Positions 1 through 64,000 of a stretch of 64,000 nucleotides of DNA are shown piece by piece. The stretch is from NCBI GenBank assembly GCA_002794775.1, contig NBAY01000028.1, forward strand, positions 372,001 to 436,000, read 5' to 3'. Below the pieces are notes generated by a model. That model worked only from the letters and a program-made list of their open reading frames with translations. It searched no databases and was not told the origin of the DNA. Position 1 is the first letter of the stretch. Each line of letters starts with the position of its first letter. A program made the position numbers and the translations under genes. The stretch comes from Porodaedalea pini (Eukaryota; Basidiomycota; Agaricomycetes; Hymenochaetales; Hymenochaetaceae).

Positions 1-1084
1 GGGATGAACCAGGTGATATTCCACACTCAGACGATACCGATTTTGTTTAGCCGCCGAAGATGATATGGATGTTCACGAAACCCTAGTTGGCCGACGCGGT
101 GATGATGGCCTATGCGAGCACGAAAGCAAACATCAGTGTGTCCAACGGTTGCTCTATGATGATGGCGATCTAGATATACACCATCATATGCAGCCGGTAG
201 CAAACGATGTCTTGCTCTGGAACTTATCCAGGAAGAACAGTCTCGATGATGATGGTGAAGGGGTGATATTCTATTAATGATGAAGCAATTGTTGCTAGCC
301 AAGTCAGGAAAGTAAGAAGACAAACGTACGTAGACAAGGTGAGCTAGGGACTACGCAACAGCGTAGCTAAGAATCTCAGCAAGATCACACCTATATGGCG
401 TGTTCGACAAGAAAATGCGGTCGAATGAGAGTATCGCGACCGCGAAGTCGTTAAGCAAGGCGATGATGACGACTATGTCGTACGCGGAAGCAACGACACG
501 GATCGTCACAGGCGTATCTCGTAGTTAAGCATGCGCTAGATAATTCGGCGCAGACTCGGTGAGTACATTATCAGCCGCAGCACGTGCAGCGTCCTTCACA
601 ACCTCTAAAGCGACGGCGATGTCGGTGCGCGAGCGTGAGTGCCGCATCATTCACACCGTCAACGCACAGCCCCGGTAACGCTTCACGCTCTCGAACCAGT
701 GCTTGAAGAATAATTCAGAGAATCCGTAAAGTCAGGCGCAGACAACAGAAGAACGAGACGAACCAGTAGGCGTAAAGATTAATTGCTGTAACGGAGAATA
801 TTCTTCTGGTCTTGGAGTGTGCCTCGGTGATTGACTCTTGAGCCAAAGATACACAGGGAAAGCATCAGAAGCGCTAGAATTGCACCTCCTCTCTTGACCT
901 GCACACGACTCCCGTCTGACCATCTTCTGCCTCTGAAGTTTTTCTTTGCGCTGGACTTTAAGAGAGAAGTAAGTGCTAGTGGTGCATAGCAAAGAAGACG
1001 GATAAAGGAATGATCTACAGCGCACCTCGGCCCGACGCAAATCAGTCAAAAAGCTTCAATTTTTTATTTTGCCCGTCCTCGATC
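1..1084. other. Unassigned leading region
   Basis: No gene could be supported here. Several short open frames exist on both strands near 27-323, rich in His from GATGAT-type repeats, but none resembles a known protein or has convincing splice signals. The last few hundred bases are presumably the promoter and 5' leader of the bHLH gene that starts at 1085. A neighbouring gene running off the left edge cannot be excluded. Confidence 0.4.
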
Positions 1085-3537
1085 ATGTCGTCCACGACGA
1101 TGGGCACAGACTCCGACGCATTCTTAAACGAGTTCGACTTCAACAGCCTTGGGAATGCAGGCGCACAGGTTGCCGGTGGTGGTCTCGAGAGCGCGAGTGG
1201 TAGCGGTGTCAGTTCTACTTCCGGCTCGAACGCCGGCCCAGGCGGGACTCCGACTCAATTTGGTGACTTCGACTTGGGCGGCACTCTGAACCAGCAAGGC
1301 AGCATGGACCTCGGCGACTTCAACATCTTCGGCGACAAGGCCAACGACGGGCGACGTGGCGACAACGCGATGCCACCGTCAGCCGGCTCGACGCAGGGAA
1401 ATGCGAACAACGTGAACTTTGACGCGCTACAGCAGCTGCTTTCGATGCAGATGCAATACCCTATGTCCGTCGACGGCGCACCAGGCCCAAGCCAGGCTGG
1501 GACATCGAATAACACCAATACAGCGGTGCTGATCGAGCAGCAACTTCGTCTGAACCAGCTCCAGCAACTGCAACAGCTGCAGAACCAGATCTTCCAACAA
1601 CAGGTGAGTGGAGTACTGGATTGGCTTGGGTCAGATATGGTGTTTCGCTACGTTCCACTGAAGGCTAGTGGATCAGTGCTGAGGAGAACGTGTTTGGTTT
1701 TGTGTGCGTTCGGACTATTGTATCTTACTTCGAGTGTATGCGGCGTAGGAGGCTTCTCAGGGCCGAAAAGGTCTGCAGTCCATACCACACCCATCTTAGA
1801 CTTGATACGCTCCCAAAGTCCTTTGTCTCGTAGCAATGTCGAAATTTCACGTCTGACCCAAGATCTCACTCCTTTTGATGCGTTCTGACGACATTTACTC
1901 TACAGATTGAGCTCATTAGCGGACAGAGCAGCTTATCGAACAGTCTTGAACCAACACCACTGCCCACGCCCGCTTTCCGGGATACAAACCAATTTCAAGG
2001 CCTTCCTACACCTGGTATGTTCGAGGTCCCCAAGGTCGGAATAATGCCGAAGCTAATTGAGTCTTTAAATACAGTAAATTCCACCGAACTTCGGCCCCAG
2101 CCTCCACCGAACTTCGTGTCGCCAATGATCCTCCAAAATTACCTGGCACAGCCTGGGCCTGCCACACAGTTCAATACCCCGCATCCGCTTCCGCAAGGCC
2201 CGAGCTCCGCACCTGCACACCTCGCGTTTTCCACGCAGGCGCCGTTGTTATCTCCAGGTGACCTTGACTTCGAGCTTTCGCCGCTCACAAGTCCGTGGCT
2301 CGGCGCCGTGTCCTATCAGCAAGCTCAGCAACAAGCGCAACAACAATCTCAAAATCGGACGCAGAATCTGCCTAAGCGCCGAGGCTCGAAGCGCGGTGCG
2401 TCTAGCAGCGGGGATGATGCGAGTGGGCAGGCGCGGAAGCGCCAGTCTTCTGCGATTCGTGCGACTGCTGGTGGTGCGCGCAAGGCGGCGGCGACGCGCG
2501 GTTCGGCCAGCGTGAGCTCGACGCCTGCGATCCGGCCGCGCTCTAGTAGGAACAGCGTAATGGGTGACGTTGTCGGCGATACGCCGTCTCCTGTCGACTT
2601 GTCGATGCCGCCTCCCGCACCGCCAACGCAGCCTAGTCATAACACCGCTGTTGGTACGCAGCCACCTGCGCCAGCTTCTTCAGGCTCCCCTGCAACGAGT
2701 CCTGCGCTGTCGCCTGTGACCCCGGCAAGCATCATGAACCTCGGACGGCTCGGACTCAGCAGTGGCCTGTCCCCGCCTCTCAATGCAGTTGAGGATCAGG
2801 ATCAGCAAAATCTGGAGAAAAGCAAGGGTAAGGGCAAAAGTAAAACGCCTCCAAGGACATCAACCTCCGGCCCAACAAAATCCATCGCAAAAAAGGCGTC
2901 TTCAACGTCGCTCATCAGCCCCTCCCTCAAGCCGCTGCTCCCAGGCGGGCTCGCACCCTCCTCCGCCGCGCACCTCGGCTCCGCCTCCAACTACACGCAC
3001 CACCTCTCCGGCTCCGCCGCAGCCCTGCACATCGCACCTGCAACGCCGCTCCCACCCCCAGCACCCGCGGTGCGCAAAACCTCACACAAGGCCGCGGAAC
3101 AAAAACGGCGCGACAGCCTCAAAACGAGCTTCGACGCGCTGCGCCTCTTGCTCCCTCCGCTGCCGTTACCGTCCGACGAGAACTACGTGGGCGAGGCGCC
3201 GCTGCCCGGCGCGATGCCCCCGCGCGGCCCGCCCCGCGGCGACGTCGCGGGCCCGAACCGCGCGGTCAGCAAGTTGCAGCTGCTCCGCTGTGGGAACGAC
3301 TTTATCCGGAGACTGCAGGCCCGCGTGGCGCGGCGCGATGAGTATATTGAGCAGCTGAAGGCGGAGGTGCGGGTGTTGAGGGCGCGTGCGGAGGCGAAGG
3401 AGGCGGGCGTCGATGCGATTGCGGCAGAGATTGAAAAGGTGGATCTGGAGAAAGACATTGATGCGGAGGAGGAGAATGCTCCAAGGCTTGGAGGCGCGTT
3501 ATTAGAGGGCGACGAGGCGGACGAGGAATACGAATAG
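1085..3537 (+). CDS. bHLH transcription factor
   Basis: Nuclear DNA-binding protein of about 696 residues. I read three exons: 1085-1603, 1906-2014 and 2075-3537; the sum is a multiple of three. The first half is low-complexity (Gln-rich LQQLQQLQ, Ser/Gly/Pro-rich), typical of fungal activation regions, followed by a Lys/Arg-rich stretch. Near the C-terminus is a basic helix-loop-helix: HKAAEQKRRDSLK carries the His, Glu and Arg-Arg residues that contact an E-box, and helix 2 (VSKLQLLRCGNDFIRRL) runs into a leucine/coiled-coil tail. The loop between the helices is unusually long and Pro/Gly-rich, as in several fungal bHLH proteins. The start was chosen at the ATG of MSSTTMGTDS; an in-frame ATG lies 75 bases upstream. 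The second intron (2015-2074, GTATGT, GCTAAT, ACAG) is 60 nt and free of stops, so unspliced RNA stays open. The exact regulator family is not recognised. Confidence 0.85.
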
Positions 3538-3809
3538 AGGACACATTTCATTCTTGTCCGACTTGTATTCGCTTCATAAGGTTGTCTCTCATTTTCATTC
3601 CAAGGAAAACAAACAGATTTACCGTGTAGCCAGTTGTACTCTCTTTGCATTATTTCTTGGATGTTGTACGAGAACTATTAGTGTACTCAACCGTGTTTGT
3701 TCATCAATAGAAGGCATGTGTGGCATAGCAGACTTTGAAGGACTGATAATGTACAAAGGCTTGATGTTACAGCATGGGTAGATAGTGAAAGTAGAACGAA
3801 GTAGGCGCT

Positions 3810-4532
<723 letters not shown>

Positions 4533-4640
4533 ACCATGTTGTTTGGTTGAGTGAGAAGGCTGTGGGAGGAGGGAAGAGAGAGATGGTTGTGGTTGGAGGT
4601 CAAGAGCTGTTGTGCCAACCGATGAATCGCGTCTCGCTTC

Positions 4641-4657
4641 TTATATAAATACACGTG
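4641..4657 (-). promoter_or_regulatory. TATA-like box plus CACGTG in H2A/ATP10 shared promoter
   Basis: An AT-rich TATA-like element (4641-4650) is followed directly by CACGTG (4652-4657) inside the roughly 207 bp between the divergent start codons of histone H2A and ATP10. CACGTG is the core site of Cbf1/USF-type bHLH factors. Its use here is inferred from position only. Confidence 0.45.
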
Positions 4658-4739
4658 ACTGGCGTCATAATTTTTTGGCGACAATTTCTTTCGCTTTTTT
4701 CTGAGTCTAAAGCCCAGTCTGGGAGTCTGGGTCTCAGCT

Positions 4740-5789
4740 ATGCTTACTCGTGTACTCCCTCGACCTCCCTCGATTCGCCAAATATGTGGGACTGGCACCC
4801 GAGCAGCAGTTTGTACTGCTTTTGCAATGAGACCTCGGCGATACAGGTCGACAACAACGAGCTCGCCTGCAACGTCTGAGCCTTCAAGTTCGACCTCTCC
4901 TCCGGTCTCAAACTCAGCAGAGCCCGTTGAGCAGGTAACATTTTCAGAAGGCGAGACGCTCCCATACCTTCCCCGCCCCTCGGAATTCCCGACATACCAA
5001 CGACGTTCCGCAAGTCATGGAGAGACGAGACGCTGGAGCTCATGGACCAGGATGTCCGGCTCGCTCGAAGGAAGCACATGTGAGTGTGCACTCTTTCTCT
5101 TCATGACTTCGGGATGTTATAACGAACTATGCAGACAGTGTTAAAGAGGCGACCAAGGGTTACTACAGCGACCTAAATGCGACACGGAGAAACGGAGGGA
5201 AGACGTGGATCGCACCAAAGACGCTAATTCGCGAAGACCATGCGTTATATTTTCCAAATATCTCTGGCAACTCGTTGGTCAACAAAGACACGGTGCACAC
5301 GACGGATCTCTGCAAAGGCAAAGTTTCCGTCATCGCCATGCTCTCGACTGCAATCTCCGAAGTAAGCTATCCTTCAAGTCTAATCATAAGCAATGTTTGA
5401 CTGAACGTTACTTTTAGGAACACGTCGACAGCTTCGTCCGTGCAACGAACGACGCCTTCCTCTCCAACCCACACTATCGCTTCGTGCAGATCAACCTGCA
5501 AGAGAACGTCGCAAAAGCGTTCCTAGTCTCGCTTTACATCTCCTCACTGCGCCGCAACATACCCAGAGAACTGCATCCAACGTACCTGATGTCGCGGCAG
5601 AACATGGAGTACGTGCGGGAGCCGCTCGGCATGAATAACAAGCATATCGGGTTCGCGTATTTATTGGATGTGAATCTGAAGGTGCGCTGGGCGGGAGGTG
5701 GATTGGCGCTCCCTTCGGAGAGTGAGTCGTTGAAGAGGTGTACGAAGGTGCTTCTTGACCGGATGGACAAGACGAATGGGAGTAGATGA
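4740..5789 (+). CDS. ATP10: Mitochondrial ATP synthase assembly factor Atp10
   Basis: Inner-membrane chaperone needed for assembly of the F0 sector (Atp6) of mitochondrial ATP synthase. The start at 4740 gives an Arg/Ser/Thr-rich mitochondrial presequence (MLTRVLPRPPSIRQ). The family signature follows: PLGIPDIPTTFRKSWRDE, ARRKHIVKEATKGYYSDLNA, RRNGGKTWIAPKTLIREDHA, ALYFPNISGNSLVNKDT, then the highly conserved HIGFAYLLDVNLKVRWAGGG. Clear introns are 5080-5138 and 5362-5417. A further intron must lie between about 4847 and 4947, because the presequence and PLGIPDIP are in different frames; an acceptor at 4947 fits, but the donor is not settled (4847 and 4874 both fit). Divergent from histone H2A. 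Confidence 0.88.
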
Positions 5790-6039
5790 TACTATTTTCA
5801 ACCGACATTTATTTGTCCTGTTTCGTCCTGTTACAATTTAGAGTGGATCTCAACAGTTTCAATTTGCGCAGCCGTTTGGCTTGTCCCTCGCCGCTTATCC
5901 TGCCTAGGAAAAGATTAGATTCGTCCGAGGTCAATGATGCGGAATGCAGATACGCAGAATAAAATACAACTATAAGCTACACTCGATACAATGCAAAGAA
6001 AACTGCGAAGAAAACGCCGACCAACAGATCCGAGACTAC

Positions 6040-6637
6040 CTAAAGGTCAAGATAATCCCTCCCTGACCATGCAGACCCCTCACCATACGCACCACCCGTC
6101 GCGTCCATGCCAACCTCACCAGCTCCGACGCCGCCCAGACCTCCAGCAGCCGCATTATCCGTGCCGTCGATCTCGCGGAAGCTGAACTCGCGGCGGAACT
6201 TGGTCTCGAGGCTCGTGAGCACTCCGATGAGATCCGTCGACGCCTTCTCGAGCGCTGCGCTCGGCGTAACAGAGCCGTCGGTCTGAATCTTGAGCAGGAA
6301 GTGCGGCTGCAGCGGATGCGGGACTTTGTATCCTGCAAAGAGGACCGCCGGGTTTGTCAGGAGTTGGCTGCGTCGTCAGTTGACCATTAGTCCATTAGCT
6401 AGTTAGACGAAATCAGTATGAGCGTGACGCACTGCCTGAGCATGTTTCCGAGCGTGTGGTCCTGCTTGCGGACCTTGATGGTGGCCGCGTTGGGGATCTT
6501 GGTGTCTTCCGTGACCTCAAGCCTAAGGACATTCCCGTCATTGAGACCTGTCTGTGTACCAGACAAAAGAGTACGAATCCTTACGGCCGCTCGCCGTCCT
6601 CGAGCACGTAGATCTCGTGGCGCTGGATAGCGTTCAT
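6040..6637 (-). CDS. RPB11: RNA polymerase II subunit Rpb11
   Basis: The alpha-like subunit that dimerises with Rpb3 in RNA polymerase II. Three exons (6585-6637, 6433-6522, 6040-6367) give 156 residues. Diagnostic motifs are the N-terminus MNAIQRHEIYVLEDGERP, then EDTKIPNAATIKV, the alpha-motif KQDHTLGNMLR, and VLFAGYKVPHPLQPHFLLKI, ending in the helix that pairs with Rpb3 (ALEKASTDLIGVLTSLE). The Gly-rich tail after FREIDG is longer than usual. An ATG ten bases upstream (6647) opens a different frame that reads through the first intron and loses the conserved N-terminus, so I prefer 6637. Divergent from uL15. Confidence 0.92.
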
Positions 6638-7198
6638 GGTGGTTCACTGCGGAAGAAAAAAAAAGTTAGAATAAGGTTGTGGTTTGGTTTGGCAGGTACG
6701 AGGTGGACGAGCGTCAGGACACAGTTTGTTATCACGGGGTAATCAATGACAATAAATAATGGCTTGAAGCCGACATCATGTGCTGTGCTGAAGAAAAGAT
6801 TATGACACTCACCACAAGAGGATGGAGGCAGGAAAGAGGTTGAGTCGAGAGTTGATGCTCTTGCAAATCTGTACTGAACGGGACTCGAACATGTGACATA
6901 CCCTCCGAATTCGGACTGCGGCCGAAGTTTCTGTTGCTTTGAGCGGCAGCAAAGAACACAGCGATCGACTTTCTCAAGATACACCAAAGTGAGTAGAGCT
7001 CATTGTTGCTGCTAGCCGCTCTGGATGTCGTCCAAGAAGTGTCGTATGTCGAGCAGAGTCGGTTGGATACGGAAGGATGAGTGGAAAAGGGGTGGATCGT
7101 TGGATTAGGCGGTGGATGGCACGCATGACGACAGATGGACTGGCAGACGGCTTTAACAACGAGTACGAAGCTGATGACACCGTTGCTGTTGTTTACAG

Positions 7199-7401
7199 AT
7201 GCCGACACACCTCTCCAAGACCCGCAAGCACCGTGGACACGTCTCCGCTGGTCACGGTCGTGTTGGCAAGCATCGCAAGCACCCAGGCGGTCGTGGTCTT
7301 GCCGGTGGTGCGCACCATCACCGGTGCGTCTCCATTCTCCCTCTATTTTCTAAAGGCGTGCTTATGTTTTTGTGTGTAGTACAAACTTTGACAAGTACCA
7401 T

Positions 7402-7433
<32 letters not shown>

Positions 7434-7805
7434 TTTCCACTTCACGCGTAACGCCCACTGGAGCCGCCCAATAAACGTCGACAAGCTTTGGACGCTTGTA
7501 CCGAAGGAGGAGAAGGAGGGCCTCACTGAGGACTCGGACGTCGTCCCAGTTATTGACACCCTTGCGGCGGGATACAGCAAGGTGCTTGGCAACGGACTGT
7601 GAGTCGCGTATATATATTGTCTCTGAACGAAATACTAAACCCTTTTTGTAGTTTCCCCAAGCTCCCTTGCATCGTAAAAGCGCGTTTCGTATCCGAGCGT
7701 GCAGAGTGCGTCATTTCTCTTCTCCTTTTCATTTATGATTATAACTGTATATGTCGTAGGGCGAAGATCAAGGAGGCAGGCGGTGTTGTGAAGCTCGTCG
7801 CATGA
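7199..7805 (+). CDS. RPL28: 60S ribosomal protein uL15 (L28/L27a)
   Basis: Cytosolic large-subunit ribosomal protein, 147 residues in four exons (7199-7323, 7380-7598, 7652-7705, 7760-7805). It begins [20 protein letters not shown], the universal N-terminus of eukaryotic uL15, continues [39 protein letters not shown], and ends [13 protein letters not shown]. The donors are GTGCGT, GTGAGT and GTGCGT. The ATG is directly preceded by a TTTACAG acceptor-like sequence, so an intron in the 5' leader is likely, as is common for fungal ribosomal protein genes. It shares a roughly 560 bp upstream region with RPB11. Confidence 0.95.
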
Positions 7806-8581
7806 TTTCATTATGTACTCTTTGCATTCCTTGTCCCGCTGTTTCTTCTTTCTATCTACCATGCGTTATGAACATAGGGATCCATCCATGCACACGCTCT
7901 CCATATCTGATGTGAAACAAGCAGGAGAAAAGTGAAATGATGTGCATACAATGAATTCCTTCAGAAGCCTTTTGAACCATTGCTATACGTGCCTGAGCCG
8001 TCGGTCAAACCGTCAGCAAGGTTGATATTGCAAGCCCCGCTCTTCCCGTTCTGCGCCTTTCCCGAGTTCCACGCTAGTTAATACCACTATGTATTAGTGG
8101 GAGTAAGACTGGTAGGCGAGAGGATTCATAATCCCGAAACGTTCACACCACGTCCATGGACCCCAAAATCCGCTGATGAAGAACAATTTCTTGACGTCAA
8201 TATTAATGGCTCTCATTCAGTAGAAAACGAGCGGAAATGGTCCGACGGGGAGGACTGACTCGACTACTGCAACTTGAGCTACTTCAGCACTTATACAAGC
8301 CGAATTCCCGCCGTGGGGATACTTCGCGGCGGTCTCACTAGAACAACTGGAGGAACTGACACGGGTTAGATCGTGAATTCGGCCCGTCGCACGCTCACCT
8401 CTGCTGCCACATGTTCTGTTATCGCTGGAGATAGTGGTCGTCCGTCTATTCTGTTGCCATTTGATCTCGGGACACCTCTGCTTTTTCTATTCGAGTTCGT
8501 GGCCAGCTCTATATAAATCATATCTGAGCCAAGCCCACGCGACTGAAGTCAGGGCTAAGCTGTACTTCAGCAAGACGCACG
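7806..8581. other. Intergenic, no gene seen
   Basis: Holds the 3' flank of uL15 and the promoter of the dehydrogenase gene. A TATA-like TATATAAATC lies near 8510, about 70 bp upstream of the next start codon. No open frame here has family resemblance. Confidence 0.5.
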
Positions 8582-10071
8582 ATGTCTTCAAGCACTGTAA
8601 ATATGAGGCTCGATGAGCATTCTGGGAATAAAGTATGGGCCATAACAGGTGCGCAAATGCATTCAGTGATCATTTGAAACCTGATTCACTTATAACACGA
8701 TTGCATAGGCACTTCTTCTGGCTTAGGTCGCTCACTCGTTCATGTCGCACTCGCGCGCGGAGACTATGTCATAGCGACGGCGCGTAATCTCGATAGTATC
8801 CGTGATTTTACCAAGAAGTGTCTACTTCTACCGTCGTCGTATTTCGGGCTGAGTTCTGACTTCACCTGATAATTCAAGTCCACAGACAGCTGCGCGAGTC
8901 CATACCATAAAGCTCGACGTAACTGCACCGTTCTCGGAGCTACGCAAGATGGCGGCCGAAGCCGTCAACAAATGGGGACGCGTGGATGTCCTCATCAACA
9001 ACGCCGGTGTGGGGATGCTTGGGATTTCTGAGGAAGTCGGGTGAGCCTCCGCTATTTCCCTAGATCAGCATTACGAAATTTCCAGCTCCTAGAATAGTTG
9101 ACTGCGTGCTTAAAGCAAGAAAAAAAACACATGAACTGACTACATTCATCCCAGCGTGGAGGGATATCAAAAGCAGTTTGCCACGAATTTCTTTGGCCCT
9201 CTGAATGTCACGAACGCGTTCTTGCCCTATATGCGCGCGAGGAGAGAGGGCACAATTGTATTTGTGGGAAGCCGCTCGTCTTGGAGGTCAAACGTTCCTG
9301 TGAGTATTCAGTTCTTTCTGCATTATCGCTTTGTGCGTTGTTGAATACGCTTTCGCCACGGCCTTGCAGATGCTAGGTTGGTGGAGCTGTGAATAAGGTA
9401 AGAATAATCGACTGTACTAAACGCTTTCCCCTTTTCATTAGGAACATATGCTTCTTCGAAAGCGGCACTCACAGGTTAGCTATAGACTCATCGTCTACGT
9501 ATTCCGTCCTCATTTTTTGTTTCATAACATAGCTGCAGCCGAAGCGCTCTCTGTCGAGGTCGCGCCGCTGAACATCAAAGTACTCAATGTCCTCCCAGGC
9601 GGCATGCGAACACAAAACTGGGCCAATATGTCCCTCCTCCCGACGGCATCCGATGCGCTTCTACCTCCCTTATCCAAGCAGAGCGGTACGGACCAAATCC
9701 AGGCTGACTCCACGTCATCAGCACTGCCCGCAGCCAACGCAAAGCCAGACGTTAACGCGGAGGAAATCACCGAGCAACACATTGCAGACTATGCAGAGCT
9801 GCGAAAGCGTCAGATCGAGTGGATGCTCGCCGTCGCGTCCGACGGCGACGCGGAGAAATGCGCAAGCGCGATTATCGATGTCGTGACTGATAAGTTTGGT
9901 CCAAATGGTGGGCCAAACGAGAACGGCGAGAAGGGGAGGGGATGGCCGGATATGGGAATGTTGGTAATGGGTGCGGATGCAGAGGTAAACATTAGGGATA
10001 AGTGTCATGCGGTATTGAAGAATTTGGACGAGTGGAAGGATGTGGTGAGGGGCATTGCTATGGATCGTTAA
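8582..10071 (+). CDS. Short-chain dehydrogenase/reductase
   Basis: NAD(P)-dependent oxidoreductase of the classical SDR type, about 350 residues; substrate unknown. The cofactor-binding TGTSSGLGRSL sits at the N-terminus, followed by ATARN (cofactor region), LDVTAP, the INNAG motif and the catalytic YASSK, with PGGMRTQNW after it. Exons by my reading: 8582-8648, 8709-8819, 8890-9040, 9155-9299, 9370-9376, 9442-9474 and 9533-10071; the sum is a multiple of three. The fifth exon is only seven bases (ATGCTAG) and restores NVPMLGTYASSK. The alternative is a weak donor at 9304 that skips this exon. About 60 residues after the catalytic core, rich in Asp/Ala/Ser, extend the usual SDR length. Confidence 0.85.
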
Positions 10072-10534
10072 GATAGTTAAAGATGGACTGTAAGAATAAG
10101 CCTGTGAGTAATGCCTCTGGCCTAATAAACGTATACATATGGAGTTTCTGGCATCGAATGTGGTCTTTGAACCTTAACTTGCAAATTCCTGAACGTGCAA
10201 GCGGAGACGCGTCGACGCGTTTTGATCACGTGGGAGGCATAATTCAGCAGGATTTAAAGAAGTTCAATATACTACGTCCAAGGTACTAGTAATGCTGATA
10301 GAGATCACTAGTACTATTAGCTTTTTGTCTATATATATGCAGGAATGCAAGGAACTGTGGACCATGTCCTCGTATCAGTCTATTTTTTTTAGGCTCATAT
10401 TATTATTAATATTCTGGACTTCTGTATGCGTCGATCATCTGCCACGACATCGGTTTCCTTATTGGAACGACTGACCAGCGTGTCAGCGCGTCGTTTGGAC
10501 GCACCTCATTCAAAGTCTCTGCACGACCTTGAAG
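10072..10534. promoter_or_regulatory. Intergenic with double ACGCGT and CACGTG
   Basis: Two overlapping ACGCGT units form the palindrome ACGCGTCGACGCGT around 10207-10220, and a CACGTG follows at 10227-10232, about 300 bp upstream of the SWP1 start. ACGCGT is the MluI cell-cycle box bound by MBF in fungi; function here is inferred. No coding sequence is seen. Confidence 0.35.
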
Positions 10535-11611
10535 ATGGTCCGTTTCCTCCTCTTACTGCCGTTCGTAGCAGCTCTCGCTAGTGCAGCCCAGCTCGCCGTT
10601 AAAAATGCCCGCTTGACTATCTCATCCAACGACGGCGCGCAACTGCGCTCAGAATCGTGCGTGTCATTTGAGCTCACATTACTACGCGAATGATGCTCAT
10701 TCGTCTCCGTGACATTATCTAGGCTAGAAGTCGGAGGCAAGGCTCTCTCAACGCCGTTGACCCTGGGCCCTACGGACACGCTCAAGCTGTCGTTTGCCAT
10801 CACGGAGAAGGGGAAGGACGGCAAGGGTGTGCAACCGCACCAGACGTTCCTCCGCTTCTACGATGAGAAGACGGGCGAGGAGGGTATCCAACCCGTGCGC
10901 GTGAGCTCCGGAGGGAAGGCCAAGTTCGAGCTTGTGCGTAACACTATCCTCACTCACATGGAACTAATTTACTCACATTTTGGCGCATCTACTGCGGATG
11001 ACTGTAGAACATGGCGCGCCCGCCGCTATCCTTACCTCCCTCCAGCGACGCGCCTCTACGCATTTCCCTCATTCTCGGTTCTTTTGTGCATGATCCTCTA
11101 CAGGCGGTCCTCTTCGACCTCTCCGTCCCCGCGTCGGCTCCCCCGCCGCAGCATCCAGAGGAGGCGAGCTTCCATCCGCTCCCGGAGATCCAGCACACAT
11201 TCCGCCCGGAGCCCAAGTCGCCGCAGCAATTCATCAGTGCCGTATTTGCCGGTGTTGTGCTTGCGCCTTGGCTGGTCCTCTTCACCTTCGTGAGTCTCTT
11301 TACATCATCTGCGCCGCGCCGTTGTGACGCTGTCTCTGTTATTTATTACTCATACTGACTGTACAATACAATATCGCTGCGTGCAGCTCTCAAAAATTCC
11401 TCACAGGCTGCCGTATCTTTTCAAACCCCAAATTCTGACCTTCGTGGGCCTGCTCGGCGCATTTGAGGGACTCCTTCTGTGGTACTGGGTCGCCTTGCGT
11501 CTTGGACAGGTGTTGGCGTACGGTGCGGTGCTTGGCTCCTTGACTGTCCTCGCGGGAAATCGAGCCCTCAACTTGCTGGCGAAATGGAGGGTAGAGGCCG
11601 TTCAGAAATAG
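10535..11611 (+). CDS. SWP1: Oligosaccharyltransferase subunit ribophorin II (Swp1)
   Basis: Subunit of the ER oligosaccharyltransferase that N-glycosylates nascent proteins. Exons 10535-10656, 10723-10933, 11008-11289 and 11387-11611 give 279 residues. An N-terminal signal peptide (VRFLLLLPFVAALASAAQLA) leads into a lumenal beta-sandwich domain containing HQTFLRFYDEKTGEE. Near the C-terminus are three hydrophobic segments: FISAVFAGVVLAPWLVLF, ILTFVGLLGAFEGLLLWYWV and VLAYGAVLGSLTVLAGN, the arrangement of Swp1/ribophorin II. The length fits fungal Swp1, which is shorter than animal ribophorin II. The first intron uses GTGCGT. Confidence 0.9.
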
Positions 11612-12337
11612 ACACTCTTTGTTATATCCCCTTAGCGGGGATGTTGCTTAAAAAGTTATGAACCGACATTATATATGCTTTTGTTCTGCGCACGAACCTG
11701 CTTACCTCTTCCCACAATCTCTCTTTCAATAAGCTTGTTGTGTCAGAAGGCATATTCACGCGCTCCTCGCGAATTGAATACGTACTCTACGACCTCCGAC
11801 AGCAAGTCGACGACAGTTACTATGACTCTTCATTCATCCGATGCTCGCGTCCTTCACATCTTCCTCTTCCGGATTGTGCAAAGCTCAAGCTGGAAGAAGG
11901 ACCTGGAGTGTATCTGCAATTCGATTGTATTATGCATGTGACTACGTAGTACTTTGAATAGTGACTCGGATTATGTTTAGTAGCAAAGACACACTATAAG
12001 TTCTCTGAGTTTTATTGAGGGGTTTTTTTTTTCAATTCAACGCAACATTGGCTAAATGGGCCTTCAGACCCTCATCTATGCGCTGTTCGATCGAGTCCAG
12101 CAAAGACAGTCGGAAGAATAACCAAGTTTATATGTCCTTCAACCTTTCTTTCAATTTCAAAAGCATTGAAGTCGGCAAGAGCAAGAGAATCGACTTTATA
12201 ACACGTGACCAGTGAGACGTCGTCGATGCCGGACCGTCCCGGCGTCCTGCTCTCATTCTTCGCAGTAGACTGTCTCCTGTGCGCTGCATAGTCTCTGCCT
12301 AACAGTAACACATCGCTTTACTGTCTGCGAATAGATC
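11612..12337. promoter_or_regulatory. Intergenic with CACGTG upstream of PFK-2
   Basis: No gene is supported. A CACGTG at 12202-12207, preceded by TTTATAA, lies about 135 bp upstream of the phosphofructokinase-2 start codon and is the most likely promoter element. Confidence 0.4.
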
Positions 12338-14970
12338 ATGGCGGCACCCCTTTATACAACTGCTTCTGGGCTGCTTTTCCATGCGGGAAAGATTCTCGTC
12401 CTCACTGTCGGTCTCCCCGCTCGCGGCAAAACGCACATTTCACGAGCACTCGAACGCTACTTGCGCTGGCTTGGTGTACGGACGCTCGTTGTATCACTCG
12501 GAGACTACCGCCGTAAAACTCTGGGAGGTGCTCAGCAGATGCCAAAAGACTACTTTACGTTAGGTGCGCATACATGTTGCCTGGTCCTTTCATCTTAATG
12601 CTCATCGCGCACGATCTTAATACTCGGGACAATACAAGAAGGCGAAAAGAGCGAAGAAACGAAAAAGCTACGAGCGAGCGTTGCAGAGGGATGTGAACAA
12701 CAAATTTGGCGCTTTTTCGAGCATGGAAATGGCCAAGTTGTAATCTACGACGCGAACAATGGCACACGGGCTGCGCGCCAAGCACTTGCGGAGAAGTTTG
12801 ACAAGAAGGGAATACATGTCATATTTCTCGGTGCGTATTAATTATGACTACTTCTGAGCTGATGACATACCAGCGTACCGGTAGAGAGCATTTGCGACAA
12901 TGAGGAGATCATCGAAGCGAATATCCGCAGCGTCAAGATCTCTTCTCCCGATGTATGTATCCTCTCCATAAGCATGTGGTGAAACTAATTCTTTCTTCGA
13001 CAGTACAAAGGCTGGGATCCTGAGCGTGCTGTCGAGGACTACTATAGACGTATACGTGACCACGAGCGGTATTATGAACCTGTCGAGGAAACCAATTGGC
13101 CGTTCATTCGGATATTTAACGTACGCCGTTATATGCATAAGGATCTTTCGTATGCTTTCGGACATCTAAAAACGTGAGCTGTGTAGGTGGGCGACAAAAT
13201 CGAGGTTAATGTGAGTTTCCAAATGCTTACGATCCGTATGAGTTGAATCAACCCCCTCCCCCTTCTCTTCCTAGAACATCAAAGGCTATCTGCAGGTGAG
13301 CAATGAGCTGTGAATCTCTCGGAAGAGCAATTTCTAACTTAGATCAAATGCAGTCGCGTATTATTTTCTTCCTTATGAACATCCATAACAAATTTCGCAC
13401 AATTTATTTTGCACGCGTATGTCTAAATATCTGCCGTGAAGAATCGGTCCTCTAACAGCATCTATAGTCTGGCCAGTCACTCATCGAGCACTCATATAAA
13501 GCCGATTCAGACCTGTCGCCAGCAGGGTGGGAGTATGCAACTCGTCTGAAGGACTTCGTTCTTGAGCGCCGTGCGAAAGCGGTCGAGGCACGGGGACTTG
13601 ATCCAGCTGAAAGAAAGCTTGTGGTAAGTAGTACTATCTGCCCCTGAGCTCTAATCCTGATAAATCCTATAACATTTCAGATTTGGACTTCGGCGCGGCG
13701 GCGCGCGCATCACACGGCGTGGCCATTCGTCACTCACGCAGCGACCTACGGACCGTCCGCTGCACCGACACCAAATCTGATGAGCTCCAATCCAGCCTCC
13801 CGCCTTGCGACACCTTTGCTTACCGCGATCACGAATTCCGCCGCGGCGGCGGCGGTTCCCCCGCCACTGACCATGCCTGAGGCAGTGACGATCGAGAATG
13901 CACTGCTCAAGAAAATCGGAAGGGATGGAGCAGTGTCCCCACCACACAAGGCGAGCGGGCTGTCTCCAGCGTCGCCAAACGTTATCACTGTCCCGACGCC
14001 CAATCCAGGAGCAACGCAGAATCCGCTTGCGCCCCCACGGCTGTTCTCTTCTGTGAAGGTCATTGAGAAACAGCAGATGAGCGAGATAAATCCAGGCATA
14101 TGGGATGGCCTGTCACCTGAGCGTGCACAGGCCCTTTATCCCGAAGAGTGGACACGATTCTTGCGTGATCCGTATGCTTTCCGCGCGCCGCGTGCAGAAA
14201 GTTACCACGATCTTTGCGGTGCGTCACGTCACGTCATTCATTCGTAAGGTTTAAGTGCAGCGAGAATCTGATACTCCGTAGTGCGCCTCGAGCCGATTCT
14301 TGTCGAGCTGGAGCGCGAGCAAGAGGACCTGCTCATCATCGGACACGCGTCCGTCATCCGCTGCCTGCTAGCCTACCTTATCGGGCTACCTGCGTCCGAA
14401 ATTCCGGCAATTGAAGTTGCGCGCGGAGATCTTCTCGAGGTGCGCCCCGCAAGCTACGGCGTGCACAGCCAGGCATACCACTTCTGGGATGGGCCTGGAC
14501 GGCGCGGAAGCAGCAACAGCGGTCCTGGAGCCTCGAAGGGCCTCGGGCTTGGTCTGGAAATGGGCGCGGCGAACCCAAAGTCGCGCGCGGGAAGCGCCGG
14601 TGCGAGTGCGAAGGAGAAGGAAAGGGGCAAGCAGCGCGCGGGGAGCGCGGGGAGCTTGAAAGCGGGCACAGAGTGGTGGGCCGCCAGCGAGACTGCGAAC
14701 GCGACCAGCGAGGCCGGGGGATCGACGGTGAGCATGGACGAGGTAGACGAAGGCACTGGCGGCTCCGGGGGCGCGTTCGGCGAGGCGATCGTGAGCGATG
14801 GCGAGAGTGACGGTGGCGATGATAGGGGTGGAGGGGCCTTTAACGACTTTGAATGTGTGGCTGGCGATGACGACGCTGACTCTGACGGTTCGACGAACTT
14901 TTACGAGAATTATGCGGAAGACACGAAGGGGAAGCGTCAGGTCGACGTCGAGTTTTCTCGGGGGATCTAA
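12338..14970 (+). CDS. PFK26: 6-phosphofructo-2-kinase with degenerate fructose-2,6-bisphosphatase domain
   Basis: Makes fructose-2,6-bisphosphate, the activator of glycolytic phosphofructokinase. The N-terminal kinase half has the Walker A loop GLPARGKTHIS, SLGDYRRK, the Walker B-like VVIYDANNGTRAARQ, FLESICD and GWDPERAVEDYYRRI. The C-terminal phosphoglycerate-mutase fold begins FARSGQSLIEHSY, where bifunctional enzymes have RHGE: the phosphohistidine is replaced by Ser. The second active-site His is kept (LIIGHASVIRCLLAYL), as are YPEEW and ESYHDLC. A Ser/Pro/Ala-rich insert of roughly 100 residues interrupts the phosphatase half after WTSARRRAHHTAWPF, and an acidic Ser/Gly tail follows. 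The same His-to-Ser change is known in yeast Pfk26, so a kinase-dominant enzyme is expected. The gene has many introns and includes tiny exons at 13187-13210 and 13275-13295. Confidence 0.9.
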
Positions 14971-17900
14971 TCTCAGCAGCTCCTTCCTTCCTGGTGCTTA
15001 TAACGTAGTGTAACGTCTTGCCTCATCGGCCGAGGGGCGGATGTCCGGTGCTGTATTACGACGTTTCGAAAAAGAATTAGAAATATCCGTATCAGAAGTT
15101 TGTAACCTGTATAAATAGAAATACATTAATTAACTATCTGTAGCATGTGTTTGCTGAATCAATCGAATAGTAGATTCAAGTATCTACTTGACGGAAGAAG
15201 TCCCACCAATGTAAAGGGGTCCTAGCTTTTCGACATTAATATTCATATTCAGATGTCCTTTGCAGTAAATCCATTGAGACGCGTTTGGCGCGTCGAGATC
15301 ACGTGCAAGTGTTATTTATAAAATGTATTTGCACCCCCCTGGTCCGAGTCAAAACCGTAAATCTTCAAAGCGTGAAAGACGGAGAACCAGGCAAGAGCGG
15401 GAAGGAGTACTAGTACTAGTATTAGTAAAAGAATTTGTTTATTTATTTTCAAAAAAAAAAAAAGAAGAAGAATGTCCAGCTGAAGTAAGTAATAAAGTAT
15501 CGGTCCTTGAAGCTTCAAGCTTTAACTTCAAGCTTAAGGTGCGAGCTGTCCGCAGCCGAATTAGTACCTATGGAAATCACAAGCAGCGCAGTACTAGTAG
15601 TCGTAGTAGTGCTACATAGTGTGATCCCGAACCTTGAGCTTGTAGTACCCCTTTACATCCTCCGACTCCGACTCCGACTTCCGAGGCCACAGTCACCGTC
15701 CTTACACCATCCGCGCGCGGCCGAGTAGTGGTGTATCACTGTATGCGCTTCCCACTGGTTACTGGTCAGTGGTCAGTGGTCGTTCAGAACTTCAGAATCA
15801 GATAGGCGCGTTTCATTTATAGACACGTGCTGACACGCGTCATTAATAATAATAATAATATTTGCTCCGCGACGCCAACTTCCAAGGGTCACGACTCAAG
15901 TCTCAAGAGCTTGCAGCGGTGCTCGCGTCGAGCGTGGAAACTTTTCCCCTCTAGATCTGAGAATATTAACGCAGTGGGTCCCAGCGCGGGGGAAAGGGGC
16001 AATGTTGATGAGGACACCGTGATTGGGAGAAGGCAATCGAGTGAGATTTGCGAGTCAGAACTGAAGTTATCGGCGAGGATGGACTACTGTGTAGTGCATA
16101 GCAATTCACCATTAATACTGATCTACCTCCCTCTTCACCCACACCGCGGTCCAATCTCGACACAATACGTCATAAACACTATCCGAGGCCCGCTGACCCG
16201 TCATAGTCAACCAAATATATATGTTGTGTATCAAGACTACTACTCATCTCAACTGAATTTGAGTCGAAGCAAAGAAAGAAAGAAAAGAAAGAGACCAACC
16301 AGGCGGCTGAGAAAGTCACCCTCGAAGAACGACAAAGCGGCGAAGCAGGGCCCGGGGCAGCAATATTAATATTAATTAAGCCAGAGCGGTAAGAGTGAAA
16401 CCTTGTTCGGATCCCTAAAGGCTTCCTTCGGTCCTTTCCGTACACACCTCCGGCCTTTGGGGGGGGCGGGGACTCGGAGAAGATCGTCGAGACCTGTTCT
16501 GGGAAATAGACTCGGGCGAGAAATATATATTAATAAATTGAATTAAAAAAAATGTTCAATATTTTTTTCCTGTCTGCAGACTCGGACGAGTGCCCATAAC
16601 TCACGAAAGGGCCGGGGGGGGGGGGGGGGGGTTCGAGAGCTTCCCGTAGAACGACGGCCGCTGAGGAGAGGGGCTCAGTCCGTACCTAGCGGCCTGGAGA
16701 TCGATAGCATACATGCGCTGCAGTACTAGTACGGGCTGCAGCGAAATTTCTAAAGAATTTCACCATTTGAAGATAATATTAATCCCCCTCCCTGTATAAT
16801 CGGAAATGCCGCTTCTGCTCACCTTGATTCAGGAGGGCTTATGCACGACCCGGAGCGTCTAGTAGACATAGCTGCCTCGCCACAGACCGTTGGTGAAATA
16901 AACTATGGGAATACTGGTCTGAGGGAAACACTAGGGCTGACTCGGAAGACTGCATGATGATCCCCAGGACTTTCCGTACGATGACGCCTATGGACCCAAG
17001 ATCCGAAGAACAGTCGCTGGCCTCAGAGAGGCTGATGCTCTGAATAAACCACGACTTGTCGCCGGAAGTTTTTTTTTTTCTTTGGAGGAAAAAAAAAATA
17101 AAACGCGTCCACCACTGGCAGCTCGTGTGCCAGCGGCTGGGTACAGCGCATAGAGAAGCCCCGCCAGAGAGCTGCACAAATAACGCTAGATTTAAAATGC
17201 TGCGAATGTCCCCCCCCCCCCCCCGGGTCAAAGTCTTGGGAGACGCAAAGCTACTGGCATGAATCTCGTCGTCAAGGGGGAAACAACCACTGGCAGACAG
17301 AGTAGTAAGTAAGACTCGAACCGGGCTGCGCGGCCGCGGCCGCGCCCTGCGCCGTAACAGCTGTTCGAATCGCACACCGCTACTTATCCGCTCCGAGATG
17401 CAAGGAAAGCCCAGATATCGGTAGCCGTTTCGATTCGCCTGGGTAAGCCGAGATGAACTGGACGCCCGGCCCCGAGTGCTCGAGCGAGCTGAGTCAACGG
17501 CTCGATGTTCAATTGCGTTCCAGTACGTATAGGGCATATTAGCAGGAACGTCACAGTTTGTCTGTAACTGCAGATCTAGACCGTGACTGCCTCGTCTTAA
17601 GAGCGGTTAGGGGCTAGAGACCGCCCGCATGGCATCCATGCGGATGGCCTCCGTTGTTTGTCTGGACTTGGGGTTTGTATCCTTTTTTTTTTTCAAGATT
17701 TCGGGCTGGACAGACTGGATAACTGAATTTCGTTTTATCGACCTGATCTTCGTGGGCGGCGGTCATCAGCACTAGAACTAGTATTAGTATCCGAAGGCAC
17801 GTAGGTGGTCTTTGTCTGAGGGATGAGTCACAGTGGCAGTGGCAGATGCCGGGACTCGGGCCCGAGCAGGAGCTAGGAGCTAGATAAGTCGAGACAAAGA

Positions 17901-20192
17901 CGAGGGGGTGCGCGTCACCGGCCGTCAGAAAGATGTGCGTCATACGAGTTGATCAAGAAGCCCAGATGCATATCACAATCACAATCAAGCTTATAGTTCC
18001 GCATTAGACCAAAGCACCCAGTCAGTTCCGTTAATGTAATAATGAGGCCCAGCCTCTCTAGACTCTAGACTCTAGTCTCTAGTGAGCCAGATCTCGGCGA
18101 TGCGGTCACGGTGTGTCGGCAAAGCTGCTGCTGTAATCGTCGTATGCGGCAGTATATGTCCTCCGAGCCCCGGCATGATAGTAGCACCTGCCTCTTTTTT
18201 TATTAATATCGATTTCAAATTCTCTCCTTTTCGTCCCTCGCTGGATTAATGCGGAAACGAAAAAAGAAATAAAAAAAGGATCTGAGAGATGAAATCTCGA
18301 AGAGCGGCTAGCGCGCGCGCGCGCCGCAATGTCATCGATCCACCGCCCACCGCCACTTACTGGGGGGGAGAGGGCCACCCGCTGGGGACCCACGGCCACC
18401 TACCTAGAACGTCCTTTGTGTCAATCCCGAGTCGCGGCGACGGACTCGGATAAACCGATCATGCCAGTCCAGAATATCGACAAACGTGCCCCCCCGATCC
18501 AAAATTAGCACGCTGGGAACCACGCCAGCACGCCGCCCGGGTTCTGTTCTGTTATGTACACGTATATCTGTTCCCTTTCCGGCTCTTTCGGGAGAACGGG
18601 AAGGGTTATAAATTGCGTGAGTCCGCGAAGCCTGGCAGCTGCCCTGCTCTGCTGCTGCTGTGCAGCTGTTGGCAGAGATGGGGCAGGGCATGAGATTGAT
18701 GTGCGATCAGGCTGTTGGGGCGATGATGATGGAGATGGACAGTCGCCTGTGCGGTTCGTGCATGCTCACGATATGCCACTCCGGGAAGAAGGGAATGGAT
18801 ACAGCCAGCCAGGCGTCGAGATACCCCTGTTTGAGAGCGGAGCGCGAGGTCGTGCACGAGACGATAGCTGAAGAGCTGGCCGAGGAGACGAGTCCGAGTC
18901 GCGAGACGAAATGTTGATATTAATGTCGCGGATGCAAGGTGGTGCAGTGTTACCTCATGCGAGGTAAGACCTGAGTACTTAAGATGCGGCGATAAGCATG
19001 CATGCTGTCTCGCTGCGTCAGATTTCTGGCGCACTATCATTAACCATCCTGCAGGCACCCCTCTATTGACAGTGTTCTGTCGTCGAGTTAGATAGGCGCA
19101 AATGCTGCATGTCGCGCGTCTAATATTAACAGTGCACGCACCGTGATCGGGCTGTGGATGTGGATATGAACTGTATGTATGCGCGCACAAACGCAAACGC
19201 AATCGCCCGAGCTTGATTCTGGAGAAGACGGGCCAGGACTTCTGCGCGTTTACGTGACATGACCTGATCTTCCGTGGAGAACCCACGTTGGACAGGGATA
19301 GGGTCCATACAAAACGCGCCACAACAGCGGGTCGCGGGACACATCCGTGTGCAACCCCTTTTCCCATTCACTCGCTGTGACGACTCGGAGAAGTATATCG
19401 TCGCGAAGGGCTAGAGCTCTGCCTTTTGTTTTCCTCCCGCCCTCGAATCCGAGAACAAAGACGGCATTACAATGATAGAATACTAATCCGGGACTGTGCG
19501 ATAGCCGAGCGTACTAGCATCTTCGACGGCTGACGACCAAATAAGGCAGTCTGATCCAGAGATGGAAATGAATTGAGTCAGACTTCCATTATGCAAAGTC
19601 GCTAGGGGCATAGATACAGCGCTACCGCCCGAGCTTCGTTCGACTCGGAGAGGGGCCCATTAGCGAGGAGATGCTAGGAGATCCTGCGAAGCCTGCCCGC
19701 GACGTTCCACTTGGGGTTCCGATCTGTCGATTGAGTCCAATCGAGCAATCTCTCGACAAGAGAAGGGCGCTGGGCAGCGGAGGCTCTGCAGCTCGAGAGG
19801 CTTCTCGATAAGTAATATAGCAGCACCCTTCACACTCTCTTATGTTATGCGATCGTACATAAAGAAAGACAAATCTAAGCAGCTGGGGATGGACGTGGCT
19901 GGATCTGGAGAGATCTTGGGAAAGTTGTGTGGGAGCCATGGGTCGGAGAGCGGCGCAAGAAGAGAAAGAGGTTGATGGATGGAAGCACGGCGAGCGTCTC
20001 GAAGCAGGCCGAAACAACACAAGAAGTACTAGCTTAGGGTCCGTCTCGTCACTTCTCATATAAAATAACCTTCCGCCTATCACAACGCGTGAGCGTGACT
20101 GTGTTCCTCTGCTTAAACACGCCCAAACACGCGTAAAAGTAGCTGTGGTTCGCCTTCTCCGCCCGTCCATCTTGCTGTCCACTCCAACCACC
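14971..20192. other. 5.2 kb gene-poor region rich in short repeats and homopolymers
   Basis: No convincing coding sequence is present despite many short open frames. The stretch holds homopolymer runs (G18 at 16614-16631, about C14 near 17212), AT-rich words such as ATTAATATT (near 16361, 18201, 18917, 19121), GACTCGGA words (near 16471, 16579, 16939, 18443, 19382, 19642), TACTAGTA-type palindromes (near 15408, 16724), a triplet run TAATAATAATAA near 15843, TCCGACTCCGACTCC near 15660 and CACGTG at 15300 and 15824. It may be a long regulatory region, a decayed insertion, or hold a non-coding transcript; the sequence alone does not decide. Confidence 0.5.
17328..17345. repeat. GC-only perfect 18-bp palindrome
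   Basis: GCGCGGCCGCGGCCGCGC reads the same on both strands and contains two overlapping NotI-type GCGGCCGC words. It stands out in the otherwise AT-richer gene-poor region. No function is evident. Confidence 0.6.
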
Positions 20193-20954
20193 ATGTCCGC
20201 CGCAGTCTTCAACTACACCACCCGTCCACCGCCTATGAAGCGCCGACGCACCGCTACGACTGTCCTCGCCGGCGAATTCGACGCGCGACCGCCGCGCGAC
20301 GTCCTCACAAGCCTGCTCAACGGCGTCGGCCCGTACAAGCTCTTCGAGGGCGACGAGGAGGACAGGAGGGTCAGACGACTGGAGCGGAAGCAGCGCGAGA
20401 AGGAAAGGAGGCGGCTTAGGAAGCAGCAGGCGCGCGCTGAGCAGGCTGAGGGCGCGCGCCGCCAGCCTAGCGCCGGCGTGGGTGCCGGTCCCCCAGGGCC
20501 GTGCGCAGCAGCCGTTGCGCTTGGTAATGGAGAGCCGGCAGTCAACAGCAGCACCTCGTCCTTCTGGCGCACGCGCGGACCCGTTATTCCCGCCACTCGC
20601 TCGGTGTCGCCTACACCGCCACCTGAACTCTCGTCGCCGCCGACCCCGGGTCCGTCCATTTCCTCAACCATGTCCTACGGCTCGTCCAAGCGGCCACACA
20701 CTCCGGAGGATGGTCTTTCGCTCTTCGGCCATATATTCGAGTCGCCGTCGCCCCCTCCGGAGCCTAAGCCGCGCAAGAAGCGTGCGGCAGCCAAGAAGGG
20801 TTGGAAGGGTTGGGTTGAGGGCTCACCGCCTCCGTCGACCAAGTTGATCAACCTCGACGAGGCGCCTGTGATGGTAGAGCGGAGGACGCGCAGTGGGAAG
20901 AACTTCGATGCCATCTCCGAGGGTACGGACACCTGGGTTGACCCAGGTACGTGA
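20193..20954 (+). CDS. Basic, Pro/Ser-rich orphan protein
   Basis: Not recognised. The open frame starting MSAAVFNYTTRPPPMKRRR encodes about 253 residues. It contains a probable nuclear localisation cluster near the N-terminus, a conserved-looking short motif (GVGPYKLFEGDEED), a highly charged helix (RRLERKQREKERRRLRKQQ), a low-complexity middle, a second basic cluster (KPRKKRAAAKKGWKGW) and an acidic end. Codon use is GC-rich like the neighbouring genes, and the frame is open from a good ATG, supporting a real gene. At the 3' end a GTACGT donor (20947) and a TCCTAG acceptor (21008) allow a last exon of eight bases ending in TAA at 21016; unspliced, the stop is at 20954. It sits alone between two gene-poor stretches. 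A nuclear role is inference. Confidence 0.6.
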   Translation: MSAAVFNYTTRPPPMKRRRTATTVLAGEFDARPPRDVLTSLLNGVGPYKLFEGDEEDRRVRRLERKQREKERRRLRKQQARAEQAEGARRQPSAGVGAGPPGPCAAAVALGNGEPAVNSSTSSFWRTRGPVIPATRSVSPTPPPELSSPPTPGPSISSTMSYGSSKRPHTPEDGLSLFGHIFESPSPPPEPKPRKKRAAAKKGWKGWVEGSPPPSTKLINLDEAPVMVERRTRSGKNFDAISEGTDTWVDPGT

Positions 20955-21016
20955 GGCTCACGCCCAGTCTGTCCCTCACGTCCAAAAAATACTGAAACTT
21001 CGTCCTAGACCACTAA

Positions 21017-23114
21017 ACACTACACCGAACTTAACCACCGTGAAACTCGGACGCCAACGCTCGTCTCCATCTCTCTGCGATTTATCTCGAAAAATGTCAA
21101 GGACTATGCCAAATGTCTTGCTATCCCTTTAATCGGCGGTTGTCTTCACCTTCTACGTGCGATCCCCCACTCTCCTCTTCGCGTACTCACCATCTCAGCC
21201 GCTGTCTGTAAAATATCGTGCCGTTCTGGGTTGGGTTTCTATGGCCTTTGTTATCTGCTGTTTAGAAATTACTTTCTTTCCCCTCCTCTGACTTTTCATT
21301 TGCTGTCGTCGTTATCTCGAAGTATACCTTGAATGTCACTTTACTGCCAGACGTTGGTTAAATCGTCATCGTATGCCGTCCATTCTTTGCGCTGATTTGT
21401 TTTTCAGCGAGATGAGCGCCAACAGTGACGCCCGCATGGCGTCAGCGTCTAATGTTATTCAGTTCAACTGAGCCATCTTACGGATCTCAAGAGTCAGAAA
21501 TCCACATCACTAATGGCTAGCGTGCTTCATTCTCCCCCAAGGCGCTGCACTACAACTCCCGTACTTCACCGCACAGTCGGCGTGTTGGATTTCAGCCGCT
21601 GACGGCACACCCGCGAGACCGCGACGCTCCCATAGTCACCGAGTCGGCCCCAATTGGGCGCGTGTGTCACTGTGTGCATGCCAACATCCCCCTACAAGCC
21701 GATCAGATCTGCTGCTGCGCCACTAGTACGACGGCTCCTCGCGCGGGGTCGGATAAGTCATTAAATTAACAATAGGTGGCTCAGCTCAGCTCAGCTAAAT
21801 ATTAATGCATCTGATTTTTCTTCTTTCGTTTTGTTGCGCACAATATCAATATCAATATTAATGTTTTTGGGTGATCGGTTCTCGGTTTGGCGCCCGCGCG
21901 CGGATTAATTCCGAAAACGGAAGCAAACTTTATTTTATAGTACAGTAAAACACGGGTCGTCACGGGCGTGACGCGTTCCCTTGTGATTTCGTGCATTTTT
22001 CACTGGGAGCTCTTTTGACTCTGACTCTGACTCGGACTTCGCAGCTCGTTCTCTTCCACTCTTCTGACTCTGACTCTGACTCTGACTCTGGTTGCGTCCG
22101 TCTGCTTCGCGATCGCAGCAGCAGACTGTGTTACTGGAAACATTCTAGGAAATCGTTTGTTACTAGTTGCGCAGCAACATTAATATTGCGTCAGTTCTCT
22201 TTCTTCTTTTCTTATTTCCGTTTCCGCGCGCCTTTCTTTTTTTTTTTTTTTTTCGCACGGCAAACCAACATATTGTTTTGTTCGCCACAGCTTCATGGCC
22301 CGTCCATACTCGCACTTTGGCTGACTTTGAGTTTTGAGTTCTGAGTTTTGAGGGTGTGTTTCCGCGTCTGATGTGATTGTGAATGTTTAGACGTTTGTCG
22401 AGGGGCGCCTGATTCGTCTCAGTTGGAGGTTTTTTTTTCTTTTTTTTTTGCGTTCAGTTCGTATCTGTGTCTGAGTTCGCCGGTCAGCTCAGAACTCCAG
22501 AAGGCTGATACTGCTGCTACTAGTAGTACTTGAGTCGGATCTTCCATGATAGATAAACTGATTTGAACGAGTCATATCAATATTGCACAGTGCTAGTCGC
22601 CTTCTCCATCATTTCTACTAGCGTCGGCCTCTCAACTCCCTCCAGGCTGCAGCTCGTGTCGACGTCGTCGTCGTCGTCGCGACCTCGACGGATCGAAATC
22701 CCTCTGCATCCGAATTACCGCTTTTGACACTTCCCCCCCCCCCCCCCCTTTTCTTTTTTCCCTTTCTTTCTGAATCTGAAGAGCGGGAAAATCTGAGCCA
22801 AGGTCTGAATCGTTTTCTGTATAGCGTCTCTACAGATCTTCTTCGCGGCTCCGGCTCCTATATCAAACACCCCGCGTCCCTAGCTCTAGCTAGCGCCGGC
22901 TCGGACACCCCCCCCCCCCCTCCCCCCACGGCAGAATTTCCAAAAAAAAAACTCTATATCCTATTCTGGGACAGACAACTCGATCATCCCGCCCGCAACA
23001 AATTGCCGTGTTCCCCCCCCCCTGTGCCCTGTGCCCTGCGGGCGGTGTGCAGCCGTTAGAGAGAGCGCCCAACCTTATCTCGGTCTCGGACTCGGAGGTA
23101 CAACTAAAAGACCG
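21017..23114. other. 2.1 kb gene-poor region with simple repeats
   Basis: No gene is supported. It contains repeated GACTCT units (near 22017-22092), AATATT/ATTAAT words (near 21797, 21850, 22172, 22580), GTCGTC triplets near 22662, a C16 run at 22733-22748 and a T15-class run near 22238. The last few hundred bases, pyrimidine-rich, are the likely promoter and leader of MTG1. It resembles the 15-20 kb stretch in composition. Confidence 0.45.
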
Positions 23115-25356
23115 ATGGCGCAGGCGCAAAGCGTGCATATGGCCTCGCTGGTGCTGCCCGCGCCGCCCTCGTGGTACCCGGGCCACATGCGCCAGTTCGT
23201 GCGCAACTTGCCGGCATACCTCAGCCGCACGGACGTCGTGCTTGAGCTGCGCGACGCGCGCCTTCCGCTGACGAGCGTCAATGCGACATTCGAGGGTACG
23301 TGGGGTCGTTTGGTTTTTTTTTTTTTTCGTCTTTGCATCTTACATCCCCCCCCCCTCTTTTTTTTTCTGTTTCAATTCTTCCTTCATTTTGTTTCCCACT
23401 CTTCTGTTCTTTCTGGGTGTCGTTCTCAGAATCAGCGGGGATTTGTATATTATACGAACTGTGGTGGTGCCTTGTTACTTTGACGAAGGATCTGATCGCG
23501 TTAATTTTGTGGATTGGCGGCGCTCAGGGGCGGAGCTTTGTTGTTGATCATGTTGCCTTGATATCTGAGACTCCGCGCAGGTGCGTTGGCCAGCTGGTTA
23601 GCCAAGCTCATCCGCACGTTCTCCCCCCCCCCCCCCCCCCCCCCCTCGTTCTGAGTCATGCTCAGTATTATTTCATTTTATACTCATGTTTCACCCTGTC
23701 AATGCTATCTCCTACACCATTGCCTGACATTTTTTGTCCGCCTGTCTCCCAGATGTCCTCCAGAAATGGCGACACGAGCGTCAGAAGCTGGCACGCGCGT
23801 TCACCACATCCGGAAAGCAGCCGCTAAGCGGAGCCGCGCCTTCGCTCCGCGGCCACTCGTCGCTCGTTTGCGAGCGGATAGTCGTCATGAACAAGCGCGA
23901 CTTGGTTCCGGAGTGGGGAATCGAGGTGCGCGGGATGTTTTTTTTTCTCTCTTCGTATATTGCGTGCAATTATATTGACGATTCATTTTTTTTATCTTCA
24001 CCCCCTGGCGGCCACCCACGCCTTGTATCTAACAGCCATACCAAAAAGCAATGGCGTCTAGGTTCCCCGACCAGCGGACAATGTTTGCCTCGTGGAACCG
24101 GCCTCGGGACGTCAAGGGTCTGCACGAGACGGTCGTGAGTGCGTTCTTCTTATTTTTACTATCCTGTTATTCATTCTGGACCTGATATTGACTTTATCTG
24201 CATTTTACTGTGCTAGACATAGCGCGTGAGAACGCACATGTGTCCAACGAGCTGAACGTCCTCGTCGTTGGGATGCCAAATGTCGGCAAGTCAACACTGC
24301 TCAACGCCCTCCGGAACATGGGCATCCCCGGACGTACGTGTCACTTACCCTCAACCCAGCCCAACGTCCTTCCCCTCAATTGCCTTCTCGTCGAATTTCT
24401 AATAATTCAAAAAAATTTCTCATAGCAACGGCCAAAGCGCTGCGTACATCCGCGTTTCCCGGACTGACACGTGCGCTCTCAACACGTCTGAAGCTGTCGC
24501 AGGACCCGCTGGTGTATTCGTTCGACTCTCCGGGCGTGATGCTCCCTTTCCTCGGCAAGGGCGAGCTCGGTGCGGAGAGGGGATAAAGCTTGCTCTCATA
24601 GGTGTGATTTTAACGCCAATAAAGCATTGTCGGACTATCGATCTAATAAAGTTTCTTGCAGCCGGGATCAGGGCAGGTCTTTATGCCGACGAGACCTTAG
24701 CCGAGTACTTGCTTTATCGGCTCAATTTATTGAATCCTAAAGGTTCGCATACTTGAATTACTACCATACGAGATCTGTCCGTTCCTGACCCTTTTATTTT
24801 AATATTAGCCCCGGCATACCTATCTATACTTCCTCCGGGGACGCCCCCGACAGATGATGTCAACGTTTTTCTGGATTTCCTAGCTCGCCGACTATGTATG
24901 CTGAAGCGCGGGGGCGAACGCGATGTTGCGCGCGCCGCAACATGGTTTGTACGCTGGTGGCGTGAAGAGGGATGCGCTGTCTCAGCGAGCGCGCCATTTT
25001 TAGCTTCAGCAACCGGTCCTTCGGGGTCAGAGCAGCCACCGGAAGGCGTCGTTGCGTCTTCACTCCCACACGGGGGTATTGAGGCGCAGCGCGGGGGCTG
25101 GGGCTTTGACTTCCAGTGGGAGCTGAGCGACGCGGATATAGCCGGCGTGCGTGCGGGGGAGGATGCCGAGCGTCTCGTGCAGCGGAAGATGGAACTCGTG
25201 ATCGACGCGTTCGTCGAGCGCGCGGAGGCTGAGGAGAAGGACGGTGGGGACGTGTCGACCACGCAGCAGAAGAAGCGTGAGAAGGGGGAGCGGCAGGCAA
25301 AGAGAGAGAGACGGGTTCAGGAGATGCTCGCTAAGCGTAGGTCTGGGAAAAGCTGA
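23115..25356 (+). CDS. MTG1: Mitochondrial ribosome-assembly GTPase Mtg1 (apparent one-base frameshift)
   Basis: Circularly permuted GTPase of the YlqF/RbgA type, acting in assembly of the mitochondrial large ribosomal subunit. The motif order shows the permutation: PGHMRQFVRNLPAYLSRTDV and ELRDARLP first, then G4 (VVMNKRDLV), then G1 (VVGMPNVGKSTLLNALR), G2-like GLTRAL and G3 (DSPGVMLP). The C-terminus has AGIRAGLYADETLAEYLLYR and a Lys/Arg tail. Exons: 23115-23295, 23753-23925, 24036-24138, 24217-24333, 24426 onward, and further exons from about 24662. The conserved GIKLAL that should follow ERG is present but one base out of frame at the GGGG of 24579-24582. Either a G is missing (error or mutation), or a GTGCGG donor at 24570 removes this segment in frame. 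The first intron is 457 nt, far longer than the others. Confidence 0.88.
23623..23645. repeat. C23 homopolymer in MTG1 intron 1
   Basis: An uninterrupted run of 23 cytosines in the unusually long first intron of MTG1, which also has T-rich tracts. Such runs are prone to length change and to sequencing error. Confidence 0.7.
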
Positions 25357-25851
25357 TGCGGTTGGTTTTTCGCGCCGTGCCGGCTGTGGGAGGCAGAAGC
25401 GCTGGGGGCTGCGGAGTGCAAGAATGGGAGAGTCAGGTACTGGTGACGATGATGGACCTCGCGGCACCGAGACTGTGAATGTCATAATTGGGTTCATCTT
25501 GGAAGGTTCACTGCTTTCCGGGGTGACAAGGTCATTTGTATTGCCTGCCCGTAATAACAGGTGCATCTCTGGCACCTTTATGCTTTCGCCGCTGTAACCG
25601 CGGAAACTCTTGCGTCCATCTTGATGCCCGTCCAGCTTTCCTAAGTAATAAGGTTAGTGGGATGGTGTAATTCTTCGAAGGCACAGGTGTAGGTGTAAGA
25701 AAACAGCTGCATAAATATTCTGCTTGAAGACGTTGCGAATGCGATGAAGCTCGCTCAGCACATAGGCTTAGTCTATGTGAATGGCATTCTGTACTTACAT
25801 CTGAATAAAAATCAGCTGTTTCTATAAGGTTTTGCTTTCCCGTTTTACGCT
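25357..25851. other. Intergenic, no gene seen
   Basis: The 3' flank of MTG1 and the upstream flank of the tRNA gene. No open frame here resembles a protein family. Confidence 0.5.
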
Positions 25852-25923
25852 GGACTAATAGCTCAGTGGTAAAGCGTGGGATTGCAGATCCTAAGGTCGG
25901 GTGTTCGACCCACCCTTGGTCCT
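25852..25923 (+). tRNA. tRNA-Cys (anticodon GCA)
   Basis: A full cloverleaf can be drawn: acceptor GGACTAA pairs with TTGGTCC (one G-T), D-arm GCTC/AAGC around AGTGGTA with a weak closing pair, anticodon stem TGGGA/TCCTA enclosing TTGCAGA so the anticodon is GCA, a five-base variable loop, and T-arm GGGTG/CACCC enclosing TTCGACC. The gene is intronless and CCA is not encoded. The internal A and B box positions are occupied. A T-rich run near 25977 is a possible RNA polymerase III stop, with shorter T4 stretches nearer the gene. Confidence 0.93.
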
Positions 25924-27059
25924 CTAGCGATGTAATAAGTTTGTTTTGACTTTTCGACATGACTTCAGTTTAAATGCTTTTTTTTTTCTGACTTAAAATC
26001 ATTATATAGTTCTGACCTTCTATTCTTTATCTTGAAAGAAAATAAGCTTTTCTTTTATAAGTGTATACATGCAAGCCATCATTAATATTCCTACAGAGGA
26101 CATGAGGATGAGTATTTGGCGATTGGAATGACAAAGTTGATGATTTGTACTCATAGGTTTAACAAATTGAAAAATTCTCTCGTGTTCCGCACCTGGAAGG
26201 TACGCCTTGACTTCTTGTCTGCCTTGAAATTTCTTAGCTCGACCGATAGTCCGAATAGGTTGCAAGTGGCTGGAATTAAGGTTTTGTCAATATTTATCAT
26301 GGCGCGTGTACGCGTCTTGTCCGCGTGATGTGCGAGACGTGACGCGCTCTTTCGAGTTTCTGACACTAGTACTGATGGTTTTCTAGGCGGGAGTCGAGAA
26401 TCTCGAGACGCAACATGACACTGCATAAACCCATTCGACTTGCCAAGGGTCTGCATGCTTCCCCCGATCTCTGCCTTTCCAATGGTGGCATATGCATGGG
26501 TCTGAGTCGACTCTTGTCTCTATCTCTCAAATAGTGCACAGCCGGTAGATCTGCCACAGAAGAGTTGGACTGGCTATACAGATGCACCGTTTCAGTCACT
26601 AGTCTTGATCCACTTCAATTTTTTGCTAAGATTAGGGAGGAAAGAGCGTACGGATGGGAAATGACACGGCGCTCGCCGTTTTGAAGGAGTGGAAATTGCA
26701 AAATGCCAAATTCTAGTTGCCGGATATTAGAGCGGGGGTCATCGCCCACCGACCGCCTACAGTCAGGAATCCAGCACAAGAACCTGTACTTATAATGTTA
26801 GACGACGTGCGACGGCTTGTCATGAAGACGTGACAAGTATTTCCACGCCAGGGCTTCGCACAACTCCAGATATGCTGAATACTCCATAAGTCCCTTTTTA
26901 TATAACACAGAAGTCTGAAGTACAATGTTATGAAATCCACAGGGGAGGAAAAGAGATTTTGATGGAGAATTTAAAATTTAAAAAAAGCTTAATCTGGTAT
27001 GCACATTGTGCCGGTTAAATGTGCGCCGAAGACAGACGCAAGATATTTTTATGCTGGGA
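25924..27059. other. Intergenic, no gene seen
   Basis: About 1.1 kb, moderately AT-rich, between the tRNA gene and the end of the membrane-protein gene. Short open frames are present on both strands but none shows family motifs or a convincing exon chain. Confidence 0.45.
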
Positions 27060-27668
27060 TTACTGCGTTTTTCGAACAGCGGCGGTGAGCGCAACGGTCG
27101 CTTGCCACCAGAAGACGAATCCAAGACCAATAATGCCGTGTAGTGTACCCCATAAGATTTCTGGTGTCATCTTGAAGCTGCGAGAGGAAATGGTACCGTC
27201 AAATTGATGCCATGCACAGAAAGGGTTCATAGCGGATACGCACGACTCAAATAGAGCGCCAAAGGTATGTGGGATAAAGCGAGGAGTCTGGAAGAGGATG
27301 GTAGAGGCGATGCAGTGGTACACCGTGAGACCGATAGCGACAGCGCGCTTGCCCGGAAGAAACTCTGTCGAAACTTAGTTACATCAGACAAATGAGTGGT
27401 ATGGAGGGACGTACCAGGAAGAGAAAAGCACAATATTGCCGCAATACAAGAAGCAAAAGAAAGTGCAGCGTAAAGTTTGAGGACGACGATCGAGGTGTTA
27501 TTGAGATCGAGGAAGGGGAGGTTTGCAGGAGACCAGATGCCCTGTATGGCCACGGGGATCTCAAGAGCGATGTGTAGTAGAAAAATCGCAGAACTATATT
27601 AAACGTTAGTACTATTAAGTGCAGAGAGCGGCGAATATTTACAGCGGGCTTTGCGGGAGCTGCGACAT
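27060..27668 (-). CDS. Small four-helix membrane protein, conserved-looking
   Basis: Family not named by me. Four exons on the minus strand (27643-27668, 27415-27593, 27244-27364, 27060-27177) give 147 residues starting MSQLPQSPLSAIFLLH. There are about four hydrophobic segments: IFLLHIALEIPVAIQGIW, KLYAALSFASCIAAILCF, a central one around AIGLTVYHCIASTILFQ, and LHGIIGLGFVFWWQATVAL. Between them are motif-like FLPGKRA, PRFIPHTFGALFES and FKMTPEILWGTLHG, typical of a conserved fungal family. The last intron (27178-27243, donor GTGCGT) is 66 nt and stop-free, so an unspliced message would add 22 residues. It is divergent from the Gin4-type kinase with 220 bp between starts and a CACGTG at 27736-27741. 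Confidence 0.75.
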
Positions 27669-27735
27669 GATGAACGTTCGTGAGTAAATGACAAGTACGC
27701 CATATGCATGCCAGGGACGTACAGCGATGAACGGT

Positions 27736-27741
27736 CACGTG
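27736..27741. promoter_or_regulatory. CACGTG in bidirectional promoter
   Basis: TCACGTG lies in the 220 bp between the membrane protein and kinase start codons, the same arrangement as at H2A/ATP10. A direct repeat of ACAGTACTCT follows near 27830-27850. Regulatory function is inferred from position. Confidence 0.4.
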
Positions 27742-27887
27742 CTCGCGAGGGCAAATCCGAACGCGGATGTGCCCGCCACTTGGACTACTCCCTGCTTTGG
27801 ACGTCCATCATCTTCTCCACCACACCCACAGTACTCTACAGTACTCTACAGCGATACCCTCATTAATTAACGACATTCACGAACATC

Positions 27888-30800
27888 ATGCCAAACTCGC
27901 ACGAGCCGCCGAAGGCAAACCCTGTGCAGTACAAGGCTCCTCTCGGCACCCGCTGGGAGAAGGAAAAGGCCAACATTCCGCGCGGCGCCTTCGACCTCCT
28001 CACGGATCCGCATCAGATTGGTCCGTGGGTTTTAGGTGAATGTGTCGGAAAGGGCGCAAGCGGTCGCGTCAAGGTGGCCCGCCACTGTGAGACCGGTCAG
28101 ATGGCTGCTGTCAAGATTCTGCCACTCGAAAACGTTCTTTCCTCCCGCCACTCCCTTCACACCCGTGCAACCAAAGCAGAGAAGCACCGCAATGGAATCG
28201 ACAAGGAAATCATCATGATGAAGCTAATGGATCATCCCAACGTCGTCCGCATTTTTGACGTCTTTGAGGGTGAGCGGGACCTCTTCCTTGTCCTTGAGTA
28301 TGTCGACGGCGGAGAACTCTTTGACTACCTCGTCAACCATGGCCGAATGGAGCCGCATAAGGCGTTGTGCTACTTCAAGCAAATAATCTTTGGACTTGCC
28401 TATGCACACGCTTTTGCCGTCATTCACCGTGATCTCAAGCCAGAGAACATTCTCATCGCATCTCTCAACCCTCCTCATGTCAAAATAGCCGACTGGGGCA
28501 TGGCGGCTTTCGCTCCGCCGGAGCATCGTCTAGAGACCAGCTGTGGCAGCCCGCATTATGCTAGTCCCGAAATTGTGCGAGGCGAGCGTTATTCTGGCAC
28601 TGCTACGGACATCTGGAGCTGCGGTGTTATTCTTTTCGCTCTTTTGACTGGCCGCCTCCCTTTCGATGACAAAAGTATTCGAGCACTTTTACTAAAAGTC
28701 AAGAGCGGAAAGTTTGAAATCCCAAGCTACGTCTTTCCTGAAGCTGCCGACTTGATCCGTCGTATGCTCGTTGTGGATGTTGCGAAGCGTATCGTTATGT
28801 CTGATATCCTCGCTCATCCATTTCTGTCCCATTCAACCTCTGGTATAATCTGCGTCTCTCCGCCATCTATCTCAGAGCTTGATAGGCCTCTGCGCTCCAA
28901 GGCGCTTGTTAAGCAAGATCTTCTTAGCTCGCTCCTGCTTATTTGCGTCGGTGCTACGTATGATGAAATAGTTGCTGAGCTACTCAGTCCGCCCGGCCAA
29001 GGCTCGCTCATCAAGGCTCTATACTTTTTGCTCGCCAAGCATCGAGAACGCACCCTTGAGGAGTATGGCATGCAGAGTTTGTTTTTCAATGATGGGCAGA
29101 ACATAAAGCACTACGCAGCGCCACCAATGAAGGATGCACCCAAAACGTCATCAGACATGATCGTTGATATCGCGAGCACGGTGCCTGCAGGGCATCCGTC
29201 TCATCCCTTGCAGATCCAGGCAAGTCGCCTTGCACCCAAGGCTCCGCCGCGTCTGTTTGCCTACAGTCCCGCGTACGAGCCTAAGTCACCAACAATATCC
29301 CCTCCGAACTCTCGTCTGCGGCCGGCATCTCCCAGTGGTCCTCGTACTCCACGCTCATCACAGGTTCCCAGAGCGCGTCGTGCATCATCTCCTGCAGCTC
29401 CGCGCGACCCCTGTACTGATGCGGATGTGAATACCGCGAAGAACTTGAAGGCAGAGACGGATGGCGAGGACATTCATATGGCTACGCCCGACGCCTCGTC
29501 TGATAAGACTACTTCCCGTAGACCGGCGCGTCCACGCACGCAGACAGTTGACGGGCTTCCATACAGCCAGCAGCGGTACGACCCGGCGGCGGCGACATCC
29601 GCGCCGGGTACTCTATGCGATGTCCTTTACCCGGGCTCGCCTCGCGTGCAAGCCCAGGCCCCGACGCTCCCGCCGCTAGATGTCACCGTCGGGGACGACA
29701 CAGCGGCTGCATCTGGCGTTCTGGGTGTCATGCCATGGCTTGCGAAACCGGAGGTGGAGGACCCTGCATTAAGGCGTACACTCGACGACGTCGAACGAAG
29801 CCTGGGGGTGCTGATGAAGGAGCAGCAGAAGCAGGGACAAGGGAACGTCGGTTTGGGACTCGGTGCTCCAGTCAATGGCGGAGGCACTGTGTCTGCAACA
29901 GGCGCGAGTTCGAGTATGGCCGTTGATGAGGAGCATGGGCCCGTCTCGGGTCCGATGAAACTACGACTCGGGAATGACAACGCCCGCTCGCCAGCATTGG
30001 ATTTCCGATACAGCTTGCCGAACAAGAAAACAACCAGCCTCGTCCAGCGTGTGGAGGGTGGTGAGCATGACAAAGAGAACGCGAGCCGCGAATCATCGAC
30101 CGCGTCGGGACTCGCATCCTCACGCGGCTCAGCGAAGGAGGCCTCGCGGGACAAACATGCTGATAGCACCGAGGAGGACGATAGCTATACAAAGATTGAG
30201 AAGACGGAAGTCGAGTCCGAGGTTGCTGCGGCAGGAGTACGAATGGCCGCACACAAGCGTACACGGTCGCGTCGCGCTACGTCGCAACGCAGCTCGAATC
30301 ACAGTCAAGGCACGAACAGGCGGCATACGTACACTATCTCAGAGCCTACGAACCATGGAGCACTTTTGTCAACGCCTTCTATGGCCGTAGGCGAGGTAAA
30401 GGGCTGGTTTGCAAACTTGTTCAACTGGAAGGCGCAGCAGTACGTCCTGCACTCGGTCGACAATTGTCTTGCGACACGCGACGAGGCAACTCGTGTGCTC
30501 GAAGTACTGGGATGTCATGTCGTGCTTGAGGATGCGCAGGGCTGGGGTGTGCTCAGATGCAAAATGGATGAGACGTTTGGTGAGTTTCTTGCTCTAGCCT
30601 CCCAAACCTGAGCACATGAGACTCACCCATATTGCATTTTTTCCCCTTAGACATGTCTACTGGCCTAGTGACTATGAAGTCTGTCCGTTTCCGCGCCGAG
30701 TTCAGCCCTATCCTTGGGTACACGAACGCTGGCACCCTGCACCCACACAGCGTATCTTCGACTAATGCAAATGCGACGACCAACTCGAACGCTGCCTCCG

Positions 30801-31042
30801 ACTCAGGTAATGCAAGCTCACATGCAAATATACCTCCTGCTTTACAAAAGCGGCTCTCAGCAAAGAATGCAGCACCGTTTGCATCGACGCTCGTGCTCGT
30901 CCAGGAGAAGGGGGCGCTATCGACTTTCAGACACGTCCATTCGCGCCTGCGATCGGAGTGGCGCGGGCGAGACGCGCTCCGGAGCCCCGAGCTCAACGGT
31001 GCGGCGACGCCCATGGTTGGTGCGACGCCGCGCTTACGGTAG
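27888..31042 (+). CDS. Gin4/Hsl1-type (Nim1 family) protein kinase
   Basis: Ser/Thr kinase of the CAMK/Nim1 group, which in fungi links septin assembly and cell shape to mitotic entry. Exons 27888-30579 and 30651-31042 give 1,027 residues. The catalytic domain lies at about residues 45-310: glycine loop GECVGKGASGRVKVA, the VAIK-type Lys in MAAVKIL, HRDLKPENIL, IADWGMA in place of DFG (DWG is typical of this group), SCGSPHYASPEIV, and ATDIWSCGVILFALLTGRLPF. A long low-complexity regulatory region follows (Pro/Ser/Thr-rich, RSRRATSQRSS). The C-terminal VLVQEKGALSTFRHVHSRL resembles the KA1-like membrane-binding end of Gin4 kinases. Whether it is the Gin4 or the Hsl1 orthologue cannot be decided by eye. 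Confidence 0.88.
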
Positions 31043-32128
31043 ACTATTCTATTTCACGTTTGGATATCAATGCACTGCGCAACGAATGGCCTGGTATCGT
31101 CGGACTCTTTATCTCCTTTCTGGTTTTCTCTTTTCTCAAGTCGATAGAGAACTTGGATCGGCGGTATACACGATGCGATATGACATGACACGACATTTCA
31201 TGATTGATACGACCTACAGCACATAATGTACATTAGTTAGATATTTCACTATTCCTATTTTTTTCCCTCCTACTTCCTATAAACTATACATTCACGGAGG
31301 TTACAATAATATGATACATGACATCTTGAAGATGCCTGAAGTGATTGGAATTTGGAGGCATGCCCCTTTACACACATCAGAAAGTCGCCCTCCTTTTATG
31401 CTAAACAAGCTTAAGGTCAAAGTGGACCCACATCGCTCAATATGGAATCTCAGATGCACTTCAGATGTATAAAGAGTACAGAATATGAAAAAAAAATATT
31501 AATGGTACAACAGTCGCAATCAAACAACCTCCATCCTGTGCTGAGGAGTAGGAGCGTGGATAGGTGAATGGTAGAACAGAATGTCCTTTGAGAAGATGTG
31601 AGGCGAGAAGTGGCAGGAAAAGAGGTTGGGGAACAGAGACGGAAGCGAGAAGCGGGAACGGAGAATGGAAAAAAAAAAACAGGCAAGGCAAGGCAAGGCA
31701 AGAAGGTAGAGGAGGTTCAAGCTTGAAACACAGGAGTCCGGATGAGGACGAGGACGAGGAACGGGTGTGGATGTGAATGTGGCAGGAGATTATCTACAGA
31801 AATATTGATCGCAGGATTAAACAAGTACGGACAAAAGGGGGGAAAAAAAAGGAGGATTTTGTGTGCGAACGTCGGATGATAACCATAGGAATAGGATAGT
31901 AATGTGCATATGATGCGGGAGACGAGTCGAGTCGAACTAGATCATGGGAAACAAACCTCTGCTTCTCAACGAGCTCGGAGAGGCGTAGGATACATTCGTG
32001 CATCATAAGGCGTCACCTCGAAGATTGTCGATGAAGGCCGATTCGTCACAGAGCAATACAGAGAAATAAAATGCGAGGAGATCCGAACGAGGACGGGGAA
32101 CTAGGACGAGAAAAAAAAGAAGAGGCAC
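31043..32128. other. Intergenic between convergent genes
   Basis: About 1.1 kb of 3' flanks. It holds a (GGCAA) pentanucleotide repeat, four units near 31681-31702, and GAGGAC repeats near 31743. No coding sequence is supported. Confidence 0.5.
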
Positions 32129-34946
32129 TCAAGCCCCGCGCTCCAAATCGCGCTCCCTAGTCGTTGCACCCGCCGCCCGTCCAGACAGATGTCTCAAGAA
32201 TCCGGGCCGCGCAAGGCTCGCGAACGCCCCGCGCGTATCCGCCCCGCCATCCCCGACATTCGCAGCACTAGAGTCAGGCGCAGCACTTGGTGCAGGCGTC
32301 GCGGCGTTCGCCAGCGGGTGCGCTGCCTCGGGCGGCTGCTCGCCAACTGGCGACGGTGAGGAATCGGCCTCGAGCGAAGAGGCGAGCGACACGCGCTTCG
32401 CGTCTGCCGTCCCGTCACTTGCGCTATGCCCGAGCCCTGAGCCCTTCGAGGGCGGTGGAGCGGTTGTGATGCGCAACAGACTCGTGTATGCTAAGATAAT
32501 TTTAAAAAAGCAAAAATAAGAAAAAATGAGGATCAGAGTAAGGAAAGAAATCGAGAGGCTTACGTTGTCGACAGACAGGGCAGAACCAACCCTTCGCCTT
32601 TCTCTTCCTGCGCGTCGCCGGCGTTGGCGTCGGCGCTACAACAGGTGCAGGAGTAGGCGCCTCTCCTCGGGCTCCCGCAACGCCCTCACCATCCGTCTCC
32701 GCACCCGGCGCCGACCCAGCAGGAGCAGGCACCTCCGCCTCGGGCTGTACGACCGTGCCGCCCGCGCCGAACTCGACCATGTTGACCGCACACTCGCGGC
32801 ACGCAACGAGATGACGGCACGGCAGGAGCACGACTTCGCGCGCGGCGCTCAGACAGAGCAAGCACTCCGCGGGGCTGTCCTCCGTTTCCGCTGCCGCTGT
32901 GCCGTTGAGGATCTGCGGCTGCGGGGGCGTGGGTGGGTATGTGTGGGATTCGGAGGGTGCGGGCACAGGGGAGGAGGGTGTAATAGTGTGTGCAGCCTCG
33001 GAGGCAGAGGCGTGAGCTGTGAGGCCGTAGATCTCGTGCAGCTGGAAGGAGTGTGCGCCAATACGCGCCTCGCGTTTCACGACGCGGACCACCCAAGGAC
33101 GGGTATCCTCCTTCTCCTTGCCCTCCTCGTCTTTTGCGTCCTGTCCCTGGCTCTGTCCCTGTTGCTCGCCGCTGACATCCGCGTCTCCGCTCGCACTCGG
33201 CACGTCGTCGTGTGCAGCAGCTGTCGAAGCAGGAGGGACCTGCCTCACAACATGCAAGTACGTCACCTGCTCGTTCCGCACTTTAAGTGGGCGTCCATCC
33301 GCATCGCGCGCTGCAAGGCGGATCGCAACCCTTACGCCCTCCTCATCCGCCTCTTTCTTCCTCCTCGCTCGCTCGGCATCGCCGCCCGCAAAGAAGGTCG
33401 CCAGTGCGCTCTGCGACTGCGCAGAGAGCGAGAGCTGGTGGTGCGGGTGCGGGGAGGCCTCAGCGTCGACGACGGCGAGGGCGGGGCCTGCGGGGACGGC
33501 CGGCGCTGGCGTGTGCTGAGTGGCGGAAGCGGAAGCCTGTGTGTGCGAGCTGCCTTTCTTGCGGAAGAACGTGAGCAGCTTCTTGTGGTGCTCGGGCGCC
33601 TGCGCGCTATCTGCAGCATTAGCAGCGAAGCCTTCGGCATTGGTGCTCGAAGCGTCCGCGGATGCGGCCGCTGCGGCGAGCTGAGCGCGATGTGCGTGTG
33701 CCGCAGCCTCGAGCCGTGCGAGCTCGAGCACTGCACCCTCACCGAGCGTGAGCTTGCGCCCGAAGCCACCGGGGAGCGTCGTTTCAAAAAGGAGCAGGCG
33801 TTCATTATCCTTGCCGTCCGCAGACACAGACACATTGACAGTGGATTTGTTTCTTTGCGGTTGGTCGTCTGACTCGCCGAGGTGCGCGGGGACGCCAACA
33901 ACGTGCAATGAGATCGTGCACTGCGGGGCATCACAGTCGAATTCGAACTCAAGGCCGTGTTGCTGGTGATGCTTCCCTTGAGCATCTACGGTTTCTTCGA
34001 GGTTTGAGGAGGAGGCGGATTCAGATTCGGGTGTGAGCACGGCGAGCGGGGAGAGACGGATGGAAGGGCGCTTGAGGTTCACTAGTGCTTGAAGGGTCGT
34101 TGTTGGTTCGGATGACTGTAATCATTTGAAACGTAAAAATGATCAGATAAACCGCTCGAAGACCCGAACAGAGACAAGAGTAGGGCATTATGGGAAGAAG
34201 AACAAAGGATAAAGTCTCAGAATAAAGGAAAATAATCTGAAGTGGAGACTAACCTCCTTGCTCCGGCGCACCCACTCCTTCACGACATCCGGCGTCAGTT
34301 CATCGTCTTCCTCGTCGTCTTTCTCATTCATTTCCTTTTCATTGCTAAACGCCTTCTCATCGAGCGCGGCATCGGCAGCGCACCACTCCGGGGCAGTGCC
34401 CACAACGCCGATACTCGGCCCAAACAGCGTATCCTTATTCTCCTTGCTGGAGGCATTCGGCGAGCCAAGGTCGCCCATATTGATCACGACGTCGCCTGCG
34501 TTCGCGTCGGTACCTATGGCGAGTAGTGAATGTTATAATTAGCAGGCCAATTGTGAGGCGGTTCAAAAGGGACCAGTGTGATCAGATGAGACCTCAGGAG
34601 TTTGAAAGTGACTGGGAGATGCCTGGAAGGTGGCAAAAAGAGGGAGCGAAACGTACCATTATGCAGGGCGGCTGCGTTGCGGCTTGTGCGGGTGTCGACA
34701 CGGGCGACAAATGGAGGGGCCTGTATCCGACGCATGCGGTTCCACGATGCGTACTGGTTGTTGTCTGCGTTGTCATGGTCGAATCACAACATGCACAGCA
34801 AACAGCATCGTTGGCATCGCCGGCGATGCCAACGACAAGCGAGTTTAGAATATCCAACAATTCAGTGGATTCAATGAGTCAGAACGAGGAAGGCAGAGGT
34901 CACGGCTGAGCAACGACTCACACCAGGAGTTGAATATGCTCGGCAT
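32129..34946 (-). CDS. RING-type E3 ubiquitin ligase, MGRN1/RNF157-like
   Basis: Predicted E3 ligase. Minus-strand exons start at 34946 (MPSIFNSWYNNQYASWN, first exon 34922-34946), then an exon ending RTSRNAAALHNG near 34660, then VVINMGDLGSPN to WVRRSKE (ending about 34256), then a long exon from about 34120 to 32563, and a last exon 32496-32129. The N-terminal half has the MGRN-type substrate-binding fold (FEFDCDAPQCTISLHVVGVP, LLFETTLPGGFGRKLTLG, VTYLHVVRQV, VKREARIGAHSFQLHEIYGL). The RING has CLLC, LPCRHLVACRECA and then, after an insert of about 70 Pro/Ala/Glu-rich residues, WFCPVCRQPYTSLLRI. The closing CPVCRQPY is formed across the last intron. A Ser/Ala-rich tail ends the protein. Confidence 0.87.
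34808..34835. repeat. 28-bp perfect palindrome in intron 1 of the RING gene
   Basis: Two 14-base halves, TCGTTGGCATCGCC and GGCGATGCCAACGA, are exact reverse complements with no spacer. The feature lies in the first intron of the RING ligase gene and could form a cruciform in DNA or a hairpin in the pre-mRNA. Confidence 0.85.
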
Positions 34947-37331
34947 GGCGAGCGGGGGCACAGTGTGTGGACGCTGCTGGAAGTGACGAGGACGATGTGT
35001 AGGCAGCGACAACTGAACGAGTAAGAGACGACGACAACGATGAGGAGGGAAGAAGAGACGCGAAGGCGGGAAATGGAGTGATACTTATGGGAATAGAATG
35101 GGATGCACAGATGCAGACGCTGGCATGAGAAACGTGAGCTCACCCCCGGTCGGCAACTCTCGGCTTCTTATTACTCATCCCGTTTCTCTCAAAATACGGC
35201 AATATCCTGGGAATATTTGAAACATCCGTGGTGTCTTACTAGTACTGTGCTAGAACGTGAGTACTGGTTTACATTTATCTGCACTGTTTGGCGCGGGCTC
35301 ATTACGCTGCGTCGGCCGTCGGGCGGGCGTCGGCGGTCCATTTATACTGGTGTCTATTAATGTCTCCCTATCGCCATCTAAAGTTACGGACACGAATAAC
35401 TCGTCAGTGCCTTTCTACTCATCAGACAGGCCCGGCGTGGTAGTCAACTCACGAGAGGCTGTCAGCTCTCATCTGACACCGTCGTGGGAGATTGCGAACG
35501 GCGCGCCGCCCACTCGTCGCGCCGTGGATACGAGCTGCGCATCCTGCGAACAAACCGTCTAACTGGTCGCCTCCATCTCTCGTATCTCCTCTTCCACACA
35601 GCCTTCCCATCAGCGCCCCTCCCGAGATCACGCTCTATCCGGGTCAATTCTATTCCTATTTGTGTCATACTGCACCCGTTGCTGACGACGCTTGAATTCA
35701 GAACCTCAGAACATCTGAAAATCACTGCCTTTTGCAGCCTTCTCTTCCCTTCCTCCGAATCATTTAATCGTGGTGCATTTATGCTATGACAGGATAAACC
35801 TGATTAAACAGGGTTTGCTGCTGCCATAAGTCAAGCTTTGAGGGACCTTCTTCTTCCATGCTATTAATAAATGCATATCCTAAGGCAATTCCCGCTGTGT
35901 TGTATCATGTCGTAGAGCTTCTTATATCACGCACCTACCGTATACGTAGTGTGATAATGTCGTGCTTCCAGCCTACTATCCTTGCAGTTTTTTCCTGCTG
36001 TCCCGAAAGCTCACTACAGAGTTCTAGGTTGTCTTCATAGGCTAGTCCTTATACACGGTCTCATCCTAACAAAACGTCTTGGTGTGCTTTCGACTTCCAT
36101 TCCTGCTGCGTCCCTGTCGTTACGAGGATACTCGGAAAGAGACTTTCTGGTGCCCTCCATCTCTCGGGAAGACATGTCTTCGTTGTCTCGGAATCGTCTG
36201 GAACTCCCCCCCTCCCCCCTTTTTTTCGGCCTTGTCGACTTTAGACTCTCTAGTTGTGCAGTAAGCGCATACAGTATGTCTTCGATCTAGTGTTGCCGGT
36301 GGCTACTGCATACAAGGTGGAAGATGACATTATCTGCAAGGAATAGAATTGCTGTCAACTGAGGCTTGAACCTGATGATGACACAGAGTCAGTTCAAGCT
36401 GCTCTTATTTTTTCAAGACAGAACCGCCTTACTACAGTAGTTACCTCCGGCCCTTCCTTTACGCCTCGAGTGGGAATGCAAGTATCTTATCAAATCACAT
36501 GCCGCTGTGCACTTGCTTCACTTTGCTTTGTGTATTACTCAACGATTGACAGTAACCTCCGTGCTTCTCATCCATTGCAGCAACTCCCCACCCCCTCCCT
36601 CCCTCCCCAACCCCGAATTCAAGTTTCTCTGAACAGAACCTATGTCATGTTAGTATTCCGTGATTAATTGCTAAATTTGCTCTCGTTTCCCTCTACTTTT
36701 CGCATTCCTTGAGGGTATTACAGGAAAACCCGTTGCTCACACCTGTTCTTGTTATTTGTACACAATATCCTCCTATTATTTCTCTGACAATGCATCCGTT
36801 GTCGACGACAGATGACTCCTCTGATCTGGGATTTCAGAATACCTGAGGATTCCCGTACGATTTTCAGTCTCCTTTCCCGCTTGTTCCCACAACGACTAAA
36901 GCTATTTGTAAATCTTTCCTCATATGCTATACGTAGAACACTAGATATTTAGTTACATTTATGATTCCCAACAGACCCTAGCTATGGCTTAACCGTATCG
37001 TACAAAATTTTCCCGTTTTGATATTTTTTTGGCTTATTGTTTGCAGTCCTGGGGTGCGGCTCTCGATTTCTCTACTATCGTCATTTTCTGCACCCCTTCT
37101 TTCCCCCTTGTTGAGCTTGCGTATACTCTATTGCAAACTGCGTGTGATTTATCCTCTTTTTCGACCTTTGCCCCTGCCCTTTTCGGCCTTGTTGGCCTTG
37201 TTCCTGGCTTTCTCTGTCTTCGTGTATTGACGTGCCGAAAGTTTGTATTTGTTTGGCTGAAAATACGTTACGTAAACGGCAATCTATTTACGCCGATCCG
37301 TCTTCTTGACTTCAAACTCGCAGCGCCAACA
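34947..37331. other. 2.4 kb intergenic region, no gene seen
   Basis: Lies between the divergent RING ligase and uS5m genes. Only short open frames occur. An open frame on the plus strand from 37029 runs into uS5m in phase, but its sequence is not conserved-looking and would bury the mitochondrial presequence. Confidence 0.45.
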
Positions 37332-38273
37332 ATGAGCAAGTGCTCCTCGCTCCTCGCACACGCCCGTACCGTGCGGCTCAGCTTCCCATCATCGTTCTGT
37401 TTGTCTGTGAAGCAAACTCCTCGGCATCTCTCATCCTCTGCGCCGTCTTCATCCGACGAATCTGGCTCTTCGGAAGATGCTGAGACCGACACACGTCGCA
37501 TAAAATTCCCCAATTTGATGCAGCCTGACGTCCTGTTTGACTCTGCACACACTCGCGTGTATCGGGGACCGCGCTCAAAACGTCTTGCCAAAATCAATAT
37601 CCGGAATGACCCGTCGTTCATGGCGGTGGACAAGGAGCTCAACGACATGCTCAAGGAGGACGGGAACGTCGAGATGAACGAGGAGAAGGACGCGAGCATC
37701 ATGATCCAGGACCGAAGAAGCGCAGCATTGCACAAATACCCGCTTGTGAAGCGGCGCGTGACGCAGCAGACGGGGAAGGGCAAGAAGCACCGAACGTACC
37801 ATCTCGTCGTCGTCGGGAATGGCGATGGTCTCGTCGGGTATGGGGAGGGCAAGCACGAGGAGATAAGCGAGGCGAGTAACAAGGCGTACATCGAGGCCGT
37901 GCGCAATATGGATGCAGTCGAGCGCTTCGAGCACCGCACGATCTGGACGGACATGTCGATAAAGCTCGGCTCGACGCGCATCCTCATGCGACCGCGGCCC
38001 GTCGGGTTTGGGCTGCACTGCAATCCAAACATCCATCAGGTGCTCAAGGCCGCGGGTATTAAAGACGTCAGTGCGAAGGTCTGGGGGAGTCGCAACCCAA
38101 TTAATGTAATCAAGGCGACATGCATGCTCATCCAATCCGGGAATGCTCCGCTCTCGATGGGTAACGGTGTTGGAGGAAAGGGAAAGAGATTAGATGCAGG
38201 CGTCGGGATGCGGGGCAAGGAGTCTGTCGAGCGGGACCGTGGTCGGAAACTGATGGATGGGCGAACTTGGTAG
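37332..38273 (+). CDS. MRPS5: Mitochondrial small-subunit ribosomal protein uS5m
   Basis: 313 residues, single exon. The start was set at MSKCSSLLAHARTVRLSF because it begins a presequence rich in Arg/Ser without acidic residues. The uS5 core follows: KRRVTQQTGKGKKHRTYHLV, VVVGNGDGLVGYGEGKHEEI, ASNKAYIEAVRNMDAVERF, HRTIWTDMSIKLGSTRILMR, and the C-terminal fold GFGLHCNPNIHQVLKAAGIK, KVWGSRNPINVIKATCMLI. The basic tail fits fungal uS5m. The retrotransposon copy 1 target-site duplication begins about 117 bp after the stop codon. Confidence 0.93.
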   Translation: MSKCSSLLAHARTVRLSFPSSFCLSVKQTPRHLSSSAPSSSDESGSSEDAETDTRRIKFPNLMQPDVLFDSAHTRVYRGPRSKRLAKINIRNDPSFMAVDKELNDMLKEDGNVEMNEEKDASIMIQDRRSAALHKYPLVKRRVTQQTGKGKKHRTYHLVVVGNGDGLVGYGEGKHEEISEASNKAYIEAVRNMDAVERFEHRTIWTDMSIKLGSTRILMRPRPVGFGLHCNPNIHQVLKAAGIKDVSAKVWGSRNPINVIKATCMLIQSGNAPLSMGNGVGGKGKRLDAGVGMRGKESVERDRGRKLMDGRTW

Positions 38274-38390
38274 TTCTGCTTTGCATATTTCTTTACACTA
38301 CTTGAAGACCACACGCGCTATAATTATTGGATACCTGAAGTGAAGCAGAAAATAGAAAATAAAAATGCATACGCGGCGTGATGGGCGTTC

Positions 38391-38401
38391 TGTCACTTCA
38401 C
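38391..38401 (+). repeat. 5' target-site duplication of retrotransposon copy 1
   Basis: TGTCACTTCAC, repeated exactly at 44689-44699 on the other side of the element. Confidence 0.85.
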
Positions 38402-38472
38402 TTTCTTCCTACCATCATCATCGACCGTGGGAAAACAGTGTAACCAGCCTCATTTCTTGTTCTCTACTCGCT

Positions 38473-40706
38473 ATGGACAACGGCATGTTGACCAGAGCAA
38501 AAGCGTCTCTTCACAAGACAAAGTCTTTTCGTTCCCTTGTCAATCCCAAGGACCCCACCAAGTGTGAGGAGTGTAAACAGGATCTCCCCTATCACAGTCG
38601 CCAGTGTGTTAGTGGGACCGCCAAGCTATGTGTCACTTGTGGTCGCGACAAGACCTACAACCACGATGACAACGTATGCGCTACAGTACAAGCGAACCGT
38701 GCCAAATGGTCTCCCGATGTCGAGGCGGACGAACATGCCGCCAAACTCCGTAAACAAGGGGACCTCTCCCTGACTCCTGATATCGAATCGCAGAACACCC
38801 TTAAACGTTCGAACTCAGAAGAAGAACATAGGTCTATCCCACCTCCTGCCCGTGTTGACGACGATGCTATGGATGACGACTTGTACATCCCGGACGAGCA
38901 CCCCAGTCAGGCCCCTCAGGTCGACAATGTTATGGACGACATCGATGAAATGACTGATCCGGCCATCGCCGAGAAGGTCAACCTTTCCTTTGCCGATCTC
39001 ACCAAAGAGACCATTAACACGATCAACACGCTCATTTCCCAACCGACGTGGTCATCTGACATGCCCTGGTTCGACGACCCAGTTCGCGCCGGGTCCATCC
39101 TCGCTAATGTTGGATCCAATCTGGTATCCTGGTTAAACAAGTCAAACTCATTGGACGACGAAACCAGCCTCACCAACTCAGCCAACGAAAGCCTGGAAGC
39201 CTTTCATTCCACCTTCCGCATCCATTCTCCCTCTTTTAAACACGTGTTTGAAAATATTTATGTTAACAGTCAAACCATCCGTGACCAAGAAATCACGGAC
39301 ACTATGCATGCCATGTCTCGGTCCATTCAGCACCTTTCCGCAGTTGTTTCTTCTATTTCCGAAAAAACTAACACAATTGAAAAACAGCTTTCTGACGTTC
39401 ATGTTCCAACCATCCAGCACTCGGTTCCTTCTAATACTAACATCAATAAACAGAATAAAATCTTGCCTGACCCAATTGGCGTTCGTTTTGTACACGATCC
39501 TAAATTCCCTCCTCCAGGCCCTATCACCAAACAGCGTGTTCAGACCCCAAAAAATGGAAAATCCGAATATGCAGCAGCCATTGCTAAAACCCGCATTCCG
39601 GGCTCTGGCTACCGTATGACTACGGAGGGCACCATCATCGCACCAGATGGTTACGCCCACTCAGCTCACAACGCTCCTCATGGATCACAGACCACAATTT
39701 ATCACCCAGCAGTTGAATCAGTCGGAGTCGATCAGGAAGGCTTTACCACGGTATCGTACGCCAAGGCTGCCCAAAAGAAACCCAAATCAGTCCCTACCAA
39801 AGTTACCCGAATCACAGAAGAGAACCCCCAAGGGGAAGTCTCAACTGTTCCAATTAACCGGTCTAACGGATCAGTGAATACGCGCGTCCGTAATGTTCGC
39901 CGTATCTTTTTCTCACTCCCAGGCGATCTTGCTGTTTGCCCTTCCACCATTTCCATTAAAAACACAGTACGTGCGGGCCTCAAAGGCAACCCGCTTTTCA
40001 AACATCTTGTGATTCTTAACGTGGAATACACGTCTAACAGCAACCTTTTAATCGCTTTTACTAACATTCACCCTGACTTTGACGCACAATACCACGCTCT
40101 AGTTACCCAACTGAATCGCATCATCAACATCTCTGGGGCAAAGGCATTCACCCCTTCGCCTCAATTCAAAATGGTCATCCCCGGCGTTCCAGTATTCGAC
40201 AAGGACACCAATCTCATCTATTCGGAGAAGGACCTAGCTGACGAAATCTCCTCTCTTCCACAATTCGAAGGATACGAGTTCATGTTCCCGCCCGCTTCAT
40301 GTCCTCCATCAAACGCCTTAATCAACGAGACTACTGCAACGTTTCAGTTGTCCTCAAGGATGATTCTCGCCTTTGTTTTGACCATTTCTTCCTTCATAAC
40401 AACAGATCTGTACCAGTTTTCGGTGTCATCCGCCGACTCGAGGAGATGAAAGCCCGCCCTACGATCAACCAATGCGATAACTGCCATCACTTGGGACACG
40501 CTGCATCGAAGTGTCGCTCAGTAGCACGCTGCACGATTTGCTCTGAGCCCCACCAGACCGCCGTACATGTCGCGAAATGCGCTCCATGCACGGCGTCCAA
40601 CAACCTCCATTGCGACCACTTCGCCCTTTGCATTAACTGCCAGGGCAATCACAGTGCCAGGTCAACGGAGTGTCCAGCTCGCCGCAACTACAGGTCTCCC
40701 TTTTAA
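38473..40706 (+). pseudogene. Retrotransposon copy 1 ORF1 (gag-like), frameshifted
   Basis: RNA-binding protein of the element. The N-terminus has a Cys-rich module (KCEECKQDLPYHSRQCVSG, LCVTCGRDKTYNHDDNVC) that may bind zinc. The middle is Ser/Asn-rich and helical. The C-terminus holds CCHC-type knuckles (CDNCHHLGHAASKC, CTICSEPHQTAVHVAKC, CINCQGNHSARSTEC). Relative to copy 2 a single base is missing near 40290, so the frame from 38473 leaves phase just before the knuckles, which continue in the frame ending at 40706. Confidence 0.88.
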
Positions 40707-40712
40707 TTTCTT

Positions 40713-43700
40713 ATGACAGACACAGTTACTGTTTTTTCCCTTAACATCCGCAACTCCGAACCTACATTCGATTATCTCCTACGTTCTTTTTCAACCACTA
40801 ATTATACCCCAGACATCATCTGTTTTCAGAAAATCCCAGTCATTTCATCGACAGTCCCTTCTAAAACATCTCCTTCCGGTTCTCGAATTCTTCAAATTCG
40901 CAACTCTTATCCCTATACAATCTTTCGTCCATCCCCTTCTTCCAAACCACGTGTTTGTACCTTGGTACACCCGCGAATCATCCATCGGGTCTCGCTATAC
41001 GACTCTGATTCCCCTTCGCCCAATATTTGCGTTATCTCAATTTCTCGCGACGACGCATCCCCTCTCCTATTATGGAATGTTTACAATTCGCCTTCTCTTC
41101 ATGAATTCGAAAACCCTTTTCCTATATGTCGTCTTCCCTCTAACATTTTCACAGGGGACTTTAACAGACATTGCGATTTGTGGTCATTTCCGGCCCAATT
41201 GCACGAATTTTCGAAATCAACAGCCCTCGTCGACTGGATCAACGATAGCAGCTTAATGGTTTGCAACCCTGCCGACCAGTACACCTACTTTAACCGTTCA
41301 AATAATTCTAAAACCATCATTGACCTCGTCCTCGCTTCAGAGGACTTCGCTCCTTATCTTTTGGATCATATTTCCGTTTCGAACAACTCTTTGGACATTT
41401 CATCGGACCACCGACCACTCCTTTTTTCATTTCAATTGGACCTAATCCCCTCTTCTACAAAACCGCCCTTCGTTCTATTCGATCTCATGATCTTCCGGCT
41501 TTTGTTGCCGAATTTTGCGACTCTAATCATTTCTCCTTTTCATTGGCGAATATCCATACACTGGAGGCGCTGGACGACCTTCTTTTTTCATTCCAAACTT
41601 CTTTTTCAAATTTTGCTACCCTGTTTCTCAAAAAACGAAAACTGCGGTCATATTTCGGCCCCAACACTTGGTGGTCCGAAGCATGCTCGAGACTGTATCG
41701 CGAACACTGCCGAAACCCTCACCCGAATCTCACAAACACCTTGACATCGAGATCACTTGCGCCAAAAATGCCTTTTTCGGCGCCCATCTTCAAAAAGCCG
41801 ACACCCAATCCATATGGCATAACCAATATCTTGGCACAGCTCGCCGTCACTCTACCATTGGAGCACTACGTATGGCGAATGGATCACTTACCCTTTCAGA
41901 AGACGACAAAGCGACTCTTTTTTGGGAAACATTTTTTCCCCCTTTACCATCTAGACCAGGGATATCCCGCTCCCAGCCCTCACCAAATTCATTCCCTTTA
42001 TGATGAGCGACATTCACGATGCGATCAGAGGCATCGACCAAGAAACGAGCCCAGGCAACAACCACATCTCCTATAAACACCTCGCGTTGCTTGTCGAACA
42101 CCGCGGTTCATTTTTTGTTGAACTTTTTTCCTTATGTCTCCGACTCGGTCATTTTCCACTATCCTTTAAGACATCTCTCGTCACCTTCATCCCTAAACCC
42201 AAACATTCTGACTTTTCAGTTCCATGGGTGTTTCGCCCCATTACCCTCGTTGACACAATCAGAAAACTTTTCGAACGCGTCCTTTTTAATCGTTTACAAC
42301 CCTTTTTCGAACTCAACAACCTTCTTCCTGACGCCCAACATGGGTGCCAGAAACATCGCTCTTCCCTTACGGCATGCTACGCACTCCTTTCTTCTATTTT
42401 ATCCCAACCATTCATAATTAATTCGGCCGATCATTTCAACATTCTTCACCTGTGACATCGTTACCTTATCACTTCCATCCTTACCGTCGACATTCAAGGT
42501 TTCTTTGATAACATTTCACATCAACGCCTTGTTCAGAAACTTATATCTTCCAACGTACATCCAAACATTATTCATGTCCTCTCATCCTGGCTTTCAGACA
42601 GACCAATTTTGTTTCATTTCAATAATTTCTTTTCCACCCCTTTCATTAAACCCAACAGAGGCGTTTCTCAAGGGTCCCCATTATCTCCTCTCATTTCGAT
42701 CTTTGCTGCTGCAGATGCCATTTTGGCTTATAACTCTCGTTTCGGTCCCGACCGTCCTTTGCTTGCGTATATGGACGACCACCTCCTTTATGCGCGATCC
42801 CTTAGTATTCGCACCAACCTAAAACGCCTTCGTAACCAGTTTCAATTCTTATCTCTTCAATTTCAGAGTCTCGGTCTTTCTATTGACCCAGACGCTATTG
42901 AACTTCTTCATATCCTTCCACACAGACGCTTTGCATCCATTACTTTTCGCTCATTTCTTCAAGGTTCTCCATCTTCCTCTAACGCATCCCTGTCATTACC
43001 CAACAATCGCGTCATTCCCCCTTTGTTGCATTTAACCTGGCTAGGCATAGTCTTTTCTTATGACCTTTCGCCTAATCTCCATTTTATATCTCGGGCGAAC
43101 AAAGCCCTTTCCACCCTTCACCAGCGCTCCTTCTTGTTCAATTGCGCAAACGGCGCATATTTCCAATACGTCAGACTTTTATATTTTGGTTTAATTCGCT
43201 CAGTTGCCACTTATGGCGCTGTCCTTTTCCCTGACTCTACCCTCATTTCCATCGTCCTTCAGCCAACTCAAAAACATTTCTTTGATCGCATTTTTCACAA
43301 AAACATCAACTCATCCGTTGCGGAATCGTTCTTATCATGTCCACCTCTTCCCCTTTTCATTCGCTACCTTTCTCAACGTTTTTTGTTATCATATTTCTCC
43401 TATTCAAATCACAAGTCGATGCCAAAAACATATTTAATGTCATCTCTCCTCCCGAATGTACAAGTCCCGAAATCCTTTCCCTTTCCTACATTTACCCAAG
43501 TCCATTCACGCCTTATAATGACCCCTATTTCTTCTTCTGCCCAACGCAATCGCACCATTCGCGATTTTAATTCTTTCTTTTTACACCCCCTCCTTACCAA
43601 TATTTCATCTTTACAGATGGCTCCATCATACCTCAGGCTGACGGCTCTAACACTGGTGGCCACGGATTTGTTATCATGCATGATCACAAGGAACTTGCTG

Positions 43701-44535
43701 TCTTTTCTTCAGCAGCGCACTCTCGCTCGAACATCTTGTTTGAGGAGCAGGAAGCGCTCATCGCAGCTATGCGTTGTATCTCTCTCTTATTGGCGAAATG
43801 CTTCACCCCCATACACATACATATCGTTACCGACTCGCTTAATTGCGTCGAGCTCATCTTTTCCAACGACACTCGGCACGCGGAATTCATCATAACATTC
43901 CGCCGCCTCTGCGGCATTTTTCTTGCCCTCCATCACGAGGCCTCACACATCACTATCCAATGGCTCCCTTCCCACAGGGGAATATTGGGCAATACCAAAG
44001 CCAACAAACTCGCAAAAGACACCGCTACCAAGCCCGATCGCGTACCGATCCCAGATTCATTACCCAATCTGAACGCCCAAGTACAGCTCGATCTTCTTCG
44101 AGACTGGAAGAGCGACATCGTCAATCTTCGTGGACATCGTTCAATCCTCGAACCGTCCTCGTTCATCCTTAACCCAACGCGATCTTTCGCCCGTTCTTGA
44201 AGCTTTCCCCAAAGAAAAAGATACACTGCTCAGTTCTTTCCCGCACCGCCAACTTAATGCTGAACGCGCTCGATCTGCATAATCGAAATCTCGAACCCCG
44301 GTGCCCAGACCCATTGTGCTCTAAACATGATGTCCATCACATCCTCAATAGCTGTCCTTTCTTTTCTTTAGTTCGAAAAGGCCTTTTTCATCAACGTTCT
44401 CTCCCATTAACTTTTATGGAATGGTTTCGTCCAAATAACTTTCTTTTACTATTAAAATTTGCTTATTTCTCTTTCCGCCGTCCTCCCGACAGCATGCCTC
44501 TTTTATCTGATTTACCACCCTCCTTTGACCTTTAG
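40713..44535 (+). pseudogene. Retrotransposon copy 1 ORF2 (endonuclease-RT-RNase H), decayed
   Basis: Starts MTDTVTVFSLNIRNSEPTF. The AP-type endonuclease shows DIICFQ, GDFNRHCDLWS and SSDHRPLLFSF. The reverse transcriptase has FIPKPKHSDFSVP, FRPITLVDTIRKLFERVL, RGVSQGSPLSPLISIF and the active-site AYMDDHLLYA. RNase H at the C-terminus has EEQEAL, VTDSLN and HRGILGNTKANKLA, and a final Cys/His-rich CPDPLCSKHDVHHILNSC. The frame breaks near 41458, 41725, 42000, 42455 and 42600, and again near 43395, so it is not functional as it stands. Confidence 0.88.
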
Positions 44536-44688
44536 TTATCATCTTTACGATTTCCCTATAACAAACATTACAACTAGTTCCACGTTTAGCCCATCACAAT
44601 TCTCGTGCACTACGTAGATTTGTTGCGTTTCGTTTTCTCTCCTTAGCGTTTGGGCGTCTGTTAGCAGTAGATAGCAGAGTATTATAAA

Positions 44689-44699
44689 TGTCACTTCAC
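44689..44699 (+). repeat. 3' target-site duplication of copy 1, ending at CAC of CACGTG
   Basis: TGTCACTTCAC again, directly followed by GTG, so the uninterrupted target read TTCAC^GTGCG. The CACGTG (44697-44702) is intact here, 278 bp upstream of the KEN-box gene start. Confidence 0.85.
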
Positions 44700-44979
44700 G
44701 TGCGCGTACTCGAGCTGCAACAAAACACGGTCTCTTGCCTTTCTAGGCTCATTAGCTAAACAGCAGAATTAGAAGCGCGTGGCTACAGCGCTGAAACTCT
44801 CTCAACCTCAACATCCACGACGACCAGTCCGCGCTCCCTCCTGTGCCATCCCGGGTCGTCGTTGTATTCATCCTTTTTGTTGTCGGGCTCACTCCGCTCA
44901 AACTCTCTCAGCGCTATCTCAACACCCCCTACATCCACCTCGCGCAGCCCCGACCACACCGTCTTCATCACACCATACC

Positions 44980-46120
44980 ATGTCCGCCAGATCTTTCACC
45001 GTCTTCCGGGACGCACCTACCGCGAAACCACCTACATTGCGTCCTCTCGGGCGTTCTGCGTCAGCTGCCGCGGTGCTCAGCACATCCCACCTCTCAGAGA
45101 ACGGCATTGTGTCTCTGCCGGAGAAGGAGAACCTGCACCCATTGACGAGTCTCGGCACCAGGTCCGCGCCATTGGGAAAGAAGCGCAAGGCGTCAGAGAG
45201 CTCCAGCGTGCTCGCTACTAAAGTTCTCGCCGTCGCCGAGGCATCCGACACGGCTAAGTCAAAGCCCAAGCGTACAGATCTCAAGCGTAAAGCGTCCTCT
45301 CAGGCAGCTTCTGGGAGGACCAAGCTTAAGCGAGAGAACTCGAAGAAAAATGTTGAGGATAAGGTGCAGTCTGCCATCGAGACTGCTTCCTCGTCATCTC
45401 GGAAGACACCTTCCCGGGCCGGGTTGCGCAGCTCCCCGACGACGTTCCTTGAACCCATCATGGAGGAAGCTGCTACCCAGGTTGCAGACGAAGAAAAGCT
45501 CAGCTCAGATACCCAGTCACTTGTGCAGGCGGTGATTGACTCCCGATGCTACGAATTGACGGTCTCTCCCCTTGCGGACATCTCCGGCGCCTACCTTCAG
45601 TCTTCCGAGCCCAAGAAGGATGAAGCCAAGGACGAAGATCTCCTCGAATACCGTACGGTAAAGGAGGTTAGTGCATCGAGCTAATTGAGGTAGTTGGCAC
45701 GAGCTGATATGCAGTTGGCCTTTTTTTGAAAAGGAGTCGGGTTTTGCGACGCAGATTCGGGACTATTTTCTGTCTGAGGGCTTGCGTGCGGGCTCGGAAT
45801 CCTCCGCTCCGAGCTCGACAAACATCGCAACCTCTCTCTTTGGCGTCGCCGATGACTTTGATGGGCGTGACACTGCCGGTTATCTTGTCTTAAACTCTGA
45901 AAGCAGCACGGAAAGCGCTGTCCCATTGACGCCAAAGAAGCCGCACCGTCTCGTACGCAGCTTGTCGCTTCCGATCAACCCGAGCACGGAGAGCGCAAAG
46001 GACAAGGAGGATGTGCTCCCGCCATCTGGCCCTTTAATGCTATCCACACCCGAGCGTAAAGAGCTCTACGCTACGTTTACATTTACGACCCCGAAATCCT
46101 CTCCCGCGCGTACCACGTAA
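44980..46120 (+). CDS. KEN-box protein, possible cell-cycle regulator (securin-like?)
   Basis: Not securely recognised. Two exons (44980-45666, 45734-46120) give about 357 residues starting MSARSFTVFRDAPTAKPPTL. Near the N-terminus is SLPEKENLHPL, a textbook KEN box; RTDL further on fits a minimal destruction-box RxxL. A Lys/Arg/Ser-rich basic region follows (KSKPKRTDLKRKAS), then a more conserved-looking stretch VIDSRCYELTVSPLADISGA and, after the intron, SGFATQIRDYFLSEGL, then TPKK and TPERKELYATFTFTTP. The 67-nt intron uses GTTAGT and a GAAAAG acceptor. KEN plus RxxL suggests an APC/C substrate; securin is one possibility by layout only. An in-frame ATG at 44779 would add 67 less plausible residues. 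Confidence 0.6.
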
Positions 46121-47900
46121 ATCATCTACGCGAAGCGCTCGGCGATGCACATCCTGTGCCTTCATCGTTAATGATTTTCTTGTCCATCACCATAATTCTG
46201 TTTACATACAACCAATCCACACAGCAAAAGGACACCAGGTTCGAGGCACATTGCCCAGATACAGCGGCGGCTCCTCATCTCAGCATTTGCTTGCAGCGCA
46301 AGCAAACATTCAGACTGCAGTCCCCATCAGCATACGCATGTCGACAACTATATTTGCGTATGCGTATGCTACCTCAGCGGAGTCAGTTTATGCCGCGTAC
46401 CAAGTTTGTCCTACTTTCTAGTCCCCTCTCCATTGGCGTCCGTTCTTGTTTCTATATATATTTCGTTATACCGTTTTGCATAACAGATTCGCATATTCCC
46501 CATCCACACACGCACATTCGCAAGGCCTCTTCACATTTGTTTGATGTACCCGCCGACCTTTTTTTCTTGTGACATCGCATATCATTTCTTTTGCACTTGG
46601 TACAGTCTTTTTTGGTGTTCATTTACTTCTCTTGCATTTTTTTCCCGCAATGGATTGCTTGCTTTAGCTATGTTCGGTTTCTACTCTATCCACGTAGGTT
46701 CTTCACGTCCTGCTTGTGGAATTACATATGCCGACTGTCTCCTCATTCCTCTAACCACTATTTGTCGCACTTTGTACATTGTATCAATATATTTACAAAC
46801 AATCGCTGTGCCCCCACAAGTTGCTCTTTCTCACTTTGGTGATTCCGATTCCGAAGCTGCGCCGCAATGTGAGGTCCGTAGGTGGTTGAAGTCTTGTTAC
46901 GATGAACAATGACATTAATTATTTGGCTTCTAGTTATTTTAATGACGCGTCGCGACGCGTTTCTCTCACGTGCATTGATGGAGTTGACACGTGACTAGGA
47001 CTTCCAACCGGTGCGACTTTGCAATGTCTACCTCGAACTTCTACTCGCTATTGCCTTCCGCAACTGAGACTTGAAGGGAATGTTAAGATATTTACTGTCA
47101 ACACTCTTTAGAAGAAAGGAATTTGGAGGTGATGCACGTCGAATCCAATAATCTCTCTTGCGTCACGGTGGCCGTTGACACCGTGCTCGTCAAGGGTCTG
47201 AAAGGCATTGCGTTGATCTTTAGCCGCCCTTGGACTGTCCCTTCCCTGACCCAGCTGTAGAACACATCGTCTTCTGCAACATGCAATGTGCAGCTTGTTT
47301 TAGTCTCTTCTCTTCTCCCCAACTACAATCCATGCTTCAACTCATCCTCAACGCATGACGAAAGATGAAGACAGGAATCAGGAACATTTTTTCCACTATA
47401 CCACCGGCCGCTGGCTATCTTGAAGGCTAGAGAAGGCTGAAGAGCACTATACCAAGTTCAAAGTCGATGTTCTCAGAAAAGTCACTGCATCTGCAGTTGA
47501 TGCGAAGTCTTGCCGAGGAAGGAGGCGCCAAGGAGGATGCACAAAAGTTTTGCTCTTCGCTCTCGATAACGGCGAGCAGGTCGTAGGAGGTCTTTGCGCG
47601 GACTCTGGTGGAGGGACCAGACAACACGCAACATGCCATCACCTCAAAGTGACGCAGCGACGGCGGAATACGTCCGCAATCGACTTCGTGTGCTCGTTCC
47701 TCGCGTGCTTGCTTGGTGCACCGACCTGCAGCTGTGAAACGAGAGACCACCTCGATTGGCAAGTTCGCCAAAGTTGACAAGAAACGAAGTTGCTTCTACT
47801 CGCCGTCGTTCGAGCCGAGCGCGCACACCACACTTCTGAAACGATCATGATCATGCCGCGCCTCGTACCATCGGTCCCGCAGCTTACGCGCCTTAGACTC
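46121..47900. other. Gene-poor, decayed stretch
   Basis: No intact gene is supported. On the minus strand a frame between about 47921 and 47427 reads MARIAVDESKARKLRDRWYE, then a stop, then FLSTLANLPIEVVSRF, which could be a worn exon chain, but I cannot place it in a family. A palindrome of two ACGCGT boxes and two CACGTG motifs lie at 46945-46993. Confidence 0.35.
46945..46993. promoter_or_regulatory. Clustered ACGCGT palindrome and two CACGTG motifs
   Basis: ACGCGTCGCGACGCGT (46945-46960) is a perfect 16-bp palindrome built of two MluI cell-cycle boxes. CACGTG follows at 46967-46972 and 46988-46993. The same pairing of double ACGCGT and CACGTG occurs near 10207-10232. It looks like a promoter, yet no clear gene lies beside it now. 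Confidence 0.4.
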
Positions 47901-48019
47901 GTCTACGGCGATTCTAGCCATGCGAGCATGTTTATGTCTCTGGCAAAGAGTTAGCCAAAGGAGAAATTGAGATTTCAGCTGTCAGAGACTGGTCATGCAC
48001 GTTGATTCTTCCACTGTTT

Positions 48020-48760
48020 ATAGCTGCGCACTGGCCGAAGTTTCAAGTACTCTTCAGCACATTGGCTTCCGTCAGACTTCGAGCTTGACTCAGACTTGAT
48101 TCCGGACAGCTTCGATGTATCCTTAGACGACGCTGAGCTGTTAGTATCCGTGCTGACCTCGACCTGCGAAGGTCTCACAACTAATACGGAAAGCATGGGC
48201 GGAGAAGAATCGCAATGTTATCAGGCTATGTCGATCAAGATCGCGAGTTGATTGAGATGATGGTGGATTTTCCCGGTCGCATTCGGCGAGACGACCTCTA
48301 TGCTCCCGTATGTAAACTTCATTTCCTTGTTTTCCTGCCCCTCTCTGATCAACCACTACTCATCGGCCGAAATCCCGTGACGACTAACTCCAAGCCTGCC
48401 TCTTACGCGTCGCACACAAGTGGGACGAACTCGCACCGTTTGTATCCTTTCCTCCGTGCTTGTGCTTTTCAAGAGCTGACTTGGCGCACATTCGAGGTGA
48501 GACGTTCATCTGGCAGAAGAGTCCAGAGAACATAGCAGTGCTGCGCGACGTGCTGGAGATCCAGCGAGGGAGTGCTGGGCGCATCCGGATGATTTCGTGC
48601 TTGTGGCGGCGACCAACGCGGAATTACTGACTCAATTTGTGGCTGCAGGAGGACCTAATGAGGAGCGAGACCGACTGGTATGCTATTGGCCGTTTGACCG
48701 GAAGATGGAGATGGTTCAGATTATGATATGGCTAGAAGATGATTGTTATTGTAAAGATGC
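48020..48760 (+). pseudogene. Possible decayed gene of unknown family
   Basis: Fragments in different plus-strand frames look coding: SDFELDSDLIPDSFDVSLDD (near 48067), GYVDQDRELIEMMVDFPGRI (near 48219), LLRVAHKWDELAPFVS (near 48398), LAHIRGETFIWQKSPENIAV (near 48481) and HPDDFVLVAATNAELLTQF (near 48580). A GTATGT donor follows the second fragment. The pieces do not join into one frame with plausible introns that I can find. It may be a broken gene or one with badly placed exons; the family is not recognised. Confidence 0.3.
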
Positions 48761-49114
48761 CCTTCTTTCTTAATATTCGATTCTCGTGTTGCAGAAAGAT
48801 CGTGATTATTTATTTATTAACTACATGCGTGATATCAGAAGCTTGGCCGTATGTACAAGGGAAGGGCCAGTCTATGGACATTTTCAGATTTGAGAACAAC
48901 ATGACGATGAATGTTTTGGCGAAACGCGAGTGAAAACCTGTCTCATGGGACAACAGAAGAGACAGCGAAGATATGAAAAAAAATGCGAGTATGTAGCCAA
49001 ATGATGGAGTAATTCAGTGCGAGAAACCTAGGAATGAAGCTAGACGTCCCCAGAGATACGAAAACGAAACGTTGGCAACAAGTCCGACAAATCATGATCA
49101 TGAAAGGAACAACT

Positions 49115-50123
49115 TCAGGTAGTCTGCATCAGGGCGTCTTCCCCATTCATACGCGCAGCTGTGTATTCCTCCATTTCGCGATCAAGGTCTGCAATGCTCT
49201 TCTTGACGCGCTTAGGGCCTTTCTTTTGGCGTTTCCGCGGAGGCGTGGGAGCGAGCGGTGCGTTCATAGAGGCTCGTTCGGCTAGTGTTGCTTGACGTCT
49301 GCAAAAGATCGGATTATTATGTTATGCCCTGCCTTGACTCATTCAATACTGACTTGGTGCCCATTGGATTAGCCGGGTGGATAGTTGTGACTTTCGTCTG
49401 TTGTGTTTGTTGATCGGTATTGGAAAATGATGGACCAAGACGATCAAACAGCGACTTCGGCTTTTGTTGTGCTTTTGGACCGTTCGGTGTGCTCGATGGT
49501 AGTCGTGCTGTGTCAACGTCTCGGTCTATAATGATCTCTAGTTTAATGGCGCGCTCTGTCGTGTTCGATACGCACCCATAGCGAGTGAGACGGGTTCAAC
49601 AATGAGGATGGAAAGTCATCACTTTAGTGCGAAATGGAAGGAAATAGGAGAAAGACTGCGCACTTCCGTCGATGACTTTCCCATTGTACCGGCCGCGTGC
49701 CCTCGACGCGTCGACCCCACGCGTGAACGCGACGACTGCCATTCCACGCGGAAAACCCTTCACAGTGTAGACCATAAAAGATTCTCGTACGTTCACAGGC
49801 CCAATTGTCTTCTTCATCAGGTCCTAATGATAAAAATGACGAGTGGTAAGACACAAAAAAGAGGGAAGAGAAAGAACGCGTCTCCGAGACTGAGCGGTTC
49901 ACAAGGACTGAGTCCAGGGACCTCGTATACATACCACGATTTCTGCCTCTGAGACGTCAAACGGTAGGTTGCTGAGCAGAATTTTGCTCCCGGGATCACT
50001 GCTTCCTGCGGGTATGTTTCGTGCGCGCCATGCGGGCGCTGGCTGCACCACGTTTCCTGTTAATTTGCCCTTTGCACCACCATGGTACTGCTGACTGCGC
50101 GTTGCTGCACGCGTAGAAGACAT
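49115..50123 (-). CDS. YRA1: mRNA export adaptor ALY/REF (Yra1/Mlo3)
   Basis: Nuclear RNA-binding adaptor of the TREX complex that hands mRNA to the export receptor. Four minus-strand exons start at 50123 with MSSTRAATRSQQYHGGAKGK. The RRM reads KILLSNLPFDVSEAEIV (RNP2), then DLMKKTIGPVNV and MVYTVKGFPRGMAVVAFTRG (RNP1 region), KVIDGKRAIKLEIIID. The C-terminal end IADLDREMEEYTAAR is the conserved UAP56/Sub2-binding motif. Basic Arg/Lys segments flank the RRM. Junctions such as GGAA|GTGCGC and the GTATGT donor after the first exon are clear. Retrotransposon copy 2 sits 114 bp upstream of this start codon and separates it from the PITH gene, its former divergent partner. Confidence 0.9.
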
Positions 50124-50225
50124 TATTCCTCCCTTCGTATGTCTCTCCGAGGTCCTGAGCGGTCCGGAGAGAAAGAATTGAAGTGCAAAAGAGCTCGAAG
50201 GGGAAGCAGGCTAGAATTACTGCAC

Positions 50226-50237
50226 ACATATAATCAC
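50226..50237 (+). repeat. 5' target-site duplication of retrotransposon copy 2
   Basis: ACATATAATCAC, repeated exactly at 56521-56532 after the element. Confidence 0.85.
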
Positions 50238-50308
50238 TTCGCTCCTACCATCATCATCGACCGTGGGAAAACAGTGTAACCAGCCTCATTTCTTGTTCTC
50301 TACTCGCT

Positions 50309-52543
50309 ATGGACAACGGCATGTTGACCAGAGCAAAAGCGTCTCTTCACAAGACAAAGTCTTTTCGTTCCCTTGTTAATCCCAAGGACCCCACCAAGTG
50401 TGAGGAGTGTAAACAGGATCTCCCCTACCACAGTCGCTCGTGTGTCAGCGGGACTGCCAAGTTATGCGTCACTTGTGGTCGCGACAAGACCTACAACCAC
50501 GATGACAATGTATGCGCTACAGTACGAGCGAATCGTGCTAAATGGTCTCCCGATGTCGAGGCGGACGAACACGCCGCCAAACTACGCAAACAAGGGGACC
50601 TTCCCCCGACTCCTGATATCGAATCGCAGAACACTCTTAAACGTTCGAACTCAGAGGAAGAACATAGGTCCATCCCGCCCCCCGCCCGACTTGATGACGA
50701 TGCTATGGACGACGATCTGTACATCCCGGACGAACACACCAGTCAGGCTCCTCAGGTCGACAATATTATGGAGGATATCGATGAAATGACTGATCCGGCC
50801 GTCGCCGAGAAAGTCAATATTTCCTTTGCCGATCTTACCAAAGAAACCATCAACACGATTAACACGCTCATCTCCCAACCAACGTGGTCATCTGACAAAC
50901 CCTGGTTCGACGACCCAGTTCGTGCCGGGTCTATCCTCGCTAATGTCGGATCCAACCTGGTATCCTGGTTAAACAAGTCAAACTCACTGGACGACGAAAC
51001 CAGCCTCGCCAACTCAGCCAATGAAAGTCTGGAAGCCTTTCATTCCACTTTCCGCATTCATTCTCCCTCTTTTAAACATGTGTTTGAAAATATTTATGTT
51101 AACAGCCAAACCATCCGTGACCAAGAAATCACGGATACTATGCACGCCATGTCCCGGTCCATTCAGCACCTCTCTGCGGTCGTTTCTTCTATCTCCGAAA
51201 AGACTAATACAATTGAAAAACAGCTTTCAGACGTCCATGCCCCAACAGCCCAGTGTTCGGTTCCTGCTAATACTAATACCAACAAACAGAACAAAATCTT
51301 ACCTGATCCAATTGGCGTTCGTTTCGTACACGACCCCAAGTTCCCTCCCCCAGGCCCTATTACTAAACAGCGCGTCCAGACACCGAAAAACGGAAAAACA
51401 GAATATGCAGCTGCCATCGCTAAAACCCATATCCCGGGTTCTGGCTATCGCATGACGTTGGAAGGCACCATTATCGCACTGGATGGCTACGCCCACTCCG
51501 CACATAACGCCCCTCAAGGTTCCCAAACCAAAGTTTACTACCCACCCGTTGAAGCCGTCGGAACGGATCGGGATGGGTTTACAACTGTCACGTACGCTAA
51601 AGCGGCTCAGAAGAAACCCAAACCCACTCCTACCAAAGTGGTCCACGTTACTGAACAGAACCCTGACGGGGAAATTTCTACTGTTCCAATCAACCGGTCT
51701 AATGGATCGGTCAACACCCGTGTTCGAAACGTCCGTCGCATTTTCTTTTCTCTTCCCGGCGACCTTGCCATTCGCCCATCCACCCTGTCCGTTAAAAACA
51801 GTGTTCGCGCAGGCCTTAAGGGTAACCCTCTTTTTAAACATCTTGTTGTATTGAACGTGGAATACACCACCAACAGCAATCTTCTGATTGCCTTCACTAA
51901 CATTTGTTCTGATTTCGACGCCCAGCACAGTTCACTCGTTGCCCAATTTAATCGCATTATCAACATCAGCGGCGCTAAGGCCTTTACGCCCTCACCGCAA
52001 TTCAAAATGGTCATCCCAGGTGTCCCCGTCTATGATAAGGATACCAAACTAATCTATTCAGAGAAGGACCTCATCGACAAGATATCCGCCCTTCCGCAGT
52101 TTGAAGGCTATGAGTTCATGTTTCCCCCCCATTTCATGTCCTCAATCGAGCGCCTAAATCAGCGCGACTTTTGCAATGTATCGGTCGTTCTCAAAGACGA
52201 TTCGCGACTTTGCTTCGACCATTTCTTCCTCCACAACAACCGGTCCATACCCATATTCGGAGTTATTCGTCGCCTCAAAGAGATGCGAGCTCGCCCAACC
52301 ATTAACCAGTGTGACAACTGTCACCACCTGGGACATCCAGCCGCGAAATGCTGGTCAATTGCTCGTTGCGCAATCTGCTCCGAACCGCATCACACCGCCA
52401 TGCACGTCGCCAAGTGCGCTCCATGCACCGCGATCAACAACCTTCAATGCGAGCACTTCGCTCTGTGCATTAACTGCCAGGGCAATCACAGTGCCAGGTC
52501 TTCGGAGTGTCCAGCTCGCCGCAACTATCGCTCCCCCTTTTAG
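50309..52543 (+). CDS. Retrotransposon copy 2 ORF1, intact gag-like RNA-binding protein
   Basis: An uninterrupted frame of 744 residues beginning MDNGMLTRAKASLHKTKSFR. The N-terminal Cys module (CEEC, then LCVTCGRDKTYNHDDNVC) is followed by a long helical/low-complexity middle, the conserved-looking NTRVRNVRRIFFSLPGDLAI and FRAG-like KNSVRAGLKGNPLFKHLVV segments (an RNA-binding fold in the position where LINE ORF1 proteins carry one), and C-terminal knuckles CDNCHHLGHPAAKC, CAICSEPHHTAMHVAKC and CINCQGNHSARSSEC. It is likely to bind the element RNA. No intron signals are seen, as expected for a retroelement. Confidence 0.9.
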   Translation: MDNGMLTRAKASLHKTKSFRSLVNPKDPTKCEECKQDLPYHSRSCVSGTAKLCVTCGRDKTYNHDDNVCATVRANRAKWSPDVEADEHAAKLRKQGDLPPTPDIESQNTLKRSNSEEEHRSIPPPARLDDDAMDDDLYIPDEHTSQAPQVDNIMEDIDEMTDPAVAEKVNISFADLTKETINTINTLISQPTWSSDKPWFDDPVRAGSILANVGSNLVSWLNKSNSLDDETSLANSANESLEAFHSTFRIHSPSFKHVFENIYVNSQTIRDQEITDTMHAMSRSIQHLSAVVSSISEKTNTIEKQLSDVHAPTAQCSVPANTNTNKQNKILPDPIGVRFVHDPKFPPPGPITKQRVQTPKNGKTEYAAAIAKTHIPGSGYRMTLEGTIIALDGYAHSAHNAPQGSQTKVYYPPVEAVGTDRDGFTTVTYAKAAQKKPKPTPTKVVHVTEQNPDGEISTVPINRSNGSVNTRVRNVRRIFFSLPGDLAIRPSTLSVKNSVRAGLKGNPLFKHLVVLNVEYTTNSNLLIAFTNICSDFDAQHSSLVAQFNRIINISGAKAFTPSPQFKMVIPGVPVYDKDTKLIYSEKDLIDKISALPQFEGYEFMFPPHFMSSIERLNQRDFCNVSVVLKDDSRLCFDHFFLHNNRSIPIFGVIRRLKEMRARPTINQCDNCHHLGHPAAKCWSIARCAICSEPHHTAMHVAKCAPCTAINNLQCEHFALCINCQGNHSARSSECPARRNYRSPF

Positions 52544-52549
52544 ATGCCT

Positions 52550-55500
52550 ATGAAGGAGTCTATTTCGGTTTTTCCCTTAATCTTCGCAATTCAGTTCCTA
52601 CCTTTGACTATTTACTTCGCGCTTTCTCTTCCAGTCATTCTGCCCCCGACATCATTTGTTTTCAGGAAATCCCTACAATTCATTCAATTGTTCCTTCTAA
52701 ACTTTCTTCATCCGGTACCCGCGTTTTTAATCTATGCAATTTTACTCCCTATATTGCCTTTCAACCTTCTTCTTCCGAGAAACCCAGGTGTTGTACGCTG
52801 ATACACCCTCGCATCATTCACCGTGTGTCCCTTTATACTCCTGGCTCGTCATCCCCTAATATTACGGTCACCTCAATTTTTCGAGGTGACTTATCCCCTC
52901 TTTTGCTTTGGAACGTCTACAGTTCCCCATCCCTCCACGAATTCGAGAACCCCCTTCCTTCTCTTGACCTTCCTTCTAACATTTTTATTGGGGATTTTAA
53001 CCGCCATGCGGACCTCTGGTCTTTCCCAGAGCAATCTGCTGCTTTCTCACATTCGACAGCTCTCGTTGACTGGATCAACGAGAATCGTTTAATTATTTGC
53101 AACCCCCCTTACCAACATACTTATTTCAACCATTCATCCAGGTCTAAAACTATCATTGACCTTCTCATCGCCTCAGATGATTTCGCTCCTTCCCTCTTAG
53201 AACGTGCCTCTATTTCAGACCCTTCCCTCGACATTGCATCAGACCACCTCCCTATTCGATTCTCTTTTGACGTCAATGAATTGGCCGCTCCCCAACAACA
53301 CCCCCTTCGTTCAATTCGTTTTCGAGATTTACCCTCATTTATAGGGGAATTTTGCGATTCTAACTTATTCCCCTTTTCATTAACGGGCATCGAATCCCCT
53401 AAGGCACTGGACGACCTTCTTTTCTCTCTTCATTCAACCCTATCTGACTTTGCCATTTTCTTCCTACACAAGCGAAAACCTCGATCTTACTTCAGCCCCA
53501 ACAATTGGTGGTCCGAAGCATGTACAAAACTTTACCGCGATCACTGTCGAAACCCACGCCCCGAGTCTAAAACGCTCCTAGACACGGAAATCACCCGAGC
53601 CAAAAATGTGTTTTTTGGTTCGCGTCTTCAACAATCCGACACGCAGTCTGCCTGGCGCAATCAGTACCTAGGTATGGCTCGCCGCTGAGCTCCAATCGGC
53701 ATGCTCCGCATGTCAAACGGGTTATTCACCCTGACAGAATACGACAAAGTGTCCCTCTTCCGCGAGATGTTTTTTCCCCCGTTATCGCACACTCCAGAGG
53801 TCATCCCTCTTCCCGACCTTTCTGAGTTTCATCCCATCGAATTGAAGGACATACATGCGGCCCTTCAGGGCGTCGATCGCGAAACGAGTCCTGGCAACAG
53901 CCACATCTCGTACAAACATTTGGAGCTCCTTATCGAGCATCGAGGTCAATTTTTCGTGGATCTTTTCACTTTGTGTTTGAAAATTGGTCACTTCCCTTTC
54001 CCTTTTAAAACGTCACTCGTTACCTTCATCCCCAAACCCAAACGTTCGGATTTTTCTGTCCCAAGAGCGTTCCGGCCAATCACTCTGGTTGACACCATAG
54101 GAAAACTTTTTGAATGCATTCTCTTCAATTTCCTTCAACCCTTTTTTGAACTCAATAACCTTCTTCCCGACGCCCAACATGGGTGCCGGAAGCATCGTTC
54201 TTCTCTGACCACTTGCTATTCTTTACTTTCAACCATCTTATCCCAACCTTTCATTAAGAGCAGCGGCGAACAGTTCAGCGAATTACACCATCATCACCGC
54301 TGCTTGATTACTTCGATCCTGACCATTGACATTCAAGGTTTTTTTTGACAATATTTCTCACAATCGCCTTCTTTCAAAACTTATTCATTCCAAAGTTCAT
54401 CCCAACATCATTCGCGTTCTCTCGGGCTGGCTCAGAGACCGGCCCATTTCGCTTTCTTTTAATAATTTCGTTTCTTCTCCATTTGTCAAACCCAACCGTG
54501 GGGTTCCCCAAGGGTCCCCATTGTCGCCTCTCATTTCAATATTCGCTGCAGCCGATGTTATCATGGCCTATAATTCTCGTTTCGGCCCAGACCGACCTTT
54601 ACTTGCCTACATGGACGATCATCTTCTTTACGCTCGTTCACTCTCCATTCGCACCAATTTGGTGCGTCTCCGCAAACAATTCCAATTCATTTCTCTTCAA
54701 TTCCAATCCCTTGGTTTATCCATTGATCCAGACGCTATTGAACTGCTTCACATCCTCCCTCATCACAGAGTCGCAAATTTCACCTTCCAATCCTTTTTAA
54801 CGGACTCTCCTTCATCTTCTAATGCGGCATTGTCTTTACCAAACAACCGTGTTGTTCGCCCTTTGCGCCATCTTACTTGGCTGGGTGTCATTCTTTCCTA
54901 TGATTTGTCTCCCAAGCTTCACTTTGAATCCCAGGCCAACAAAGCTCTTTCTACCCTTCACCAACACTCCTTTCTTTTCAATCGGATCAACGGCGCATAT
55001 CTTCAGTACGCGCGCCTTTTGTATTTTGGTTTAGTCCGTTCAGTCACCATTTATGGCACCATCCTCTTCCCCGAGTCTTCTCTTCTTTCAATTCTTCAAA
55101 AAACCCAACATCGTTTTCTGCACCTAGTTTTCAGTCGTAACACTCATCCAGGTGTGGCGGAATCCTTTATATCCTGCCCACCTCTTCCACTGTTCATTCG
55201 GTCCCTGTCTCAATGATTTCTTCTTTCCTATTTCGCCCACTCTACACATAACCCTTCCCCACATCAATATTTAACGTCTTCGCTTCTCCCCAATATTACG
55301 ATCCCTAAGGCTGTTTCTTTCCCTAGTTTTGTCCCCATTCATTCACATCTTATCATGACTCCTATTCCTTCATCTTCGCAACGTCAATACGCTATCCGCA
55401 ATTTCAACTCTTTCTTTTTACACCCCCCTCCATACCAATATTTTATTTTTACAGATGGCTCCATCATTCCCCAGGCCGACGGCTCCCTCAATGGCGGCCA

Positions 55501-56374
55501 TGGTTTCGTCATTATGCACAATCACCAGGAACTCGCTGTCTTTTCTTCAGCAGCGCACTCTCGATCAAACATCTTGTTTGAAGAGCAGGAAGCGCTCATC
55601 GCAGCCATGCAACGTATCTCAACTCTCCTTTTGAAATGCTTCACACCCGTTCACATCCATATAGTCTCGGATTCACTCAATTGCGTCCAGCTTATCTTTT
55701 CTAATGACGATCGGCATGCGGATTTTATCATCCTTTTCTGCTGTCTATGTGGGATCTTCCTTGCCCTACACCACGTCGCCTCGCATATTACTGTCCAGTG
55801 GCTCCCATCCCATCGTGGAGTACTAGGCAATTCTAAAGCTGACAAGCTGGCTAAAGACACTGCTACCAACCCACACCACGAGACCATACCGGGATCGCTC
55901 CCTAACTTGACGGCGCAAGTACAGCTCGACCTCGTTCGTGACTGGAAAGCCAATATCATAAATTTACGCGGACATCGCTCCATCCTCGAGTCGTCATCGT
56001 TCATCCTTCACCCAACGCGATCCCTACACCCGTTTTTGAAGCTTTCTCCAAGGAAGAGGATACATCACACAGTTCAATCACACGCTGTCAGCCTGATGCT
56101 GAACACGCTCGATTTGCATAACCGAAACCCCGTACCGCGTTGTCCAGACCCGTTGTGCTGTAAACATGATGTCCATCATATTCTTAATTGCTGTCCTTTT
56201 TTCGCTTTTGTTCGAAATGGCCTTTTTCGTCAACGATCCTTGCCCTTAGCTTTTGCTGAATGGTCTCGCCCAAACAATTTTCTCCTTCTCCTAAAATTTG
56301 CTTATTTTTCATTTTGTCGCCCTCCGGACAGTATGCCCTTACTATCTGATTTACCGCCCTCATTTGACCTTTAG
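52550..56374 (+). pseudogene. Retrotransposon copy 2 ORF2 (endonuclease-RT-RNase H), mutated
   Basis: Nearly complete, with few breaks. Endonuclease motifs are DIICFQEIP, GDFNRHADLWS and ASDHLPIRFSF. The reverse transcriptase has FIPKPKRSDFSVP, FRPITLVDTIGKLFECIL, GVPQGSPLSPLISIF and AYMDDHLLYARS. RNase H has FTDGSIIPQADGS, EEQEAL, VSDSLN and HRGVLGNSKADKLAKD, then CPDPLCCKHDVHHILNCC. Compared with copy 1 there is one T too few near 52570, a TGA at 53686, one T too many in the T8 run at about 54341, and a TGA at 55214. All other segments stay open, so decay is recent or mild. Confidence 0.9.
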
Positions 56375-56520
56375 TACTGATCCCTATCCCTATCCCTTGC
56401 TACGCTTTTCACTCCTAGTTACCAAACACCAGCATTCACGCTCTACGTAGTCTTTTCCTGTCTTGTTTTCGGTTTAAGTGCGGTTGGCGGTCTGTTAGCA
56501 GTAGATAGCAGATATTATAA

Positions 56521-56532
56521 ACATATAATCAC
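56521..56532 (+). repeat. 3' target-site duplication of copy 2, ending at CAC of CACGTG
   Basis: ACATATAATCAC followed by GTG; the unoccupied site read AATCAC^GTGAGG. The restored CACGTG is about 95 bp upstream of the PITH gene start. Confidence 0.85.
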
Positions 56533-56629
56533 GTGAGGCCCTCTTCTCTTCTCTCCCACAAACATCTCGGCCTCGTTAATTCCAAGTGCTAACCGATTAC
56601 TTCCTAATACACTCCTCTTCATTCTGAAC

Positions 56630-57453
56630 ATGGCTTCTGAGCACTATGGAGATAGTGGAAACTCGGTACGAGAGGAGTTAGCAGGACTCGATACTGCAAA
56701 CTTGTTCCAAGTCATTGACCGCGACAAGTGAGTCGTACGTAGCGTTCCACAGGTTCTTCGTCAAGTGACGAAAGGCCATTGCCAATTTTAAAAGTGTGCA
56801 TGGACTTAACCTTAGCGTACCAGAGGATGCTCGTGTACTTATCAAACCATGGAACGAGCGCGAGGATACCGATCGTTATGCAGACTCTGGAGTGGACGAC
56901 CAGATCGTCATACACGTGCCATTCACGCAGAATGTACGCGTGCGATCGATACTTCTTAAGCTCGGTGAGTTCAATATGTCAACATTCCCTAGACTATTTT
57001 CATACCTTCTCTTAATCCTGTAGGACGCGGTGAGCTGACACCTAGACACTTGCGCATATATGCGAACCATCCGAACATTGTCGACTTTGCCGAGGCGGAA
57101 ACGACGAAACCGCAGCTCAACATCACCCTGCTCGAGGGGGAAAGTGGCGTAGCAGAGTATCCCCTTCGTACAGCTGCATTTGCAAACATCCATTCTCTGT
57201 CCTTGCATTTCGTTAGTGCCTTCTAGTTTCTTCTTACATATCGAAGTGCATCTGATTCATTGTATCTGACCAGAACGAGGCCGTTGGGGAAGAAATGTCA
57301 AGGATTTACTATATTGGCTTTAAAGGCGACACACGGCATGTGCAGAACGGAGGCACTCAGAAACTAGAAGTCCCAGCCGCAAATGCTGCAGATGCATCAC
57401 TTGTCGACAGAGTGAGGGATAAATCCACAGGTCAACAGAGTACAGCTCGATGA
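56630..57453 (+). CDS. PITH-domain protein
   Basis: A small soluble protein with the proteasome-interacting thioredoxin C-terminal (PITH) fold. Starts MASEHYGDSGNSVREELAGL, first exon 56630-56727, second from 56795. Family features: LDTANLFQVIDRDNVHGLNL, DDQIVIHVPFTQNVRVRSIL, GRGELTPRHLRIYANHPNIV, DFAEAETTKPQLNITL and, after the last intron, MSRIYYIGFKGDTR. There is no thioredoxin domain in front, so it is the stand-alone type; proteasome association is known for the fold, not shown here. Its upstream CACGTG is the one used by retrotransposon copy 2. Confidence 0.9.
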
Positions 57454-57879
57454 TGCTGGCATTCCGATCTGATGTTATGAAATGGTACAGGCGAACGGCC
57501 TTGACTTTTTACGCTGGTGCGGTTGATTTGTTTATGAAGAATAATTGTATTCATTCGTCCTCGTTTCATTACCACTGGTCGATCGCACGTTTCACCGAGG
57601 AAGCTAAGTCTGTTTGCAACATCTAATTGCTGTTTGGTGAAATTTAGATATTGATACTTGTGGCCATTCTTCGCTTTTCCACATCTGCTCTCAGCGGACT
57701 TGTTGGTAGGCACCCGAGCATGGATTTTCCTTCCATTTTCACACAAGACAAATTCTTTGATTGTCATTTCGTTTAGAAACATGGGTGTTACAGAAGGCAA
57801 ACATATGCGGCTATCACTCTATGCAAACTCGAAATACAGACAGATCACAGTGTTGTCACTAGCTCGTCATACCCGCAAT
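57454..57879. other. Intergenic, no gene seen
   Basis: The 3' flanks of the convergent PITH and RGG-protein genes. No conserved open frame. Confidence 0.5.
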
Positions 57880-59226
57880 TCAATGTTTCTCAACCTCTCC
57901 CCTACTTGTCTCCCCTACTTGTCTCCCCCTGCTTCCCCTTCCTCCATTTCCCCTTCCCCCACTTCCTCTTCTTCCGCTTCCACTTCCTCTACCTCCTCTT
58001 CCCCTGCCTCCTCCTCCCCTGCCTCCCCTGCCTCTGTCTCCTGTGCTGCTGCGGCTGTCACTATTACGGGTACTAATAGTGTTGTTGGCGGCCTCCCCAT
58101 TGTTATTTCTATCTGGAACGGGTTGGGGAAGACTAACGTGCTTTGTTCTAGATATGAACCGTTCAATTGTTTCATGCCGCAAGTCTTTGGTGACAAAGGA
58201 ATTATATTTCTCCTCTATGAACTTCTTGCGTTCCTCCTCATTAGCATCAATAGCCCCTCGCAATTCTTCAATCGACTCATCTGAAACTCGCACACCATCG
58301 AAGACAGGGAGCTGATTAAAAGATCTGATTAGTACCCCGCTCTGTAACGTGCTTCGTAATATTGCACTACTGACCATATCGTCGTACTTGTGTGAGGTGC
58401 CAATTACAAGGAACATGAAAGTACATGCCCACCCTGGTGCGTCACCTCTTATCGGTGTCTTAATCCATTTTGAATCTTCGAGTTTTACAGTGAAGTCAGG
58501 TTGGCCTTTCTCTTTGTGTTCACTTTCGTGGCTGCGGCCTTCCAAGGGGACATGATACTTGCAGACTACTTCATAGTCAAAATGACGCTTGTCTTCAAGT
58601 TTCTGCCCTTCTTTTGCGCCGAAGGTACTGACAAGCACTGTCTGGACAGTATGGGTGTCATCGTTTTTCCCAATGACAATCTGAGGGTGGAATGTCTCAT
58701 CAATATTATCATCTTCGTCGACTCCTTTATATCTTGAATTATAGAATTCCGAGTACTTAGCAGTCCCAATCCTCTCTGTGAATACAGACAGACCATGAGA
58801 AGGATAGAGGAGAACATCACCGATTTCGATAGCGCTGTAGGGCATTCTAATAGCATTGGAAGACTGATCGAGTACGTCTCGACGTTTCTGGTAGTCGCTT
58901 TTCCTACCAGGGTCTTCTTCTCTCGCTTTCTGCACGGCCCTTGGAACAAAAGTCCCTTGAGGTCGGACAGGCGTTTTGCGTGGCTTCGAAGAGACTTCAG
59001 GGTTTGACTGGGGTTTATCCACCTGTTTATCTTTTGCTTTCTGTGCATCCTCAGGCTGTTGCCCTTGGTTCTGTGGAGAGCTGATATCTGGGACAGGAGT
59101 TGTCCTACCCATGGACTCGGATGTATCTTCCCCTTTCGGTTTCACTTCTTGCTCCTTCCTCGTTTGCTTCGGAGGCAAGAATTTCTGGGCAGGCCTTTTT
59201 CTTGGTGTCTTGCTGTGATCAGACAT
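57880..59226 (-). CDS. RGG-repeat orphan protein
   Basis: Family not recognised. One open frame of 448 residues starts MSDHSKTPRKRPAQKFLPPK. A charged, disordered N-terminus is followed by a compact-looking domain (SAIEIGDVLLYPSHGLSVFT, HPQIVIGKNDDTHTVQTVLV, KYHVPLEGRSHESEH, DAPGWACTFMFLVIG) and a glutamate-rich helix. The C-terminus is a run of RGG/RG repeats (GDRGRGGRGGGGRGRGG), typical of RNA-binding proteins. A possible 63-nt stop-free intron (58312-58374) has donor GTCAGT, branch TACTAAT and acceptor TCAG; if spliced, 21 residues are lost and the frame is kept. The start codon is four bases from the inverted repeat that bounds the element to its right, so the gene may belong to or be driven by that element. 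Confidence 0.6.
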   Translation of the reverse strand: MSDHSKTPRKRPAQKFLPPKQTRKEQEVKPKGEDTSESMGRTTPVPDISSPQNQGQQPEDAQKAKDKQVDKPQSNPEVSSKPRKTPVRPQGTFVPRAVQKAREEDPGRKSDYQKRRDVLDQSSNAIRMPYSAIEIGDVLLYPSHGLSVFTERIGTAKYSEFYNSRYKGVDEDDNIDETFHPQIVIGKNDDTHTVQTVLVSTFGAKEGQKLEDKRHFDYEVVCKYHVPLEGRSHESEHKEKGQPDFTVKLEDSKWIKTPIRGDAPGWACTFMFLVIGTSHKYDDMVSSAILRSTLQSGVLIRSFNQLPVFDGVRVSDESIEELRGAIDANEEERKKFIEEKYNSFVTKDLRHETIERFISRTKHVSLPQPVPDRNNNGEAANNTISTRNSDSRSSTGDRGRGGRGGGGRGRGGRGSGSGRRGSGGRGNGGRGSRGRQVGETSRGEVEKH

Positions 59227-59233
59227 GGCTAAC

Positions 59234-59250
59234 CATCAGGAAAAACCTCC
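59234..59250 (+). repeat. Left 17-bp inverted repeat
   Basis: CATCAGGAAAAACCTCC, exactly complementary to 63733-63749. GGAATCCCT-type words follow it in quick succession. Confidence 0.75.
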
Positions 59251-59479
59251 TGGCCGGAATCCCTGGAATCCCTGGAATCAGCTGGAATATTTGAGCAATT
59301 CCAGCCAATTCGGAGGTATTCCGATTCCGCACGATTCCCAAGCATCGTTCCAGATTTGAGTAATTTGACTAGTTTCCAATACCTTTCTACACATTTTTAT
59401 TCACATTCTTACTGCATTCCAAACTTTTCAATCATTTTCTTACAGATTTTTGTGGCAATTGAGTGTATTTAAACAAATT

Positions 59480-59725
59480 CTAAACTAAAAGGATGTCACA
59501 GCCGGTCGTCGGAATGAAGCCTTTCACGGTCATCATGTACAGACCACCGGCGAACTTCTTCTCAGACTTGATGCCCAGGATGACGGGTACGACAAGCAGC
59601 TCCCTTTGTACATGCGACGATGTAAGGCGCGCCGCAGCATCGGTCTTGAGTTCCACAAAATCTACCTTGTGAAGCTTGGTCTCGCCGGTTTTGAGAGCAC
59701 GCAAGTATGAAGCAATGTCAGCATG
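59480..59725 (-). pseudogene. Prolyl-tRNA synthetase fragment B (internally deleted)
   Basis: On the minus strand GETKLHKVDFVELKTDAAAR, an N-terminal-domain segment, runs almost directly into LLVVPVILGIKSEKKFAGGL and MMTVKGFIPTTGCD, a catalytic-domain segment (family form KFAGG-YTTTVE-FIPTTGRG). The intervening few hundred codons are missing. It is a second, shorter copy downstream of fragment A and shares the VDFVELK segment with it. Confidence 0.7.
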
Positions 59726-59739
59726 ACATCGTCCCATTG

Positions 59740-60995
59740 TCACGACGCGCGGGCAAGACATGTACCTTGCCTTCGCGTGCTCGAACATCTCCTGTTGGAT
59801 AGTCTTGAGAAATGCAGGTATGGCAGTCTCCTTCAAGCCCGTATCACGTCGCACAGAAAGTGTTTGCTTCTTCTGGATATCAACCGGACCGAGTTCAAGG
59901 CAAAGTGGAACACCTGGACAAAAAGCCATTTGTAAGACCACAGGAAAACCGAGAAATAAGGAATAATTGAATTTTCGCGCCTTCTGTTTCCAGTCGTTGA
60001 ACTTGTAGCCAAGAGTGTAGCCGTCCCGTACATCCACCTTCGCGCTTTCCTGAGCGTCTTCGCGAGCTCCTCACAGCGGTCGTATAACTCCTGCTTATTA
60101 GTGCACATGGTAATACCGCAGGGGACAATGAGTGACACGTGATGGAAGAACAAGACCCTGGTTGTCGCCGCGAATCATAACCATGATTCCAACCATGCGT
60201 GTGCTAAGGCTCCACGTGTTCTGCCACAGAATAATTTGCCACCGTTCGGACCCGTACCCTGCGGATCATCCAGGTCTGAGACCACGACGTTGAACATCTC
60301 TGGCCGTGAGAAGTCTTGACCAAGGCAATGCGACGTCGCAGCTTGGATGCCACGGCCGGTCATTGTGTAAAGACCACCGGCAAACTTCTCCTTGTCCGAC
60401 TTGATGCCTGTGATGACAAGTACGGTAAGCAGCACCTCGTACACGCGATGATGTAAATTGAGAATTTCCCGTACTTCAGTGTCGGCCTCCTTCGTGAAAT
60501 GCGCAGTGTGGCCTTCCTGTCATAGGAACTCGCGCGTACGGAGGAACGGCTCGGGGCTCTTGGACTCCCAGCGCGCAACACTGATCCACGAGGGGTAGAT
60601 CACGATAGCTCTTGATACATTTGGTGTAGTAGGGATACATAGCCGTTCTGTAGTCGGACGGATTGCTATGGGCTCCTCAAGCTCGGAGCTCCCTCTGAAG
60701 ACGCATGTCATATCGACCATAGTCAGCGCCTATAATACTTGTCAGCACAAAGTGAGGGATTACAGAACAATCAACGCACGTTCGTATACCAACCTGGAAA
60801 GTCGACCTCTTTCTTCATACCAATATCAATTTTCACCGTGCTGTCAATTCTCCCTTCCTCTTTCGTTGCCCTTTCCTGGGCGGCGATTGCAGACGTGCAC
60901 ACAGCAGGCACCACAGCCTCGGCCTTGAGTTCCACGAAATCTACCTCGTGAAGCTTGGTCTCCCCATTTCGAGAGCACGCCAGTATGAAGCAATG
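59740..60995 (-). pseudogene. Prolyl-tRNA synthetase fragment A (degenerate, introns retained)
   Basis: Pieces of a class II cytosolic ProRS appear in order on the minus strand: HEVDFVELKAEAVVPAVCTS and KKEVDFPGWYT (N-terminal), SELEEPIAIRPTTERL (motif 2 region), RWESKSPEPFLRTREFL, GIKSDKEKFAGGLYTMTGRG, IQAATSHCLGQDFSRPEMFN, then the anticodon-binding domain KVDVRDGYTLGYKFNDWKQK and CLELGPVDIQKKQTLSVRRD, GLKETAIP, EMFEHAKARY. Stops and frameshifts break it throughout. Between FNDWKQK and the next coding piece a former intron is still present, but its donor reads GCGCGA. The copy therefore came from genomic DNA rather than from spliced mRNA. Confidence 0.8.
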
Positions 60996-61079
60996 TTGGT
61001 TCCAGGGAGGAAGACAGTAAAATCAGAGGCGAGGGCATGTACAGCGAAGAGGGAAGTCGATGACGTGAGTGCTCAACAC

Positions 61080-62364
61080 TCACCCATCTCCTTGATTCTT
61101 GCGTTGAACCGTTCTGTTGGCAAGTAAGAACCTGAAGTTATGTTGCTCCTGTCGTGCCTTCTCTTTCGCGGCCTGTATATTGGTAAGCACAAGTGAAATC
61201 GAGTAACAAAGCAAGAGCGCGTACAGCCTCATGAATCTGGGCGATTGTCGACGGAGCAGCGACCAAGTTGCGAGTAGTCCGTTTCCTTTCCCGCAATTCA
61301 ATCACATCCTGTCCAAGAAGGTCAGCTCAACGAAAGGCTATGAAACAGAACGTACGCACTTGTAACATGAACTACATACGAGACGACACGTTGCTGCTCT
61401 TCGCAAGCTCCTTCATCCGACTGAAATAGACATCCATGTGTCCGCGAGCCTTAGAGGTATCGAGCGCCTGACAAACACTTGTCAGTAGTTTACATAAACT
61501 TTCGATCTCTTCCTCATCGGGATTGTCGACGTTGCTGAGCAGCTTCTTGATACACTCATACATGATACGTTCCATGAGCATCTGAAGATTGAAGAGCTCA
61601 CCGATGAACTTGACGAGTCCGAGACCTTGACGCTTGGCCTTCTGAGCAGTGTGGTATTCATCCGAGTACAGCGCACTCTCGCCAGCCTCCTTGTTTTCTT
61701 CCTTTTCGTTGGCATCCTTAACAGCCTGATCCTCTGTCGTCTTCACGAGAGCCGCTGCCGCCATCGACTCCTTCTGCGTCCAGCCGCGCTCGAAGTCTTC
61801 CTGACAGCGATTCAGAAGGTACTTACGGAAAAGTTGATCACCTGTAATTGGGTTGCCCTCAGCATTGCGGATACCATCATCCTGCACGTTCGGACTGATC
61901 TGCTCCATCATCTTATGGCACAAGCGAGCATACATCTCACTCCAGGCCGCCTCATCCGTTGCCTTCTCGAACACAAGCCGAATGAGCTGAATGAGCGTAC
62001 GCCCATCCTTCTCACTCTCACTCTTGTTTGCCCACGCAATGATCTGGTTTGAGATGGACTCCAACTTCTCCATAGTGGGCTTGTTGAGCAGCAAATGGAC
62101 TTTCTTGTCCACAATCTCAGGTGAGTCTGTCTCAATTGAGGCCCCACACCTGGACGTGCTGCCCGCGGCCCAGCGGTTCGCAGACTGCTCGAGCGGCGCG
62201 ACGTGTTCGAAGGAGGAAGTAGCATTCACTTTGAACTGATTGGTAGAAGCGCTGATACGGTCCGACTCGTTGCGTGTTGAGCCGCCACATTTCCTACGCG
62301 TACGCTTGTTGTCCACAGCGCCCGCGCCACCTGACTGGAAGAGCGAACCATAGGCGATGGACAC
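61080..62364 (-). pseudogene. eIF4G MIF4G-domain fragment, truncated with one nonsense codon
   Basis: Part of translation initiation factor eIF4G. The frame 62364-61372 includes VAPLEQSANRWAAGS, the MIF4G domain (KKVHLLLNKPTMEKLESISN, IIAWANKSESEKDGRTLIQL, CHKMMEQISPNVQDDGIRNA, LFRKYLLNRCQEDFERGW, AKRQGLGLVKFIGELFNLQM) and MDVYFSRMKELAKSSNVSSR. TAG at 61372-61374 stands where the conserved Gln of SRMQFMLQ is expected. Downstream exons DVIELRERKRTTRNLVAAPS and AAKEKARQEQHNFRF follow after intact introns. The N-terminal eIF4E/PABP-binding part and the Arg-rich C-terminus are absent. Few other defects are visible, so the capture or loss is recent, or a truncated protein is still made. Confidence 0.82.
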
Positions 62365-62639
62365 CCGCCTGCGAATGGACAGTTTGTTCAGTGCAGAGAA
62401 GTTCAGACTTTATGGTCTTCGGCTTGAAGATGAGCAAGTTGAAAGTTGGAAGTCGGACGGCATGTTGCCTGCAGCAGTGAGTGCACCCCACCAGGCGGCC
62501 GGCGAAGCTACCACTTCGTGTGTGATGGTTGTGGTGGATGTGATCGAGGGTTTTTTCAGACGTTCTGTAAGGACGTCGGCACCAGACATATTGGAGTGGC
62601 AGCAGATGTGAAGGCGTGTCGCGTCAAAACCAACATACA

Positions 62640-62695
62640 TGTGATCAAGTTCCCACACCTCTTCTATGGACGACACATCCAGGTGTGGGAAATTG
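62640..62695. repeat. Short inverted repeat
   Basis: TTCCCACACCT and AGGTGTGGGAA, separated by about 20 bases, can form an 11-bp stem. It lies just outside the larger foldback. Confidence 0.6.
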
Positions 62696-62699
62696 GACT

Positions 62700-63360
62700 T
62701 GGCATCTGAAGTGCCTCCAAATACAAAATACATCATATCTCACTCAATTCTTCACAAAAACTCTTCAAAAAAGTTGCTAAATTTATGTTTCAATGGTTTC
62801 TAAAAGTAATGTGAGCTTAGAGGATAGAAGGTGGAATATTGAGGCTGCAGTAGTGAGAATGGGTGTTTTTCTAGAAAAACTCCTTCCCTGATTTTTCCTG
62901 AGCTCAATTTTGAAGCTAATGACATGAAACTTGTTGGAGAATGGTATCTATATTGTATATTAAATTATAGATGGCTTATAACAATGCAGGCATTTTTTGA
63001 CAACTGTCTGAGTCAAGCAAATTTGGGTGAGTTTGAGAGTTTCAGCACAACAGTCAAACAGGACAAGAGGAGACATTCACTCTAGTTCATCCCTAAAACA
63101 TCAACAGTATAATATATAGACCATTCTCCAACAAGTTTCATGTCATTGGCTTCAAAATTGAGCTCAGGAAAAATCAGGGAAGGAGTTTTTCTAGAAAAAC
63201 ACCCATTCTCACTACTGCAGCCTCAATATTCCAGCTTCTGTCTACTACGCTCACAAACATTTAGAAGCTGTTGAAAAATAAGTTTGGCAACATTTTTGAA
63301 ATGATTCTGTGAAGAATTGACAGAGATATGGATTTTACAAGTTTTTGAGGTGCTGAAATG
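62700..63360. repeat. Foldback (large inverted repeat) with near-perfect 112-bp core arms
   Basis: Core arms 62833-62944 and 63121-63232 are reverse complements over 112 bp with a single difference that I can see (GAAGCTAAT versus GAAGCCAAT). The 176-bp loop is AT-rich. Similarity continues outward on both sides to about 62700 and 63360 at lower identity, with small gaps. The whole could fold into a long hairpin; it resembles a MITE/foldback element inserted in the larger segment. Confidence 0.85.
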
Positions 63361-64000
63361 CTCAAATTTTGTGATCTTCACATATGCATGTCTCAAGACT
63401 TATGAAAAACACTGTAACCTGCAGATAGTTCATGGGTCCCAGTATAGGTCCAAGAAGCCAATCTAGTACCTGCACCTGTGTCAAGCCATGGCAGAATCTA
63501 ATGAATTCCACAATCAGTTTTTTATTCTACAAAATTCCATAGAATCTATGAGATGTGTCATTTTTCTATCCATATTCTAAATTTCAAGCTGCCAATTCTG
63601 TTCAATTCCAAAACTTGGACAATTTTCCATGAAATTCTACAAGTTTTCTAAATTTTGGACTGCATTCTCATGACATTCCAAAGATTCTACAATTTCCTAC
63701 AATTCTAATATCTTTCTAAGGGTTTCTGAGTGGGAGGTTTTTCCTGATGACGTTGCTGATGGTTACGATGAGTGGTAAGCTGCCCAAGTATTGAATACCA
63801 GAGAATCGGGATGATAATTCAAAGTTTTTGTTCGTGAGGGACTGAGACTTTATACAAGTAGTTTGCTGGAGCAATCTTTGGATCCTGGCTTTCTGGAAAA
63901 TATGTCGTTTACTGGAGGAACACTAGTTTGCTGAAGCAATGTCTTTCGTACCACTGACCAAGACTGCCTGAAATATTGATACCGCCAACGTGAGTGAAAT
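63361..64000. other. AT-rich right flank
   Basis: No gene is supported. Many AATTC/GAATT words lie left of the right inverted repeat (63733-63749). Beyond it, near 63860-63945, the motif TAGTTTGCTGGAGCAAT recurs in three diverged forms. The window ends here, so a gene starting further right cannot be judged. Confidence 0.5.

Follow-up and report, generated by a model that had tools for sequence, protein, structure and literature searches.

E-box-directed insertion of a non-LTR retrotransposon lineage in the fungus Porodaedalea pini

Results

An exact E-box at one offset from the element

A lineage of non-LTR retrotransposons in Porodaedalea pini almost certainly directs its insertion to the E-box CACGTG. 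It came to light as two copies in a 64,000-nucleotide stretch of contig NBAY01000028.1 (the window), from which a sequence-only reading proposed an E-box-directed element; that proposal is now backed by two diverged families and a non-autonomous relative.

A sample of 100 three-prime ends of family 1 from the 53.27 Mb source genome represents 92 distinct sites (a first deduplication gave 93, and a shift-tolerant rerun merged L118 with L128). At 73 of the 92, an exact CACGTG begins 8 bp past the TTATAAA end, where chance would be expected to supply about 0.018 sites (log10 P about −251, calculated for 73 of 93 before the final merge). The remaining 19 comprise 18 with a close variant of the word or with the word displaced by 1 bp, and one, L124, with neither; in the 93-site count, 15 sites carried one substitution and two carried two. 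Some of the 19 already differed from CACGTG before insertion. Across the 93 sites the exact word was found 73 times at offset +10 and once each at +9 and +11; counting these two 1-bp shifts, there were ten offsets other than +10 in the same flanks at which it occurred, each with a single instance. The pattern TTATAAA-N8-CACGTG has 198 matches genome-wide, vs a single match for the reversed pattern. The sequence-only reading had considered its two coincident junctions unlikely to arise by chance, and the collection of family copies from the whole genome bears this out: CACGTG is strongly enriched at the junctions, the opposite of the result it had named as refuting.

The word itself is close to chance frequency, as had been noted for the window, where it occurs 17 times vs 15.9 expected from base composition. 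Genome-wide there are 10,184 occurrences in 53.27 Mb, or one per 5.2 kb, so that CACGTG is not generally enriched.

Target-site duplications place one cut in the centre of the motif

Both ends were read for 54 copies, at 49 sites, and every one of these copies is flanked by an 11-bp duplication, typically of the form N8+CAC, which is perfect in 46 and has one mismatch in eight. The 5′ copy of the duplication ends in CAC in 48 of the 54 and is not followed by GTG. These duplications agree with the second-strand cut CAC^GTG that had been read from the window. At the 5′ junction lies a variable, pyrimidine-rich spacer of 3–13 nt (50 pairs). The base just outside the left edge was C in 21, G in 15, T in nine and A in five of 50 cases (uncorrected P = 0.008), and no further position around the first nick was strongly conserved among these 50 left edges.

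The two window copies (Table 1) conform to this layout, GTG directly following the 3′ duplication in each. In copy 1 a 7-nt spacer, TTTCTTC, is followed by CTACCATCATCATCG... and the element ends ...TTATAAA. The left and right ends of copies 1 and 2, compared by eye only, are unlike each other. Both duplications were present where the sequence-only reading had placed them, although that of copy 2 can be taken as 11 bp instead of 12: the A at 50226/56521 can equally well be assigned to the TTATAAA end, whereupon 11 bp suits both copies. The further claim that the motif is rebuilt beside a downstream gene in both cases was not confirmed. Downstream of copy 1 is a plus-strand open frame lacking a Pfam match, with its first ATG 278 bp away, and no convincing gene lies immediately downstream of copy 2 among the listed open frames.

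Table 1. Features of the two retrotransposon copies, in window coordinates
Feature	Positions	Strand	Details
Copy 1, 5′ target-site duplication	38391..38401	+	TGTCACTTCAC (N8+CAC)
Copy 1, whole element	38402..44688	+	non-LTR retrotransposon
Copy 1, ORF1	38473..40706	+	frameshifted; open frames 38356-40449 and 40242-40706
Copy 1, ORF2	40707..44535	+	several broken frames
Copy 1, element 3′ end	44682..44688	+	TTATAAA
Copy 1, 3′ target-site duplication	44689..44699	+	TGTCACTTCAC
Copy 1, rebuilt CACGTG at 3′ junction	44697..44702	no strand	
Copy 2, 5′ target-site duplication	50227..50237	+	CATATAATCAC
Copy 2, whole element	50238..56521	+	non-LTR retrotransposon
Copy 2, ORF1	50309..52543	+	open frame; Pfam: nothing above cut-off
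Copy 2, APE-type endonuclease	52474..53688	+	open frame; PF14529, E=1.7e-16
Copy 2, reverse transcriptase	53689..55216	+	two broken frames; PF00078, E=3.2e-14
Copy 2, RNase H frame	55217..56374	+	PF00075, E=3.6e-9
Copy 2, element 3′ end	56515..56521	+	TTATAAA
Copy 2, 3′ target-site duplication	56522..56532	+	CATATAATCAC
Copy 2, rebuilt CACGTG at 3′ junction	56530..56535	no strand	

Because almost every copy read has the motif beside its 3′ end, CACGTG might be thought part of the element, or built during insertion, rather than a target word. The paired duplications already refute this, and we give it practically no credence: the eight bases between element and motif vary among copies, and N8+CAC recurs at the 5′ end without GTG. 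Moreover, in two unoccupied, diverged paralogues (75–77%) of one target, CACGTG stands intact at the corresponding position. When 14 of the 54 paired sites were joined and searched, none yielded a clean empty allele.

A second family, a short relative and repeated use of E-boxes

In a diverged second family, exact CACGTG was found at 18 of 20 ends and CACGTT at the other two (17 of 19 exact after one doubled site was dropped); on C35, the only place where a 5′ end was examined, the 11-mer matches. An 856-bp non-autonomous relative inserts at the same CACGTG site.

Some E-boxes have been hit more than once. A long element on C124 and an 856-bp element on C164 occupy the same E-box within homologous flanks, and the E-box that holds family 1 on C128 carries family 2 on C24 (3′ side only). 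The sequence examined on C24 did not include the 5′ end of that copy, whose classification as an independent hit, rather than a later hit beside family 1, is based on a single matching tail on C24. One true head-to-tail junction was identified by pattern (C4:542291-542325). Tandem arrays were also considered for 19 end pairs 12.4–19.4 kb apart and were rejected, since 20 internal stretches did not contain the expected junctions; nested insertions are the likely explanation of the spacing, some stretches appearing Ty3/gypsy-like by eye. Similarly, the end pairs 6.7–9.0 kb apart (L071, L073, L092, L097, L111 and L126) gave no support for a long element joined to a short one, with 40 of 88 short-element candidates scored.

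The copies in an assembly are survivors rather than fresh events, and a widely inserting element of which only the E-box insertions were retained might leave a biased set. We regard this as very improbable. Selection would not fix the junction to one base and offset, nor set the duplication at 11 bp; different elements occupy homologous E-boxes, and the sites that depart from the motif mostly do so by one base.

Coding content

With a PF14529 endonuclease, a PF00078 reverse transcriptase and target-site duplications, the element is an APE-type non-LTR retrotransposon (LINE). The copy 2 endonuclease retains the catalytic Glu, Asp/Asn and Asp/His motifs; its first PF00078 match falls under the curated cut-off and the second over it. 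The endonuclease, reverse transcriptase and RNase H regions of copy 2 have colinear counterparts in ORF2 of copy 1, where the endonuclease carries Lys in place of the catalytic Glu. By eye only, ORF1 of copy 1 shows a Cys-rich N-terminus and CCHC-like knuckles near its C-terminus; the CCHC motifs in ORF1 of both copies were recognized in this way and have no Pfam match. The predicted endonuclease structure, a moderately confident model (mean pLDDT 76.9), lies near the L1, TRAS1 and R1 (R1Bm) endonucleases in PDB profile and fold matches.

A protein search with the whole of ORF2 returned five distant matches only (21–26% identity). The reverse transcriptase region gave 172 matches; among the 120 listed, identity ranged from 22% to a best value of 32%, and those with an organism name were mostly fungal (22–30%). 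A candidate HDV-like ribozyme at the 5′ end was rejected, the lone Rfam match in 225 nt of copy 2 being at chance level (E=0.82) and to a non-HDV family.

Discussion

We think it fairly likely that the whole pattern reflects an APE-type lineage that uses target-primed reverse transcription to insert at CACGTG, its ORF2 complex reading the motif and measuring both cuts from it. Following the known mechanism of such elements, the bottom (primer) strand would be nicked 8 nt beyond the E-box and the element RNA copied from that nick; the other strand would then be cut midway through CACGTG, and the 11-bp duplication would result from fill-in. The least sure step is that the ORF2 endonuclease complex would itself recognize CACGTG and set both cuts by it. 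We lean towards direct reading, since both cuts keep to exact positions, one of them within a motif that a bound bHLH dimer would presumably cover, and ORF2 carries an APE-type endonuclease with catalytic motifs, modelled near L1, TRAS1 and R1. As a rule, endonucleases of this class recognize the sequence surrounding the first nick. Here that nick shows no strong sequence preference, so that the reading may be done elsewhere in the complex or by a host protein.

The main rival to direct reading is tethering: ORF1p or ORF2p would be recruited by a host bHLH protein of class B (Cbf1/USF/MAX-like) sitting on CACGTG, with the endonuclease cutting a set distance away, so that the host protein and not the element would read the motif. 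In the genome there are 10 HLH-domain matches, some of them possibly haplotype doubles, and one lies within the window. The target flanks show a mild preference for [G/T]CACGTG[A/C], which differs from 29 sampled genomic E-boxes with both strands counted (Fisher P=4e-4); such flanks resemble the sites of some bHLH factors. A first nick 8 bp away would coincide with the margin of a bHLH footprint, and tethering has been proposed for Dictyostelium TRE5-A (PMC9012585). The second cut, however, is at the exact motif centre, beneath the bound protein; the duplication is 11 bp in 54 of 54 copies, vs 10–16 bp for TRE5-A (PMC9012585); and a Pfam search of the element proteins of copy 2 showed no HLH domain. 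We hold tethering to be possible, though less likely than direct reading.

Insertion leaves a whole E-box at the element 3′ side. With the first cut outside the motif, the complete CACGTG is kept there, making a further hit possible and also use by the host. On an extended form of direct reading, which we judge evenly balanced, the ORF2 complex would read the CACGTG palindrome, nick 8 nt beside it, cut its centre and rebuild the E-box as a landing pad, the site being open to hits in either orientation. Were this so, an E-box would come to lie beside a new 6-kb element, and host control might pass to the element or stay with the neighbouring gene.

The family combines a short regulatory word, some 10,000 genomic sites, base precision and a self-regenerating target. 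Three matters thereby become open to experiment: the way in which an APE endonuclease complex recognizes a word lying apart from its first nick, the possibility of aiming a mobile element at a regulatory motif of Pol II, and the effect on fungal gene control of repeated E-box insertion. Builders of insertion tools would also take an interest in a compact enzyme able to place long cDNA at a six-base word.

Comparison with known systems

Trypanosome retroposons of the ingi/L1Tc clade (ingi, RIME, L1Tc, NARTc and TSIDER1) show several likenesses (PMC3820030): scattered sites that have a short motif in common, duplications of constant length (theirs 12 bp), short non-autonomous partners at the same site, and tandem copies with one duplication between them. 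Their motif has few fixed bases and lies ahead of the element, across the first nick (PMC3820030), whereas the E-box family has a six-base palindrome at the second-strand cut. Members of the ingi clade have in common a 5′ hallmark of 77–79 nt, Pr77. The hosts are far apart, and the likeness concerns the insertion pattern.

The target-specific APE elements of the R1 and Tx1 clades, among them R1, TRAS and SART, target multicopy genes or repeats. The E-box family differs in that its target is a six-base regulatory word at about 10,000 dispersed sites. It shares with them the combination of APE-type endonuclease and target specificity described in PMC4640811. The modelled endonuclease is predicted to be close to those of TRAS1 and R1Bm.

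Dictyostelium TRE5-A is likewise a non-LTR element. According to PMC9012585, its ORF1 protein interacts in vitro with TFIIIB subunits; its integration follows a promoter motif that the transcription machinery reads, and, as here, one site may be hit repeatedly. TRE5-A lands about 50 bp from its site (PMC9012585), whereas both cuts of the E-box family are fixed, one of them inside the motif.

The fungal non-LTR elements Tad1, Inkcap and Deceiver bear comparison in that the reverse transcriptase matches with an organism name are mostly fungal proteins; the excerpted descriptions of these elements mention no E-box target. An RNase H after the reverse transcriptase together with CCHC knuckles in ORF1 would mark the I group with its Tad1-like or Inkcap clade; here the RNase H has a Pfam match, the knuckles a by-eye reading only. 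CNL1 and MoTeR are likewise fungal non-LTR elements with a target preference, placed as R2-like and at telomeric repeats in PMC12810828, unlike the E-box family with its APE-type endonuclease and CACGTG target.

We found no earlier description of a CACGTG-directed non-LTR element in the literature searched, which included few subscription papers or Repbase reports. The known targets of target-specific non-LTR elements are mostly rDNA, small RNA genes, telomeres, microsatellites and positions near tRNA genes. Like those elements, the E-box family places independent copies at the same base of one target (73 of 92 sites); it is a known kind of element with a new class of target, CACGTG.

Family 1 insertion sites

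The two retrotransposon copies and their flanking duplications lie where the sequence-only reading had placed them; an 11-bp duplication fits both copies, since the additional A in the 12-mer given for copy 2 may equally belong to the TTATAAA end of the element. At the 3' junction, the element end TTATAAA is followed by eight variable bases, then CAC, then GTG, while at the 5' junction N8+CAC is followed by a pyrimidine-rich spacer of 3-13 nt and then CTACCATCATC. As had also been stated, CACGTG occurs in the window at about its chance frequency, with 17 occurrences against 15.9 expected from base composition.

Features of the window
Feature	Coordinates	Strand	Remarks
bHLH gene	980-3537	+	HLH domain within 1879-3534 (PF00010, E=2.4e-8)
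tRNA gene	25852-25923	+	Rfam RF00005, 59.9 bits
Kinase open frame	27891-30608		91-92% identity over first 300 residues to Sanghuangporus baumii and Phellinidium pouzarii proteins; 89% match in Phellopilus nigrolimitatus (S. baumii and Phellopilus nigrolimitatus are Hymenochaetaceae); by this one protein, a Hymenochaetales bracket fungus is the probable host
Retrotransposon copy 1	38402-44688		family 1
Retrotransposon copy 2	50238-56521		family 1

We then examined further copies for enrichment of CACGTG, the check proposed in the earlier reading, across the genome (53.27 Mb in 201 contigs, the window included), in which CACGTG occurs 10,184 times and its reversed word, GTGCAC, 13,436 times. At up to three mismatches, the 3' word GTTAGCAGTAGATAGCAG was matched 237 times and its reversed form 42 times; for the 5' word the counts were 105 and 0. 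The 100 listed 3' places that were fetched, of the 237 (14 exact, 85 with one mismatch, one with two), were anchored on TTATA, blind to CACGTG; three had one anchor mismatch. The hexamer at offset +10, the place predicted for the motif, was CACGTG in 79 of these 100 ends. Eight pairs of ends at different places share their flanks (L040/L112, L045/L108, L082/L091, L089/L106, L098/L123, L102/L119, L116/L122 and L118/L128) and represent duplicated haplotypes or segments, some of which the assembly thus retains. Among the 92 distinct sites that remain, 73 were exact at +10, where about 0.018 would be expected by chance.

The 19 non-exact sites comprised 14 with one substitution, two with two, one with an exact CACGTG displaced by one base (L104), one flank-sharing pair in which one copy is shifted and the other substituted (L118/L128), and one without a CACGTG-like word (L124). 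Away from +10, exact CACGTG appeared once at each of ten offsets, two of them 1-bp shifts. The base before the motif was G or T in 60 of the 73 exact sites and the base after it A or C in 62, preferences that mirror each other. The flank preference is modest (P=4e-4 against 29 E-boxes outside elements, a sample possibly containing a few hit sites); in a second sample, drawn from TTATAAA-N8-CACGTG matches and overlapping the first, 81 of 99 distinct spacers ended in G or T next to the motif.

Target-site duplications

Pairing 5' and 3' ends by position gave 55 candidates, 54 of which were read and one left unfetched. In all 54, representing 49 distinct sites, the 11-mer beside the 3' end was repeated before the 5' word, perfectly in 46 and with one mismatch in eight. 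CAC ended the 5' copy of the duplication in 48 of the 54 and the 3' copy in 47, and 39 had exact CACGTG at the 3' site. In L084 and L128, for example, the 3' site is not CACGTG, yet the 5' end keeps CAC; here the motif changed once the element was in place. L053, L063 and L082 have an odd base common to both ends; these sites were deviant before insertion. The CACGTG rule is hence strong, not absolute. In 50 pairs, the bases flanking the duplication showed no strongly conserved position; the adjoining base was C in 21 of the 50 (uncorrected P=0.008).

The gap between the 5' 11-mer and the 5' word was 3-13 bases in the 50 pairs tallied. The pyrimidine-rich spacer between the duplication and CTACCATC differs among copies (TTTCTT and TTCGCTTC, for example); it may be untemplated, or derive from variable transcript starts.

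Proposed insertion mechanism and recognition of CACGTG

When the element is placed on the + strand, the left edge of the duplication abuts the element's 3' end. Under target-primed reverse transcription (PMC2881922) the bottom strand would therefore be nicked first, 8 nt beyond CACGTG, and the top strand cut second, at CAC^GTG. The conserved word thus sits at the second cut, not the first. Both cuts appear fixed here, whereas R2 cuts the bottom strand at a strictly fixed position and the top strand at a variable one (PMC5035012).

We favour a reading of CACGTG by the element's own ORF2 complex, given that one of the cuts is internal to the word and that the spacing is nearly constant. A host bHLH protein might instead tether the element to CACGTG: the genome has ten HLH matches, one within the window, whose basic region has the His-Glu-Arg pattern of CACGTG binders. 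We consider such tethering less likely, and the presence of this gene in the same window as the two E-box insertions is probably a coincidence.

ORF2, the favoured reader, encodes an APE-type endonuclease, a reverse transcriptase and RNase H. In an endonuclease alignment of 11 family and five distant proteins, Asn151, Asp204, Asp232 and His233 were invariant and Glu40 and Asp149 conserved in at least 90%; copy 1 has Lys in place of Glu40. Frames are broken in both window copies, and both long frames are open in some copies among 30 genomic loci. The endonuclease model (pLDDT 76.9, pTM 0.82) matches the L1, TRAS1 and R1Bm endonucleases. No close protein relative was found among the 120 of 172 RT-region matches listed, the best being 32% identical; those with an organism name come mostly from fungi (Fusarium, Penicillium, Verticillium, Austropuccinia and others), and one from an insect.

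Related elements and repeated use of E-boxes

A second family, whose matched parts show about 65-67% identity, was met in tail-to-tail arrangement with one family 1 copy. We scored 40 of its 211 candidate places and fetched 20 of the 31 listed matches that, the query's own locus excluded, reach the 3' end. CACGTG stood at +10 in 18 of the 20 (17 scripted; L210, outside the anchor window, read by eye) and CACGTT in two, or 17 of 19 exact with one doubled site counted once. A shorter, 856-bp element on contig C164 lies inside an E-box with an 11-bp duplication and shares end words with the long element. Among 40 of its 88 candidates scored, 16 reached or nearly reached the 3' end, on contigs covered by 100 of 198 TTATAAA-N8-CACGTG places, and nine of these coincided with that pattern. 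In the other seven the tail, spacing or motif deviates, alternatives that the pattern cannot distinguish; one (C1:291355) ends exactly 10 nt ahead of CACGTG. The 856-bp element behaves as a non-autonomous partner.

The pattern of a single CACGTG between two opposed tails (at most one mismatch) matched seven places in the genome, against none for the control. Known tails lie on both sides by sequence at C4:529067, C31:474324 and C35:459423, and probably at C11:365440; the remaining three are unconvincing. At C11:365440 (L223), the family 1 tail is opposed by another 3' end reading GCGAATTATATA toward the E-box, which may represent a third family that shares this target. The one head-to-tail junction (tail-N8-CAC-5' end), at C4:542291, and the tail-to-tail site on C4 are 13 kb apart and have spacers that differ in one base, a resemblance that may reflect duplication by recombination. 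One target holds different elements on C124 and C164, with both flanks seen, and another on C128 and C24, the latter judged from the 3' side only.

Separately, a dispersed repeat on contig C1 (L218-L221; C1:158022, 170899, 171672 and 197117) has two CACGTG words at a spacing of exactly 11 bp (CACGTGACATGCACGTG). Family copies of 12-19 kb (L171-L190) contain foreign sequence mid-element, which on visual inspection partly resembles a Ty3/gypsy-like polyprotein.

Comparison with known systems

We conclude that E-box insertion is real, and far better supported than the two window copies implied. The literature searched, largely outside subscription papers and seen in part, yielded no earlier report of a CACGTG-directed non-LTR element. 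TRE5-A is probably a tethered case (PMC9012585). R1/Tx1-clade elements resemble the present family in endonuclease type and target specificity (PMC4640811) but differ in that their targets are repeated. The closest functional analogue found is the ingi clade, whose members likewise occupy dispersed sites marked by a short motif, have non-autonomous partners and form tandem copies, and make 12-bp duplications (PMC3820030). The present element is of a known kind; its target class is new.
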